A stretch of 46,010 nucleotides of DNA from positions 1 through 46,010 of the forward strand of contig JAUNTL010000014.1 in the NCBI GenBank assembly GCA_030538705.1. The letters run 5' to 3'. Positions 1 through 46,010 of this stretch are shown here, piece by piece. Below the pieces are notes generated by a model. The model saw only the letters and a list, made by a program, of their open reading frames with translations. It was not told the origin of the DNA and did not search any database. The stretch comes from Paracoccus sp. (in: a-proteobacteria) (GTDB lineage: Bacteria; Pseudomonadota; Alphaproteobacteria; Rhodobacterales; Rhodobacteraceae). Each line of letters begins with the position of its first letter. The stretch's first letter is position 1. The position numbers were made by a program, and so were the translations under genes.

Positions 1-904
1 TGATGCTGAAGGCGCGCGTGGCCTCGTCCTCGACCACCAGAATGCGCCCGTCGGGCAACTGCTGGACCGCCGAGGGTTCGTAAATATCCGTAAACTCGGC
101 GATGCCCAGGTTGCCCATGGATACCTGCACCTGCCCCGAAAGCGAGGGGAAGATCCCGAACAGCGACTTGACCGAGACAAAGGCCAGAAGCGATGCCACC
201 AGCCCCCAACGGAATGCCCGGTAGGACAGGTCCAGCAGCCGGAACTTGCGGTCAGCCATCTTGCCAAGCCAGTAAAGCTGGTCGCTCATGCGGTAATAGA
301 CCTCATCGCGGTTGCGCAGCAGGGCCTGCATCCGCTCCCAGTATTCGGCGGGATCCAGCCGCACCCGGTCCTCATAGATCAGCAGGTTCAGATCGCCCTC
401 GCCCGCCGTCGCCTGACGCGCATCATCGGCAAAGCGGCGCCAGTCCCCCAGACGGGCCTTTCGGCGCGACACCGCCCCCAGCCAGCGCCAGATCCCGCGC
501 AGCGCATCCACCCGGTCGGGCGAGGCCGCCAGCAGCGCAAAGAAGATCGAGGCCGAAGCCGTCAGCATGAACATCCCGACCGGCAGGATGAACACCTGCG
601 AGGATGCGAAGATGAACGCACCCGAGATCATCAGCGCCGAAATGATCAGCCCGTTCAGCGAAATCATGATATTGGCCTTCATCGCCGCAAGGTTGATGAT
701 GTCCAGCTCGGCCCGGATGGCGTTGCGAAACAGCGTATCAACCGCCTTGGCCGAACCGAGTTGCGGCATGTCCGTCCCGGCGGCACCATCGCCTTTGGCC
801 CCGGCCTTGGGGGATTTTCTTTTCTTTGCGGCTGCGCCCTCGGGCGAATTCACTATGGCATGAAACGCCGAGGCTGCGGCCTCTCGTTGTGACTTGCGGG
901 CCAT
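1..904 (-). CDS. Pycsar-effector-like (PycTM/DUF5706) membrane protein, C-terminus cut by window edge
   Basis: The reading frame opens at the ATG at 904 (GGAG a few bases upstream) and stays open for 301 codons to the left edge. Residues 1-55 are Ala/Lys-rich. Residues 65-255 resemble the Pycsar effector membrane module: AAMKANIMISLNG enters a first membrane segment (79-101), a second follows (104-128) ending FFALLAASP, then a soluble stretch with GEGDLNLLIYEDR, a region of regularly spaced charged residues, and a third membrane segment (231-252). Family knowledge: PycTM proteins act with cyclic-pyrimidine cyclases in phage defence and damage the inner membrane. After the last membrane segment the chain continues (262 on) with EPSAVQQLPDGRILVVEDE, which looks like the first blade of a beta-propeller of the SdiA-regulated or DUF3616 kind; that part is tentative. 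No cyclase gene lies on the visible side. The gene is divergent from adenine deaminase. Confidence 0.72.
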   Translation of the reverse strand, partial: MARKSQREAAASAFHAIVNSPEGAAAKKRKSPKAGAKGDGAAGTDMPQLGSAKAVDTLFRNAIRAELDIINLAAMKANIMISLNGLIISALMISGAFIFASSQVFILPVGMFMLTASASIFFALLAASPDRVDALRGIWRWLGAVSRRKARLGDWRRFADDARQATAGEGDLNLLIYEDRVRLDPAEYWERMQALLRNRDEVYYRMSDQLYWLGKMADRKFRLLDLSYRAFRWGLVASLLAFVSVKSLFGIFPSLSGQVQVSMGNLGIAEFTDIYEPSAVQQLPDGRILVVEDEATRAFSI

Positions 905-940
905 GTGACTCTCCTGAACAGATAAATTCGTCATCAAAAG

Positions 941-961
941 CGTCCGGCGTGGTCCCGGACG
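941..961. other. Hairpin in the 905-1067 divergent intergenic region
   Basis: CGTCCGG (941-947) pairs perfectly with CCGGACG (955-961) around a 7-base loop. Read on the minus strand it is followed by CTTTTG, so it resembles a weak terminator, yet it lies upstream of the minus-strand gene starting at 904. It could equally be an operator. Function unknown. Confidence 0.35.
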
Positions 962-1067
962 ATTGGTTAACGCATCAGGACGGGTAATATTCCACATCAT
1001 GCATTTTTCCGCCCGGCGCTTTACCTCGGGCGCGGGCTGCGCTTTCATGGCGCAAACGGGGGAAAGA

Positions 1068-2756
1068 ATGGCGCTGCAAGACCGTATCGCACAGGGCCGG
1101 GGCGAGGTGCCGGCCGATCTCGTGCTCAAAGGGGGCGAGGTCTGGTGCATGGTCACCGGCGCGCGGATTGCGGGCGATGTGGCGATCTGCGGCGATACCA
1201 TCGCCGGCATCGGTGCCCATTACAGCGGCCGGCAAGAGATCGACGTTTCCGGCCGGCTGCTGGTCCCCGGTTTTATCGACACGCATCTGCATATCGAAAG
1301 TTCCTGCGTGACCCCCGGCGAGTTCGACCGCTGCGTCACCCCGCGCGGGATCACCACGGCGATCTGTGACCCCCATGAAATCGCCAATGTCATCGGAGCC
1401 GACGGCATTCGCTATTTCCTGGACGCGGCCGAGGGGATGGTGATGGACCTGCGCGTCAACCTGTCGTCCTGTGTGCCGGCGACCATGATGGAAACCTCGG
1501 GGGCAACGGTCACCGTCGATGACCTGCGCGCGCTCGCCGGTCATCCCCGCGTCATCGGGCTGGCCGAGTTCATGAATTACCCCGGCGTTCTGGCGCGCGA
1601 TCCCGACTGTATGGAAAAACTCTCGGCCTTTGCCGGGCGCCATATCGACGGCCATGCGCCCCTGTTGTCCGGCCGCGACCTCAACGCCTATATCGCCGCC
1701 GGTATCCGCACCGAACACGAAGCCACATCCGCCGCCGAGGCCATCGAAAAGCTGCAAAAAGGTCTGCGGGTGCTGATCCGTGAAGGTTCGGTGTCCAAGG
1801 ATCTCGATGCCCTGGCCGCTGTGCTGACGCCGCTGACGGCGCCTTACATGTGCCTGTGCACCGATGACCGCAACCCGCTTGATATCGCCGAAGAAGGCCA
1901 TCTCGACGCCATGATCCGGCGGCTGATCGCGCATGGATGCGATCCGCTGGCGGTTTACCGCGCGGCCAGCCTGTCGGCGGCCGAGGCGTTCGGACTAAAG
2001 GATCGCGGCCAGATCGCACCGGGCAAACGCGCCGATATCGTCGTGCTGGATGATCCCGCGCAATGTCGGGCCGGGCTGGTGATCTGTGGCGGTGTCATCG
2101 CTGAAAAGGCGGCATTCGCGCGGCGCGCGGCACCGCAACCGGTCGGACGCCGCTCGGTGCGCCTGCCCGATCTTGACGCGGCCAGCTTTCGGCTGGACCG
2201 CGGACAGGACGCCCAGCCCGTGATCGGCATTCAGCCCGGGCGCATTCTGACGGATCACCTGACCGAAACCGTGGCTTTGCGCGACGGCGACCGCGCACCC
2301 GACCCGTCACGTGACCTTGCCCGGATCACCATCGTCGAGCGCCATGGCCGTAACGGCAATATCGCCAGCGGTTTCGTGCGCGGTTTCGGTATCCGTCACG
2401 GCGCAATCGGCTCGACCGTCTGTCACGACCATCACAACCTTGCGCTTGTCGGGGTGGATTACGCCGACATGGCCCTGATCGCGCAGCACCTGGCCGAAAT
2501 CGGCGGCGGCTTTGCCGTGGCCCGCGACGGCCGGATTCTGGCCGATCTTGCCCTGCCGGTCGCCGGCCTGATGTCAGACGCCCCCTTCGAGCAGGTCCGC
2601 GACCACATGAGCGCCCTGCGCGACGCCGCATCCGGCCTCGGCATCACCCTGCACGAGCCATTCCTGCAACTTGCCTTCCTGGCCCTGCCGGTCATCCCCC
2701 ATCTCAAGATCACCGATCATGGCATGGTTGATGTCGACCGCTTCGCCATCATCTGA
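1068..2756 (+). CDS. ade: Adenine deaminase
   Basis: A 562-residue amidohydrolase of the adenine deaminase (AdeC) family, converting adenine to hypoxanthine and ammonia in purine salvage or nitrogen recovery; cytosolic, metal-dependent. Visible motifs in order: the N-terminal beta-sandwich entry [11 protein letters not shown], the metal-binding [52 protein letters not shown], and the C-terminal adenine-deaminase domain with VCHDHHNL. The ATG at 1068 is chosen because GGGGGAAAG lies just upstream; an in-frame ATG at 1047 and a TTG at 963 are possible but add sequence unlike the family start. It is transcribed away from the Pycsar-like gene and followed after 55 bp by a copper-chaperone-like gene. 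Confidence 0.93.
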
Positions 2757-2811
2757 TGCATTGCAAGCCAGCCCGCCACAGGCCATCCTGTCACCATCAC
2801 AGGAGGCGAGC

Positions 2812-2997
2812 ATGATATTGACGGTAGAGGGCATGACCTGCGGCCATTGCAAGGCGGCGGTCGAACAGGCAATCGCTCAGGCAGGCGGCCGCGCCGAGAT
2901 TGATCTGCAAAGCGGCAAGGTCACGGTCGAGAACCTGACGGCCGAGCAGGCCACCGAGGTGATTCGCGCCGCCGGCTATGAGGTCCGTCCTGACTGA
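2812..2997 (+). CDS. Heavy-metal-associated domain protein (CopZ-like copper chaperone)
   Basis: A 61-residue protein consisting of a single HMA domain: the metal-binding loop GMTCGHCKAAV is at residues 7-17, with Cys10 and Cys13 as expected ligands, and the chain ends with the usual AAGYEV strand. Family knowledge: such proteins bind Cu(I) in the cytosol and hand it to P-type ATPases or regulators. The start ATG is preceded by AGGAGGCGAGC, a strong ribosome-binding site; a longer upstream reading frame has no such support. No copper ATPase is adjacent, so its partner is elsewhere. Confidence 0.88.
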   Translation: MILTVEGMTCGHCKAAVEQAIAQAGGRAEIDLQSGKVTVENLTAEQATEVIRAAGYEVRPD

Positions 2998-3158
2998 CAC
3001 CAGATATTGGGGACGATCTGTGGACAGCCCCGATCACTGCACCGATGCGGCGATTGAGCCGGCGGCCCTTTCCTGTTAGATTTCGCAGGTCGGGGCTGGC
3101 CCGCCCGCCCCCAAAAAAGATGCCGAAAAGGCATCCAGGCAGACCCGAGGAGACAGAG

Positions 3159-3461
3159 ATGAACCGTATTCTAATCGCCACCGCCGCGATCATCCTGACC
3201 GCGCCGCTGGCCATGGCTGGCCCGATTGACAGTGCTTGCGTCCGCTCTGATCGCGGCGCCCGTGCGCCCCAGCTGTGCGGCTGCATTCAGCAGGTGGCCG
3301 ACCAGACGCTCAGCCGCGCCGATCAGCGCCGCGCCGCGTCCTTTTTCCGCGACCCCCATCAGGCTCAGGTCGTGCGCATGTCGAAAAGCAATGCCGACAA
3401 CGCCTTTTGGGCGCGTTACAAACGCTTCGCCAGCACGGCCGAGGCTTATTGCGCCCGCTGA
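3159..3461 (+). CDS. Small exported protein of the Rhodobacterales type often labelled 'arginine transporter'
   Basis: A 100-residue protein with a clear signal peptide (residues 1-20, ending AMAG) and a mature part carrying four cysteines: two close together (CGCIQ, with ACVRS just before) and one at the C-terminus (YCAR). GAGGAGAC lies just upstream of the ATG. Homologous small periplasmic proteins are common in Rhodobacterales genomes and frequently carry the annotation 'arginine transporter', which nothing in this sequence supports. The motif QRRAASFFRDPHQAQ is the recognisable core. It ends 9 bp before the sirtuin gene, so the two are likely co-transcribed. Actual function unknown. Confidence 0.75.
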   Translation: MNRILIATAAIILTAPLAMAGPIDSACVRSDRGARAPQLCGCIQQVADQTLSRADQRRAASFFRDPHQAQVVRMSKSNADNAFWARYKRFASTAEAYCAR

Positions 3462-3470
3462 CCTCCGGCG

Positions 3471-4154
3471 ATGCGTATCGTCGTTCTGACCGGCGCCGGG
3501 ATTTCGGCTGAAAGCGGTCTGGCAACCTTTCGCGCCTCTGACGGGCTGTGGGAGGAACACCGGATCGAGGATGTCGCAACGCCCGAGGGCTTTGCCCGCG
3601 ACCCCGCGCTGGTTCATCGCTTTTACAACATGCGCCGGGCGGCGGCCGCAGCGGCTGTGCCGAATGCCGCCCATCACGCGCTTGCCGATCTGGCGCGCCG
3701 CCATGAGCTGGTTCTGATCACGCAGAATGTCGACGATCTGCACGAACGCGCGGGTTCGCCCGAAGTCATCCATATGCATGGCCAGCTTGACCGCGCGCTT
3801 TGCGCCGCCTGTGGTCATCGCTGGCCCTCGGCGGCCGAGATGGACGAAACAACCCCCTGCCCCGCCTGTGGCGCCCTTGCCGCCCGCCCGGATATCGTCT
3901 GGTTCGGCGAAATCCCTTATCACATGGAACAGATCTGGGATGCTCTGGAGCAGGCCGATATATTCGCCGCCATCGGAACCTCGGGGCAGGTCTATCCGGC
4001 GGCCGGCTTTGCCCAGCATGCGCGGCGCGGCGGCGCCCGCTGTGTCGAGCTGAATCTCGCCAATTCAGCGGTCAGTCGCGATTTTCATGACTGCCTGACC
4101 GGCCCGGCAACCCGGATCGTGCCCGACTGGGTGGCGCATCTGGATCAGGGCTGA
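3471..4154 (+). CDS. cobB: NAD-dependent protein deacylase, Sir2 family (CobB-like)
   Basis: A 227-residue sirtuin. The NAD-binding start VVLTGAGISAESGLATFR, the QNVDDLHERAGS segment with the catalytic-base histidine motif HMHG, and a zinc finger (CAAC ... CPAC) are all present. FYNMRR carries the Tyr and Arg spaced as in CobB/SIRT5-type (class III) enzymes, suggesting desuccinylase as well as deacetylase activity on protein lysines. The start at 3471 gives the usual N-terminus directly before the Rossmann strand; the ribosome-binding site is weak. The 3' end overlaps the end of the convergent cysE gene by about 10 bp. Confidence 0.93.
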   Translation: MRIVVLTGAGISAESGLATFRASDGLWEEHRIEDVATPEGFARDPALVHRFYNMRRAAAAAAVPNAAHHALADLARRHELVLITQNVDDLHERAGSPEVIHMHGQLDRALCAACGHRWPSAAEMDETTPCPACGALAARPDIVWFGEIPYHMEQIWDALEQADIFAAIGTSGQVYPAAGFAQHARRGGARCVELNLANSAVSRDFHDCLTGPATRIVPDWVAHLDQG

Positions 4155-4981
4155 ATCTCTGCAACCTCGATCAGATGATCCATCGACAGCGCCGGCTCGT
4201 CGCAGCCGGCGTCCCCGACGATACGCGCCGGCACCCCCGCCACGGTCTTGCAGGCCGGGACATCCGCCAGCACAACCGAGCCGGCGGCAATCCGGCTACC
4301 GGCACCGACGCTGATATTGCCCAGAACCTTCGCGCCCGCCCCGATCAGCACGCCCGCCCCGATCTTCGGATGACGGTCGCCGTCCGCCTTGCCCGTGCCG
4401 CCCAGCGTGACCGAGTGCAGCATCGAGACATTGTCACCCACCACGGCCGTTTCCCCGATGACGATCGAATGCGCGTGGTCGATCATCACCCCCTTGCCGA
4501 CGCGGGCGGCCGGGTGGATATCCACCCCGAACGCTTCGGAACAGCGCATCTGCACGAAATAAGCCATGTCGCGACGGCCCTCGGTCCAAAGCCAATGCCC
4601 GACACGATAGGCTTGCAGCGCCTGAAACCCCTTGAAGAACAGCAGCGGCTGGATCAAGCGGTGCGTTGCCGGATCACGCTCATAGACCGCGCGCAGATCC
4701 GCCTCGGCCGCCGCCGTCAGCTCGGGGCGCTCGGCATAGGCGGCATCCGCGATCTCGCGCAGCAGCTGCTCGCTCATCTCACCTGATGCCAGCTTGAGCG
4801 CAAAGCGATAGGCAAGCGCTGATTGCAGGTTCTGGTGATGCAACAGACCGGCATGGACAAGCGCACCCAGCAATGGCTCCTGTGCGACCGCATCGCGCGC
4901 CTCGGCGCAGATCTGCGACCACATGGCCGCGCCGCGCACGGGCACCGCACTGGCCTTGACGGGGGATAAGGGGCTGTTCAT
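4145..4981 (-). CDS. cysE: Serine O-acetyltransferase
   Basis: A 278-residue enzyme making O-acetylserine from serine and acetyl-CoA, the committed step to cysteine. The N-terminal helical domain is followed from about residue 145 by the left-handed beta-helix of hexapeptide repeats, with DIHPAARVGKGVMIDHAH (active-site Asp and His) and SVTLGGTGK. The ATG at 4981 is chosen because AAAGGAG lies six bases upstream; the alternative ATG at 4987 abuts that site. The gene follows the GTA cluster in the same direction with a 53-bp gap and meets the sirtuin gene tail to tail. The C-terminal tail past the helix (CDEPALSMDHLIEV) is the CysE-type extension. Confidence 0.94.
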   Translation of the reverse strand: MNSPLSPVKASAVPVRGAAMWSQICAEARDAVAQEPLLGALVHAGLLHHQNLQSALAYRFALKLASGEMSEQLLREIADAAYAERPELTAAAEADLRAVYERDPATHRLIQPLLFFKGFQALQAYRVGHWLWTEGRRDMAYFVQMRCSEAFGVDIHPAARVGKGVMIDHAHSIVIGETAVVGDNVSMLHSVTLGGTGKADGDRHPKIGAGVLIGAGAKVLGNISVGAGSRIAAGSVVLADVPACKTVAGVPARIVGDAGCDEPALSMDHLIEVAEIQP

Positions 4982-5033
4982 CGCCATCTCCTTTGGCGGC
5001 AACCTATCGCAAAGATCTGACGCCGAAAAGCCA

Positions 5034-5747
5034 TCACCGCGGCAGGCCCAGCTCCAGCCAATGTGCCGCGATGACCAGCCCGCCCGCCGCAAAGCTGCCG
5101 CCGGTCGCGCTTAACAGCACCGGTTCGGGCGACCAGTTGCCATAGGGCTGCGAGACAAGCCCCCGCGCCCAGGATCCCGCCTGCAATCCCAGCCCGCCGC
5201 CAAAGCGGTCCAGCCCGTCCGCAACCCCCATCCGCCAGCTGGTCAGGGTGCCGCTGATCGCCACGCGCACCCTTGCCGTCACCCCGATCACCAGCACCCC
5301 GCTGGGAATGAACAGATCGGTCTCGACCGTCGTGCCCGGCGTGATCGCCACCTCGGCCTCTGCCGTGCGCGCGATCAGCCCGGCCCCCGAAGGCGCCAGC
5401 GTCAGCGCGCCCGTCACCCAGCCGTCGCCATCATGGATCGCCGGCACCCCCTGATCGGTGATATGGGCACCCATTCCGCTGCGCGGCGCGCAAAAATCCC
5501 ACCCCCCGTTGGCGGCGATTGCGATCTGCCCGTCGCGCCCCGTCCACAGACCTGACGCACCGGCGGGCACGCCGAAACATGCCCCTTCCGCCGACGCCGC
5601 CGGCGGTTCCGTGCGGGTGATACTGACCAGCACAAGGTTGACCATACCGTCCAGACGCGCCAGCGCCTCGTTTACGGTCACATGCTTTTGCGCCTGACCG
5701 GGCTGGACCAGCGGCAATTCCAGTCGCGAAGTGGTTTGATCGAACAT
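5034..5747 (-). CDS. DUF2793 protein at the end of the GTA cluster, probable particle or tail-fibre component
   Basis: A 237-residue protein beginning with the DUF2793 signature, LELPLVQPGQAQKHVTVNE then ALARLDGMVNL. The rest is rich in Gly, Ala and short beta strands, as in tail-fibre or spike proteins. Its ATG overlaps the stop codon of orfg15 (TGATG), and GGAG precedes it, so it is translationally coupled to the tail-tip gene. DUF2793 proteins are regularly found beside GTA or phage tail genes in Rhodobacterales. A role as surface decoration or receptor-binding fibre is inference; no enzymatic motif is visible. Confidence 0.8.
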   Translation of the reverse strand: MFDQTTSRLELPLVQPGQAQKHVTVNEALARLDGMVNLVLVSITRTEPPAASAEGACFGVPAGASGLWTGRDGQIAIAANGGWDFCAPRSGMGAHITDQGVPAIHDGDGWVTGALTLAPSGAGLIARTAEAEVAITPGTTVETDLFIPSGVLVIGVTARVRVAISGTLTSWRMGVADGLDRFGGGLGLQAGSWARGLVSQPYGNWSPEPVLLSATGGSFAAGGLVIAAHWLELGLPR

Positions 5748-8700
5748 CAGAAGCTCCTGATAATGAAGGGTCCGGGACCATAATCGTCCGAAATCTGTGC
5801 AACCGAGACCTTCAGCCCCCCTGTTCCGGCCGCGCCCGCGACAGAGGCCGGCAAGATCAGCGACGGGGCCGAGGTCTCGAACTCGCGGCTTTCCTGCGCG
5901 GTCTCGGCGCGGATCAGATAGGCTTCGCGCGCCTCGCCCAGCGGGACATCACGCAGATCCCAGCGGTCGCCCGAAATCCGCGTCCGGCGCACCCAGCTCA
6001 GCCGTGTGCCATCCAGCCGCAGGTGACAGGGCGACAGCGGCCGCAGCCCTGCCCCCCGCGTCAATGTCGCACGCAGCCGATAGCTCGGGTCATCGACGGG
6101 CCGCGTCGCGGGGCCGATGCGCCAGTGCCGCAGCCGTCCCAGCATCGCAGGCTCGAACGCCGGCTGCCGGACCGCCGCATCAAGGACGACGACGACCGAA
6201 CCGGGCGGCCACTCTTCCGGCATCAGCGCATCCGTCCCGAACTGCCCGCGCAAACGCTCGCTCAGCGCCCAGACCCGCGGCGAGACCGGCACCGCGCGGC
6301 GGAACTGGAACAGCTCCCAGCGGTTCGCGGTGCCATCCCCGATCGCGACCAGATTGGCCGAGGACAGCAGCCCCTCGGCCGGGGCATCCGACAAGGCGCC
6401 CGAGGCAAACCGCACCTGCAAGCCCGCCCCGCGATCCAGCCGTCCGGGCGCCGCACGGCGCATCCGGCTTTCGGTCAGCCCGATCATCGCCCCCTGCGCG
6501 AGCGTCAGGTTCGGCGAAAACTCCGCGTCCTCGCGTTCCGAGCCATGGACCGCAACCGCGCCGGGCCAGGGCCGCGCACTGACCGCAATATGCGGCGCAT
6601 GCGCGATCTCGGCCCCGCGCATCAGCGGCAGGTCCATGATGACCGGCCAGACCGGCATCGGCGGGCGATAGCGCGCCACCGCGATCCCCTCGGCCGGGTC
6701 ATCGGCCGGGCGATAGATTTCGGGTCCGGTCAGCACAGCATCGACCGTGATCGCCCCCGCCCGCTCGACCCGCTCGATCCGCCAGCGCGGCGCATCCCTC
6801 TGGCCGCGCCGACCCAGCGTCACGACATCGCCCGGTCCCAGCTCCCCGCGTGACGGCGGCAGCCGGAAACGGATCGTCTCGCGGCTCATCCGGGCCTCGG
6901 CCAGCCAGCGCGCGGCAATGGCGCGGGCCTCTGGCACGGTCATCAGCAATGGGATCTCGCTGTCACTGACACCCCCTTCCCCGTCATCGGGCAAGGCGGC
7001 CTCGACGGTCGAGCCGGCATAGGAATCACCGACCGCGATATGGCTCAGACGCAGCCGCCCGCTCAGCCCCGCATCAGCGGCGCGCGTGATCTCGGCGCCG
7101 GCACCGTCCATTTCGACCAGAGCATGCTCGTCCAGATCCGCCGACACATGCCCGTCCCTCATGACAAAGCGCAGCAGGCCGTCGCGCTCGACCGCGTCGA
7201 AACCATAGGCCAGCATCAGGGGCTGCAAACTCGCGCGCCCGGTCTCGCCGCCCTGCGCGACATAGCCGCGAACCACCCCCGACAATCCGCTGACATCCGC
7301 ATCCGCAATTCCGGCCGCAGCACAGATATCGCTCACGACCCTGGCCAGTGGCACCGCACCCGCGCGCCCGTTCAGCCAGTGACCGCGCTCCCATGCCGGA
7401 CCGTCCGACCACAGGTCTGTGCGGCCCGGAAAGGCCGGATAGGGTCGCGCATCCCAGCACCAGACAAAAGCGCGGCTCATATCGACCATAGGCCCGCCAT
7501 AGCTGCCGGCGGGGTTATTGCCCGGCGCGCCCCAATAGCGCGTCATCGCCGCGATATAGGCCGCCTGCACGGCATCATCGCGGCGCCCGGTCGAATAATG
7601 CGGCAGTTGCGATTCCGAACTATAGGCATCCAGAAACTTGTTGGGCTGGTTCGTGCCCTTGTCCAGCGCGGCACATCCCATCTCTGTGAACCAGATCGGT
7701 TTTGATCGCGGCCGCCACGGCGTCGGCACGGCCTGCCGGATGCCGCCGATGCGTTCGTGATGCGGCCTCGCCCACCAGTTGCGCAGATCCTTATAGCGCC
7801 ACACCCAAGGCTCGTTATACGCGCCATCGGTGATCGCCGTGCGGATCTGCGCATCGCGATGGGCGGGGTCGGCGTAATACCAGTCATAGCCTTCGCCGCC
7901 GGCGACATTGCTTTCCAGATAGCCCGGCGCGTCGATGCGCCGCCAATGGGCGTCAAGATGCGCCTCTCCCTCGCGCCAGTCCGACAGCGGCATGTAATTG
8001 TCGATGCCGATGAAATCGACATTCTCATCGGACCACAGCGGGTCGAGATGATAGAACAGATCCCCCCCGCCGGGATGACAGCCGAAATACTCGCTCCAGT
8101 CAGCGGCATAGCTGATCCTGACCCCCGGCCCGAGGATCGCGCGCGCCTCGGCCGCCAGCCGGCGCAGCTCTGCCACGGCGGGAAAGCTGTTTTGCGGCCC
8201 GCGCATCTGCGTCAGACCAACCATCTCCGAACCGATCAGAAAGCTGTCCACACCGCCCGCCAGCGCGCACAGATGCGCATAATGCAGGATAAAGCGCCGG
8301 TATGACCACTCTTCAGGGCCGGAATAGCTGATCTTGCCGTTTGCGACGCTGAAATCCCCGGGCGCGGCATCGCCAAAAAATGCCCGCACCGCCTGGGCGT
8401 TCTGTATGGTGCCGTCGGGGCTTCCGGGGCGGCCCGGCGCGATCTCGGCCGTGATCCGGCCACGCCAGGGCATGACCGGCTGCTCGGGCGCGTCACCCCA
8501 GGGGTCGGGCCGCCCGTTGCCCTTCATCTGCTCCATAAGGATGAACGGATAGAACACGGCCTTGCGCCCCGAGGCCGCGATCGCGCGCAGCCCCTCGATC
8601 ACCGCGTCATCGGCGGGCGTGCCGCCATAGACCGGCCGCCCATCGATCCGCCCGACCTCGCCTGCGGCATCGCGGCCGATACCACCGGCGCGCCACGCCA

Positions 8701-9610
8701 TTTCGCGCCCGTCCCGCGCCCTGCTCTCGACCTTGGGCTGCACCCGGCAATGGCCGGCGCGCAGATCATCCCCGAACCACGACACGATCACCGAAACCGA
8801 ACCGACAGCCGGCAATTCGCGCCCCAGCACATCCAGCGAGGCCGCGAAATCGCTGCGCGCCAGCGGCGTCGCGCTGTTTGCGGCCACCATCTCGCCCAGT
8901 CCCAGATCATAGCTGACCGGCGTCGTCGCCAGCGAATATTCCCCCGTGCCCGGTATCATCGCGACCGCGCGCACCTCGCGCGACATGCCCCCGCCCGAAC
9001 GTGCCGGGCAGGTAACCTCAAAGCTCAGCTGCGGCAGCCGGTTTCCCCAGCGTTCCAGATCCAGATCTTCGATCACCACATAGGCCGTGCCGCGATAGGC
9101 CGGCGCGGCCTCGCCCTCATGTGCCGCGATACAGGGATCGGGCTGCTGATCCTCGGCGCCGGTATAGACGCTCATGGTCAGGTCACCGGGCGCGATTTCC
9201 TCGCCATCGGCCCATATCCGCCCGACGCCGAGGATCGGACCTTCGCACAGCGCGAGCGCCAGACTCAGCCGGTATGAGATATTCGTGACCCGCGGCCCCG
9301 TGCCCTTTCCACCCCCCCGGCGTGACGAGATTTCGCTCAGCGGCGCGGCCCAGATGACATGGCCGGGCAGACGCATCTGCCCCCACAGCCGCGGGATCGG
9401 CACCCCCTCGCCGGTGGTCTGCAATCTCAGCCGGTCGATGCGCCCGGTCTCGACCGCCTGCGAACCGGCCCCCAGCAGCCGCTGGTCGATGACCCGGCCG
9501 ACGGTCGCACCGATCGCGCGGCCGATGACCGCGCCGCCCAGCCCCAGAACGGTGCCGCCGAACCCCGCGCCTACCGAGGCACCGACGGCCGATAACAGGA
9601 TCGTCGCCAT
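5747..9610 (-). CDS. orfg15: GTA tail-tip / baseplate 'megatron' protein (Orfg15)
   Basis: A 1287-residue protein matching the large host-specificity protein of the R. capsulatus GTA in size and position. A glycine-rich N-terminal segment (1-35) is followed by the tail-hub part. A TIM-barrel, glycoside-hydrolase-like domain spans roughly residues 430-730, with GIDNYMPLSDWR near 530 and WFTEMGC near 640. The phage tail 3 region follows, and a long beta-rich C-terminal half probably contacts the recipient cell. Family knowledge: it forms the tip of the GTA tail, together with the Orfg14 peptidase, and helps cross the cell envelope. It starts 13 bp after orfg14 ends and its end is coupled to the DUF2793 gene. 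No frameshift was seen. Confidence 0.95.
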   Translation of the reverse strand: MATILLSAVGASVGAGFGGTVLGLGGAVIGRAIGATVGRVIDQRLLGAGSQAVETGRIDRLRLQTTGEGVPIPRLWGQMRLPGHVIWAAPLSEISSRRGGGKGTGPRVTNISYRLSLALALCEGPILGVGRIWADGEEIAPGDLTMSVYTGAEDQQPDPCIAAHEGEAAPAYRGTAYVVIEDLDLERWGNRLPQLSFEVTCPARSGGGMSREVRAVAMIPGTGEYSLATTPVSYDLGLGEMVAANSATPLARSDFAASLDVLGRELPAVGSVSVIVSWFGDDLRAGHCRVQPKVESRARDGREMAWRAGGIGRDAAGEVGRIDGRPVYGGTPADDAVIEGLRAIAASGRKAVFYPFILMEQMKGNGRPDPWGDAPEQPVMPWRGRITAEIAPGRPGSPDGTIQNAQAVRAFFGDAAPGDFSVANGKISYSGPEEWSYRRFILHYAHLCALAGGVDSFLIGSEMVGLTQMRGPQNSFPAVAELRRLAAEARAILGPGVRISYAADWSEYFGCHPGGGDLFYHLDPLWSDENVDFIGIDNYMPLSDWREGEAHLDAHWRRIDAPGYLESNVAGGEGYDWYYADPAHRDAQIRTAITDGAYNEPWVWRYKDLRNWWARPHHERIGGIRQAVPTPWRPRSKPIWFTEMGCAALDKGTNQPNKFLDAYSSESQLPHYSTGRRDDAVQAAYIAAMTRYWGAPGNNPAGSYGGPMVDMSRAFVWCWDARPYPAFPGRTDLWSDGPAWERGHWLNGRAGAVPLARVVSDICAAAGIADADVSGLSGVVRGYVAQGGETGRASLQPLMLAYGFDAVERDGLLRFVMRDGHVSADLDEHALVEMDGAGAEITRAADAGLSGRLRLSHIAVGDSYAGSTVEAALPDDGEGGVSDSEIPLLMTVPEARAIAARWLAEARMSRETIRFRLPPSRGELGPGDVVTLGRRGQRDAPRWRIERVERAGAITVDAVLTGPEIYRPADDPAEGIAVARYRPPMPVWPVIMDLPLMRGAEIAHAPHIAVSARPWPGAVAVHGSEREDAEFSPNLTLAQGAMIGLTESRMRRAAPGRLDRGAGLQVRFASGALSDAPAEGLLSSANLVAIGDGTANRWELFQFRRAVPVSPRVWALSERLRGQFGTDALMPEEWPPGSVVVVLDAAVRQPAFEPAMLGRLRHWRIGPATRPVDDPSYRLRATLTRGAGLRPLSPCHLRLDGTRLSWVRRTRISGDRWDLRDVPLGEAREAYLIRAETAQESREFETSAPSLILPASVAGAAGTGGLKVSVAQISDDYGPGPFIIRSF

Positions 9611-9622
9611 AAGATTTTCCTT

Positions 9623-10054
9623 TCAGTCGGGAAAGCGGAACCGTGCCGCGATCCGGTGCTGCCACGGCGCCGAAAGCGGGCTTTCGACGGTGCCGTGACG
9701 GTCATAGGCATGAATAAAGGCAGGCGCGGCACCGCTGGCTGACACCACGCCCAGATGTTTCGCCACCCCGGCCCGGCGCATGCGAAACAACAGGATCTGG
9801 CCCGCCGCCAGCGCGCCCTCTGCCGGCCGCAGATGCCGCCCCGCCCCCGCCGCCAGCAGCTCGGTCCCGCCATATTCGCCCCAGTCGGAACTATAGGGCG
9901 GCACGATCTCCGGCTCGGCGCCGTAAAGCTCGCGCCAGATCCCGCGCACCAGACCCAGACAATCCGCACCCACCCCGCAGACCGAGGCCTGATGACGATA
10001 GGGCGTGCCGATCCAGCGCCGCGCAATGGCGACGACCATGTCAGACCGGCTCAT
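9623..10054 (-). CDS. orfg14: GTA NlpC/P60-family cell-wall peptidase (Orfg14)
   Basis: A 143-residue NlpC/P60 cysteine peptidase: GADCLGLVR carries the catalytic Cys and KHLGVV the catalytic His. In the GTA particle it sits at the tail tip and cuts the peptide cross-links of the recipient's peptidoglycan. The ATG at 10054 lies inside the last codons of orfg13 (14-bp overlap); a longer frame upstream is only antisense-like arginine-rich sequence and is not used. Confidence 0.93.
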   Translation of the reverse strand: MSRSDMVVAIARRWIGTPYRHQASVCGVGADCLGLVRGIWRELYGAEPEIVPPYSSDWGEYGGTELLAAGAGRHLRPAEGALAAGQILLFRMRRAGVAKHLGVVSASGAAPAFIHAYDRHGTVESPLSAPWQHRIAARFRFPD

Positions 10055-10907
10055 GCCAGCCCTCCGGATTGGTGCCGTCAAACCCGCGGGGCCGGGCTGC
10101 ACGCGGCGCCTGCGGCGCCAGCAGCCAATCCTCGGCAGGAAGATGAGGAAACCCACGGAAGTTCATGAAATTCATAAATTTCACCTGACACATCCCGGAT
10201 GATTTATTGCAGCCGGCAATCAGCGTCACCACCTCTGCGGCGGCCGGCGCGACGGCCGGACGCGCCCACAGCTCGACCTCGCGGCGGCCATCCGGGCGGG
10301 CGCGGTCATTCTTGACATGACCTGCCGTGCCATCGGCGAAAATCATCCGGCCATGCTCGAACCAGCGGTCATCATAGCCCGCCATGCCCTCCAGCCTGAT
10401 CACGGCACCATCGGCCTGCGTCACACGCGCCGTCGCGGTAAACCCCGGCCGCGCCAGATCCACCCCGCAGGCGTCCCCCCCCAGCACCGCATCGCAGCGC
10501 GGGTGAAAGACGCGCCCGCGCGGCTGGTTCAGCGGCTCGGACAGTCCGCGCAGCTCGGCCCGGAATGCCCCGCCCTTGCGGGTGATCTCGCCCAGATGAC
10601 CGCGAAAGATCAGCCTGTGGCGGCCCGGCGCGCTCCAGTCCACGTCCCACTGGCGCAACTCGGCCCCGTCCCACAGACCGGCCAGAATATCTCCCTCATG
10701 CAGCCCGCCATCGCTCAGCGCGCCGATCACCTCGGTATTATCCACCGACAGGCCGGCACCCTGAACCACGGCCTGCGCGCTCAGCCCGGCATGAGGACGA
10801 AAGGTCAGGCCCGCGAATTCCAGCACCCGGTCATGATCGGTAAAGCCCAGAACCACCCCGTCGCGCCGCGCGACCGCCCAGGCCCGCGCGATTGTCGTCA
10901 CGCTCAT
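10041..10907 (-). CDS. orfg13: GTA tail protein, DUF2163 (Orfg13)
   Basis: A 288-residue protein of the DUF2163 / phage_BR0599 family, a baseplate-hub-like component linking the tail tube to the tip. The C-terminal domain shows the family hallmark cysteines (DAVLGGDACGVDL, then CNKSSGMCQVKFMNFMN and NFRGFPHLP), which in the R. capsulatus particle structure fall in a metal- or cluster-binding C-terminal region. Its ATG overlaps the stop of orfg12 by four bases (ATGA), indicating translational coupling. Confidence 0.92.
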   Translation of the reverse strand: MSVTTIARAWAVARRDGVVLGFTDHDRVLEFAGLTFRPHAGLSAQAVVQGAGLSVDNTEVIGALSDGGLHEGDILAGLWDGAELRQWDVDWSAPGRHRLIFRGHLGEITRKGGAFRAELRGLSEPLNQPRGRVFHPRCDAVLGGDACGVDLARPGFTATARVTQADGAVIRLEGMAGYDDRWFEHGRMIFADGTAGHVKNDRARPDGRREVELWARPAVAPAAAEVVTLIAGCNKSSGMCQVKFMNFMNFRGFPHLPAEDWLLAPQAPRAARPRGFDGTNPEGWHEPV

Positions 10908-11533
10908 AGCCGCACCTCCACAACCGGCACCTGCGGCAGATCACCCGCCTGAAACGAGGCCACCGAGACCGCGATCCTGTCGCTGTCGAAACGCACCGGC
11001 ACGTCGAACTCGAACCCGGCCGTGACCTCGGCTGCCTGCCCCGGCGGTTCGCTCAGCGTGACAATGCCGGTCGCGGTATCGACGGTGTAATCCTGCCCCT
11101 CGCGCATCTCGTCGCCGCCGACGCCGACACGCACCGTCCCCTCGACCGGCTTGAGGATCGGGCGCGCATAGCTCGCCGGTCCCGAGGCATAGCGCTTGAT
11201 CAGGCCAAAGCCGGCCGTCTGGCCGTCGCCCTGCCCGATGATCTGGTCGCGGAACTGCGGCTGACGGCTTGGGGCGCAGCTTTTGTAATCCGCCCAATCC
11301 TTCCAGCGAAAGCCGTGCATCTGTCCGCGCCGCGCCTCGAAAAAGGCAATCAGTGCTGCGACATCGTCCAGCGAACGCAGGCCCAGCCCGGCATCGTAAT
11401 GGCGCCGCGAATCCGCCCAGGGACTGTTGCGTTCCTCAAAGCCGTTGGTCAGCGTGACGATCTCGGTGCGCCGCTCCGGTCCGCCGACCGAGCCAAAGGA
11501 CAGGTTCGCGGGAAATCTGATCTCGTGGAACAT
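10904..11533 (-). CDS. orfg12: GTA distal tail protein, DUF2460 (Orfg12)
   Basis: A 209-residue DUF2460 protein, the distal-tail component of the GTA. The start MFHEIRFPANLSFGSVGGP and the central FRWKDWADYKS are characteristic. Length is close to the R. capsulatus protein (about 210 residues). It begins 6 bp after the end of the tape-measure gene and overlaps orfg13 by four bases. Confidence 0.92.
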   Translation of the reverse strand: MFHEIRFPANLSFGSVGGPERRTEIVTLTNGFEERNSPWADSRRHYDAGLGLRSLDDVAALIAFFEARRGQMHGFRWKDWADYKSCAPSRQPQFRDQIIGQGDGQTAGFGLIKRYASGPASYARPILKPVEGTVRVGVGGDEMREGQDYTVDTATGIVTLSEPPGQAAEVTAGFEFDVPVRFDSDRIAVSVASFQAGDLPQVPVVEVRL

Positions 11534-11539
11534 GACGCC

Positions 11540-12187
11540 TCACATGTTACGCTGGCCGCGCGCCAGCAGCCGGCCCATCTGGGCGGCGATCTGGCTCTGG
11601 CTGCGGGCAAATCCCGCGACATCGGGGGTGTTGACGGTGATCTGGACATTGACCGGCCGCCCCCCGCCGCCGGCCGCCGCGACGCCCAGCCTGCCATCAG
11701 CGCCGCGCGTCAGTGGCATGATCGCCTCTGGTCCGGCCTCGCCCATCAGGCCCAACCCGCCACGCATCGGGAAATGCGTGGGCTGGCTGACGATGCCGCC
11801 GCGTGCGAATGCGGTGACACGGCCCTGCGAAAAGGCGCCGCCCTGCGCGAATGGCAGCGCCGCGCCGATGCCGCCGGCCAGCCCCTGCGCCATGGCGCCC
11901 GCCACCGCCTGATGGATCGGCTTCATCGCGATGGAAAAGGCGGTATCGGCCATGCTGCGCGCCACCCCCTTCAGCGCATCGCTCAGCTTCATGCCGTCAA
12001 AGATCAGCCCGTCAAAGGCGCGCTTCAGGCCGCCGGCGATACCGCCGGCGAAACTGTCGACCTCGCGCCCGGTCATCCACATCACCTGTCCCATCCGGGC
12101 CAGTTCCTCGCTGAAGCTGCGGGTCATATCGCCCGCCGCGTCGATCTGCCGGCCGAGATCGCCCTCCGGCCCGTCATCTTGTGCCAT
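11540..12187 (-). CDS. orfg11: GTA tail tape-measure protein (Orfg11)
   Basis: A 215-residue, glycine- and alanine-rich protein with the phage tail tape-measure signature (SFSEELARMGQVMW; FARGGIVSQPTHFPMRGG; GEAGPEAIMPL). It is very short compared with phage tape measures, as is usual for GTAs, whose tails are short. In the assembled particle it sets tail length and occupies the tube lumen. Its start overlaps the end of the preceding chaperone-like gene by 14 bp. Confidence 0.92.
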   Translation of the reverse strand: MAQDDGPEGDLGRQIDAAGDMTRSFSEELARMGQVMWMTGREVDSFAGGIAGGLKRAFDGLIFDGMKLSDALKGVARSMADTAFSIAMKPIHQAVAGAMAQGLAGGIGAALPFAQGGAFSQGRVTAFARGGIVSQPTHFPMRGGLGLMGEAGPEAIMPLTRGADGRLGVAAAGGGGRPVNVQITVNTPDVAGFARSQSQIAAQMGRLLARGQRNM

Positions 12188-12419
12188 CTGCCTGCTCCTT
12201 GATTGGTCTGTGATCGGGCCAGAGGCGCGCCAGCGCCTCCAGCCGGGACCGGCTCATCGGGGCTGCCTCGGGCGTGATGCCCAGCATCAGCGCCAGCTCG
12301 GCCGGGGTCAGTGACCAGAACTGATCCGGCGCCAGCCCCAGCCCGCGCATGCCCGCGCGCATCAGGCCGGGCCAGTCCAGCCCGCCTGCCCCCGGCCCGC
12401 GCCGTCCTGCGGCACTCAT
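12174..12419 (-). CDS. orfg10.1: GTA tail assembly chaperone, rcc01693-type (Orfg10.1)
   Basis: An 81-residue protein located where R. capsulatus has the small rcc01693 gene between the Orfg10 chaperone and the tape measure. The conserved core is LGLAPDQFWSLTPAELALML. The ATG at 12419 overlaps the orfg10 stop by four bases (ATGA); an internal ATG at residue 20 or 24 is also possible. By analogy with phage gpG/gpGT-type pairs it would help tail-tube assembly on the tape measure. Confidence 0.85.
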   Translation of the reverse strand: MSAAGRRGPGAGGLDWPGLMRAGMRGLGLAPDQFWSLTPAELALMLGITPEAAPMSRSRLEALARLWPDHRPIKEQADGTR

Positions 12420-12733
12420 ACCGGCCCGCAAAAGGCCCGCGCCAGCAGCCGTGCCGCCGCCTGCGCCGCCGCGACCGGCCCGCCGGCGATATCGGCACCC
12501 ACGAGATCGGCGCGGCGGCCGCACCAGCCACCGCCGCGCAGCCCGGCATGAACCACCGCCAGCACATCGGCGGCCGAAAACCGCCCCTCTTCAAACCGCG
12601 CCGCCATGTCCATCAGCGATCCGGTCGCCAGCTCGGCCTCCAGCTCGGCCAGCGCGCCAAGCGTCAGCCGCGCCACATGGGCCACGCCGTCCAGCGTGAC
12701 CTCGACCTCTCCGCGCAACGGATTGGCCATCAC
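12416..12733 (-). CDS. orfg10: GTA tail assembly chaperone (Orfg10)
   Basis: A 105-residue protein of the GTA gp10 / phage TAC family: residues 1-45 (EVTLDGVAHVARLTLGAL then ELEAELATGSL) form the typical start. Coupled by ATGA overlaps to both the major tail gene upstream and orfg10.1 downstream. In phages such proteins coat the tape measure during tail assembly and are absent from the finished particle. Confidence 0.9.
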   Translation of the reverse strand: MMANPLRGEVEVTLDGVAHVARLTLGALAELEAELATGSLMDMAARFEEGRFSAADVLAVVHAGLRGGGWCGRRADLVGADIAGGPVAAAQAAARLLARAFCGPV

Positions 12734-13143
12734 AGCGCCACAAAGATCAGCGCCCCGGCACTGGCCAGCGCGATCTCATAGGTGGCCTCACCGTTATGGC
12801 TGCCGGCATATTCCAGCGCGGTGATCTGGAACGGCCCCTCGATGATCCCGAAATCGGGAATGATGATCTGGCAGCGCGGGATCTCGCCGTCAAAGAACAC
12901 CTGCCGCGCGCGCCCGTCTGTCGCCGCGTCGCGAAACACGCCCGAGCCCGACACCGATGCCGAGCGCACGCCCGCACCGCCCAAAAGCTCGCGCCACCGG
13001 CCTTCGCTTTCCAAGCTGGTGACATCGACCGTTTCGGCGTTGAAACCGATCCGCGTCGCGCGCAGCCCGGCGACCGTCTCGAATTCGCCGGCACCGGTCA
13101 TATCCATCTTGATCAGCAGATCGCGTCCGTTCTGAACCGTCAT
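12730..13143 (-). CDS. orfg9: GTA major tail tube protein (Orfg9)
   Basis: A 137-residue TP901-1-type major tail protein: MTVQNGRDLLIKMD at the start, then TVDVTSLES and the terminal ATYEIALASAG. Hexamers of it stack to form the tail tube. The ATG at 13143 has GAGGAG seven bases upstream; a TTG at 13158 lies inside that ribosome-binding site and is rejected. The gene begins 12 bp after orfg8 ends. Confidence 0.93.
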   Translation of the reverse strand: MTVQNGRDLLIKMDMTGAGEFETVAGLRATRIGFNAETVDVTSLESEGRWRELLGGAGVRSASVSGSGVFRDAATDGRARQVFFDGEIPRCQIIIPDFGIIEGPFQITALEYAGSHNGEATYEIALASAGALIFVAL

Positions 13144-13154
13144 CTCAGTTCTCC

Positions 13155-13574
13155 TCAAGCCAGATCAAGCACGGCGCGAAAGGTCAGATCGACCCGCCGC
13201 GCCACGCCGTTTTCCATTCGCCGGGCGCGGGCGCGCAGGAACCACAGCCCCGCCACCCGCCCGGCATCCGTCGCCAGGTCAGCCTGTTCCAGCGCCGCGC
13301 TGACGGCGCCTGCGGCCTGTTTCACCGCCGCGAAACCCGCGCCCGCCTCGTGGCCCGCCATGACCGAGACCACGAAATCATGGCGCGAGACCGCCCCGCC
13401 GGTATCCCGGGCGGCCCGCACCTCTTCGGGGCCGAGCGCGACATGAACGCCTGCCGGCTGGGTGACGGGGGCGGCATCAAAAATCGCATCCCCGACCAGA
13501 TCACCCAGCACCACATCCGCGCAAAGACAGTCATAGACGGCCGCCTGAAGCGCCGCCGCCGCGCGATAGCTCAT
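13155..13574 (-). CDS. orfg8: GTA tail terminator protein, DUF3168 (Orfg8)
   Basis: A 139-residue DUF3168 protein; in the GTA particle it caps the tail tube where it meets the head. The conserved LGDLVGDAIFDAAPV and HVALGPEEVRAARDTGG are visible. The ATG at 13574 overlaps the stop of orfg7 by four bases, which fixes the start; a longer arginine-rich upstream frame is antisense noise. Confidence 0.9.
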   Translation of the reverse strand: MSYRAAAALQAAVYDCLCADVVLGDLVGDAIFDAAPVTQPAGVHVALGPEEVRAARDTGGAVSRHDFVVSVMAGHEAGAGFAAVKQAAGAVSAALEQADLATDAGRVAGLWFLRARARRMENGVARRVDLTFRAVLDLA

Positions 13575-13897
13575 TGCTGCTCCTCCTGTGCCATGACATC
13601 CAGATGGCGGCCGTGCGGTCCCGCCTCGGCGACGGTCTCGATACGGAACACCCGCCCGCCCATGCGCAGGCGCTGCCCCGGGCGGGGCCGGCGCGGGTCG
13701 CCGGGCGGATGGGCGCGCATCGTGATGCGCCAGCGCAGCGCGGTGCCCGGCACGGTCTCGGGTCCGGCCTGCCGCCCGGTCGCGGTCATCTGCCCGTAAA
13801 GCAGCCCCAGCGCCCGCCATGTCGTCAGATGCCCGCCCATCCCGTCGGGCAGATGCTCGGCGCTTTCCAGCACCAGCGGGATCACCGCACCCGCCAT
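13571..13897 (-). CDS. orfg7: GTA head-tail adaptor / stopper (Orfg7)
   Basis: A 108-residue head-tail adaptor (SPP1 gp16-like family). The core is LRWRITMRAHPPGDPRRPRP followed by GQRLRMGGRVFRIETVAEA. It forms the ring between the connector and the tail. The ATG at 13897 overlaps the orfg6 stop (TGATG), so the two are coupled. Confidence 0.9.
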   Translation of the reverse strand: MAGAVIPLVLESAEHLPDGMGGHLTTWRALGLLYGQMTATGRQAGPETVPGTALRWRITMRAHPPGDPRRPRPGQRLRMGGRVFRIETVAEAGPHGRHLDVMAQEEQQ

Positions 13898-14502
13898 CAC
13901 CGCGCCCTCCGTCCTGCCAGGACGCGCACCGCGCGCCAGCGCTCGATCAGCGCGCTGACCCCCATCGGCAGGCCATGGGCGCTGTCTTGCCCGCCGCGAT
14001 CCTCGTAATAGCGCGCGGCCAGCATCATCACCGCCTGCGCCAGATCCGCCGGCACACCGGCCCAATCCTCGGCGAAACCGGCGGTAAAGCGGATCACGAC
14101 CCGCCCCGCCAGCGGCACCGGCGGAAAGCGCCCGGCGCGCGGCCGGATCAGCGGCCGCATCCGGTCCTCGACCAGATGCCAGCGTTCCGGCGCCACCGGC
14201 CGCAGGGTGCCATCGGCCCCCTCGATCGCGACCGCGGCCACGGCGCTGACCGGGGCCAGCGGCAATGCCTGCGCATCCTCATCACGCCAGTCCTCCAGCA
14301 CCATGCGGAAATCGCGCCGCAGCAGCACCTTTCCGGTGCGCCCCTCGATCGTGGCGATGGCGGCGCGCAGGAACCCTGCCAGCGCGCGATCCTCATCCGC
14401 CCCCGCGGCCAGCTCGAAACCGGAGCCGAGCCGCAGATGCGCCCGCAAACCGGCCACCGGCAGGGCCGTCTCTGCCGGTGTCGTCTCTTCGACAAGTATC
14501 AT
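13897..14502 (-). CDS. orfg6: GTA head-tail connector (Orfg6)
   Basis: A 201-residue connector protein (phage gp6-like / YqbG family), which docks under the portal. The helical N-terminal half (LRAHLRLGSGFE; FLRAAIATIEGRTGKVLL) and the C-terminal PADLAQAVMMLAARYYEDR are typical. It is separated from the major capsid gene by a 138-bp GC-rich gap containing a GGCCCC/GGGCC-type inverted repeat. Confidence 0.9.
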   Translation of the reverse strand: MILVEETTPAETALPVAGLRAHLRLGSGFELAAGADEDRALAGFLRAAIATIEGRTGKVLLRRDFRMVLEDWRDEDAQALPLAPVSAVAAVAIEGADGTLRPVAPERWHLVEDRMRPLIRPRAGRFPPVPLAGRVVIRFTAGFAEDWAGVPADLAQAVMMLAARYYEDRGGQDSAHGLPMGVSALIERWRAVRVLAGRRAR

Positions 14503-14640
14503 CCCGAACCTTTCGTCCCACTGGCCCCGCGGGCCGCATGTTCATGATGGGAAATGCCGCGCCGGCACGCCGGACCGGGCATGCGCGGACAGTTGCTGAG
14601 CCGGCGGACCGGCGGCCGGCGCGGCGCCCGGCGGCTGGGA

Positions 14641-15801
14641 TCAGACGCCGAACCTCAGCGCCTTCAGCGCGCGGCCATCGACCAGACCGCCGCCGACACG
14701 CTTGGTCGCATAGAACAGCACATGGGGCTTGGCCGAGAACGGATCACGCAGCACGCGCAGTTCGGGACGCTCGACAATCGTATAGGCCGCCTTGAAATCG
14801 CCAAACAGGATGGCGCGGGCATCATCGGCGATCTCGGGCATTTCCTCGGCCAGAACCACCGGATAGCCCAGCAGCCGCGCCGGCTCGCCCGCCGCCAGAC
14901 TGTCGGCCCAGATAAAGCGCCCGTCCCCGTCCTTCAGCTTGCGCACCACCGCTGCGGTTTTCGACGACATCACAAAGGTCGCATTGGCACGGTGCTGGGC
15001 GGGCAGCGCATAAACCAGGTCGATCAGCGCATCGCTTGCATCCGCGCCAAAGCTGCCCGCAACCCCCGTCGCCAACTCGCCGATCACGTCGATCGCCCCG
15101 GCGCCGGTTTCGTCAAAAAGGTTATTGAGGATGCCATTGGGCTTTGCCAGCCCGTCGCCGCTCAGAAACGCCTCGGCCTCGGCACGCATAAAGCGCTCTG
15201 CGATCCGCCCGGCCAGCCAGCCCTCGATATCAAAGGCGGAATCGTCCAGCAGGCGCTGGCTTGCCTTGGGCATGGCCGACAGCTCGTGCAGCTGGATCGT
15301 CACCCGCTCGACGCCTGCGGGGGCGGTATCGGTGGCCTCGTCCTCATCGGTCCAGGCACTTGCCAGCTCGTCGCGCTCGACCAGAATCTCATAGCTGCCC
15401 GATTCGACCGTCACGACATTGGCCAGTGCCCGGATCGAGGCGGCATTGCTCAGCGAGACGCGGACCTGTTCCGACATCTGCGGCGCGACCAGAAAGCCGC
15501 CGTCGCTGGCGGTGGTCATGGCCTTTTCCTCGACCGCCAGCCCGCGCAGCCCGCTGTCGTCGCCAGAGCGCAGATAGGCGCTGAACGCCTTTTGATGCGG
15601 CGCTTCGGGATTGGCCTCGGCCGACAGCGGGCTGCGGGCGCGAAGGGCGGTCTTGCGTTCAAACATGCTCATGCGATCATCCTGTGCATCGAGTTTCTGG
15701 CGGATATCCTGGCGAAAGCCCTTGAGTTCCTCGACGAACCCCAAAAGCGCACCCTTCAGCTCACCGGGCGCGCCCTGCGCGCCGGTCTTGACCTCGGTCA
15801 T
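14641..15801 (-). CDS. orfg5: GTA major capsid protein, HK97 fold (Orfg5)
   Basis: A 386-residue HK97-type major capsid protein. Residues 1-90 are a charged, helical scaffold region (FVEELKGFRQDIRQKLDAQD) expected to be removed by the Orfg4 protease. The HK97 core starts near residue 105 (TTASDGGFLVAPQMSEQVR) and ends IVERPELRVLRDPFSAKPHV. The ATG at 15801 has AAGGAG five to ten bases upstream; a longer frame from 15867 has no support. The start codon lies 86 bp after the end of the protease gene. Confidence 0.95.
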   Translation of the reverse strand: MTEVKTGAQGAPGELKGALLGFVEELKGFRQDIRQKLDAQDDRMSMFERKTALRARSPLSAEANPEAPHQKAFSAYLRSGDDSGLRGLAVEEKAMTTASDGGFLVAPQMSEQVRVSLSNAASIRALANVVTVESGSYEILVERDELASAWTDEDEATDTAPAGVERVTIQLHELSAMPKASQRLLDDSAFDIEGWLAGRIAERFMRAEAEAFLSGDGLAKPNGILNNLFDETGAGAIDVIGELATGVAGSFGADASDALIDLVYALPAQHRANATFVMSSKTAAVVRKLKDGDGRFIWADSLAAGEPARLLGYPVVLAEEMPEIADDARAILFGDFKAAYTIVERPELRVLRDPFSAKPHVLFYATKRVGGGLVDGRALKALRFGV

Positions 15802-15887
15802 CGGCTTCTCCTTGTGGATTTCGGGACCCTCCGGTCCCGGTTTGCGCGGATGCCGCAGATGCGGCACCCGAACCTCTGTCGCGGGGA

Positions 15888-16415
15888 TCAGCCCCGCAGC
15901 ATGGCCGTCGCCGCGTTCAGGGCGGCGGTGATCTCGTGGCTGTCATCGTCCGATTTGCGCCCGACCTTGGCCTCGGCCAGCATCGGAAAGGTGACCAGAG
16001 ACACCTCCCACAGCTCCAGCGCGGTCAGCACGCGCCGGCCCTTGCCGTCGCGCTCGGCCGTCAATGTCCTATAGCCGATGGACAGCCCGTCGATGGCGCC
16101 GGCCGCGATCAGCGTCGCCGCCTCGCGTGCCAGCCCGATTTCAGGCAGCAGCCGGCCGCGGACCCACAGCCCCGTCGCATCCTCGCGCACCTCGTCCCAG
16201 ACCCCGATCGGGCGCGACGGGTCGTGCTGCCACAGCATCCGCACCTTGTCGCCCCGCCCCGCCAGCCGCCTGAGCGAGGCCCCAAAGGCGCCCGGCGCGA
16301 CAATATCGCCGCCCTGATCGGGCAGGCCGAAGCGGCTTGCATATCCCTCGATAACGGCATCCTCGCTCATCACCGGCCTGCCGCCGGCGAATTTCATTTC
16401 CAGCCCGCTCAGCAT
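15888..16415 (-). CDS. orfg4: GTA prohead protease, HK97 family (Orfg4)
   Basis: A 175-residue HK97 prohead serine protease. IEGYASRFGLPDQGGDIVAPGAF is split by the usual family spacing, the catalytic His is in MLWQHDPSRPIG, and the Ser is in AIDGLSIGY. It matures the capsid by cleaving the Orfg5 N-terminus. GGGAGG lies upstream of the ATG at 16415; a second ATG at 16397 cannot be excluded. It begins 4 bp after orfg3.5 ends. Confidence 0.93.
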   Translation of the reverse strand: MLSGLEMKFAGGRPVMSEDAVIEGYASRFGLPDQGGDIVAPGAFGASLRRLAGRGDKVRMLWQHDPSRPIGVWDEVREDATGLWVRGRLLPEIGLAREAATLIAAGAIDGLSIGYRTLTAERDGKGRRVLTALELWEVSLVTFPMLAEAKVGRKSDDDSHEITAALNAATAMLRG

Positions 16416-16419
16416 CTGC

Positions 16420-16644
16420 TCAGCCTCCCTTGGGTGTGTATTCGATGATCGACTGGACGGCCTGGGTCAGAATGACCCCGACCACGCCGTAAACCGTCAT
16501 CCACAAACGCTTTTCCAGCCCTTCGATCAGCGCCTCGATCCGTTCCAGCCGCTTGTCCACGGCACCGAATTGCAGCGCCATGACACGCTCCTGCGCCTCG
16601 AACCGGTGAAAATGCGGATCAAAGCCGCGCTGCGCGCCGTCCAT
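16420..16644 (-). CDS. orfg3.5: Small GTA head protein, rcc01685-type (Orfg3.5)
   Basis: A 74-residue protein in the position of R. capsulatus orfg3.5, needed there for normal heads. It has an amphipathic helical N-terminal half (MALQFGAVDKRLERIEALI) and one hydrophobic segment (TVYGVVGVILTQAVQSII), so it may be membrane-associated. The ATG at 16644 lies one base after the stop of the portal gene, with GAGG upstream. Confidence 0.87.
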   Translation of the reverse strand: MDGAQRGFDPHFHRFEAQERVMALQFGAVDKRLERIEALIEGLEKRLWMTVYGVVGVILTQAVQSIIEYTPKGG

Positions 16645-16645
16645 C

Positions 16646-17830
16646 TCAGCCCTCGGCCAGCGGCGGCAGGCCCAGCGCCGCACGCTTTTCGGCCGGGGTC
16701 AGGAAATCGGCCCGTGAAATCCGTGACCAGTGCTGGTCGCGCTCTTCGGCCAGGGCGGGGATCTGATCGAGATCGGGGCGCAGATCGACCTCGGTGCCCT
16801 GATGTTCGGACAAAAACCACGCCACCGCTGCCGCGACACGCGTGACCAGCGGCAGCACGGTCAGGCGGAAAAACGCCCGATGCGCCTCGGCGTAATTGGC
16901 ATAGGTCGCATCCCCCGGAATGCCGATCAGCATCGGCGGCACACCGAATGCCTGTGCGATCTCGCGCGCGGCGGCCTGTTTGGTCTGGTGAAACTCCATA
17001 TCCGAGGGGCTGAACCCCATCGGCTTCCAGTCCAGCCCGCCCTCCAGCAGCATCGGCCGTCCGGCATTGCGCGCGCCCTGATGATGGGTCTCCATCTCGC
17101 CCACCAGCCGGTCATACTGTTCCGCCGACAGGTTGCCATGCCCGTCCGGTCCCTTGTAGATGATCGCCCCCGACGGCCGCGCGGCATTATCCAGCAGCGC
17201 CTTGGACCAGGCGCTGGCGCTGTTATGGACATCGACCGCGACCGCCGCCGCCTGAAGCGGCGACAGCCCGTAATGATCGTCCGAGGGATGAAAGCTGCGG
17301 ATATGACAGACCGGATCGGGGCTGCCGGTCATGTCAAAGCGGTGCTTGCGCCCGCCGACCGCATATTCATAGGCCACCGGCCAGCCATCGGCGCCCGGCA
17401 CCACGCTCATACGGTCCGAACGCAGCACATGCAGCTCGGCCGGCAGATGCTGGCCGCCATCGCCCACCGCCTCCAGATAGCCGTCGCCGGTCAGCAGGAT
17501 CTGGCCGAACAGCGCCTCGAACAGCTCGGCCCGGCCCTGCCCCGGATTTGGCCGGCGCAGCAGCTCCAGCACCGGATGGCTTTCATAGCGCCGCGCATGA
17601 TCCTGACAGATCAGCGGCACGGCCGCCGCCGCCTCGGCGATCAGCCGCACGGCACGAAACCCCACCGGATTGGCGATAAAGCCGCCACGTGTCAGCGTGG
17701 CACTGTCGCGCGCCGACCACACCACCCGCCCCGAGCCGGCCGCAAGCGCCGCCACCCGCCCGCTGGCGCTCGCCTTCCTTTCAGGAACCGGCGCCGCACC
17801 GGGCGCGCGGGAAAACAAACGAAAGCCCAT
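16646..17830 (-). CDS. orfg3: GTA portal protein, HK97 family (Orfg3)
   Basis: A 394-residue portal protein, the dodecameric ring through which DNA enters the head. Recognisable are NPVGFRAVRLIAEAAAAVPL, HPVLELLRRPNPGQ, LTGDGYLEAVGD, HIRSFHPSDDHYGLSPLQ and FGVPPMLIGIPGDATYANY. AAGGAGG stands nine bases before the ATG at 17830. Immediately upstream lies an intrinsic terminator (17856-17884) and a 473-bp gene-free gap, so unlike its neighbours this gene is not tightly coupled to the terminase gene. Confidence 0.95.
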   Translation of the reverse strand: MGFRLFSRAPGAAPVPERKASASGRVAALAAGSGRVVWSARDSATLTRGGFIANPVGFRAVRLIAEAAAAVPLICQDHARRYESHPVLELLRRPNPGQGRAELFEALFGQILLTGDGYLEAVGDGGQHLPAELHVLRSDRMSVVPGADGWPVAYEYAVGGRKHRFDMTGSPDPVCHIRSFHPSDDHYGLSPLQAAAVAVDVHNSASAWSKALLDNAARPSGAIIYKGPDGHGNLSAEQYDRLVGEMETHHQGARNAGRPMLLEGGLDWKPMGFSPSDMEFHQTKQAAAREIAQAFGVPPMLIGIPGDATYANYAEAHRAFFRLTVLPLVTRVAAAVAWFLSEHQGTEVDLRPDLDQIPALAEERDQHWSRISRADFLTPAEKRAALGLPPLAEG

Positions 17831-17855
17831 CGCTTCGCCTCCTTGAAATTCCACG

Positions 17856-17884
17856 AAAAAGGGGCGGCCCCGATGACCGCCCCC
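17856..17884 (-). terminator. Intrinsic terminator between orfg2 and orfg3
   Basis: On the minus strand GGGGCGG, a nine-base loop, CCGCCCC and then TTTTT: a seven-pair all-GC stem with a five-U tail. It sits about 26 bp upstream of the portal start codon, just in front of its ribosome-binding site. It would stop transcripts from orfg1-orfg2 before the structural genes unless read through or modified. Confidence 0.7.
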
Positions 17885-18130
17885 GTCCATTCCTGCCACA
17901 TTGTCCAGCCCGGTCGCCGGCCCTGCGCGCCCTGCGGCGCCCGCTCTCGGCACCGCCCAGCCGCACAGGGCCGCCGGGCCACGCTGGTGCAAGGAAGCGC
18001 CCGGCTATCCGCCACGCCCTCCCTCTCCCCGGCCCGCCCCGGCCCGCACCCCGGCACAGCCGCATCCGCACCCGCACCGCAGCTGGATATGCCGCGCGCC
18101 CCCGTCTTGCCGCAGGGGCCGCCACGTCAT

Positions 18131-18229
18131 GCCCTTGCGACAGCCGCCGCATCTGCGGCCGGCGGAACCCGGCCGCCGGCGCGATCATCAGGTCATGGAT
18201 CGCCCAGACCAGCGCATCCAGCCGGTCCG
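18131..18229. repeat. Vestigial copy of the terminase 3' end
   Basis: This 99-bp segment matches 18297-18395 with two mismatches, offset exactly 166 bp. On the minus strand it encodes the same last residues as the terminase (RLDALVWAIHDLM ... RRPQMRRL), but one of the two differences turns the TAG stop of the genuine gene into TCG. Similarity fades over about 20 bp further left (to about 18111). Confidence 0.9.
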
Positions 18230-18296
18230 CATCCCGGCCCGCACCCGGACCCGGACCTCACTTCGATCCCTCCCTCGCGCAGGGGCGCGCCGCCAC

Positions 18297-18395
18297 GCCC
18301 TTGCTACAGCCGCCGCATCTGCGGCCGGCGGAACCCGGCCGCCGGTGCGATCATCAGGTCATGGATCGCCCAGACCAGCGCATCCAGCCGGTCCG
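18297..18395. repeat. Genuine terminase 3' end, second unit of the direct repeat
   Basis: Partner of the 18131-18229 repeat. It covers the last 30 codons of the large terminase gene, its TAG stop at 18304-18306 and seven bases beyond. The 166-bp spacing and the partial similarity between the two intervening stretches suggest a tandem duplication of roughly 166 bp. Confidence 0.9.
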
Positions 18396-19650
18396 GGCTG
18401 CCACGCCCGCCATAGCCCTGCACGCTCATCCGGCACATCTGATCCTCCAGCGCCCCCAACGAAGGCCCGCGCAGATGGCGCACCCGGCCCTGTTCATACA
18501 GCGCCGCCACCGGCTCGGCCCGGATCGCCTTGCCGCGGCCGGCACGCAGGGCGCGGAACGGCACAAGCGGGTCGATCTGGCGCAGCACCGCCTCGATCAG
18601 ATCGCCGCCCTGATTGACCTCGGCCACCAGCCTGTCGGCCTTGTGACGGTCCATCGCGGCAATGGCGGCGCGCGCCCAGTCCGTCGGCGCGCCCCGGATC
18701 GTTGCATCCTCGATCACATAGCCGCGCCACCCGGCCGGCGGTCCCTGACAGCTCACGCCCGCCACAATGATCCCGCATTCATCCGCCCCGGCGCCGCCAC
18801 TGACAGCCGGGTCCAGCGCCACCACCACCCGGTCCAGCGCCGGCAGCCGGTCGATCCGCGCCGCCTCGATCATCGCCGTGGTCCACAGCGCGCCCTCGAC
18901 ATCCTCCAGCAGCACGCCCTCCAACTCCTGCCGGCCCAGCCTTGTGCCGCCATAGCGCGCCCCGACCTCGGCCAGAAAGCTTTCGGCCAGATAGGCACGG
19001 TTGGCCTCCGTGGCCGCATGGGTCGTCACCGTCGAGGCATTTTGCAAGATGCGTTTCAGCACCTCGACATTGCGCGGCGTCGTGGTGATGACCTGTTGGG
19101 GATGGCTGCCCAGCCGCAGGGCGAATTGCAGCATGTCCCAGGTTTCCCCGGCCTTTTTCCACTTGGCCAGCTCATCGACCCAGGCGGCATCAAATTGCGG
19201 GCCGCGCAGGGCCTCGGGTTCATGGGCGGAAAAGATCCGCGCCTCGGCGCCGTTGGGCCAGACCAGCCGTCTGCGCCCGGCCTGCCATTCCGGGCGGCGG
19301 TCGGGGGGCGAGCAGGCGATGATCCCGCTTTCGCCGAACACCATGACCTCGCGTGCCTGATCCAGCGTCTCGGCGACCAGCGCCACCCGCCGGCATTCAC
19401 CGGGCGCGCCGGGCACCGCCCCCTCGACCTTGCGGCGCACCCATTCGGCCCCGGCGCGGGTTTTCCCCGCGCCACGACCGCCCATGATCACCCAGCTTTT
19501 CCAATCACCTTCGGGCGGCAATTGATGCGGCAAGGCCCAGAACTCGAACATCCATGGCAGGCTTGCCAGCGCATTATCGCTCAACCCTTTGAGAAAGGCG
19601 TCAACCTCCGCCTGTGCGGCGCAGGCAAGCCAGGCGGCGCCCGATTTCAT
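18304..19650 (-). CDS. orfg2: GTA large terminase subunit (Orfg2)
   Basis: A 448-residue packaging motor. The ATPase domain has Walker A at VIMGGRGAGKTRAG and Walker B at AAWVDELAKW, with the coupling region VITTTPRNVEVL. The C-terminal RNase H-like nuclease begins VVVALDPAVSGGAGADECGI and ends ALVWAIHDLM. It cuts and pumps host DNA into the GTA head. The ATG at 19650 (MKSGAAWLA) is preferred, giving a 50-bp overlap with orfg1; a further upstream start at 19737 would overlap by 137 bp. Its 3' end is duplicated downstream (18131-18229), and an intrinsic terminator separates it from the portal gene. Confidence 0.95.
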   Translation of the reverse strand: MKSGAAWLACAAQAEVDAFLKGLSDNALASLPWMFEFWALPHQLPPEGDWKSWVIMGGRGAGKTRAGAEWVRRKVEGAVPGAPGECRRVALVAETLDQAREVMVFGESGIIACSPPDRRPEWQAGRRRLVWPNGAEARIFSAHEPEALRGPQFDAAWVDELAKWKKAGETWDMLQFALRLGSHPQQVITTTPRNVEVLKRILQNASTVTTHAATEANRAYLAESFLAEVGARYGGTRLGRQELEGVLLEDVEGALWTTAMIEAARIDRLPALDRVVVALDPAVSGGAGADECGIIVAGVSCQGPPAGWRGYVIEDATIRGAPTDWARAAIAAMDRHKADRLVAEVNQGGDLIEAVLRQIDPLVPFRALRAGRGKAIRAEPVAALYEQGRVRHLRGPSLGALEDQMCRMSVQGYGGRGSPDRLDALVWAIHDLMIAPAAGFRRPQMRRL

Positions 19651-19951
19651 CGCGGGCGGCGGCAAGGTCAAGCGCGCCTGCGCCAACCCCTCCGGCAATT
19701 TCCTTGCGAAGTTTGTCAACCCTGCTCCTTTCCTCAAGCATCATCTGCGTGGCCTGCCGCAGCTCGCGCGCGACGCGCACGGCATCCTTCAGCTCGCCCA
19801 GCTCGCCCTCACGCAGCCTGCGTTGCAGCCGCGTCAGATCCTCAGCGCAACCGCGAAACAACTGTTCCGCGATCCTGATGTCATCCAATGCGGCCTGGGG
19901 CAGGAAAGGCCCCTCCGCCTGTTCCTTCCCCGGATCGAAATTCACTGTCAT
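19601..19951 (-). CDS. orfg1: GTA small terminase subunit (Orfg1)
   Basis: A 116-residue, strongly helical protein in the position of GTA gp1. Central residues 40-90 (LTRLQRRLREGELGELKDA ... MMLEERSRVDKLRKEIAG) predict a coiled coil used to assemble the ring that feeds DNA to the large subunit. GTA small terminases have lost specific DNA recognition, in keeping with random host-DNA packaging. The ATG at 19951 is the first of the cluster. A terminator-like hairpin lies about 50 bp upstream in the leader. Confidence 0.88.
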   Translation of the reverse strand: MTVNFDPGKEQAEGPFLPQAALDDIRIAEQLFRGCAEDLTRLQRRLREGELGELKDAVRVARELRQATQMMLEERSRVDKLRKEIAGGVGAGALDLAAARDEIGRRLACLRRTGGG

Positions 19952-19997
19952 TCAGCCATGCCCCGCCTCGTGATCTGTCCGCACGAGCCAAGAAACG

Positions 19998-20031
19998 AAA
20001 AAGCGGCCCAAGGTCAGTGACCCGGCCGCTT
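19998..20031 (-). terminator. Terminator-like hairpin in the orfg1 leader
   Basis: On the minus strand AAGCGGCC pairs with GGCCGCTT (outer stem, 20031-20001), with an inner GGTCA-C-TGACC stem, followed by a run of five T (20002-19998). This is a good intrinsic terminator placed about 47 bp before the orfg1 start codon, thus either ending an upstream transcript or acting as an attenuator for the GTA operon. Confidence 0.65.
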
Positions 20032-20241
20032 GCCCATTTCTCCCAGCATGGAAAACTTCTACCCAAGGGCGTTCGCAAAGTCAATCACGAAACCATGGGT
20101 TGCAGGGTTTGAAAAATTTTATGCAGACAAAACAACTGCCTGCCTGACGCAACACCGCTGCGCACGGTTCCGGCAACACCCCGCATCACAGGCCGAAATT
20201 CAGGGCAGATCCGGCGATGATGCGGGAATCATCCGGTGTCA

Positions 20242-20261
20242 GGGGGCGCTTTCACGCCCCC
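20242..20261 (-). terminator. Hairpin after the coiled-coil gene
   Basis: GGGGGCG (20242-20248) and CGCCCCC (20255-20261) pair around six bases, ten bases past the stop of the minus-strand gene at 20271. There is no T run, so this is a weak terminator or an mRNA 3'-end stabiliser. Confidence 0.45.
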
Positions 20262-20270
20262 GCCGGCCGC

Positions 20271-20720
20271 TCAGCCCTGCGCTGTTTTCGCCGCATCGGC
20301 CCGTGCCCGCGCCTCGGTGGCGGCGGCCACGGCATTACCGGCCTCTTCCTGCACCTGCCGGGCATAGGCGACCATATGGGCGGCATAGGCTTCGGACCAG
20401 TCGGCCATGTCCTCGACCTGCATCTGTTCGGCCTGACGGCGCAATTCAGTGCCGCGCGCACGCAGCTTTTCGGCCTCGCTGTCCCATTCGCTGCGGGCAC
20501 TCTCCCATTGTGCCTTCACCTTGTCATCGGCATCATCGAAAAAGCCCTTGATCTGCTCGCCCAGTTCGGCCTGACGCGCCGCCGCCTGCTCGCGCCATTT
20601 GCGCGCATTCTCCTTGAGGTCGCCCGAGCGCTCCTTGATGTCCTCCTGCCATTTGGCAAGCCGGGTCTCGAACTCTCCCGCGCTGCGGGCAAGGGTGGAA
20701 AACATATCAGAAAGCTTCAT
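20271..20720 (-). CDS. Hypothetical coiled-coil protein
   Basis: A 149-residue, highly charged alpha-helical protein with no signal peptide or membrane segment. Residues 15-100 show regular heptad-like spacing (LAKWQEDIKERSGDLKENAR, AELGEQIKGFFDDADDKVKA). Trp and Asp/Glu/Lys are unusually frequent. The ATG at 20720 has GGAG upstream. I do not recognise a family; proteins with this architecture may be filament-like or phasin-like. It lies between mltG and the GTA cluster in the same orientation, with hairpins on both sides, so it looks like its own transcription unit. Function unknown. Confidence 0.75.
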   Translation of the reverse strand: MKLSDMFSTLARSAGEFETRLAKWQEDIKERSGDLKENARKWREQAAARQAELGEQIKGFFDDADDKVKAQWESARSEWDSEAEKLRARGTELRRQAEQMQVEDMADWSEAYAAHMVAYARQVQEEAGNAVAAATEARARADAAKTAQG

Positions 20721-20762
20721 CGCCGGTCTCCTGTGGCTGGACGATATCCCACCTTACAACGC

Positions 20763-20795
20763 AAAACCCCCGCCACGGTTTCCACGCGGCGGGGG
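20763..20795 (-). terminator. Intrinsic terminator after mltG
   Basis: CCCCCGCC (20767-20774) pairs with GGCGGGGG (20788-20795). On the minus strand the stem is followed by TTTTGC (the AAAA at 20763-20766), 29 bp past the stop of mltG. A good rho-independent terminator for the fabF-mltG transcript. Confidence 0.75.
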
Positions 20796-20823
20796 CAAAT
20801 GAGATCAGGGCGTGTGGGCCGGC

Positions 20824-22002
20824 TCAGCCGCCATTTGCGGCATTTTCCTGCTGCGCCGCCCGCTCGGCCTCGATCGCGCGCCAGCGGGCGACGGCGGCAT
20901 TATGTTCGGTCAATGTGCGGGTGAACTCATGCCCGCCGGTTCCATCGGCGACAAAGAACAGAAACTCCGTCTCGGCCGGGTTCAGCGCCGCCTCGATGGC
21001 GGCACGGCCGGGGTTGGCGATGGGCGTCTTGGGCAGCCCGTCGATCTGATAGGTGTTCCAGTCCGTGCGCCGGTCCAGTTCCGACCTGCGCAGCCCACGG
21101 TCCAGAATCCCGCGCCCTTCGGTCACGCCATAGATCACCGTCGGATCGGTTTGCAGCCGCATCCCTTCTTCCAGACGGTTGACGAAAACGCTGGCGACGG
21201 TCGCGCGCTCATCGGCGATGCCGGTCTCTTTTTCGACGATCGAGGCCATGATCAGCGCCTCTTCGGGGCTGTCATAAGGCAGGCCAAAGGGCCGCGCATC
21301 CCATGCCGCCTGAAGGATCGCCGCCTGCCGGCGGCCCATCTCGGCCAAAAGCTGCGCGCGATCTGCGCCCGCCGCGACCTCATAGCTGTCGGGGGCCAGC
21401 GTCCCCTCGTCCGGCACGCGCCCGACCTCGCCCGTCAGAAAACCCGCGCGCTTCAGCCCCTCGACGACCTGCCAGCTTGTCACACCTTCGGTCACGGCAA
21501 AGCGCAGCCGCGCATCGGGCTGTTCTTCGGCATTTGTGATCGCATCGGGCGCCTCTTCTGCGGCCGGGTCATAGCGGGCAACCTCTTCATAGGTGCCGGT
21601 CTCGGGGTTGATATCACGCAGCACCACGCTGTCGGCGCGCACGCCGACACGGTAAATCACCTCGGTCCCGCAGGTCGAAGGCCCGCCGGCGGTGATCGTG
21701 CCGACGATATTTTCCATGCTGGCATGGGGCGGAACCATATAAGAGCCGAATTTCAGCTCGCGCGACTTGCCCGCCGCATCGGCGCCGGTGCGGAAGATAT
21801 AGGCGTTAGAGATCGCGCCCTGCGCCTCCAGCCGCTTGCTGACGGCGGCAAGGCTGGCACCGCGCGCGACCTGCACACATTGCGCGACATCCGAGGGACC
21901 GGGGCCGCTGTATTGCGCCCGGCCCCAGGCAATCGCCGCCGCAACCGCGATCAGCACAAAGATCGCCAGCGTCAGAAAGCTGGAAACGATATGCTTCCAC
22001 AT
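20824..22002 (-). CDS. mltG: Endolytic murein transglycosylase MltG (YceG)
   Basis: A 392-residue inner-membrane enzyme that cuts nascent glycan strands and so ends peptidoglycan polymerisation. One N-terminal membrane anchor (residues 5-26) is followed by the LysM-like region (RGASLAAVSKRLEAQG) and the YceG catalytic domain: PDSYEV, ALIMASIVEKETG with the catalytic Glu, GMRLQTDPTVIYG, and NTYQIDGLPKTPIANPG. Its start codon shares a base with the fabF stop (TGATG), so the two are translationally coupled, the usual fabF-mltG arrangement in alphaproteobacteria. Confidence 0.94.
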   Translation of the reverse strand: MWKHIVSSFLTLAIFVLIAVAAAIAWGRAQYSGPGPSDVAQCVQVARGASLAAVSKRLEAQGAISNAYIFRTGADAAGKSRELKFGSYMVPPHASMENIVGTITAGGPSTCGTEVIYRVGVRADSVVLRDINPETGTYEEVARYDPAAEEAPDAITNAEEQPDARLRFAVTEGVTSWQVVEGLKRAGFLTGEVGRVPDEGTLAPDSYEVAAGADRAQLLAEMGRRQAAILQAAWDARPFGLPYDSPEEALIMASIVEKETGIADERATVASVFVNRLEEGMRLQTDPTVIYGVTEGRGILDRGLRRSELDRRTDWNTYQIDGLPKTPIANPGRAAIEAALNPAETEFLFFVADGTGGHEFTRTLTEHNAAVARWRAIEAERAAQQENAANGG

Positions 22003-23264
22003 CAGCCGCGCACCTTGCCGACGATCAGCGAGGCATTGGTGCCGCCAAATCCGAAACTGTTCGACAGCGCCACGTCGATCTTGCGCCGCACGGCGGCATT
22101 GGCGGCCAGATCCAGCCGTGCCTCGGTCGCGGGATTGTCCAGATTGATCGTCGGCGGTGCGATCTGGTCGCGGATCGCGAGGATGCAGAAAATCGCCTCG
22201 ACCGCGCCGGCGGCCCCCAGCAGATGCCCGATGCTGGACTTGGTCGAGGACATGGTGACATGACCCGCGTGATCGCCCAGCAGCCGCTCGACCGCGCCCA
22301 GTTCGATCGTATCGGCCATGGTCGAGGTGCCATGCGCGTTCACATAATCAAGATCGCCCGGCCCCATCCCGGCCGAGCGCAGCGCCGCCTGCATCGCCCG
22401 ATAGCCGCCGTCCCCGTCCTCGGAGGGGGCGGTGATATGATAGGCATCCCCCGACAGCCCATAGCCCAGCACCTCGGCATAGATCTTTGCACCGCGCGCG
22501 ACGGCATGGTCATATTCTTCCAGCACGACGACGCCGGCCCCCTCGCCCATGACGAAACCGTCGCGGTCGGCGTCATAGGGACGGCTTGCCGCCTGCGGGT
22601 CGTCGCCGCGCTTTGTCGACAGCGCCTTGCAGGCGTTAAAGCCGGCGATGCCGATCTCGCTGATCGGGGCTTCGGCCCCGCCCGCGACCATGACATCGGC
22701 GTCCCCCAGCATGATCAGCCGCGCCGCATCCCCGATCGCATGCGCCCCGGTCGAGCAGGCGGTGACCACCGCATGGTTCGGCCCCTTGAAGCCAAAGCGG
22801 ATACTGACCTGCCCCGAGATCAGGTTGATCAGCGCGCCGGGGATGAAGAACGGGCTGACCCGCTTTGCCCCGCGCTCATGGATCAGCACGGCCGTTTCCG
22901 CAATCGAGGTCAGCCCGCCGATGCCGGAACCGATCATGACCCCGGTGCGCAGCTTTTCATCCTCGGACGGGTTTTCCCAGCCCGCATCACGCACCGCCTG
23001 CACCGCCGCCGCCATGCCATAAAGGATAAAGTCATCGACCTTGCGGCGATCCTTCGGTTCCATCCACTCATCCGGGTTGAACGAGCCGTCAGACCCGTCA
23101 CCAAAGGGGATCTCGCAGGCATATTTCGTCACCACACCGGCCGGATCGAAACGCGTGATCGGCCCTGCGCCCGACTGCCCGTCCAGCAGGCGCGCCCAGG
23201 TCGCCTCGACCCCGGACGCCAGCGGCGTGACCATTCCCAAACCGGTGACGACAACTCTGCGCAT
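22002..23264 (-). CDS. fabF: Beta-ketoacyl-ACP synthase II
   Basis: A 420-residue condensing enzyme extending acyl-ACP by two carbons in fatty acid synthesis. The start MRRVVVTGLGMVTPL is standard, the catalytic Cys lies in TACSTGAHAIG, and the two His are in NAHGTSTMADTIE and SSIGHLLGAAG. The ATG at 23264 is chosen because it gives the exact family start; longer frames add unrelated residues. The expected upstream neighbour acpP is absent: after about 190 bp comes a truncated permease on the other strand, which suggests a rearrangement beside fabF. Confidence 0.95.
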   Translation of the reverse strand: MRRVVVTGLGMVTPLASGVEATWARLLDGQSGAGPITRFDPAGVVTKYACEIPFGDGSDGSFNPDEWMEPKDRRKVDDFILYGMAAAVQAVRDAGWENPSEDEKLRTGVMIGSGIGGLTSIAETAVLIHERGAKRVSPFFIPGALINLISGQVSIRFGFKGPNHAVVTACSTGAHAIGDAARLIMLGDADVMVAGGAEAPISEIGIAGFNACKALSTKRGDDPQAASRPYDADRDGFVMGEGAGVVVLEEYDHAVARGAKIYAEVLGYGLSGDAYHITAPSEDGDGGYRAMQAALRSAGMGPGDLDYVNAHGTSTMADTIELGAVERLLGDHAGHVTMSSTKSSIGHLLGAAGAVEAIFCILAIRDQIAPPTINLDNPATEARLDLAANAAVRRKIDVALSNSFGFGGTNASLIVGKVRG

Positions 23265-23457
23265 GCGCCCATCCTTCTGCTTTTGTCGCGCCGTGATACA
23301 CGCCGCACGCGCCCCGCGCAACGCCGCCTGCCAGTCTGCGGCGGCCGCGTGCCGCCGGATTAATCATCTCTGTGTGAGGCGGCCCGGATCATGCAGATCT
23401 CAGCAGGCGGGCTGATCCCCGCGACCACGGACCAAAAGCGCGACGGGACAAGGCCCG

Positions 23458-24180
23458 ATGCCCCGCCGGTCGCCGGTCTGGCAAGAGGGCGGATCATGGT
23501 CGCATCCGCTTGGCACCGATAATCTGGGCCGCGATCTGCTGGTCCGCATTCTGGTCGGCGGTCAGGTCTCGCTGATGGTGGCGCTGGCGACCGTCACGGT
23601 CGCGGCGACGGTCGGGCTGGTTCTTGGCACGCTTGCGGGCTATTTCGGCGGCTGGGCCGATACCGTCATCATGCGGGTCGGCGATCTGTTTCTGGCCTAT
23701 CCGTTCATGCTGCTGACCATCTCGGTCATTGCGATCCTCGGCCCCTCGCTGATGGTGATCGTGCTGGTGCTGGCGCTGTCGGACTGGGTGACCTATGCGC
23801 GCACCGTGCGCGGCAGCGTGATGTCGGCGCGGCAAAAGGAATATGTCGCCGCTGCCCGCTCGATCGGCACCCCTGATGTGCAGATCCTGCGGCTGCATAT
23901 CCTGCCCAATGTCATCTCTCCTGTGCTGGTGCTGGCAACGGTGCGGGCGGCCAATTACATCATCTGGGAAAGCGGCCTGTCATTTCTGGGCATGGGGGTT
24001 CCGCCGCCGACGCCCACATGGGGCATGCTGCTGGCCGAGGGGCGCGATTTCATCCTTGATGCCTGGTGGCTGGCCACGCTCCCGGGCATTGCGATCATGC
24101 TGACCATCCTGTCGGTCAACCTGATCGGAGACGGTCTGCGCGACACCTTTGACCCGCGCCTGAAAGGCGGCCGGAGATGA
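23458..24180 (+). pseudogene. 5'-truncated DppC-type peptide/nickel ABC permease
   Basis: 240 residues of a DppC/OppC-type inner-membrane permease: HPLGTDNLGRDLLVRIL at the start of the conserved part, then five membrane segments, the ATPase-contact loop YVAAARSIGTPDVQILRLHI, and the usual end FDPRLKGGRR. Full-length relatives carry about 50-70 more N-terminal residues with the first membrane helix; here the family match starts at SPVWQEGGSW and the frame is closed by TGA at 23413. No good ribosome-binding site precedes the ATG at 23458. None of the partner genes (binding protein, DppB, ATPases) is nearby. It is therefore probably a remnant left by a deletion or insertion, though it may still be translated into MmgE/PrpD (ATGA overlap). 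Confidence 0.75.
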
Positions 24181-25550
24181 GCGGTGCCGCCCCCGACGGC
24201 CCGACGCGCCGCAGGATGGACACGCTGGATCATCTGGCCGGTTTCGCGCGCAACCTGCGCTTTGACGACCTGCCCGATGCGGTCGTCCGCGCGGCCGGCC
24301 GGTCTGTGCTGGACTGCACGACGGCCGCCCTTGCCGGGTCGGGCGGCACCGGCGCGGCGGCGGCACGCGGGGCCGCAATGGCGGCCTTTGGTCAGGATCA
24401 GGCCGCGTCCTTGTGGTTTACCGGCCGGAAGGCACCCGTTCTTGCGGCCGTGCTGGGTAATTGCACGGCGGCAAGCATCCTTGATCTGGATGACGGCCAC
24501 CGCGCCGCCATCGGCCATCCCGGCGCCGCGATCATTCCGGCCTGCCTCGCCATTGCCGAGGAACAAGGCAGCAGCTGGCAGGATCTGATCACCGCGATTG
24601 TCCTTGGCTATGAGATCGCGGTCAGGGTTGCGGCGGCCCGCGATGCCGCGCGGCTGGACACCATGTCGACCGGCCGCTGGGCCAGCTACGGCGTGGCCGC
24701 CGCAACCGCCCGGCTGCGCGGGCTGGATCACGCCGCCATGGTGCAGGCCATGGCCATCGCCGGGGTCCATGCCCCGAACCAATCCGCCGCCGGCTATTCC
24801 AAAATCATGGGCAACCATGTCAAGGAAGGCATTCCCTGGAGCGCGCTGACCGGCAGCATGGCCGTATCTCTGGCGCAGGCCGGCCTGACCGGCCCGACCG
24901 ATATCCTTGATCACGCGGACTATTTCGATGCCGGGGCCGTGCTGCGCGACCTGGGGCAATCCTTTGAAATCGAAGGCACTTATTTCAAGCCCTATTCCTG
25001 CTGTCGCTGGGCCCATGCCGCGATAGACGGGTTGCACGAGGTTCTGACGGCACAGCAGATCGGCTGGCAGGCGGTCGAGGCGGTCGAGGTCCATACCTTT
25101 GAGCGTGCATTGAGGCTGAGCAACGAGGCCGACCCCGACACGCTGGAAGGCGCGCAATACAGCGTTCCCTTTGTCCTTGGCGTTGCGGCGACCGAGGGGG
25201 TCGGCGCGTTGTTGCCGCTGACCGGCGCCAGCCTTCAGCGCGCGCCGGCTGTCAGCTTTGCCCGGCGGGTGGCGCTGATGGTCGATCCCGATATCGACCG
25301 CGCCTTTCCCGCCCGGACCGGCGCCCGGATCGTGATCCGCACCGCCGCCGCCGAACACAGCCGCATCATCCGCCACCCTCTGGGAGACCCGGCCAACCCG
25401 ATGTCACGGGCGCAGCTTCTGGAAAAGCTGCACATCGCCACACGCGCGGTCATGACGCCCTCCCGGCAGGCCGAGATTACCGCCGCGCTGAGCGATTTCG
25501 AAGCCGGGGACTACCGCCCCCTGCTTGGCGCATTGGCCAAGGCTATGTAG
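24177..25550 (+). CDS. MmgE/PrpD family protein
   Basis: A 457-residue member of the MmgE/PrpD family (2-methylcitrate dehydratase, cis-aconitate decarboxylase, iminodisuccinate epimerase and others). Visible: the helical start DHLAGFARNLRFDDLPDAVV, GHRAAIGHPGAAIIPACLA, GRWASYGVAAATARL, the active-site region SAAGYSKIMGNHVKEGIPW, and YFKPYSCCRWAHAAIDGL. The exact substrate cannot be read from the sequence. It overlaps the truncated permease by four bases. Codon use is GC-rich like the host genes, unlike the island that starts just downstream, so it probably belonged to a former uptake-plus-catabolism operon with the permease. Confidence 0.88.
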   Translation: MSGAAPDGPTRRRMDTLDHLAGFARNLRFDDLPDAVVRAAGRSVLDCTTAALAGSGGTGAAAARGAAMAAFGQDQAASLWFTGRKAPVLAAVLGNCTAASILDLDDGHRAAIGHPGAAIIPACLAIAEEQGSSWQDLITAIVLGYEIAVRVAAARDAARLDTMSTGRWASYGVAAATARLRGLDHAAMVQAMAIAGVHAPNQSAAGYSKIMGNHVKEGIPWSALTGSMAVSLAQAGLTGPTDILDHADYFDAGAVLRDLGQSFEIEGTYFKPYSCCRWAHAAIDGLHEVLTAQQIGWQAVEAVEVHTFERALRLSNEADPDTLEGAQYSVPFVLGVAATEGVGALLPLTGASLQRAPAVSFARRVALMVDPDIDRAFPARTGARIVIRTAAAEHSRIIRHPLGDPANPMSRAQLLEKLHIATRAVMTPSRQAEITAALSDFEAGDYRPLLGALAKAM

Positions 25551-25685
25551 CCTCATCCACGCCGCTGCCGTCCTGCGACAGCCCGGACCCCGCTTTGGGG
25601 GGCATGAATAATGTAGGATAGTCTGACAGCCTGACGGATGAATGGCTACTGCACCCGGAACCACACCCTAAGCTGGGGCAACGCC

Positions 25686-27089
25686 CTAATCCGCAACCAG
25701 TCGTGCCGCGCTGCGACCGGCGATAGCGCCCATAACCACGGCTGATAGAAGGCCATTACCGGCGCTGTATCCCTTGCCCCCCGCGCCGGAGATCCCCCGC
25801 GCGGCCCCGCCGGCCGCAAACAGATTCGGAAAGGCACTTCCGTTCGGACGGAGAACCCGGCCGGTCACGTCAATCTCCAGACCGCCCTGGGTGTGGAACA
25901 ACGCGCCGGTCACTCGAACCGCATAAAAAGGCGCCTTGAGCAGCGTTTCATCAGAGAAACTGCGGCCGAACTCATCCCGAGTACCGTCCACAGCGTGGCG
26001 CGCCATCGCGGCAAAGACGGATTCCAGCGCATCGAGGGGCAAGGACAGATCATCCGCCATTTCGCCAAGCGTTGCGAATCTCCTGACAGCGCCTGCTGCA
26101 AGCGCATCTCGATAGTCCCTGAACTCTGCCAGCAGCAGATCGTGAATCCGCTGGTCATAGACGTTCCAGACCATCTTACCGGGTTGCTGAAGAACGGTCC
26201 GCGCCTGCTCGGAATACCCGCCATGCTCGTTCGAGAAGCGATAACCCTCGCTGTTGATCTGAACCCCACCTTGCAACGTAACAACCCAGGCAATCAGAAT
26301 CTGATGCGGCACGGCCAGCGATCCGTGGCCCTGATAGCCCCCAAGGTCACGCAGGCTGGCGCCCAGAGCATCGCCCCACCGCAATGCATCGCCTTCGTTG
26401 CCATCATGACCAAAATAGCAGGCATCCTGCATTTCAGGGAGATGTTGGGCAATCAGCTCCGGGCTGGCGCCGAAGCCGCTGCACGCAAGCAGCAATGCAT
26501 CGCAGCCAATCGTTTCATGCCGCCCGTCCGGGCGGGTCAGACCGACGCCACGGATCAGACCGTCACTGCCGGCATATAGCTCTGTGACGCGAGCATTGGT
26601 CACAACAGGAATACCTAATTTCTCGGCTGCCAGAACCAGACCACCCATCAACTCTTCGCCGGTGCGTTGCGGCGTGGCATGCATCCGCATTCGGCTGTGC
26701 CCCGGATACAGAAAGCCCGTGATAAGGGAAAATTGCAGGCCGTGCTGATCCGCTAGCCACTCAATCACGCCGCCGGCCTGCTGTGAAAGCACCTGAACAA
26801 TCGCCGGGTCGGCCTCATGATCATTCTTGGCCTGAATATCGGCGGCCATGGTCTCGGGGTCGTCACCTACACCGGCCAGCCGTTGAAACCTCGTTCCAGC
26901 CGCGGGGATAAAGCCCGACGACATGGCCGTACTGCCGCGCGGCACCGGGTCGCGCTCCAGAACCAGCGCCTCGGCCCCGGCATCCTGAGCCGCAAGCGCG
27001 GCGACCAGACCGCAACCGCCCCCGCCTATGATGACAAGCGGAACATGGGCGTCAAAACGGGTGCTGTGGTCAGCGGCAATGATCGTCAT
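25686..27089 (-). CDS. FAD-dependent oxidoreductase (FAD_binding_2 / fumarate reductase-type flavoprotein)
   Basis: A 467-residue flavoprotein. The dinucleotide-binding start VIIGGGGCGLVAALAAQ, GSTAMSSGF and the C-terminal FAD contact FPNLFAAGGAARGISG place it among fumarate reductase, tricarballylate dehydrogenase and 3-ketosteroid dehydrogenase flavoproteins, which form or reduce a carbon-carbon double bond next to a carbonyl or carboxylate. No haem-binding CXXCH and no signal peptide are present, so it is cytosolic and needs a separate electron partner. Last gene of the leftward island operon, overlapping the deacetylase gene by four bases. In this context, oxidation of a succinate-like acid to its fumarate-like form is a reasonable inference. 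Confidence 0.88.
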   Translation of the reverse strand: MTIIAADHSTRFDAHVPLVIIGGGGCGLVAALAAQDAGAEALVLERDPVPRGSTAMSSGFIPAAGTRFQRLAGVGDDPETMAADIQAKNDHEADPAIVQVLSQQAGGVIEWLADQHGLQFSLITGFLYPGHSRMRMHATPQRTGEELMGGLVLAAEKLGIPVVTNARVTELYAGSDGLIRGVGLTRPDGRHETIGCDALLLACSGFGASPELIAQHLPEMQDACYFGHDGNEGDALRWGDALGASLRDLGGYQGHGSLAVPHQILIAWVVTLQGGVQINSEGYRFSNEHGGYSEQARTVLQQPGKMVWNVYDQRIHDLLLAEFRDYRDALAAGAVRRFATLGEMADDLSLPLDALESVFAAMARHAVDGTRDEFGRSFSDETLLKAPFYAVRVTGALFHTQGGLEIDVTGRVLRPNGSAFPNLFAAGGAARGISGAGGKGYSAGNGLLSAVVMGAIAGRSAARLVAD

Positions 27090-28024
27090 CGGTCCGCCCC
27101 TGTAGCCTGGGCCAGAAAGGCGTCAAGGATTTCCCCTGCGGGTGCGTGCCAGACAAGGTCACGATCAACCACATGATCCAGCACCGTCTCAAGGCAGGCA
27201 ATCCGATGCGGTTGGCCAACCATCCAGGGGTGCAGGCTGATACCAAGCATACGCCCCCCTTTTTCCTTCGCCTCGGCGACCAGAAAATCAAAAGTATCGG
27301 TAACTTGCCGGACCCATGAATCTTCTGAATGAAGGTTATGGCCGATGACAAACTGATCCTCGATTTCAGCACTGAGCGGCATGGACATCACTGTGCCGGC
27401 GGTTGCCTTCATAGCATATGGCATGTCGTCATTGACCCAGTCAGCGCAATATTCGATGCCGTTCTCGGCCAGCAAATCCAGCGTATTCTCGCTTTGATTG
27501 CGTGCCGGACTGAGCCAGCCGCGCACCCTGTCACCGCTCAGCCGGCGCAAGGTTCCAACGGACCGGGCAATCAATTCGGCCTCTTCAGCCCGGTCCTGCC
27601 CGCCATAATGAAGATCATCCATGGTCCAACCGTGGCAAATGAATTCGGCACCGTAATCGCGCAGCCGGTTCATCAGATACGGCGTCTGTTCAGCCAGCCG
27701 CGCATTTATGGCAAATGTGGGGCGTATATCGCGAGCGGAGAATGCCTGAAGGATACGGTAAATGCCAACGCGGTTGCCATAGTCACGCAAAGTGAAATGG
27801 CGCAGGTCCGGGTATGGCATGACCATGCCATTAGGCACCTTGAAGGGCACGCCGCGTTGATTCAGGGGATAAAACTGAAGCGAGACATTGACCCACAGTG
27901 CCAGCGGCTTCCCACCGGGCCAGACAATCGGCGCACGGTCGGACAGCATCTTCCACTCATAACGTCCGTGATCATATCCATAACCCCGCCGGGGATATTT
28001 CAAATAACTGTCATCGACCGCCAT
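27086..28024 (-). CDS. Polysaccharide deacetylase-family hydrolase, PuuE/cyclic-amide type (first copy)
   Basis: A 312-residue protein with the NodB/PuuE-type barrel. It shows the features of PuuE allantoinases and cyclic imidases rather than true polysaccharide deacetylases: no TFDDG motif, but FICHGWTMDDLHYG, GWLSPARNQSENTLDLLAENG, DWVNDDMPYAM and LGISLHPWMVGQPHRI. The N-terminal strand is IVWPGGKPLALWVNVSL. Hydrolysis of a cyclic amide or imide ring is the expected reaction; substrate unknown. It is coupled to both neighbours: the stop of the second deacetylase gene and its start share a base, and it overlaps the flavoprotein gene by four bases. Confidence 0.87.
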   Translation of the reverse strand: MAVDDSYLKYPRRGYGYDHGRYEWKMLSDRAPIVWPGGKPLALWVNVSLQFYPLNQRGVPFKVPNGMVMPYPDLRHFTLRDYGNRVGIYRILQAFSARDIRPTFAINARLAEQTPYLMNRLRDYGAEFICHGWTMDDLHYGGQDRAEEAELIARSVGTLRRLSGDRVRGWLSPARNQSENTLDLLAENGIEYCADWVNDDMPYAMKATAGTVMSMPLSAEIEDQFVIGHNLHSEDSWVRQVTDTFDFLVAEAKEKGGRMLGISLHPWMVGQPHRIACLETVLDHVVDRDLVWHAPAGEILDAFLAQATGADR

Positions 28025-28968
28025 TACCCCCGCCCTTTCGATTTCAAGGCTATATCGCCAAGCGTGCCATCATAGTAATTTTTCAGGTAATGGGTTGCGA
28101 TCTCGCGCCCTGTCGTGACCCAAACCTCAGAATGGCCGGTAATATATTCCAGAGCCTCCTCGAAAACCTTGATGCGATGCGGGCAACTGATTTGATAATT
28201 GTGAGTCGGGATACACATTACCGTGCCACTGTCCGCACCCTCGCTGTAAAGCCGATCAAAATTTCTCTTCAGCATGGTCAGGTAGTGATGCGGCTCGACC
28301 TTATTGACCGCAAAGGCAATAGTATCATTCATCTCCAGCGAATAAGGCACCGAGACGAACCGCCGGCCCGAGCGAACGCGGATCGGTGTCGGCTGGTCGT
28401 CATGGAACAGATCGCAAGTGTATATGCCCGCCGATTCACCAAACATTTCCTGCCCGACCTCGGAAAAAATATCCAGCGTATGTTCGGAATGGGAAAGTGC
28501 CGGCGCGAGATATCCCGCACAATGCTGGCCGGTGTGACGATAGATCGTTTCAATCGTATCGCGGATCATCGAGCGTTCCTGCGTCTCGGTCAGCCCATAG
28601 GTGTAGCGTGTATTATAAACGCCGTGGCTAAAAAACTCCCATCCGCGTTCACGGCACATCGCGATAATTTCGGGGTGATGATCGCAAAGCGCCGCAGAAA
28701 GAGATACAGAACCGCGGATTCCGTATTTGTCCAGAACATCCATCTGCCGGCGATGACCGACGCGATTTCCATAGTCCCGGATGCTGAACCCGGGGATAGA
28801 AGGATGCGGTGTTGGCCAGGGTTTACGTAGCGGATTCAGCGGTGGATCATATTCGTAATATTCGATATTTGGCGCAACCCAGAAGGCGACGCGCGCACCA
28901 CCCGGCCATGTTATTTTCGGGCGATTTTCATAGGGCCAGTAGTCATAGACGTCGAGAGCTTCCTTCAT
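28024..28968 (-). CDS. Polysaccharide deacetylase-family hydrolase, PuuE/cyclic-amide type (second copy)
   Basis: A 314-residue relative of the neighbouring protein but clearly divergent from it. ITWPGGARVAFWVAPNIEYYE opens the barrel (split by length here), FSIRDYGNRVGHRRQMDVL is the conserved core, and the active-site stretches are EFFSHGVYNTRYTYG, GYLAPALSHSEHTLDIF, FHDDQPTPI and IPTHNYQISCPHRI. Since the His-bearing motifs differ from the first copy (PTHNYQ against SLHPWM), the two may form a heteromer or act on successive substrates. The ATG at 28968 has GGGGAA upstream and gives the normal family start. It begins 14 bp after the cysteine hydrolase gene ends. Confidence 0.87.
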   Translation of the reverse strand: MKEALDVYDYWPYENRPKITWPGGARVAFWVAPNIEYYEYDPPLNPLRKPWPTPHPSIPGFSIRDYGNRVGHRRQMDVLDKYGIRGSVSLSAALCDHHPEIIAMCRERGWEFFSHGVYNTRYTYGLTETQERSMIRDTIETIYRHTGQHCAGYLAPALSHSEHTLDIFSEVGQEMFGESAGIYTCDLFHDDQPTPIRVRSGRRFVSVPYSLEMNDTIAFAVNKVEPHHYLTMLKRNFDRLYSEGADSGTVMCIPTHNYQISCPHRIKVFEEALEYITGHSEVWVTTGREIATHYLKNYYDGTLGDIALKSKGRG

Positions 28969-28982
28969 CGCAGATTCCCCGT

Positions 28983-29654
28983 TCACTCTGCTGAGCAGCT
29001 GTCCAACCATGACTTGACTTCGGCTACGGGCAGGACATCAGCATATTTCAGCAAGAGGTCAGTCAAATTAGCGTAGTGATAACTCTCATGTTTATCGGCG
29101 ACACATTCCATCGGGACGATCGTGCGATAGCCGCGCGACAGACTGTCAACCGCAGTCGCCCTAATGCAGCCAGAGGTTGATCCACCCGTCAAAACAACCG
29201 TATCCACACCATGCCAGACCAGAAGCGACTGCAAAGGCGTTTCAAAAAAAGCCGAAGGCATACGCTTGGTGTAAATTACATCCTGCTTTTCATCTATTTC
29301 GCAACGCTCGTCGAACTCGTGCCGTTCGGAATCATATTTGATGTTCTGAAGAGAATCAGGCGTATTGGTGCGTGTCCCCCAGACCCCCGCATCTGCAGCC
29401 GAATCAAGATAGGCTACATGGGTCCACACGACGGGCCAGCCAAGCATGCGGAAACGCCGTGCAAGCGCATTGGTATGCGCCAACTGATCAGGGTCGGCCT
29501 CATAGGCGGTCTTGAAAAGATCGGTCCGGGTATAGGCTTTTTGCGGATCAACATTGATCAGAACCGCTTTGCGGCCGAATCCGAAGGGCACGCGTTGAGG
29601 ATTATCCAGAACCTCAAAGAAAAGCTCTTTGGCGGTCTTGTGAGTGGCAATCAT
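28983..29654 (-). CDS. Cysteine hydrolase, isochorismatase superfamily (N-carbamoylsarcosine amidase / maleamate amidase type)
   Basis: A 223-residue amidohydrolase. The Asp-Lys-Cys catalytic triad is visible: Asp in LINVDPQKAYTR, Lys in IYTKRMPSAFFETPL, and Cys in LTGGSTSGCIRATAVDSLS, the last being the signature of N-carbamoylsarcosine amidase-like and maleamate amidase-like (NicF) enzymes. It releases ammonia (or carbamate) from a linear amide. Next to two ring-opening hydrolases, hydrolysis of the half-amide they produce is the obvious inferred role. It overlaps the lyase gene by four bases. Confidence 0.88.
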   Translation of the reverse strand: MIATHKTAKELFFEVLDNPQRVPFGFGRKAVLINVDPQKAYTRTDLFKTAYEADPDQLAHTNALARRFRMLGWPVVWTHVAYLDSAADAGVWGTRTNTPDSLQNIKYDSERHEFDERCEIDEKQDVIYTKRMPSAFFETPLQSLLVWHGVDTVVLTGGSTSGCIRATAVDSLSRGYRTIVPMECVADKHESYHYANLTDLLLKYADVLPVAEVKSWLDSCSAE

Positions 29655-30547
29655 CTTTCGGCCCCTTCCTGTCCGGCATTTTCATATCGAGCGCCAAGGT
29701 CGAGCATCTCCTGAGTCCCCAGATAGGCATTCAGCTGGCCGAAATCGAGCATCTGATCCCGAAATGCGTCGGTCGTGCCATCGTTTCGCAAAGTAGCAAA
29801 CAAACGCGTCGCCATGTGGATCATTGCGCGCACCAGCGCACCCGGAAAGATAACCAGAGAGAAACCGAGACTCTGCAATGTCCTGGCGTTCTTGAGTGGT
29901 GTATCCCCGCCCTCTACCATATTTGCCATGATCGGAACGCGCCCGCGGAAACGCCGCATCAACTGATCAATATCATTGTCGCCGCGGATACCCTCTACAA
30001 ACAGCATATCAGCGCCGGCCTCGACATAGGCTTCAGCCCGGTCGAGCGCGGCCTCTGCCCCCTCGACGGCAATCGCATCCGTACGCCCGATGATCAGAGT
30101 CCGGTCACTGTCACGCGCATCCAGTGCAGCATGCAACTTGCCGCGCATCTCGGTAACTGGCACCAGCGTTTTTCCACGTAGATGGCCACAGCGTTTCGGA
30201 TAGGTTTGGTCCTCAAGCTGAATCGCGTTTGCACCCGCTCGTTCCAGCATTCGGACGCTTCGCATCACATTGATCGCGTTTCCGAATCCCGTATCACAGT
30301 CGACGATGATTGATGCATCGGTTCGCTCACGGATATGACCGAGGGCGTTATTGACCTCTGTTACACTCAAAAGTCCGATATCGGGGCGCCCAAGCTGAGT
30401 ATAGGCAAGGCTTGCCCCCGACAGATAGACGGTATCAAACCCGGCCGCAGCGGCAAGCGATGCTCCAAGCGCATCATAGACGCCGGGCGCCACCTCAATG
30501 GTTGGCGAGGCAAGGCGTTCTTTCAACTTGCTGGGATCCTGGTTCAT
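29651..30547 (-). CDS. Isocitrate lyase / PEP mutase-family lyase
   Basis: A 298-residue barrel enzyme of the ICL/PEPM superfamily. The PEPM-type start APGVYDALGASLAAAAGF, metal-binding VDCDTGFGN, the gating-loop motif QTYPKRCGHLRG with the catalytic Cys, and IGRTDAIAVEG are all intact. The KRCGH loop marks a carbon-carbon lyase (methylisocitrate, dimethylmalate or 2-alkylmalate type) rather than a phosphonate mutase. The family splits a 2-hydroxy diacid into pyruvate or glyoxylate plus a carboxylate. With the LeuCD-like hydro-lyase in the divergent operon it makes a hydratase-lyase pair as in the dimethylmaleate branch of nicotinate fermentation (DmdAB and Dml). Confidence 0.9.
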   Translation of the reverse strand: MNQDPSKLKERLASPTIEVAPGVYDALGASLAAAAGFDTVYLSGASLAYTQLGRPDIGLLSVTEVNNALGHIRERTDASIIVDCDTGFGNAINVMRSVRMLERAGANAIQLEDQTYPKRCGHLRGKTLVPVTEMRGKLHAALDARDSDRTLIIGRTDAIAVEGAEAALDRAEAYVEAGADMLFVEGIRGDNDIDQLMRRFRGRVPIMANMVEGGDTPLKNARTLQSLGFSLVIFPGALVRAMIHMATRLFATLRNDGTTDAFRDQMLDFGQLNAYLGTQEMLDLGARYENAGQEGAER

Positions 30548-30577
30548 TTGCAGGGACTTTCCTAAGGAGGCTGAGGT

Positions 30578-31015
30578 TTAGCAGCGCACAAGAGCCAGAT
30601 CGTTCCACACGTCCTGACGCAGCAATAGCCCACCGCGCAGTTCAAAACGGTCGATAAACCGGATACCTTTAAAAGCGCTTCCATCGGGCCATTCGCCTGA
30701 CAGCCATCCGTTGCAGATCACGACAGTGCGAGACTCTTGCCCACAGCTGTCAAAAGCGCAGAAGGTCTTGTGGACAAAGCGGTATCTGCTTGAGCCAAAG
30801 GCGACGAGCTGCTCCAACTCCGTCATTTCCGGGCTGCCGGGAAACTGCATGGTAAAGTCAGGCGCCAGCCATTGGCGGGCGGCATCCAGATCACGCGCCT
30901 CCATCGCAGCAAGAAAGGCGCGCACAATCCGCTCTGCATCGGCTGCCGGCGTGAATGCCACGTCCTGCACCGCGTCATCCGGGCCATCCGGGCCATCCGG
31001 TTCTCGATCACGCAT
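30578..31015 (-). CDS. NTF2-like / SnoaL-like small protein
   Basis: A 145-residue protein with the cone-shaped NTF2/SnoaL fold pattern: DAERIVRAFLAAMEARDLDA, then LAPDFTMQFPGSPEM, YRFVHKTFCAFD, and IRFIDRFELRGGLLLRQDVW. The fold serves isomerases, cyclases, dehydratases or simple binding proteins; no catalytic assignment is safe. GGGCAGGG just before the ATG at 31015 supports this start over an ATG at 31060. The N-terminus encodes a run PDGPDGPDD from a nine-base tandem repeat. First gene of the leftward operon, 30 bp before the lyase gene. Confidence 0.78.
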   Translation of the reverse strand: MRDREPDGPDGPDDAVQDVAFTPAADAERIVRAFLAAMEARDLDAARQWLAPDFTMQFPGSPEMTELEQLVAFGSSRYRFVHKTFCAFDSCGQESRTVVICNGWLSGEWPDGSAFKGIRFIDRFELRGGLLLRQDVWNDLALVRC

Positions 31016-31077
31016 TCCCTGCCCTTTGCTCAGGTGACTGGAAGTAGCGTAGTGCGACATGTAGACTAGAGGTTTAT

Positions 31078-31102
31078 ATGTATTACATAAGATACATTAC
31101 AT
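31078..31102. promoter_or_regulatory. Candidate GntR operator: two AT-rich 11-mers
   Basis: ATGTATTACAT (31078-31088, itself a perfect palindrome about its central T) and ATACATTACAT (31092-31102) lie in tandem with a 14-bp period between the divergent NTF2-like and gntR genes. The 8-mer ATGTATTA recurs exactly, in inverse orientation (TAATACAT), at 32051-32058 before the leuC-like operon. This is the best candidate binding site of the neighbouring regulator. Confidence 0.55.
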
Positions 31103-31114
31103 CTACCCTTCTTG

Positions 31115-31129
31115 CTTGACCCGGTCAAG
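31115..31129. promoter_or_regulatory. Perfect 15-bp palindrome upstream of gntR
   Basis: CTTGACC-C-GGTCAAG, seven-base arms around one base, 50 bp before the gntR start codon. It contains TTGACC, which could serve as a -35 element, so a regulator bound here would block the gntR promoter. Whether this or the 31078-31102 motif is the GntR site cannot be told from sequence. Confidence 0.45.
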
Positions 31130-31178
31130 CCGGCTGACAACTTAGCTGACCGAGAATGGACGTCAGGAGAATATCAGA

Positions 31179-31997
31179 ATGAACGAAGCCCAGGCCGCGG
31201 CTACGCGTGGGATAAAGGCCCATCGGATCTTCCTGCTACTCAAGGACGCGATCAACAGCGGTCGCATCGCCGCAGGCGAGAAGCTGCCCGGAGAGATCAG
31301 CCTTGCGGAGCAACACAGCGTGTCGCGTGTCACCGTACGCCGCGCCATGGCAGCATTGAGTGAAGCCGGACTTGTGACGCGACGAGCCGGAATCGGTACG
31401 GTGGTGCTGGAGCAGCCGCTCAACACAACGCTGACCGGCAGCGTCGAGAGCCTGCTGCCCAACAAGCAAAAATTGAACGAGGCTTCCAGCGTCCGCTTAT
31501 TGGAGTTCCGCTACATAGAGGCAGTTGGAACAGTTCGCGATCGCCTGGCGCTCACACCGCGCGAAAGGGTTCAGCGGTCTATTCGCGTGCGCTCGACCAA
31601 TGGCATTCCCTTCGGCTACCTGGTTACACATGTGCCCGAACGGCTTGCCCTCAACTATGTCGAATCCGATCTCGCAACACAGCCGCTTTACGCGCTTCTG
31701 GAGCGGAGCGGAGTCAAGGTCAGCCATGCAACACAGACAATTTCCGCCGTCCTGGCCGACCCGGAGGTCGCCCGGGCACTGGAGGTCGCCGTCGGCTCAC
31801 CGCTGATATCTCTGTCGCGCGTGACGCGGGACGAAGAGGGGCGCGGCGTGCAATGCCTGGAGGCACTCTATCGCCCGGATCGTTATCAGTTGCAGATCGA
31901 ACTTGTCAGAAGCGGAAGCGGTACAGAACGGTCATGGGAATCGGTTCCCGGCGAACAGGAACACACACCATCAGAGCCTGCGGCCGCGCAGCCCTGA
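31179..31997 (+). CDS. GntR-family transcription regulator, HutC/UTRA type
   Basis: A 272-residue regulator. The winged-helix domain (residues 10-75) has LPGEISLAEQHSVSRVTVRR as recognition region and AGLVTRRAGIGTVV as wing. The UTRA ligand-binding domain follows (about 95-245), with IPFGYLVTHVPE and the end EALYRPDRYQLQIEL. The tail past 250 is disordered. CAGGAG lies ten bases before the ATG. It stands between the two divergent catabolic operons, so it is probably their local regulator, with a pathway intermediate as effector; most HutC proteins are repressors released by such a ligand. Confidence 0.92.
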   Translation: MNEAQAAATRGIKAHRIFLLLKDAINSGRIAAGEKLPGEISLAEQHSVSRVTVRRAMAALSEAGLVTRRAGIGTVVLEQPLNTTLTGSVESLLPNKQKLNEASSVRLLEFRYIEAVGTVRDRLALTPRERVQRSIRVRSTNGIPFGYLVTHVPERLALNYVESDLATQPLYALLERSGVKVSHATQTISAVLADPEVARALEVAVGSPLISLSRVTRDEEGRGVQCLEALYRPDRYQLQIELVRSGSGTERSWESVPGEQEHTPSEPAAAQP

Positions 31998-32050
31998 GAA
32001 GGTTTGCACATCTCATCATACCGGAATCAACCATTTTATTGACTCTTTTA

Positions 32051-32058
32051 TAATACAT
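32051..32058. promoter_or_regulatory. Operator-like half-site before the leuC-like operon
   Basis: TAATACAT, the exact inverse of ATGTATTA at 31078-31085. It overlaps TATAAT (32049-32054), which looks like a -10 element, although no well-spaced -35 is seen. Such an overlap would fit repression by the GntR protein. Confidence 0.4.
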
Positions 32059-32129
32059 TTGACTGGATGATTGAACAGCGCTTAAGGTTGATCACGAGGA
32101 AGGCCCGTTACACCCCTGGAAGCAGGTAT

Positions 32130-33527
32130 ATGACGACAGCTTCGACGCTATTCGACAAGGTCTGGGATGCGCATGAGATCTTGCGGTCCGATGACGGACG
32201 CAGCCTGCTGTGGGTTGACCGGCATTTCGTTCATGAAGGTTCGTTTCATGCCTTTGCGGCCCTTGCCGACCGCAATCTGGCCGTCTCTCGTCCTGACCTG
32301 ACCTTCGGCGTTGCCGACCATTATGTTCCGACTCGCGGACGCCATGAGACAGAGCTGGGCGATCCGAAAGTTCGCGCCATGGTCCGCCAACTGACTGAAC
32401 ACACATCCCGCCATGGTATCCAGCTGTTCGGGCTGGGCGATCAACATCAGGGCATCGTCCATGTTATCGGGCCAGAGCAGGGTCTGACTCAACCCGGCCT
32501 GCTGATTGTTTGTGGCGACAGCCACACCTCGACCCATGGTGCTTTTGGCGCGATCTCCTTCGGGATCGGCGCCTCGGATGTCGCCCATGTATTGGCGACC
32601 CAGACCCTATGGCAGGTTCGCCCCAAGCGTATGCGCCTGAGTATAAATGGCGAGCTTGCACCCGGCGTTGGCGCAAAGGACATCGCGCTGACCTGGATCA
32701 GACGTCTGGGCGCGGATGGAGCACGCGGCCACGTCATTGAATATACGGGCGATACCGTGCGCACCATGTCTATGGAGGCACGAATGACGCTGTGCAATAT
32801 GTCGATCGAAGGTGGTGCGCGCTATGGCATGGTTGCACCTGATGAAACAACATTCACCTACCTGCGCAACCGGCCCTGGGGGCCACCCGCCGCCGAGCTG
32901 GACACGGCGATCGATACGTGGCGTCAGTTCCAAACGGACGAGAACGCCGTCTTTGATCGAGAGATCGCCCTCAATGCCTCGGCGATTTCACCAACCGTCA
33001 CATGGGGCGTTTCGCCAGAGGAAGCGCTGCCAATCGACGGCATCATACCCGACCCTGCCACGCTAGACGATCCAGAGAAGGCACGACAGTTTTCTGAGAG
33101 CCTTGATTACATGGGCCTTCGGCCCGGGCAGAAGCTGACCGACATCAAGATAGACCGTGTCTTTATCGGCTCCTGCACGAATGCGCGGATCGAGGATCTG
33201 CGCGCCGCTGCGGAGGTGTTAAAGAACAGGCGCAGCCGCGTGCCCGGCCTGGTCGTGCCCGGATCGAGCCAGGTCAAGATGCAGGCCGAGCAGGAAGGGC
33301 TTGACCGTATCTTCCTCGAAGCGGGTCTGGAGTGGCGCAATTCAGGTTGTTCGATGTGTGTCAGCATGAACGGGGACCGTGTGCCACCGGGCGAGCGCTG
33401 CGCCTCGACGACCAACCGCAACTTTCGCGGACGTCAGGGGCCGGGATCACGCACACACCTGATGTCACCGCCCATGGTTGCAGCGGCCGCCGTCGCGGGC
33501 CGCCTGACCGATATCCGCGATCTCTAG
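32130..33527 (+). CDS. 3-isopropylmalate dehydratase-like hydro-lyase, large subunit (LeuC family)
   Basis: A 465-residue aconitase-superfamily large subunit with all three iron-sulfur cysteines: GSCTNARIEDLRAAAEVL and NSGCSMCVSMN. GDSHTSTHGAFGAISFGIGA and GERCASTTNRNFRGRQGPG are strongly LeuC-like. Size is that of LeuC. The ATG at 32130 with GGAAGCAGG upstream gives the normal start (TTASTLFDKVWDAHEI). It lies with LeuD and TRAP genes in a catabolic operon rather than with leuB or leuA, so a role as hydratase of a dicarboxylic acid (citraconate- or dimethylmaleate-like) is inferred. A second copy of true leuC elsewhere in the genome would be expected. Confidence 0.9.
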   Translation: MTTASTLFDKVWDAHEILRSDDGRSLLWVDRHFVHEGSFHAFAALADRNLAVSRPDLTFGVADHYVPTRGRHETELGDPKVRAMVRQLTEHTSRHGIQLFGLGDQHQGIVHVIGPEQGLTQPGLLIVCGDSHTSTHGAFGAISFGIGASDVAHVLATQTLWQVRPKRMRLSINGELAPGVGAKDIALTWIRRLGADGARGHVIEYTGDTVRTMSMEARMTLCNMSIEGGARYGMVAPDETTFTYLRNRPWGPPAAELDTAIDTWRQFQTDENAVFDREIALNASAISPTVTWGVSPEEALPIDGIIPDPATLDDPEKARQFSESLDYMGLRPGQKLTDIKIDRVFIGSCTNARIEDLRAAAEVLKNRRSRVPGLVVPGSSQVKMQAEQEGLDRIFLEAGLEWRNSGCSMCVSMNGDRVPPGERCASTTNRNFRGRQGPGSRTHLMSPPMVAAAAVAGRLTDIRDL

Positions 33528-33537
33528 GTCCATCAAG

Positions 33538-34227
33538 ATGCAACCATTCACCCGCCTGGATGCCCCAGCCTGCCCACTGCCCCTGGCAAATCTTGATACA
33601 GATCAACTGATCCCGGCACGCTTTATGAAAGAGCCGCGCAAGGCAGGCTATGGTAGTTTCTTGTTATACGATCTGCGTCGTAACGCAGAAGGGGTTCTAC
33701 GACCCGGTTTCATCCTGAATCGCCCCCACGCCGGCAGCGCTCGAACGCTGGTGGCACGACGTAATTTCGGCGCTGGCTCCTCGCGCGAAGCGGCAGTTTA
33801 CGCACTTGTCGATTTCGGCTTTCGCTGCGTCATCGCACCCAGCTTCGGTGATATTTTCGCCGCGAACGCTGTGAATAACGGCCTGCTTCCAGCAACGGTG
33901 GCCGAAGCAGATGCCGAGAAGATCCTTTCAATTCTTGGCGATGACATCAGCCCGGTGATCGTCGATCTGGATATGCTGACCATTGTCGCAGGCGGATGCA
34001 AATTCACGTTTTCGATTATCGACACCTGGCGGACCAAACTGCTGAACGGCTGGGACGACATCACTCTGACGCAGCGCCATCAACAAGAAATCGGCAGTTT
34101 TGCACATGAGCGCGCCAAGCGCTTGCCTTGGACCGTTCCCAGACGACCATCGGAAACACCCCCAAACGCCAAGCGGCAGGATAGCCGCACCCTAATTCCT
34201 GCTTCCAACAGAGGGAAATCAACATGA
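33538..34227 (+). CDS. 3-isopropylmalate dehydratase-like hydro-lyase, small subunit (LeuD family)
   Basis: A 229-residue swivelling-domain subunit. ANLDTDQLIPARFMK carries the substrate-facing loop and RRNFGAGSSREAAVYALVDFG the conserved Arg/Ser region; FGDIFAANAVNNGLLPA is typical LeuD. The last 40 residues (after LPWTVPRR) are a basic, low-complexity tail. It starts 10 bp after the large subunit and overlaps the TRAP binding-protein gene by four bases. Confidence 0.9.
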   Translation: MQPFTRLDAPACPLPLANLDTDQLIPARFMKEPRKAGYGSFLLYDLRRNAEGVLRPGFILNRPHAGSARTLVARRNFGAGSSREAAVYALVDFGFRCVIAPSFGDIFAANAVNNGLLPATVAEADAEKILSILGDDISPVIVDLDMLTIVAGGCKFTFSIIDTWRTKLLNGWDDITLTQRHQQEIGSFAHERAKRLPWTVPRRPSETPPNAKRQDSRTLIPASNRGKST

Positions 34228-35225
34228 ACAGGATCGTCTTGACTGCAATCGGGGGCGTCATGCTCTCTTTCGCGACGCAGACCATGGCCGAAGACAGGTT
34301 GACGGCCGTGGCGGCCTTTCCTCCGTCACTGGTCTATACTCAAAGCTTTCTCGAATTCGTTGATCTGGTGAATGAGCGCGGCGAGGGCGTCATCCATATC
34401 GACGTGCGTGGCGGACCCGAGGTCATCGGGCAGGCGCAACAGCCCGATGCAGTTCGCAATGGCGTCATCGACATGGCATATACAGCCGCAAGCTTTTACG
34501 CAGGCACTGTCCCAGAACGCGATGTTCTGGTTGCCTCGAACAGCAACGCCATTCATGCGCGCGAAAATGGTGGTATCGACCTATTGAACCAGATCCATCA
34601 AGAGAAAATGGAGGTTTATTACCTCGGCTGGTTCGACAGCGGCATCGGCTATAACCTCTACAGTATCAGGGAACCAAAGCTGGACGCCGAGGGCAATCTG
34701 GACGCGTCTGGCATGACGTTGCGCAGCAATCCGGTATATGATGCCTTTTTCAGAGATTACCTTAAAGTCGAACCGATCAGCTTGCCGACGGGAGATGTCT
34801 ATGCCGCGCTTGAGCGTGGCGTGGTAGACGCAACAGGCTGGACACAGATCGGCCTTAAGGATCTGCGTTGGGATCGTTTCCTGAAATACCGCGTTGATCC
34901 GGCCTTTTTCTCAACCGACATGGGCGTCATCATCAACCTGAACAAGTGGAATTCGCTCAGCGATGAATCGCGCCAATTGCTGCAAGAAATCGCGATCGAA
35001 CACGAGCGTAACAGCGCGACCCATTTCGAGGAAGTCGGAAAAGAACAGGCGGCCGAGCTGGAAAGCGAGGGCATGACCGTGGTAACATTGGAAGGTGAGG
35101 CCGGCGAGCGCTATTCAGAATCCGCACGTGAAGCAACATGGAATCGGATGCGCGAACAAATGGAACGTCACCCGATGGGGCTGGAACATTATGACCGGCT
35201 GATCGAGCTTTTCAACAATCTTTGA
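34224..35225 (+). CDS. TRAP transporter periplasmic substrate-binding protein (DctP family)
   Basis: A 333-residue exported protein with a signal peptide cut near TMA-ED (residue 22). The DctP fold shows YTQSFLEFVDLVNERGEG, a family-conserved region MTLRSNPVYDAFFRDYL where the carboxylate-binding Arg lies, and GVVDATGWTQIGLKDL. It captures an organic acid or amide in the periplasm for the DctQM channel; the ligand cannot be read from sequence. AGAGGGAAA precedes the ATG, which overlaps the leuD-like stop. A hairpin follows the gene and probably raises its mRNA level relative to the membrane subunits. Confidence 0.92.
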   Translation: MNRIVLTAIGGVMLSFATQTMAEDRLTAVAAFPPSLVYTQSFLEFVDLVNERGEGVIHIDVRGGPEVIGQAQQPDAVRNGVIDMAYTAASFYAGTVPERDVLVASNSNAIHARENGGIDLLNQIHQEKMEVYYLGWFDSGIGYNLYSIREPKLDAEGNLDASGMTLRSNPVYDAFFRDYLKVEPISLPTGDVYAALERGVVDATGWTQIGLKDLRWDRFLKYRVDPAFFSTDMGVIINLNKWNSLSDESRQLLQEIAIEHERNSATHFEEVGKEQAAELESEGMTVVTLEGEAGERYSESAREATWNRMREQMERHPMGLEHYDRLIELFNNL

Positions 35226-35234
35226 TACAATAGC

Positions 35235-35262
35235 AGGGGGCGATTCTGATAACGCCCCCTTT
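35235..35262 (+). terminator. Hairpin between dctP-like and dctQ-like genes
   Basis: AGGGGGCG (35235-35242) pairs with CGCCCCCT (35253-35260) around a ten-base loop, followed by only three T. It is placed ten bases after the binding-protein stop and 23 bp before the next gene. A partial terminator or RNA-stabilising element that gives excess binding protein, as is common in transporter operons. Confidence 0.6.
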
Positions 35263-35285
35263 CACCAGATCAGCGGGGCAGGTCA

Positions 35286-35786
35286 ATGCTGGGTCGTTTC
35301 TACATGGCCATCTTGAATGGCATGGCTGTTATGGCAGGATTGCTGCTTATCTGGCTTCTGATTGCGGTTATTATAGCTGTCATTGGACGAAATCTGGGAA
35401 TGCAGCCGGCGGCTTGGCTGTTTCTGTCGACCGAATATGCGATGTTCTATCTGACGTTGCTTGGCGCACCTTGGCTGGTCCGACACAAAGGGCATGTCCA
35501 TATCGAACTACTCACCTCCGTTCTTTCGCCACGGGCGCTTAATATCCTCAGCCGCACAGTTGCTGCGCTTTGTATGCTCACCGCACTTGTTCTCGCCTGG
35601 AAAGGGCTTGACCTCGTATTGATGAACATCGCCCGAAGTGATTATGATGTCCGGGCCTATTTCGTACCAAAATGGATGCTGACGATCACTTTCCCGATCT
35701 GCTTCGGCATGATGGCGATCGAGTTTGCGCGCTTTGTCATCGGAAAAGACCTCCTTCACTCGGGCGTTGCGGGAATTCAAGAATGA
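35286..35786 (+). CDS. TRAP transporter small permease (DctQ family)
   Basis: A 166-residue inner-membrane protein with four hydrophobic segments and the DctQ pattern LLGAPWLVRHKGHVHIELL (membrane entry of the third helix). It pairs with the large permease to form the sodium-driven channel. The ATG at 35286 has GGGGCAGG upstream; its stop overlaps the dctM start (ATGA). Confidence 0.9.
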   Translation: MLGRFYMAILNGMAVMAGLLLIWLLIAVIIAVIGRNLGMQPAAWLFLSTEYAMFYLTLLGAPWLVRHKGHVHIELLTSVLSPRALNILSRTVAALCMLTALVLAWKGLDLVLMNIARSDYDVRAYFVPKWMLTITFPICFGMMAIEFARFVIGKDLLHSGVAGIQE

Positions 35787-37096
35787 TGGAATGGTATTTC
35801 ACGCTCGCCATCTTGCTAAGTATGATTTTGGCGCTCATGGCAATCGGCACACCTATTGCGATTGCCTTTCTGGCCGCAAACGTCCTTGGCGCCTGGTATT
35901 TCATGGGGGGTGGTGCCGGCGTGATCCAGATGCTGGACAATGGATTTGGCGCACTGTCCAGCTTTTCTCTGGTGCCGATCCCGCTGTTTTTGCTGATGGG
36001 TGAGCTGTTCTTTCGTACCGGACTAGGAATGCGGATGTTCAACGCCATTGACAGGCTGATGGGTCGGGTGCCGGGTCGATTATCTTATGTTACTGTTGTT
36101 GGGGGAACGGCATTTGCAACGCTCAGCGGCTCGTCCATGGGGTCAACCGCTCTCATGGGGTCGATCCTGGTGCCAGAAATGGAACGGCGAGGTTATAAGA
36201 AGCATATGTCGATAGGCCCCATCCTCGGCACCGGTGGCCTGGCTATTATTATCCCGCCCTCGGCACTTGCTGTCTTGTTGGCAACACTGGCAAAAATCGA
36301 CATTGGCGCACTATTGATAGCTGGAATAATTCCTGGCCTCATTCTCGCCTCCTTCTACATCATTACGATTTTTATCCAGACCAAAATTGATCCGCAGGCC
36401 GCGCCGGAATACTCCTTGCCACCCGTGTCTGGCCGTGAAAAATTCATCCTTATTTTTCGTGATATTCTGCCGATGATCTCGGTTATGGTCATTATCATCG
36501 CAATGATGCTGGGCGGCCTGGCAACGCCATCTGAATCGGCAGCATTCGGCGCGCTCGGAGTGATTATTCTGGCGACAATATTCCGCTGCATCAGTTTCGA
36601 GGCGTTGCGCGCCTCAATCATAGGAGCGCTGCGGGTAACGCTGATGGCCTATCTAATTGTTTTTGGATCGGCAACGTTCAGCCAGTTACTGGCGTTTACC
36701 GGCGCATCCAGCGGGCTGATCCAATGGGCAACCAGCCTTGACCTTGCGCCGATCATCATGCTCATCACCATGTTCTGCGTGCTGCTGATCCTGGGCACCT
36801 TCATGGAACAGATCAGTATAATGATGTTGACCGTTCCTTTCTTCTTCCCGCTGGCAGATTCGCTTGGCTTTGATCTGATCTGGTTTGGAATCGTCGTTCT
36901 GCTTGCGCTGGAGATCAGCTTTTCCACCCCGCCGCTGGGGCTGCTCCTCTTTGTTATGAAGGGTGTTGCGCCCCCCGGAACCTCCATGCACACGATCTAT
37001 ATGGCCGCTATCCCATATATCCTGTGTTCTATTCTCCTGGTGGCTCTGATGACGGTCTTTCCGGGGATTGTGACGTGGCTGCCGAGCCTGCTTTGA
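35783..37096 (+). CDS. TRAP transporter large permease (DctM family)
   Basis: A 437-residue, roughly 12-helix permease. Hallmarks: PIPLFLLMGELFFRTGL, VGGTAFATLSGSSMGSTALM, IGPILGTGGLAIIIPPSALA, MLGGLATPSESAAFGALG, and FLVMKGVAPPGTS-like ending LLLFVMKGVAPPGTSMHTIY. The ATG at 35783 overlaps the dctQ-like stop by four bases. It is the last gene of the rightward island operon. A run of seven T (37109-37115) follows without a clear stem. Confidence 0.92.
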   Translation: MMEWYFTLAILLSMILALMAIGTPIAIAFLAANVLGAWYFMGGGAGVIQMLDNGFGALSSFSLVPIPLFLLMGELFFRTGLGMRMFNAIDRLMGRVPGRLSYVTVVGGTAFATLSGSSMGSTALMGSILVPEMERRGYKKHMSIGPILGTGGLAIIIPPSALAVLLATLAKIDIGALLIAGIIPGLILASFYIITIFIQTKIDPQAAPEYSLPPVSGREKFILIFRDILPMISVMVIIIAMMLGGLATPSESAAFGALGVIILATIFRCISFEALRASIIGALRVTLMAYLIVFGSATFSQLLAFTGASSGLIQWATSLDLAPIIMLITMFCVLLILGTFMEQISIMMLTVPFFFPLADSLGFDLIWFGIVVLLALEISFSTPPLGLLLFVMKGVAPPGTSMHTIYMAAIPYILCSILLVALMTVFPGIVTWLPSLL

Positions 37097-37178
37097 TGGC
37101 AAACCGATTTTTTTGACCCGGCGCAGGTGCCTTGATGGCCCAGATAGCCGCAGATATTGCCTGGATTTACATCAGGAT

Positions 37179-37394
37179 TCAGGATGAGCTGGGGGTGTAG
37201 TGCGGTTTGGACACCCCCCAAACCAAGCCGAACCGCGCGAGATATTTCCGCAGCCGGTCCACGTCATTGGTCGAGGCATTTTGCGCGCGTGGCACCGCAA
37301 ACAGCGCGCGCCTGGCCTCGCTGAGGCTGGCCGAGCGGGGACAGCATTTGGTCAGAAATACATCGCGCGGCCGCAACAGGCATTGCGGCCGCAC
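37179..37394 (-). CDS. Possible small protein overlapping the NlpE-like gene end
   Basis: A 71-codon GTG-started frame whose amino acid pattern looks more natural than that of the overlapping gene end: RDVFLTKCCPRSASLSEARR and NASTNDVDRLRKYLARFGLVW suggest two helices. No ribosome-binding site stands out and no family is recognised. It may be the remnant of a gene disrupted at the island boundary. Confidence 0.25.
   Translation of the reverse strand: MRPQCLLRPRDVFLTKCCPRSASLSEARRALFAVPRAQNASTNDVDRLRKYLARFGLVWGVSKPHYTPSSS
37204..37224. terminator. Hairpin at the right border of the island
   Basis: GGTTTGG (37204-37210) and CCAAACC (37218-37224) pair around seven bases, between the end of the TRAP operon and the convergent NlpE-like gene. 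It lacks a T run on both sides, so its terminator role is weak. Confidence 0.4.
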
Positions 37395-38220
37395 CCAATT
37401 TGTCAGCGCCCGGTTTCGTCAGCGCCCCGCTTCTGCGCGTCAGGCGGTATTCCTTACCGATGATCTCGCCGGTATCGTCGGCATAGGACAGGATGTCCTC
37501 TTCATCCAGCGTCAGGAAGGTATCCGGCTCATCCTCGCCGTCCGAGGCCAGCACGACCACACCGGATTGCATGAACCAGTCGCCCTGATCCTGAAACACG
37601 CCGTCCGCTTCCTCGCGGTAGGTCTGCGTGCGGGTATAGCTGCCGTCACGATACAGGTTCAGCGTGACCTCGATACCGGGGCAACTGGCGCAGGGGATGA
37701 CGCCCTGCCACATCCCGTCAAGACCCAGCGTCGCGACATCCTCGCCACCGACATAGCCCTCGGGCTTGTCCTCGCCGCCGGTGTCCACAACAAAGGCCGG
37801 CGGGGTATGATCGTCGTTTTCCACCTGCTGGATCGGGGCCGGCTTGCCCGCAAGCTGCGGGGTGAAGGTAAAGGATTGCGGGCCGGGATGGCCATCGGCG
37901 ACCGGGCCGGTCATGCCGACGCGGATCGTATAGATTGCATCCTCCGGCAGGGTGACGGGATCGTTATCCAGCAAAGGCTGCGAGATCGGGGAATACAGCA
38001 CGACCTCCATCGGGACGTCGGAATCCAGCGTGATCGTCAGCTTTTGCCCGGCGGCGCCTTCGAAATTATATTCGCAGAATTGCCGGCCCTCGATGACGCC
38101 GTCAACGCTGGCGGGATGGCTGCCATCCGCCGTGGCCCCGCAATCGGGCGCGCCCGCATGTGCCGCCGAGGCGACGCCAAGGGCCAGAATCGGTGCCGCA
38201 AGGACTGCCAGAATTTTCAT
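37264..38220 (-). CDS. NlpE-like exported protein
   Basis: A 318-residue protein with a signal peptide (residues 1-20, ending AAHAG). Residues 25-130 form a beta-sandwich-like domain (GRQFCEYNFEGAAGQKLTIT; EDAIYTIRVGM) that resembles lysozyme-inhibitor or pre-peptidase domains. Residues 165-260 are an NlpE-like domain: GMWQGVIPCASCPGIEVTL with its CXXC, then YTRTQTYREEADGVF and GKEYRLTRR. NlpE-type domains act in envelope copper and stress sensing. The last 55 residues after LTRRSGALTK are unlike the family and overlap another frame, so the natural C-terminus may have been replaced near the island border. No lipobox is visible. GGAAGAC precedes the ATG at 38220. Confidence 0.75.
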   Translation of the reverse strand: MKILAVLAAPILALGVASAAHAGAPDCGATADGSHPASVDGVIEGRQFCEYNFEGAAGQKLTITLDSDVPMEVVLYSPISQPLLDNDPVTLPEDAIYTIRVGMTGPVADGHPGPQSFTFTPQLAGKPAPIQQVENDDHTPPAFVVDTGGEDKPEGYVGGEDVATLGLDGMWQGVIPCASCPGIEVTLNLYRDGSYTRTQTYREEADGVFQDQGDWFMQSGVVVLASDGEDEPDTFLTLDEEDILSYADDTGEIIGKEYRLTRRSGALTKPGADKLGAAAMPVAAARCISDQMLSPLGQPQRGQARAVCGATRAKCLDQ

Positions 38221-38314
38221 GTCGTCTTCCTTTCGATTCACGACGGGATCATTTCCGTGACAGAGATATGGGGGGCAAGTGTTGGGAAACCGTGGAGATT
38301 TCCTGTAATTTGTG

Positions 38315-39661
38315 TCAGATCGTGCCCGCGGCACAACCGGCAATCTGCGCCCCGGTTGCGTCCTGCCAAATTGCGGCGGCACGAAAGGCGCGGGCGCGCG
38401 CCGCATCGACGGCCATCTGCGTCTCCAGCACGGCGCTGTCAGCGGAAACCGCCGATGACCCGTCATCGACGCCGGCCGCATGCCGGGCGCGGGTGCGGGT
38501 GCGTTCGGTATCCGCGATGCGATAGCCATCCAACGCGCCGTCAAGTGCCGCCCGCGCCGCGATCAGCTCGATCGAGGCCTCCAGCATCGCGATCTCGGCT
38601 CGGCTGCGCGCCTGAAGCCAGGCGATTTCGGCCTGCGCGACATTCAGCCTTGCCTGATCCAGCCGGTTGCGGCTCTGCCCGCCATCCAGAACCGCGCCAT
38701 CCACGGAAAGCGACGCGGCCAGTGCCAGCGGATTGCCCGAGACAAGCCCGGCCAGCGTCTTGCCGGCCGAGGACAGCGACGCCGTGGCGACCAGCCGTGG
38801 CCGCGCGGCCAGCAGGGCCTCGGCCCGCGAGGCATCGGCGGAATGGAACCGCAGCCATGCCGCCCGCACCTCGGGCGTGCATTGCGCGCGGCCAAGATCG
38901 GTCTGTGACGGCACCACCGGCAGCGTGACCGAACGCAGTGATATGGCGTCAGGAATGGTCCGCACACCCAAGGCACGCAGCCGTGCCGCAGCCAGTGCGA
39001 TCTGCCCGTCACTGGTCGCCGCCGCAACCTGCGCCACCTGCCGGCGGTTCAGCGCCTCACCCAGACCGGTGCCGGCGATCTCGCCGCCCGAAAGGCGGGC
39101 GCGGGTCAGTTCGACCTCGCGCGTGGCCAGCGACAGGCGCGCATGGCTGCGCTGCCGGTTGGTCTGCGCCTCGGACAAGGCAACCCAGCCGGTCGTGACC
39201 TCGCGCGCCAGCACCCGGCGCGCGATCAGCAGATCCAGCCCCGCAGCCCTGGCATCCAGACCGGCCGCGTTCAGCTGTGCGCTCAGCCGCCCGGACAGAT
39301 CGGGATCAAAGCTGACCGACAGCCCCGAGGAATAGCCGTCACGCGCCGCCGATCCGCTGGCCGAGACCGAGGGCCAGCGCCCGCCCGCCGCGCCCTGCAA
39401 TGCCAGATCGGCCGCCCGTGCGCGCCCGCGCGCCGCCGCAATATCCAGCCCGTTCAGATCGGCCTCGGCCAGCATCCGGCGCAGGCCCGCATCACCGAAA
39501 TCGGGTGCCGCCAGCCGTGGCTCGGTGGCAGAGGGCTGCATCAGCGCGCGGGCCGGAACGGCGGTCACAGGCTGGCCGTCCAGTTCGGGCACGGCCGCAC
39601 ATCCGCCCACCAGCCCCGCCGTCAGCAACAGGGCGCTCAGCCGGGGGAAAGAAAACATCAT
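38315..39661 (-). CDS. Outer membrane efflux lipoprotein, TolC/OMF family
   Basis: A 448-residue outer-membrane factor with a lipoprotein signal (lipobox LVGGC, Cys at residue 21). The two halves of the OEP repeat are visible as long Ala/Arg/Leu-rich helices, with GLSVSFDPDLSGRLSAQL and LSVDGAVLDGGQSRNRLDQA marking equivalent beta-barrel entries. It forms the exit duct of the efflux complex encoded in the same operon. The start overlaps the stop of the adaptor gene by four bases. Confidence 0.88.
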   Translation of the reverse strand: MMFSFPRLSALLLTAGLVGGCAAVPELDGQPVTAVPARALMQPSATEPRLAAPDFGDAGLRRMLAEADLNGLDIAAARGRARAADLALQGAAGGRWPSVSASGSAARDGYSSGLSVSFDPDLSGRLSAQLNAAGLDARAAGLDLLIARRVLAREVTTGWVALSEAQTNRQRSHARLSLATREVELTRARLSGGEIAGTGLGEALNRRQVAQVAAATSDGQIALAAARLRALGVRTIPDAISLRSVTLPVVPSQTDLGRAQCTPEVRAAWLRFHSADASRAEALLAARPRLVATASLSSAGKTLAGLVSGNPLALAASLSVDGAVLDGGQSRNRLDQARLNVAQAEIAWLQARSRAEIAMLEASIELIAARAALDGALDGYRIADTERTRTRARHAAGVDDGSSAVSADSAVLETQMAVDAARARAFRAAAIWQDATGAQIAGCAAGTI

Positions 39662-40548
39662 GGCAGAATCCTCGCAATCAGGCGTTCGCCCAGAATCAGC
39701 CTGCCCGCATCGGCATCATCCAGCGCGATGACGATCTCGACGCTGCGCGCTTCGGTCTGGGCCTGGCCGGGGCGGCCGAAAACCGGTGCCACGCGCAGCA
39801 CATGGCCGCTGAGCTGGCGGTTGGCGTCGCGTTCGGTCACGATCTGCGCGGTCTGGCCGGCACTGACCTTGCCGATGAACTGTTCGTCCAGCGTGCCGCG
39901 CATGACCCGCGCCCCGTCGGGGGCGAGCAGGAACATCTCGGTAATATTGCTGGTCGAGGCACCATCCCCCGGCCGCGCCGAACTGCGCAGGATCACGCCG
40001 TCAACGGGGGCCTTGACCAGCCGCGCCTCGGTCTCCAGCTGCGCGCTTTCCAGCCGCAGCCCGGCCAGATCCAGCGCAATCTCTGCATTCAGGCGGTCGG
40101 CCTCGGCGGTTTCGGCGGCGCGCGTCGCCTCGTCGCCCTGACGTGCCGGCACGGCATCAGCGCTGAGCAGCGGGCCCAGCCGGTCGACCTCGGCGCGCGC
40201 ATGGCGCAGGCGCAGTTCGGCGGCATTCAGCTGTGCCCGCGCCTGCCGCTGTTCGGCCTCGGCGATCTGCTGCTGCACGCGCGAGGAACCATCATCCAGC
40301 CGGGCAAGGATCTGGCCCGCGCTCACCCGGTCGCCCTCCTTGACGAAAACCTCGGCAATCAGCCCCTCGCGCTGTGTGGCCAGCCGCATCAGCCCGCCGT
40401 CGACATCGACCGTGCCACGCGCGACGGCCAGCCAGGGACCAAGATTGCCTGTGCCATCCTCGGCCAGAGGATCAGCCGCCCGGACCGGGCCGCAAAGCGC
40501 CGCAAGCGCAAGGGCGGCGACAAGGATCAGGTTGCGCGGGAATGTCAT
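39658..40548 (-). CDS. Periplasmic adaptor of an ABC efflux system (HlyD/MacA/DevB type)
   Basis: A 296-residue membrane-fusion protein with an N-terminal signal (ending VRAAD). The lipoyl halves FVKEGDRVSAGQILARLDDG and VKAPVDGVILRSSARPGDGA flank a long coiled-coil hairpin (residues 90-165), followed by a beta-barrel ending with QTARSVEIVIALD-like strands. It bridges the permease and the TolC-like protein. Four-base overlaps with both neighbours show a tightly coupled operon. Confidence 0.9.
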   Translation of the reverse strand: MTFPRNLILVAALALAALCGPVRAADPLAEDGTGNLGPWLAVARGTVDVDGGLMRLATQREGLIAEVFVKEGDRVSAGQILARLDDGSSRVQQQIAEAEQRQARAQLNAAELRLRHARAEVDRLGPLLSADAVPARQGDEATRAAETAEADRLNAEIALDLAGLRLESAQLETEARLVKAPVDGVILRSSARPGDGASTSNITEMFLLAPDGARVMRGTLDEQFIGKVSAGQTAQIVTERDANRQLSGHVLRVAPVFGRPGQAQTEARSVEIVIALDDADAGRLILGERLIARILP

Positions 40549-41258
40549 GCGGCATTTCTTTCATGTGTCTGAACGCTTTCGATACGCCCCTGCGCCATGT
40601 GCAGGACGCGGTCGGCATAGGGCAGCAGGCGGTCGTCATGGGTGACGCACAGCACCGCCGTTCCCAGATCGCGCGCCTGCGCGGCAAGCAGGCGGGCAAC
40701 GGTCTGTGTATTCTCGGTATCGAGCGCACTGGTCGGTTCATCGGCAAAGATGATCGCGGGCCGTTTGGCCAGCGCGATGGCAATCGCCACGCGCTGCTTT
40801 TCGCCGCCTGACAGCGCGGCCGGACGCAGGTGCCGGCGGTCCGACAGACCGACATGATCCAGCGCCTCGGCCGCGCGGCGCCGCGCCTCGGTGGCGCCCA
40901 GCCCGGCCTCGCGCAGCACGAATGTCACCTGCTCGATCGCCGGCAGCGCCGGCAACAGGATCGAGCCTTGAAAGACAAAGCCCATCCGCGCCAGACGGAA
41001 CGCATCCCGCCTCGCGGTTCCCAGCGACCACAGGGCGACATCCTCGATATTGATCGTGCCGCCATCGGGCCGCGTCAGCCCGGCAAGCATCGCAAGAAGG
41101 GTCGACTTGCCACAGCCCGACGGCCCCTTGATCAGGGTCAGGCTGCCGGCAGCCACATCCAGATCAAGGTCGCGGACGACCTCGACGCGGCGGGCGGGCG
41201 GGCCGAACCCTTTCGACAGGTTGCGGGCGGACAGCAACATCGGGGACATATCTCTCAT
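40545..41258 (-). CDS. ABC transporter ATP-binding protein (MacB/LolD/DevA type)
   Basis: A 237-residue ATPase with Walker A (IKGPSGCGKSTLLAMLAGL), Q loop (GFVFQGSILLPAL), signature (ALSGGEKQRVAIAIALAK), Walker B (IIFADEPTSALD) and the switch His (CVTHDDRLL). It belongs to the subfamily that powers FtsX-fold permeases by mechanotransmission. Coupled to permease and adaptor by four-base overlaps. Confidence 0.93.
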   Translation of the reverse strand: MRDMSPMLLSARNLSKGFGPPARRVEVVRDLDLDVAAGSLTLIKGPSGCGKSTLLAMLAGLTRPDGGTINIEDVALWSLGTARRDAFRLARMGFVFQGSILLPALPAIEQVTFVLREAGLGATEARRRAAEALDHVGLSDRRHLRPAALSGGEKQRVAIAIALAKRPAIIFADEPTSALDTENTQTVARLLAAQARDLGTAVLCVTHDDRLLPYADRVLHMAQGRIESVQTHERNAA

Positions 41259-42439
41259 CTCAGCAGGGCGGCCGGGTCGACGGCGCGCAGACGGCGCAGC
41301 GCAAACAGGTTCGACAGCAGCACGACCAGCACAATCGCCCCGGCCGCGAGCATGGCCAGCGGCAAGGGCAGCGCATGGGGGATCTGCGCGCGTTCCAGCA
41401 CCATCAGCAGCCCGCCCGTCATCACCGCCAGAACCGCGACCGAGGCCAGCGCCGCCAGTGCGCCCTGCATCAGGACCAGCGCCACCAGCCGCCGGAAACC
41501 CACGCCAAAGGCACGCAGCGCGGCATATTCACGCGTCGCCGCCGCGATGGCGGATGACATGGTCTGGTTCACGATCAGCGCCGCAACCGCCAGCGCGACG
41601 GCCGCGCTGCCGAGAAAGATCGTGCCGGCGCCCGATTCCAGTGCGAATTGGCTCATCGTTGCCTGTTCCAGCTCGGTCGCCGTCAGGATCGACAGCTGGC
41701 CGCCACTGTTCAGCGTCGCCGCGATCTCGGCGCGGCGTTCGGCGCTGGTTCCGGCGCGCAGGCCAACCAGCCAGAAGGCCGGGGCCTGCGCCGGCTCGCC
41801 TGCCTCTGCGCCACCGCCGCCGCTTGCCGGGGCCGGCAGGCTGGCGGTGCCGATGAGCGCGCTCGACATGCCCAGCCCGCCCATCCCGTTCAGCACACCG
41901 ACCAGCCGAAAGGCCCGGCCGTCCAGATAGATCCGCCCGCCCGGCGCCACCCCGATGGCCGCCGCATCCTCGGCGCCGGTCACGATCGTGCCGGGTTCGG
42001 TCAGCGCGCGGCGCATTTCGGCAGGCAGATGGCGCGCATAGAGCATCGCATCCGCATCGGTCGAGACGACCAGCACATTGACATATCTGCGCGAGGACGG
42101 AGGCGTCTCGCCGGGGATCTCTGCCTCATTGCCCTGGGTCCGCGACAACTCGCCAAAGCGCGTGCTGTAAGGCTCGATCCGGGTCAGCTCGGGGATCAGC
42201 CACATGGCCGAGGCGGCCGAGGCCTCCAGCGTGCGGCCATCACTCAGCGACATCGCGGCCGGAGGGCCGGCCCACAGATCGGCGGTGGAACGCGTGATCG
42301 GGCTTGCGGCGTCGCGCACGACCCCCAGCGCCACCGCGATCTGCACAATCATCAGCAGCCCCGCCAGCGTCACAACGACGATGATCGGCACATAGCGCCG
42401 GCGTTCATGCATAAAAGTGGCAAGGGCAATCCTGAACAT
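41255..42439 (-). CDS. ABC transporter permease, FtsX-fold (MacB/DevC type)
   Basis: A 394-residue permease with one N-terminal helix (RYVPIIVVVTLAGLLMIV), a periplasmic domain of about 215 residues and three C-terminal helices, then the family-typical end RRLRAVDPAALLR. The periplasmic insert contains a Gly/Ala-rich loop (PAPASGGGGAEAGEPAQAP). The separate ATPase makes it DevC-like rather than the fused MacB. The ATG at 42439 (MFRIALATFMHER) gives the usual start; one six codons upstream is possible, and neither has a clear ribosome-binding site. First gene of the efflux operon. Confidence 0.88.
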   Translation of the reverse strand: MFRIALATFMHERRRYVPIIVVVTLAGLLMIVQIAVALGVVRDAASPITRSTADLWAGPPAAMSLSDGRTLEASAASAMWLIPELTRIEPYSTRFGELSRTQGNEAEIPGETPPSSRRYVNVLVVSTDADAMLYARHLPAEMRRALTEPGTIVTGAEDAAAIGVAPGGRIYLDGRAFRLVGVLNGMGGLGMSSALIGTASLPAPASGGGGAEAGEPAQAPAFWLVGLRAGTSAERRAEIAATLNSGGQLSILTATELEQATMSQFALESGAGTIFLGSAAVALAVAALIVNQTMSSAIAAATREYAALRAFGVGFRRLVALVLMQGALAALASVAVLAVMTGGLLMVLERAQIPHALPLPLAMLAAGAIVLVVLLSNLFALRRLRAVDPAALLR

Positions 42440-43091
42440 GCACCACAGATGCGGCATGGTGCTGGATGTTCAGGCGAGGGAGTATTGATGATTTGTGGAG
42501 GCAGGCCCCGCAGGCCCCCGCCCCGCCCGGGTCATGCGCAGCCATGGTCAGGCAGGCATCGCAACTTCCACAGATCCGGCACCATCCGCACGAACAGAAA
42601 GGCACGACATTCGCGCGCGCCCTGACAGGCCAGCCCCGCCGCGCCGGCAGGCCGTGCGATCATCACCGCGCCGGGCGGGAACATGCGACCGGCGACCGAT
42701 CAGGTCCATGCCCCGGTCAATCGCTGCCCCGAGACCTGCGACCGGGGCAGCCAAGCGGTCACGGCTGCGCGCCGGTCAATCGCCGCCCCCAACCTGCGCC
42801 CCCCCCCAACCAGCGCCGGGCAACCGGCTGGCCAGGGTCGTCACACGGGCGCCGAAGCCCCGGATACGGCGCACCGTCCGGCGGGCCTGGCACCGGATTT
42901 CCGGCCAGCCCCGAGGCAGAGCGCGCCGACCTCAGCGCATCGGCGCGATGCTGTATATTCCTTCGATATCATCCAGCAGCAGATTGGCGGCGATGCCGCC
43001 GCCCGCCGTGTTCAAGATGGCAGATACGGCGCGCCGCCCGGCGGGCCTGGCACCGGATCTCCGGCCAGCCCCGAGGCAGAGCGCGCCGCCC
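42440..43091. other. Gene-free, repeat-rich stretch
   Basis: About 650 bp with no believable gene. It contains the duplicated 3' end of the iron-binding protein gene (42863-43020). It also has a shorter pair of related segments, GGTCAATCGCTGCCCC near 42716 and GGTCAATCGCCGCCCC near 42774, 58 bp apart, and a run of nine C near 42800. Several long antisense frames cross it, but they are products of the GC-rich repeats. Confidence 0.6.
42863..43020. repeat. Vestigial copy of the iron-binding protein 3' end
   Basis: Direct repeat of 43023-43180 at an exact 160-bp offset with about ten mismatches in 158 bp. On the minus strand it still encodes ILNTAGGGIAANLLLDDIEG and then IYSIAPMR plus a stop, against IWNTAGGIIAANLLLDDIEG then IYSIAPTR in the intact gene. 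It covers the last 29 codons and about 70 bp of 3' flank. Confidence 0.92.
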
Positions 43092-43180
43092 TCAGCGCGT
43101 CGGTGCGATGCTGTATATTCCTTCGATATCGTCCAGCAGCAGATTGGCGGCGATGATGCCGCCCGCCGTGTTCCAGATGG
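43023..43180. repeat. Genuine 3' end of the iron-binding protein gene, second repeat unit
   Basis: Partner of the repeat at 42863-43020. The two units are separated by only two bases, so this is a tandem duplication. Confidence 0.92.
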
Positions 43181-44012
43181 CATCCGAGACGACGTGAACC
43201 TTGCCCGCCTGCACCACGGGCAGGTTCTGCCACAGCGGTTCATTTACCCATTCCTCGGTCAGGGCGGCGGCGTCGCCATTGCCGGTGTCATAGGTGAAAT
43301 AGATCAGGCGGTCGCCGTTCAACTCGGGGATGCGCTCCTTGGTGATCTGTTCGACGAATTCGGGCTTTTGCTGGGTGGCGGGGCGATGAAAGCCCAGCTG
43401 ATCAAGAATGATCCCCGCGAAATTATCCTTTTGATACATGCGGATCTGCGCCGCCGTGAACCGCACGATCGAGATTTCTTCTTGCAGGTGATCGCCCAGT
43501 GCCGCGCCCAGCGCCGCCACCCGCGCGTCAAAGGCATCCATCGCGGCGTGGCCCTCGTCGGCCTTGCCGACCGCATCGGCATAAAGCGCCATGTTGATCT
43601 GCCAGTCGCCACGCAGGCGTTCGGATATCACCGTCGGCGCAATCGCGGAAAGCTGTTCATAGACCGCCTCATGGCGCAGCTTGTTGCCCAGAATCAGATC
43701 GGGCGAGAGCGAGACCAGAACCTCCAGATTGATCGCCGATTCCTCGCCCAGAACGGTCACGCCCTCCATCTGGTCGCTGATGTGGTCATACCACGGATCG
43801 CCCAGCCATGACCGCGCCGCACCGACCGGGGTGATGCCGATGGCCAGCAGGGCCTCGGTCCCTTCATTGGTCAGAACCACGATGCGCGTGGGGTTGTCGG
43901 GCACTTCGGTCACGCCCATGGCATGGGTGATCTCGCGCGCCGAAAGAGGGGCGGCGAGGCAGGCGGAACCGGTCACGGCAATCACAGCAAAGCGGGCGAT
44001 ACGAGAGAGCAT
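43092..44012 (-). CDS. Iron-siderophore ABC transporter substrate-binding protein (FhuD/FecB type)
   Basis: A 306-residue periplasmic binding protein with a signal peptide (ending APLSARE). VPDNPTRIVVLTNEGTEALL and VLVSLSPDLILGNKLRHEAV are characteristic of the class III fold used for ferric siderophores, haem and cobalamin; the C-terminal lobe has WNTAGGIIAANLLLDDIE. No lipobox, so it is soluble. Divergent from the two FecCD-type permease genes with a 107-bp shared promoter region. The 3' end is tandemly duplicated downstream. An ATPase gene is expected beyond the right edge. Confidence 0.92.
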   Translation of the reverse strand: MLSRIARFAVIAVTGSACLAAPLSAREITHAMGVTEVPDNPTRIVVLTNEGTEALLAIGITPVGAARSWLGDPWYDHISDQMEGVTVLGEESAINLEVLVSLSPDLILGNKLRHEAVYEQLSAIAPTVISERLRGDWQINMALYADAVGKADEGHAAMDAFDARVAALGAALGDHLQEEISIVRFTAAQIRMYQKDNFAGIILDQLGFHRPATQQKPEFVEQITKERIPELNGDRLIYFTYDTGNGDAAALTEEWVNEPLWQNLPVVQAGKVHVVSDAIWNTAGGIIAANLLLDDIEGIYSIAPTR

Positions 44013-44119
44013 TCAGATTTCCTTACGGGCCGGGTTGTATCTTGATAGATTTTATAAGTTATTATAGGCGGTATTGTCGAAACCAGATCGGCTGTCAATC
44101 GGGAACAGGAGCAGCGCTG
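44013..44119. promoter_or_regulatory. Divergent promoter region of the iron-uptake genes
   Basis: An AT-rich island in GC-rich surroundings, with the palindrome TATAA-GTTA-TTATA at 44053-44066 and TTGTATCTTGATAG to its left. It must hold both promoters. Iron control (Fur, RirA or Irr) is expected from the gene function, but I see no match good enough to name the regulator. Confidence 0.5.
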
Positions 44120-45139
44120 ATGAGCCTTATCGCGACCGCGCCGCCCGACCGGGGGGCCGGGCTGTCCCACGGCGCCATCTATCTGTTGCTGTCGGGGCTT
44201 CTGGCGCTGGCATGGCTGGCCAGCATGACGCTGGGCTATCAGATCTATTCGCCGGGGCAGGTCGGCGCGGCGCTGTTTGCGCCCGATGACAGCGAGGCCA
44301 CAGCCGTCATCGCCGGGCTGCGCCTGCCGCGCGCGCTGATCGCGCCGCTGACCGGCGCCGCGCTGGGCATGGCGGGGGTGATGGTGCAGACGCTGGCGCG
44401 CAACCGCATCGCCTCGCCCGACACGCTGGGGCTGAACGGCGGCGCGTCGCTGGCGGTGGTGCTGGCGACCACGGTGCTGGGCGTGCAGTCGCTGGCCGGG
44501 CTGTCCATGGCAGCGGCACTGGGCGCGCTGCTGGCCAGCGTCGTCGTGTTCGGCATTGCCGCCGGTGCCGGCGGGCTGTCGCCGCTGAAAATCGTGCTGG
44601 TCGGCGTGACCTTTGCCAGCCTGACCCATGCCGGGGTCGAGATCATCCTGACCAGCAACGAGGCGCGCCTGCAACAGTTGCTGTTCTGGCTGACCGGCGC
44701 CTTTGTGGATCGCCCGATCAGCCTGTTCCTGACCGCGCTGCCGGTGGTCGCCATCGGCGCGGTGATGGCCTTCGTGCTGACCCCGGCGCTGGATGCGCTC
44801 CAGGCCGATGATGCCACCGCCGCCGGGCTGGGCGTGCCGCTGTTTGCGGTGCGCGGTGCGGCGTTTCTGGCGGTGTCGCTGCTGACCGGCGCGGCGGTGT
44901 CCATGGCCGGGCCGGTGGCGTTTGTGGGGCTGGTCGTGCCGCATATCGCGCGCCGTCTGGTCGGGCTGCGCCACCGCCACCAGCTGGCCGCCGCCGCACT
45001 GACCGGGGCGATCTATGCCATGCTGGCCGATATTGCCGCGCGTTTCGTCATCTATCCGGTCGAGGCCCCGGTCGGCGCCATCACCGCCGTGGTGGGCGCC
45101 GCCGCCCTGCTGATCCTGCTGCGTCAGAGGCTGGCATGA
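44120..45139 (+). CDS. Iron-siderophore ABC permease, FecCD family (first subunit)
   Basis: A 339-residue permease with about ten helices. Family marks: LRLPRALIAPLTGAALGMAG, VMVQTLARNRIASPDTLGLN, the ATPase coupling region TAAGLGVPLFAVRGAAFL, and GPVAFVGLVVPHIARRLVG. The ATG at 44120 (CAGGAG upstream) is preferred over an ATG at 44042 that would lie in the promoter region. Overlaps the second permease gene by four bases. Confidence 0.93.
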   Translation: MSLIATAPPDRGAGLSHGAIYLLLSGLLALAWLASMTLGYQIYSPGQVGAALFAPDDSEATAVIAGLRLPRALIAPLTGAALGMAGVMVQTLARNRIASPDTLGLNGGASLAVVLATTVLGVQSLAGLSMAAALGALLASVVVFGIAAGAGGLSPLKIVLVGVTFASLTHAGVEIILTSNEARLQQLLFWLTGAFVDRPISLFLTALPVVAIGAVMAFVLTPALDALQADDATAAGLGVPLFAVRGAAFLAVSLLTGAAVSMAGPVAFVGLVVPHIARRLVGLRHRHQLAAAALTGAIYAMLADIAARFVIYPVEAPVGAITAVVGAAALLILLRQRLA

Positions 45140-46010
45140 CCGACGCAGCCCTGCCCCGCGCGCGCCGCCGCCTTGATCCCTGGGCCGTGACGGCACTGGT
45201 CGCCTGCGTTTTCGCGCTGATCTGTCTGGCCGGGGTCGGCTTTGGCTCGACATGGATAGCGCCGGGCAAGGTGATCGAGGTCATTCTCGGCGGTGGCGAC
45301 AAGGGCGAGCGTCTGATCGTGCTGCAACTGCGCCTGCCCCGCGTCGCCGCCGCCGCCATTGCGGGCGGGGCAATCGCCTTCGCGGGCTATCTGCTGCAAC
45401 GCATCACCCGCAATGAACTGGCCTCGCCCGGCGTGCTGGGCGTGGTCGATGGCGCGGCGCTGGGCGTGGTCATGTTCCTGACGATTTTCAGCAACGAATC
45501 CAGTGCGCTGACGGTGCCGGTGGCATGGCAGCCGCTGGCGGCGGCGCTGGGCGCGGTGACAGCGGTCGGGCTGGTGTTCGTGCTGGCCGGGCGTCAGGCG
45601 TCATCGGCAATCCGGCTGCTTTTGTTCGGCATCGCCATCGCCGCGCTGTGCAAGGCGTTCATCACCATGTTCATGCTGGCCGGGCCGGTCTATCAGGTCT
45701 CGCAGGCCGCGCGCTGGCTGGCGGGGGCGGTCAACACGATCAAACCCAGCGAAATCAATATCATGCTGGCGGTTCTGATCCCCACCGCCATGATCGCCGC
45801 CATCGCCGCGCGGCACCTGCCGCCCGCCGATCTGGACGACACCTCGTCGCGCGCCATCGGGCTGAACCTGCCGGTCTATCGCCTGTTCGTGGTGCTGCTG
45901 GCGGCGCTGCTGACGGCGGGGGCGGTGGCTTTCGCGGGCGGCGTCAGCTTTGTCGGCCTGCTGGCGCCGCATCTGGCGCGGCTTCTGGTCGGGCGGGCGC
46001 GGGCGGCGGG
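45136..46010 (+). CDS. Iron-siderophore ABC permease, FecCD family (second subunit), cut by the right edge
   Basis: The frame opens at the ATG at 45136, overlapping the previous stop (ATGA), and runs 291 codons to the window end. LRLPRVAAAAIAGGAIAFAG, LLQRITRNELASPGVLGVVD, the coupling region SSRAIGLNLPVYRLFVVLL and GGVSFVGLLAPHLARLLVG are the FecCD marks. It forms the heterodimeric channel with the first subunit. About 30-40 residues are missing at the C-terminus. Confidence 0.92.
   Translation, partial: MTDAALPRARRRLDPWAVTALVACVFALICLAGVGFGSTWIAPGKVIEVILGGGDKGERLIVLQLRLPRVAAAAIAGGAIAFAGYLLQRITRNELASPGVLGVVDGAALGVVMFLTIFSNESSALTVPVAWQPLAAALGAVTAVGLVFVLAGRQASSAIRLLLFGIAIAALCKAFITMFMLAGPVYQVSQAARWLAGAVNTIKPSEINIMLAVLIPTAMIAAIAARHLPPADLDDTSSRAIGLNLPVYRLFVVLLAALLTAGAVAFAGGVSFVGLLAPHLARLLVGRARAA

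Follow-up and report, generated by a model that had tools for sequence, protein, structure and literature searches.

Gene content, synteny and a shared operator-like palindrome of a Paracoccus island that may import and break down cyclic imides, with tetrapyrrole-derived imides as candidate substrates

What could be the purpose of a gene island that places two PuuE-like hydrolases and an amidase next to a LeuCD-like hydro-lyase, a lyase, a flavoprotein and a transporter? Such an island lies at 25686-37096 of the window analysed here, a 46,010 nt stretch of Paracoccus sp. DNA (assembly GCA_030538705.1, contig JAUNTL010000014.1). A sequence-only reading had interpreted it as a complete route from a cyclic imide to pyruvate. 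On balance, we lean towards a self-contained regulon for TRAP-mediated import of a small anionic cyclic imide and its breakdown to central metabolites, tetrapyrrole-derived substrates being the likeliest.

ORF calls, family scans and synteny place 12 genes in the island in the order given before (Table 1). The families named earlier are present, and the genes overlap or abut within two divergent operons. The family-library scans covered ten of the genes; DctQ and DctM are based on ORFs and synteny, and for DctM a start at 35786 is more likely than the listed 35672. The SnoaL_2/NTF2-like gene was missing from the earlier list; it is found in 36 of the best 80 loci (out of 474 relatives).

Table 1. 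Genes and predicted operators of the island (window positions)
Feature	Position	Strand	Remarks
FAD flavoprotein (FAD_binding_2)	25686..27089	-	flavocytochrome c/tricarballylate dehydrogenase/urocanate reductase superfamily
PuuE1, PuuE-like cyclic amide hydrolase, NodB fold (Polysacc_deac_1)	27086..28024	-	
PuuE2, second PuuE-like hydrolase (Polysacc_deac_1)	28024..29010	-	likely start ~28968
Isochorismatase-fold amidase, Asp-Lys-Cys triad	28983..29654	-	proposed half-amide (maleamate-type) amidase
ICL/PEP-mutase superfamily lyase, KRCGH	29651..30547	-	methylisocitrate/2,3-dimethylmalate lyase-like; proposed alkylmalate lyase
SnoaL_2/NTF2-like protein	30578..31060	-	family scan
Predicted GntR operator, second	at 31071		overlaps the 31080..31095 site
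Predicted GntR operator, divergent intergenic region	31080..31095	.	top-scoring 16-mer of the window
GntR/HutC-type regulator, HTH + UTRA	31179..31997	+	
Predicted GntR operator ahead of LeuC operon	32041..32056	.	ranks third in the window, weak
LeuC-like Fe-S hydro-lyase large subunit	32067..33527	+	
LeuD-like small subunit	33538..34227	+	
DctP, TRAP solute-binding protein	34224..35225	+	
DctQ, TRAP small membrane subunit	35286..35786	+	ORF and synteny
DctM, TRAP large membrane subunit	35786..37096	+	ORF and synteny; ORF listed from 35672

Conservation was assessed in the best 80 of 474 confirmed relatives, a sample which therefore leans to the closest ones. The core trio isochorismatase-PuuE2-PuuE1 is present in 79 of these 80 loci, the only exception (L079) being cut by a contig end, and a TRAP-type block in 42. 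Among the 64 loci that span 15 kb or more, at identity thresholds of our own choice (Isoch 50%, PuuE1 45%, LeuC/HacA/FAD 40%, ICL/HMGL/CaiB 35%), a LeuC- or HacA-type hydratase occurs in 54, a lyase route (counted as ICL, or HMGL with CaiB) in 57 and both in 52; of the ten loci with no hydratase one (L064) is cut beside LeuD. In other lineages the trio retains its hydratase, and the lyase may be swapped for an HMG-CoA-lyase family protein with CaiB. The reaction logic put forward earlier (ring opening, deamidation, hydration and C-C cleavage) is thus matched by a trio accompanied by a hydratase and either of the two lyase routes. The co-occurrence check suggested with it reveals conserved synteny, as eight or more named genera (Halomonas, Billgrantia, Vreelandella, Saccharospirillum, Marinobacter, Alloalcanivorax, Terasakiella and Hydrogenophaga) share the same set, which indicates clustering beyond chance. 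The host genome itself contains a second, diverged set with homologues of the trio, LeuC, LeuD, the flavoprotein, the lyase and GntR.

A palindrome, GTNYTA-N4-TARNAC, links the two operons. Out of 46 loci considered, 39 were used (GntR and LeuC found in the expected orientation); they contain 58 sites inside the clusters and none in 774 kb outside. The palindrome precedes GntR in 31, LeuC in 27 and both in 24 of the 39 loci, an enrichment that is partly by construction since the motif was derived from the same loci, while its absence outside is unaffected. All three top matches of the window fall into its two intergenic regions. In 12 whole genomes of relatives, 23 of 27 places with the exact GTAYTA-N4-TAATAC are within the cluster, and this pattern has 46 strand matches versus 13 for a reversed control. 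As the palindrome stands at both promoters and is lacking outside, both divergent operons are predicted from these sites to be one regulon, and the regulator would repress both through the common palindrome. The regulator has the GntR HTH and UTRA domains, in line with the GntR/HutC label, but stays below the cut-off of the HutC histidine-utilisation repressor model (117.2 versus 220 bits). The view of the island as a single pathway equipped with a transporter and regulator of its own is strengthened by this shared operator-like palindrome and the conserved synteny, and chance clustering is rejected on the same two grounds.

Could the island instead be a spare leucine-biosynthesis operon? LeuC and LeuD pass the NCBIfam 3-isopropylmalate dehydratase models (642.6 bits against a cut-off of 560.25, and 155.7 against 116.25), and the 86.6% complete host assembly yielded no third LeuC/LeuD, showing only the two cluster copies and aconitase. 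In contrast, all ten relatives inspected possess an additional LeuC-length gene outside the cluster, its leucine role being assigned by size and score. In the host genus, G002 and G003 have a LeuC at 60-61% adjoining the trio, and these two and G111 carry a second LeuC at 53-55%. The cluster hydratases make up several lineages separate from the six housekeeping LeuCs of the host genus. A spare leucine operon is rejected because of the extra LeuC in relatives and the separate hydratase lineages, and together with chance neighbourhood, against which the set conserved in the named genera and the shared palindrome speak, it is left with a very low probability. The earlier proviso that LeuCD might be the sole leucine enzyme appears not to apply to the relatives, while in the host assembly, at its 86.6% completeness, the cluster copies are the only ones seen.

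The Fe-S cysteine motifs reported before are indeed read in the LeuC translation (IGSCTN and SGCSMC), and so is KRCGH in the lyase, a member of the ICL/PEP-mutase family. The latter does not reach the cut-off of the methylisocitrate lyase PrpB model (277.4 versus 354.4 bits) and matches PDB 3fa3/3fa4, which we take to be associated with 2,3-dimethylmalate lyase.

Neither PuuE-like protein approaches the cut-off of the PuuE allantoinase model TIGR03212 (119.4 and 108.8 bits versus 424.6), so a role as allantoinases is rejected. Alignment to 3cl6 places the HxxxH metal motif: the first His is kept (H131 in PuuE1, H129 in PuuE2), while the second is replaced by M135 and N133, respectively, each pattern holding in 98% or more of the 64 sequences compared. 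Judged by this motif only, both proteins would fit the metal-independent PuuE-like type of the NodB fold. PuuE2 has 149 invariant positions and PuuE1 has 74 (98% threshold, 64 sequences each). As homologue matches start at residues 7-15 in 62 of the best 80 of 474 relatives, PuuE2 probably begins at its second Met.

The Asp-Lys-Cys triad described for the amidase is intact, with D36, K130 and C163 each conserved in 95% or more of the 67 sequences compared. The enzyme scores far below the cut-offs of the RutB (27.3 of 378 bits) and BiuH (27 of 370 bits) models, and the N-carbamoylsarcosine amidase model is absent among its NCBIfam matches. Its nearest solved structures include N-carbamoylsarcosine amidohydrolases, which is in favour of the same reaction logic acting on another imide or ureide, such as succinimide, citraconimide, hydantoins and plant or xenobiotic imides. 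More distant trios and pairs (48-56% PuuE2 identity) stand in other gene settings: amidases and hydantoinase A/B in Salipiger, which also favours such substrates, an amidase with no isochorismatase alongside the Rhizobium pair, and acyl-CoA enzymes in Comamonas. Plasmid-borne copies in Burkholderia and Acidiphilium adjoin porins, MFS transporters and transposases, as is often the case in xenobiotic islands, which likewise counts for such substrates. However, hydantoin routes yield amino acids, which would make a LeuCD hydratase and a malate-type lyase needless, and this speaks against that alternative.

In the flavoprotein, H365 and H504 are retained, but all 44 sequences compared carry Tyr instead of the catalytic R402, Trp instead of E378 and no Arg at the R544 position; residues are numbered as in flavocytochrome c3, R544 being the substrate Arg. 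A working fumarate reductase is rejected since both R402 and R544 are missing. The description "fumarate reductase-type" is therefore valid for the superfamily and not for the activity, and the fumarate-reductase-like desaturation of the diacid proposed earlier finds no support.

DctP exceeds the TRAP_S1 cut-off (71.2 versus 50 bits) and misses that of the narrower TIGR00787 (47 of 175 bits); the transporter claim is supported at this level, its membrane subunits being read from ORFs and synteny. The nearest PDB relatives of DctP are 4mnc/4mni, which gave no lead to its ligand. The strain literature on the Sphingobium, Acidiphilium and Sphingomonas plasmids turned up a paper on tomato glycoalkaloids and led no further.

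Gene content, synteny, the operator-like palindrome, the second LeuC of relatives, the catalytic residues and, in other bacteria, a linkage to RCC-reductase genes are observed; each reaction, the substrate and the sense of regulation we infer. The TRAP transporter would import a small anionic cyclic imide, whose ring could be opened to a half-amide by PuuE2/PuuE1. The isochorismatase-fold enzyme would then release ammonia and a substituted maleate; LeuCD would hydrate it to a substituted malate, and the ICL-family lyase may split the latter by retro-aldol cleavage into a 2-oxoacid (e.g., pyruvate) and a carboxylic acid. By introducing a double bond into the dihydro (succinimide) form, the flavoprotein would probably let both redox states into the pathway. 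The likeliest substrates would be substituted maleimides and succinimides of chlorophyll or heme breakdown, with hematinic acid, methyl-ethyl-maleimide and dihydrohematinic acid as candidates.

Parts of this scheme resemble known systems. In Blastobacter and Pseudomonas putida, cyclic imide metabolism employs an imidase, then a half-amidase, then conversion of the diacid to pyruvate; accounts of it deal with simple imides and involve TCA-cycle enzymes. The proposed island route shares the order imide, half-amide, diacid and C4/C3 acids, but the island adds a hydratase, lyase, flavoprotein, TRAP importer and regulator of its own, as well as two PuuE paralogues. DmdAB and 2,3-dimethylmalate lyase form the end of anaerobic nicotinate fermentation in clostridia-type bacteria, with no imide step; the proposed LeuCD-type hydration of a disubstituted maleate followed by ICL-family cleavage is similar, and the proposed imide step is what differs. 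Since nicotinate pathways include isochorismatase-fold NicF-type amidases as well as a dimethylmaleate-type hydratase and lyase, the cluster might alternatively handle half-amides from pyridine-ring cleavage (N-formylmaleamate-like, from substituted nicotinate or vitamin B6), with PuuE proteins as deformylases. Fungal nicotinate breakdown also employs a PuuE-related enzyme: in the portions available of the source on the Aspergillus nidulans hxn pathway, the cyclic imidase HxnM opens the ring and the amidase HxnN then frees ammonia (PMC9304392). Of the steps for which the earlier reading knew no joint pathway, imide opening followed by amide hydrolysis is already known there. The hxn imide is six-membered, 2-hydroxyglutarate is the end product and those portions name no hydratase or lyase step (PMC9304392), and the second metal His found in the imidase-related HpPgdA type seems to be missing from both PuuE1 and PuuE2. 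A ring-cleaving dioxygenase, a molybdenum hydroxylase and a flavin ring hydroxylase are absent among the ten island genes scanned, and the exact operator is nearly restricted to this block in the 12 relatives. The pyridine-ring pathway, improbable in our estimate, is rejected for the lack of a ring-cleaving enzyme among those ten genes.

The tetrapyrrole link of the preferred cyclic imide reading comes from RCC reductase (RCCR, PF06405), which is above the cut-off in 10 of 48 trio genomes searched. In the ten genomes having both, RCCR lies within 10.3 kb of PuuE2 in six and within 25 kb in seven. Within Halieaceae, PuuE2 occurs in 9 of 10 RCCR genomes versus 30 of 140 overall (Fisher p 2.8e-6, uncorrected for kinship, which matters as RCCR and PuuE2 share ancestry in this family); the nine distances are at most 10.3 kb in five genomes, 49 kb in one and about 0.9 Mb in one, with separate contigs in two. 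The Halioglobus trio also neighbours a Rieske oxygenase and a chlorophyllase-family protein. The Alkalimonas RCCR locus itself contains LeuD-LeuC-ICL, and this direct linkage of hydratase and lyase to RCCR argues against another imide or ureide as the substrate. Of the longer RCCR stretches (five, from four genomes), L134 has LeuCD and the lyase, L138 the lyase alone, and L135 and L136 neither. None of the 14 genomes searched that carry a window-type cluster yielded an RCCR, nor did the 86.6% complete host assembly, so the link is through homologous core genes and not this organism. Tetrapyrrole imides, suggested earlier as substrates, thus gain from RCCR linkage in other bacteria and lose from its absence here. 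That absence would also suit the other imide or ureide substrates, the RCCR linkage then being peculiar to Halieaceae and a few other gammaproteobacteria; we regard this as unlikely, though well ahead of pyridine-ring cleavage.

In the available text, plant chlorophyll breakdown through chlorophyllase, pheophorbide a oxygenase and RCC reductase is described as leading to phyllobilins. Genes of the RCCR, Rieske and chlorophyllase families similarly accompany the trio in Halioglobus and its kin, whereas the window block contains none of the upper enzymes. With slightly less than even confidence, we propose a bacterial lower pathway mineralising chlorophyll and heme maleimides and succinimides: combined with RCCR, Rieske-oxygenase and, in some, chlorophyllase-family genes, it would form a route from chlorophyll-type tetrapyrroles to central metabolism in Halieaceae, Microbulbifer and bacteria of the Alkalimonas type, and Halomonadaceae and the window organism would scavenge monopyrroles with only an importer and the lower pathway. 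In the literature searched, no description of a bacterial pathway for the monopyrrole end products of chlorophyll was found. Maleimides serve geochemists as sediment markers. The accessible part of one source gives chlorophyll turnover (synthesis and destruction) as about 10^12 kg a year, reports that chlorophyll gives hematinic acid in vitro and in leaves, and cites maleimides from leaves and lake sediment (PMC7318184). If the proposal is true, the genes that many marine genomes now label leuCD, prpB and "polysaccharide deacetylase" would gain a real function, and a regulon with a predicted operator, a binding protein and a few enzymes makes the fate of chlorophyll fragments directly testable.

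The RCCR neighbour in L057 scores 70.7 bits against PF06405 (cut-off 24.9). It retains D291 and has Ala at E154 (numbering of plant RCC reductase), and may therefore act on a substrate other than the plant RCC. A protein with no Pfam family adjoins RCCR.

The twelve genes of the island are organised into two divergent operons (see the table). Open reading frames and family profile scans recovered the genes at the positions assigned to them in the sequence-only reading, dctQ and dctM being placed by open reading frame and synteny only. The residues expected for activity are present: the KRCGH motif of the lyase and the LeuC cysteines are seen in the translations, and Asp-Lys-Cys of the amidase in an alignment.

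Features of the window and gene content of the island
Feature	Position	Strand	Content
Paracoccus-like stretch	5747-23266		Matches Paracoccus replicons (76-78%, within 5.9-23.3 kb); annotation of one record under the match: host specificity protein, phage portal protein, fabF, mltG (prophage or gene-transfer-agent-like)
Gene pair adjoining the island	23458-25550	+	ABC permease, then MmgE/PrpD-family gene (GC3 0.80); apparently an operon of its own
Minus-strand operon		-	SnoaL_2 protein, ICL-family lyase, isochorismatase-fold hydrolase, PuuE2, PuuE1, FAD flavoprotein
Predicted operator sites	31080, 31071, 32041		Three best 16-mers; imperfect, the third weak
Plus-strand operon		+	GntR/UTRA regulator, LeuC, LeuD, DctP, DctQ, DctM
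Export system downstream of the island	37264-41258	-	NlpE-domain protein, then OEP, HlyD-type and ABC genes

A search for co-occurrence of these families in other genomes, proposed with the sequence-only reading, has revealed a conserved set. Among the loci fetched with PuuE2 (n = 80, the best of 474 confirmed), the triad of isochorismatase-fold amidase, PuuE2 and PuuE1 is found in 79, the exception (L079) ending at a contig edge. The window type of cluster, which also includes LeuC, lyase, flavoprotein and DctP, accounts for 42 of the 80. Loci of at least 15 kb (n = 64) contain a hydratase in 54 cases, a lyase route in 57 and both in 52; no hydratase was seen in ten, among them the Saprospiraceae locus L067. 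Eight flavobacterial loci combine the triad with a HacA-type hydratase, a CaiB CoA-transferase and an HMG-CoA-lyase-family protein, without an ICL-family lyase. The same CaiB and HMG-CoA-lyase-family pairing is present on an Acidiphilium plasmid, but with LeuCD as the hydratase. On a Sphingobium plasmid the triad is accompanied by two copies of LeuCD, CaiB, an HMG-CoA-lyase-family gene and an ICL-family gene, and on a Burkholderia plasmid by a HacA-type hydratase, the flavoprotein and an ICL-family lyase. As the hydratase and lyase families differ between loci which all keep the triad, the maleate-hydrating and malate-cutting enzymes appear to be exchanged among families capable of the same chemistry. 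The cluster is real, conserved and self-regulated, and very probably constitutes a catabolic pathway of the cyclic-imide type.

A tree of 35 LeuC rows (midpoint-rooted, with long HacA branches and housekeeping rows from the host's genus only) divides the cluster hydratases into several groups, separate from the six housekeeping LeuCs, which make up a clade of their own; one Sphingobium row (L125a) is placed beside this clade with weak support (85/42). A second LeuC-length gene, taken by size and score to be the leucine enzyme, is located outside the cluster in all ten relatives searched.

A palindrome was first noticed upstream of the GntR and LeuC genes in Halomonadaceae. In its strand-symmetric form, GTNYTA-N4-TARNAC, it precedes the GntR gene in 31 of 39 loci, leuC in 27 and both in 24, with 58 sites within the 15.7 kb inside and none in the 774 kb outside. 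The exact GTAYTA-N4-TAATAC occurs at 27 distinct places in 12 whole genomes; 23 are in the cluster (two in each of 11 genomes, one in G105) and four outside it (G099, G248 and two in G100). The control, the pattern read backwards, gave 13 strand matches versus 46 in these genomes, so one or two stray places per genome can be expected by chance. When one strand of the window was scanned with a weight matrix built from the palindrome sites, the three best 16-mers were located in the two intergenic regions. Both operons are thus predicted to form one regulon with a shared operator.

No description of the cluster or of bacterial maleimide catabolism was found among the matches listed in open PMC papers, subscription literature being mostly outside this scope. 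Two papers describe the opening of a small cyclic imide by a metal-free PuuE allantoinase (PMC3084791, PMC10967932), and a third, on Aspergillus, supports the succession of a PuuE-related imidase and an amidase with gene deletion and metabolite data (PMC9304392). We infer each reaction assigned to the cluster. Hematinic acid would be hydrolysed and lose ammonia, yielding a homologue of cis-aconitate; this is a natural substrate type for the aconitase/LeuCD fold and would be hydrated there. Cleavage of the hydrate could give either pyruvate and glutarate or 2-oxoglutarate and propionate. The best NCBIfam match of the Halioglobus CaiB protein is succinate-glutarate CoA-transferase, at 227.7 of 750 bits, well under the cut-off. 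Since the flavoprotein carries Tyr in place of the catalytic Arg of fumarate reductases (44/44 sequences) and has among its relatives 3-ketosteroid dehydrogenases, which use Tyr for desaturation beside a carbonyl, we propose that it would desaturate a succinimide, for example that which chlorophyll, with its reduced ring D, should yield.

The Halioglobus locus (L057) brings the triad together with a protein of the Pfam RCC_reductase family (red chlorophyll catabolite reductase, RCCR; PF06405), a Rieske/VanA_C oxygenase and a chlorophyllase-family protein, as well as CaiB, an HMG-CoA-lyase-family protein, LeuCD and an ICL-family lyase. The best solved relative of its RCCR is a plant chloroplast RCCR (3agb, E 3.5e-13). 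D291 (plant numbering) is kept and E154 is replaced by Ala, so the protein may act on another bilin. A PF06405 score above the cut-off was obtained for 10 of the 48 triad genomes searched: 10/34 without a window-type cluster versus 0/14 with one. RCCR and PuuE2 are 5.6-10.3 kb apart in six of these, 25 kb and 68 kb in one each, and on separate contigs in two. Among 140 genomes of Halieaceae, ten have RCCR, 30 PuuE2 and nine both (Fisher p 2.8e-6, uncorrected for kinship); in these nine the distance is at most 10.3 kb in five, 49 kb in one and about 0.9 Mb in one (G139), with separate contigs in two. The Alkalimonas RCCR locus, 68 kb away from the triad, includes LeuD, LeuC, an ICL-family lyase, an Amdase-family protein, two RCCR genes, a Rieske oxygenase and rubredoxin reductase. 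In the other RCCR stretches fetched, an ICL-family lyase was present in L138; neither hydratase nor lyase was found in L135, L136 and L137. A module of SDR, RCCR, Rieske/VanA_C oxygenase and two Pfam-less proteins, one of about 323 aa and the other, which was not detected in L135, of about 200 aa, recurs in seven loci (L057, L045, L080, L134, L135, L136, L138), L134 additionally having rubredoxin and flavin reductases; bacteria may use this cluster to break down chlorophyll or bilins.

PMC10151467 describes bilin reductases that non-photosynthetic bacteria encode in other gene clusters and for which RCCRs form the outgroup. Hematinic acid is given as an oxidation product of chlorophyll a in vitro and in leaves in PMC7318184, which cites maleimides from leaves and lake sediments, none being detected by that study itself; a title cited in PMC8669743 has the E. 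coli protein ChuS releasing hematinic acid from heme. As RCCR was found neither in the 14 window-type genomes nor in the host assembly (86.6% complete), a monopyrrole would have to be imported there. Overall, tetrapyrrole fragments are the best-supported candidate substrate.

The window is contig C84 of the 3.4-Mb host assembly. GC content at the third codon position is 0.56-0.68 in the island versus 0.80 in the adjoining MmgE/PrpD gene. PuuE2 at over 50% identity is present in only three of 37 genomes of the genus (the host, G002 and G003), and Halomonadaceae PuuE2 is 75-84% identical to that of the window. This rarity and closeness, together with the composition, point to horizontal acquisition of the island. 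Host contig C30 (1-14537) carries a diverged second set with a different gene order and identities of 58% (isochorismatase), 53% (PuuE2), 45% (PuuE1), 60% (LeuC), 41% (LeuD), 51% (flavoprotein), 40% (lyase) and 29% (GntR); no SnoaL or TRAP gene was matched in it at E 1e-6. Five further reading frames between its lyase and LeuD genes may code for a different importer.

PuuE homologues at 48-56% identity are found with hydantoinase A/B and amidases in Salipiger, with an amidase and no adjoining isochorismatase in Rhizobium, and with acyl-CoA enzymes and no hydratase in Comamonas. Judging by these differing settings, PuuE1 and PuuE2 may accept several cyclic amides. The Salipiger case is a plasmid of S. 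abyssi (L126), on which homologues of the triad (PuuE2 51% identical) lie beside two amidases as well as hydantoinase A/B, giving the trio a further cyclic amide setting. In the Saprospiraceae locus (L067, 2129-8951) the triad is preceded by three Peripla_BP_2 proteins, a FecCD permease, an ABC ATPase and an S9 peptidase; FecCD-type importers carry heme, cobalamin or siderophores.
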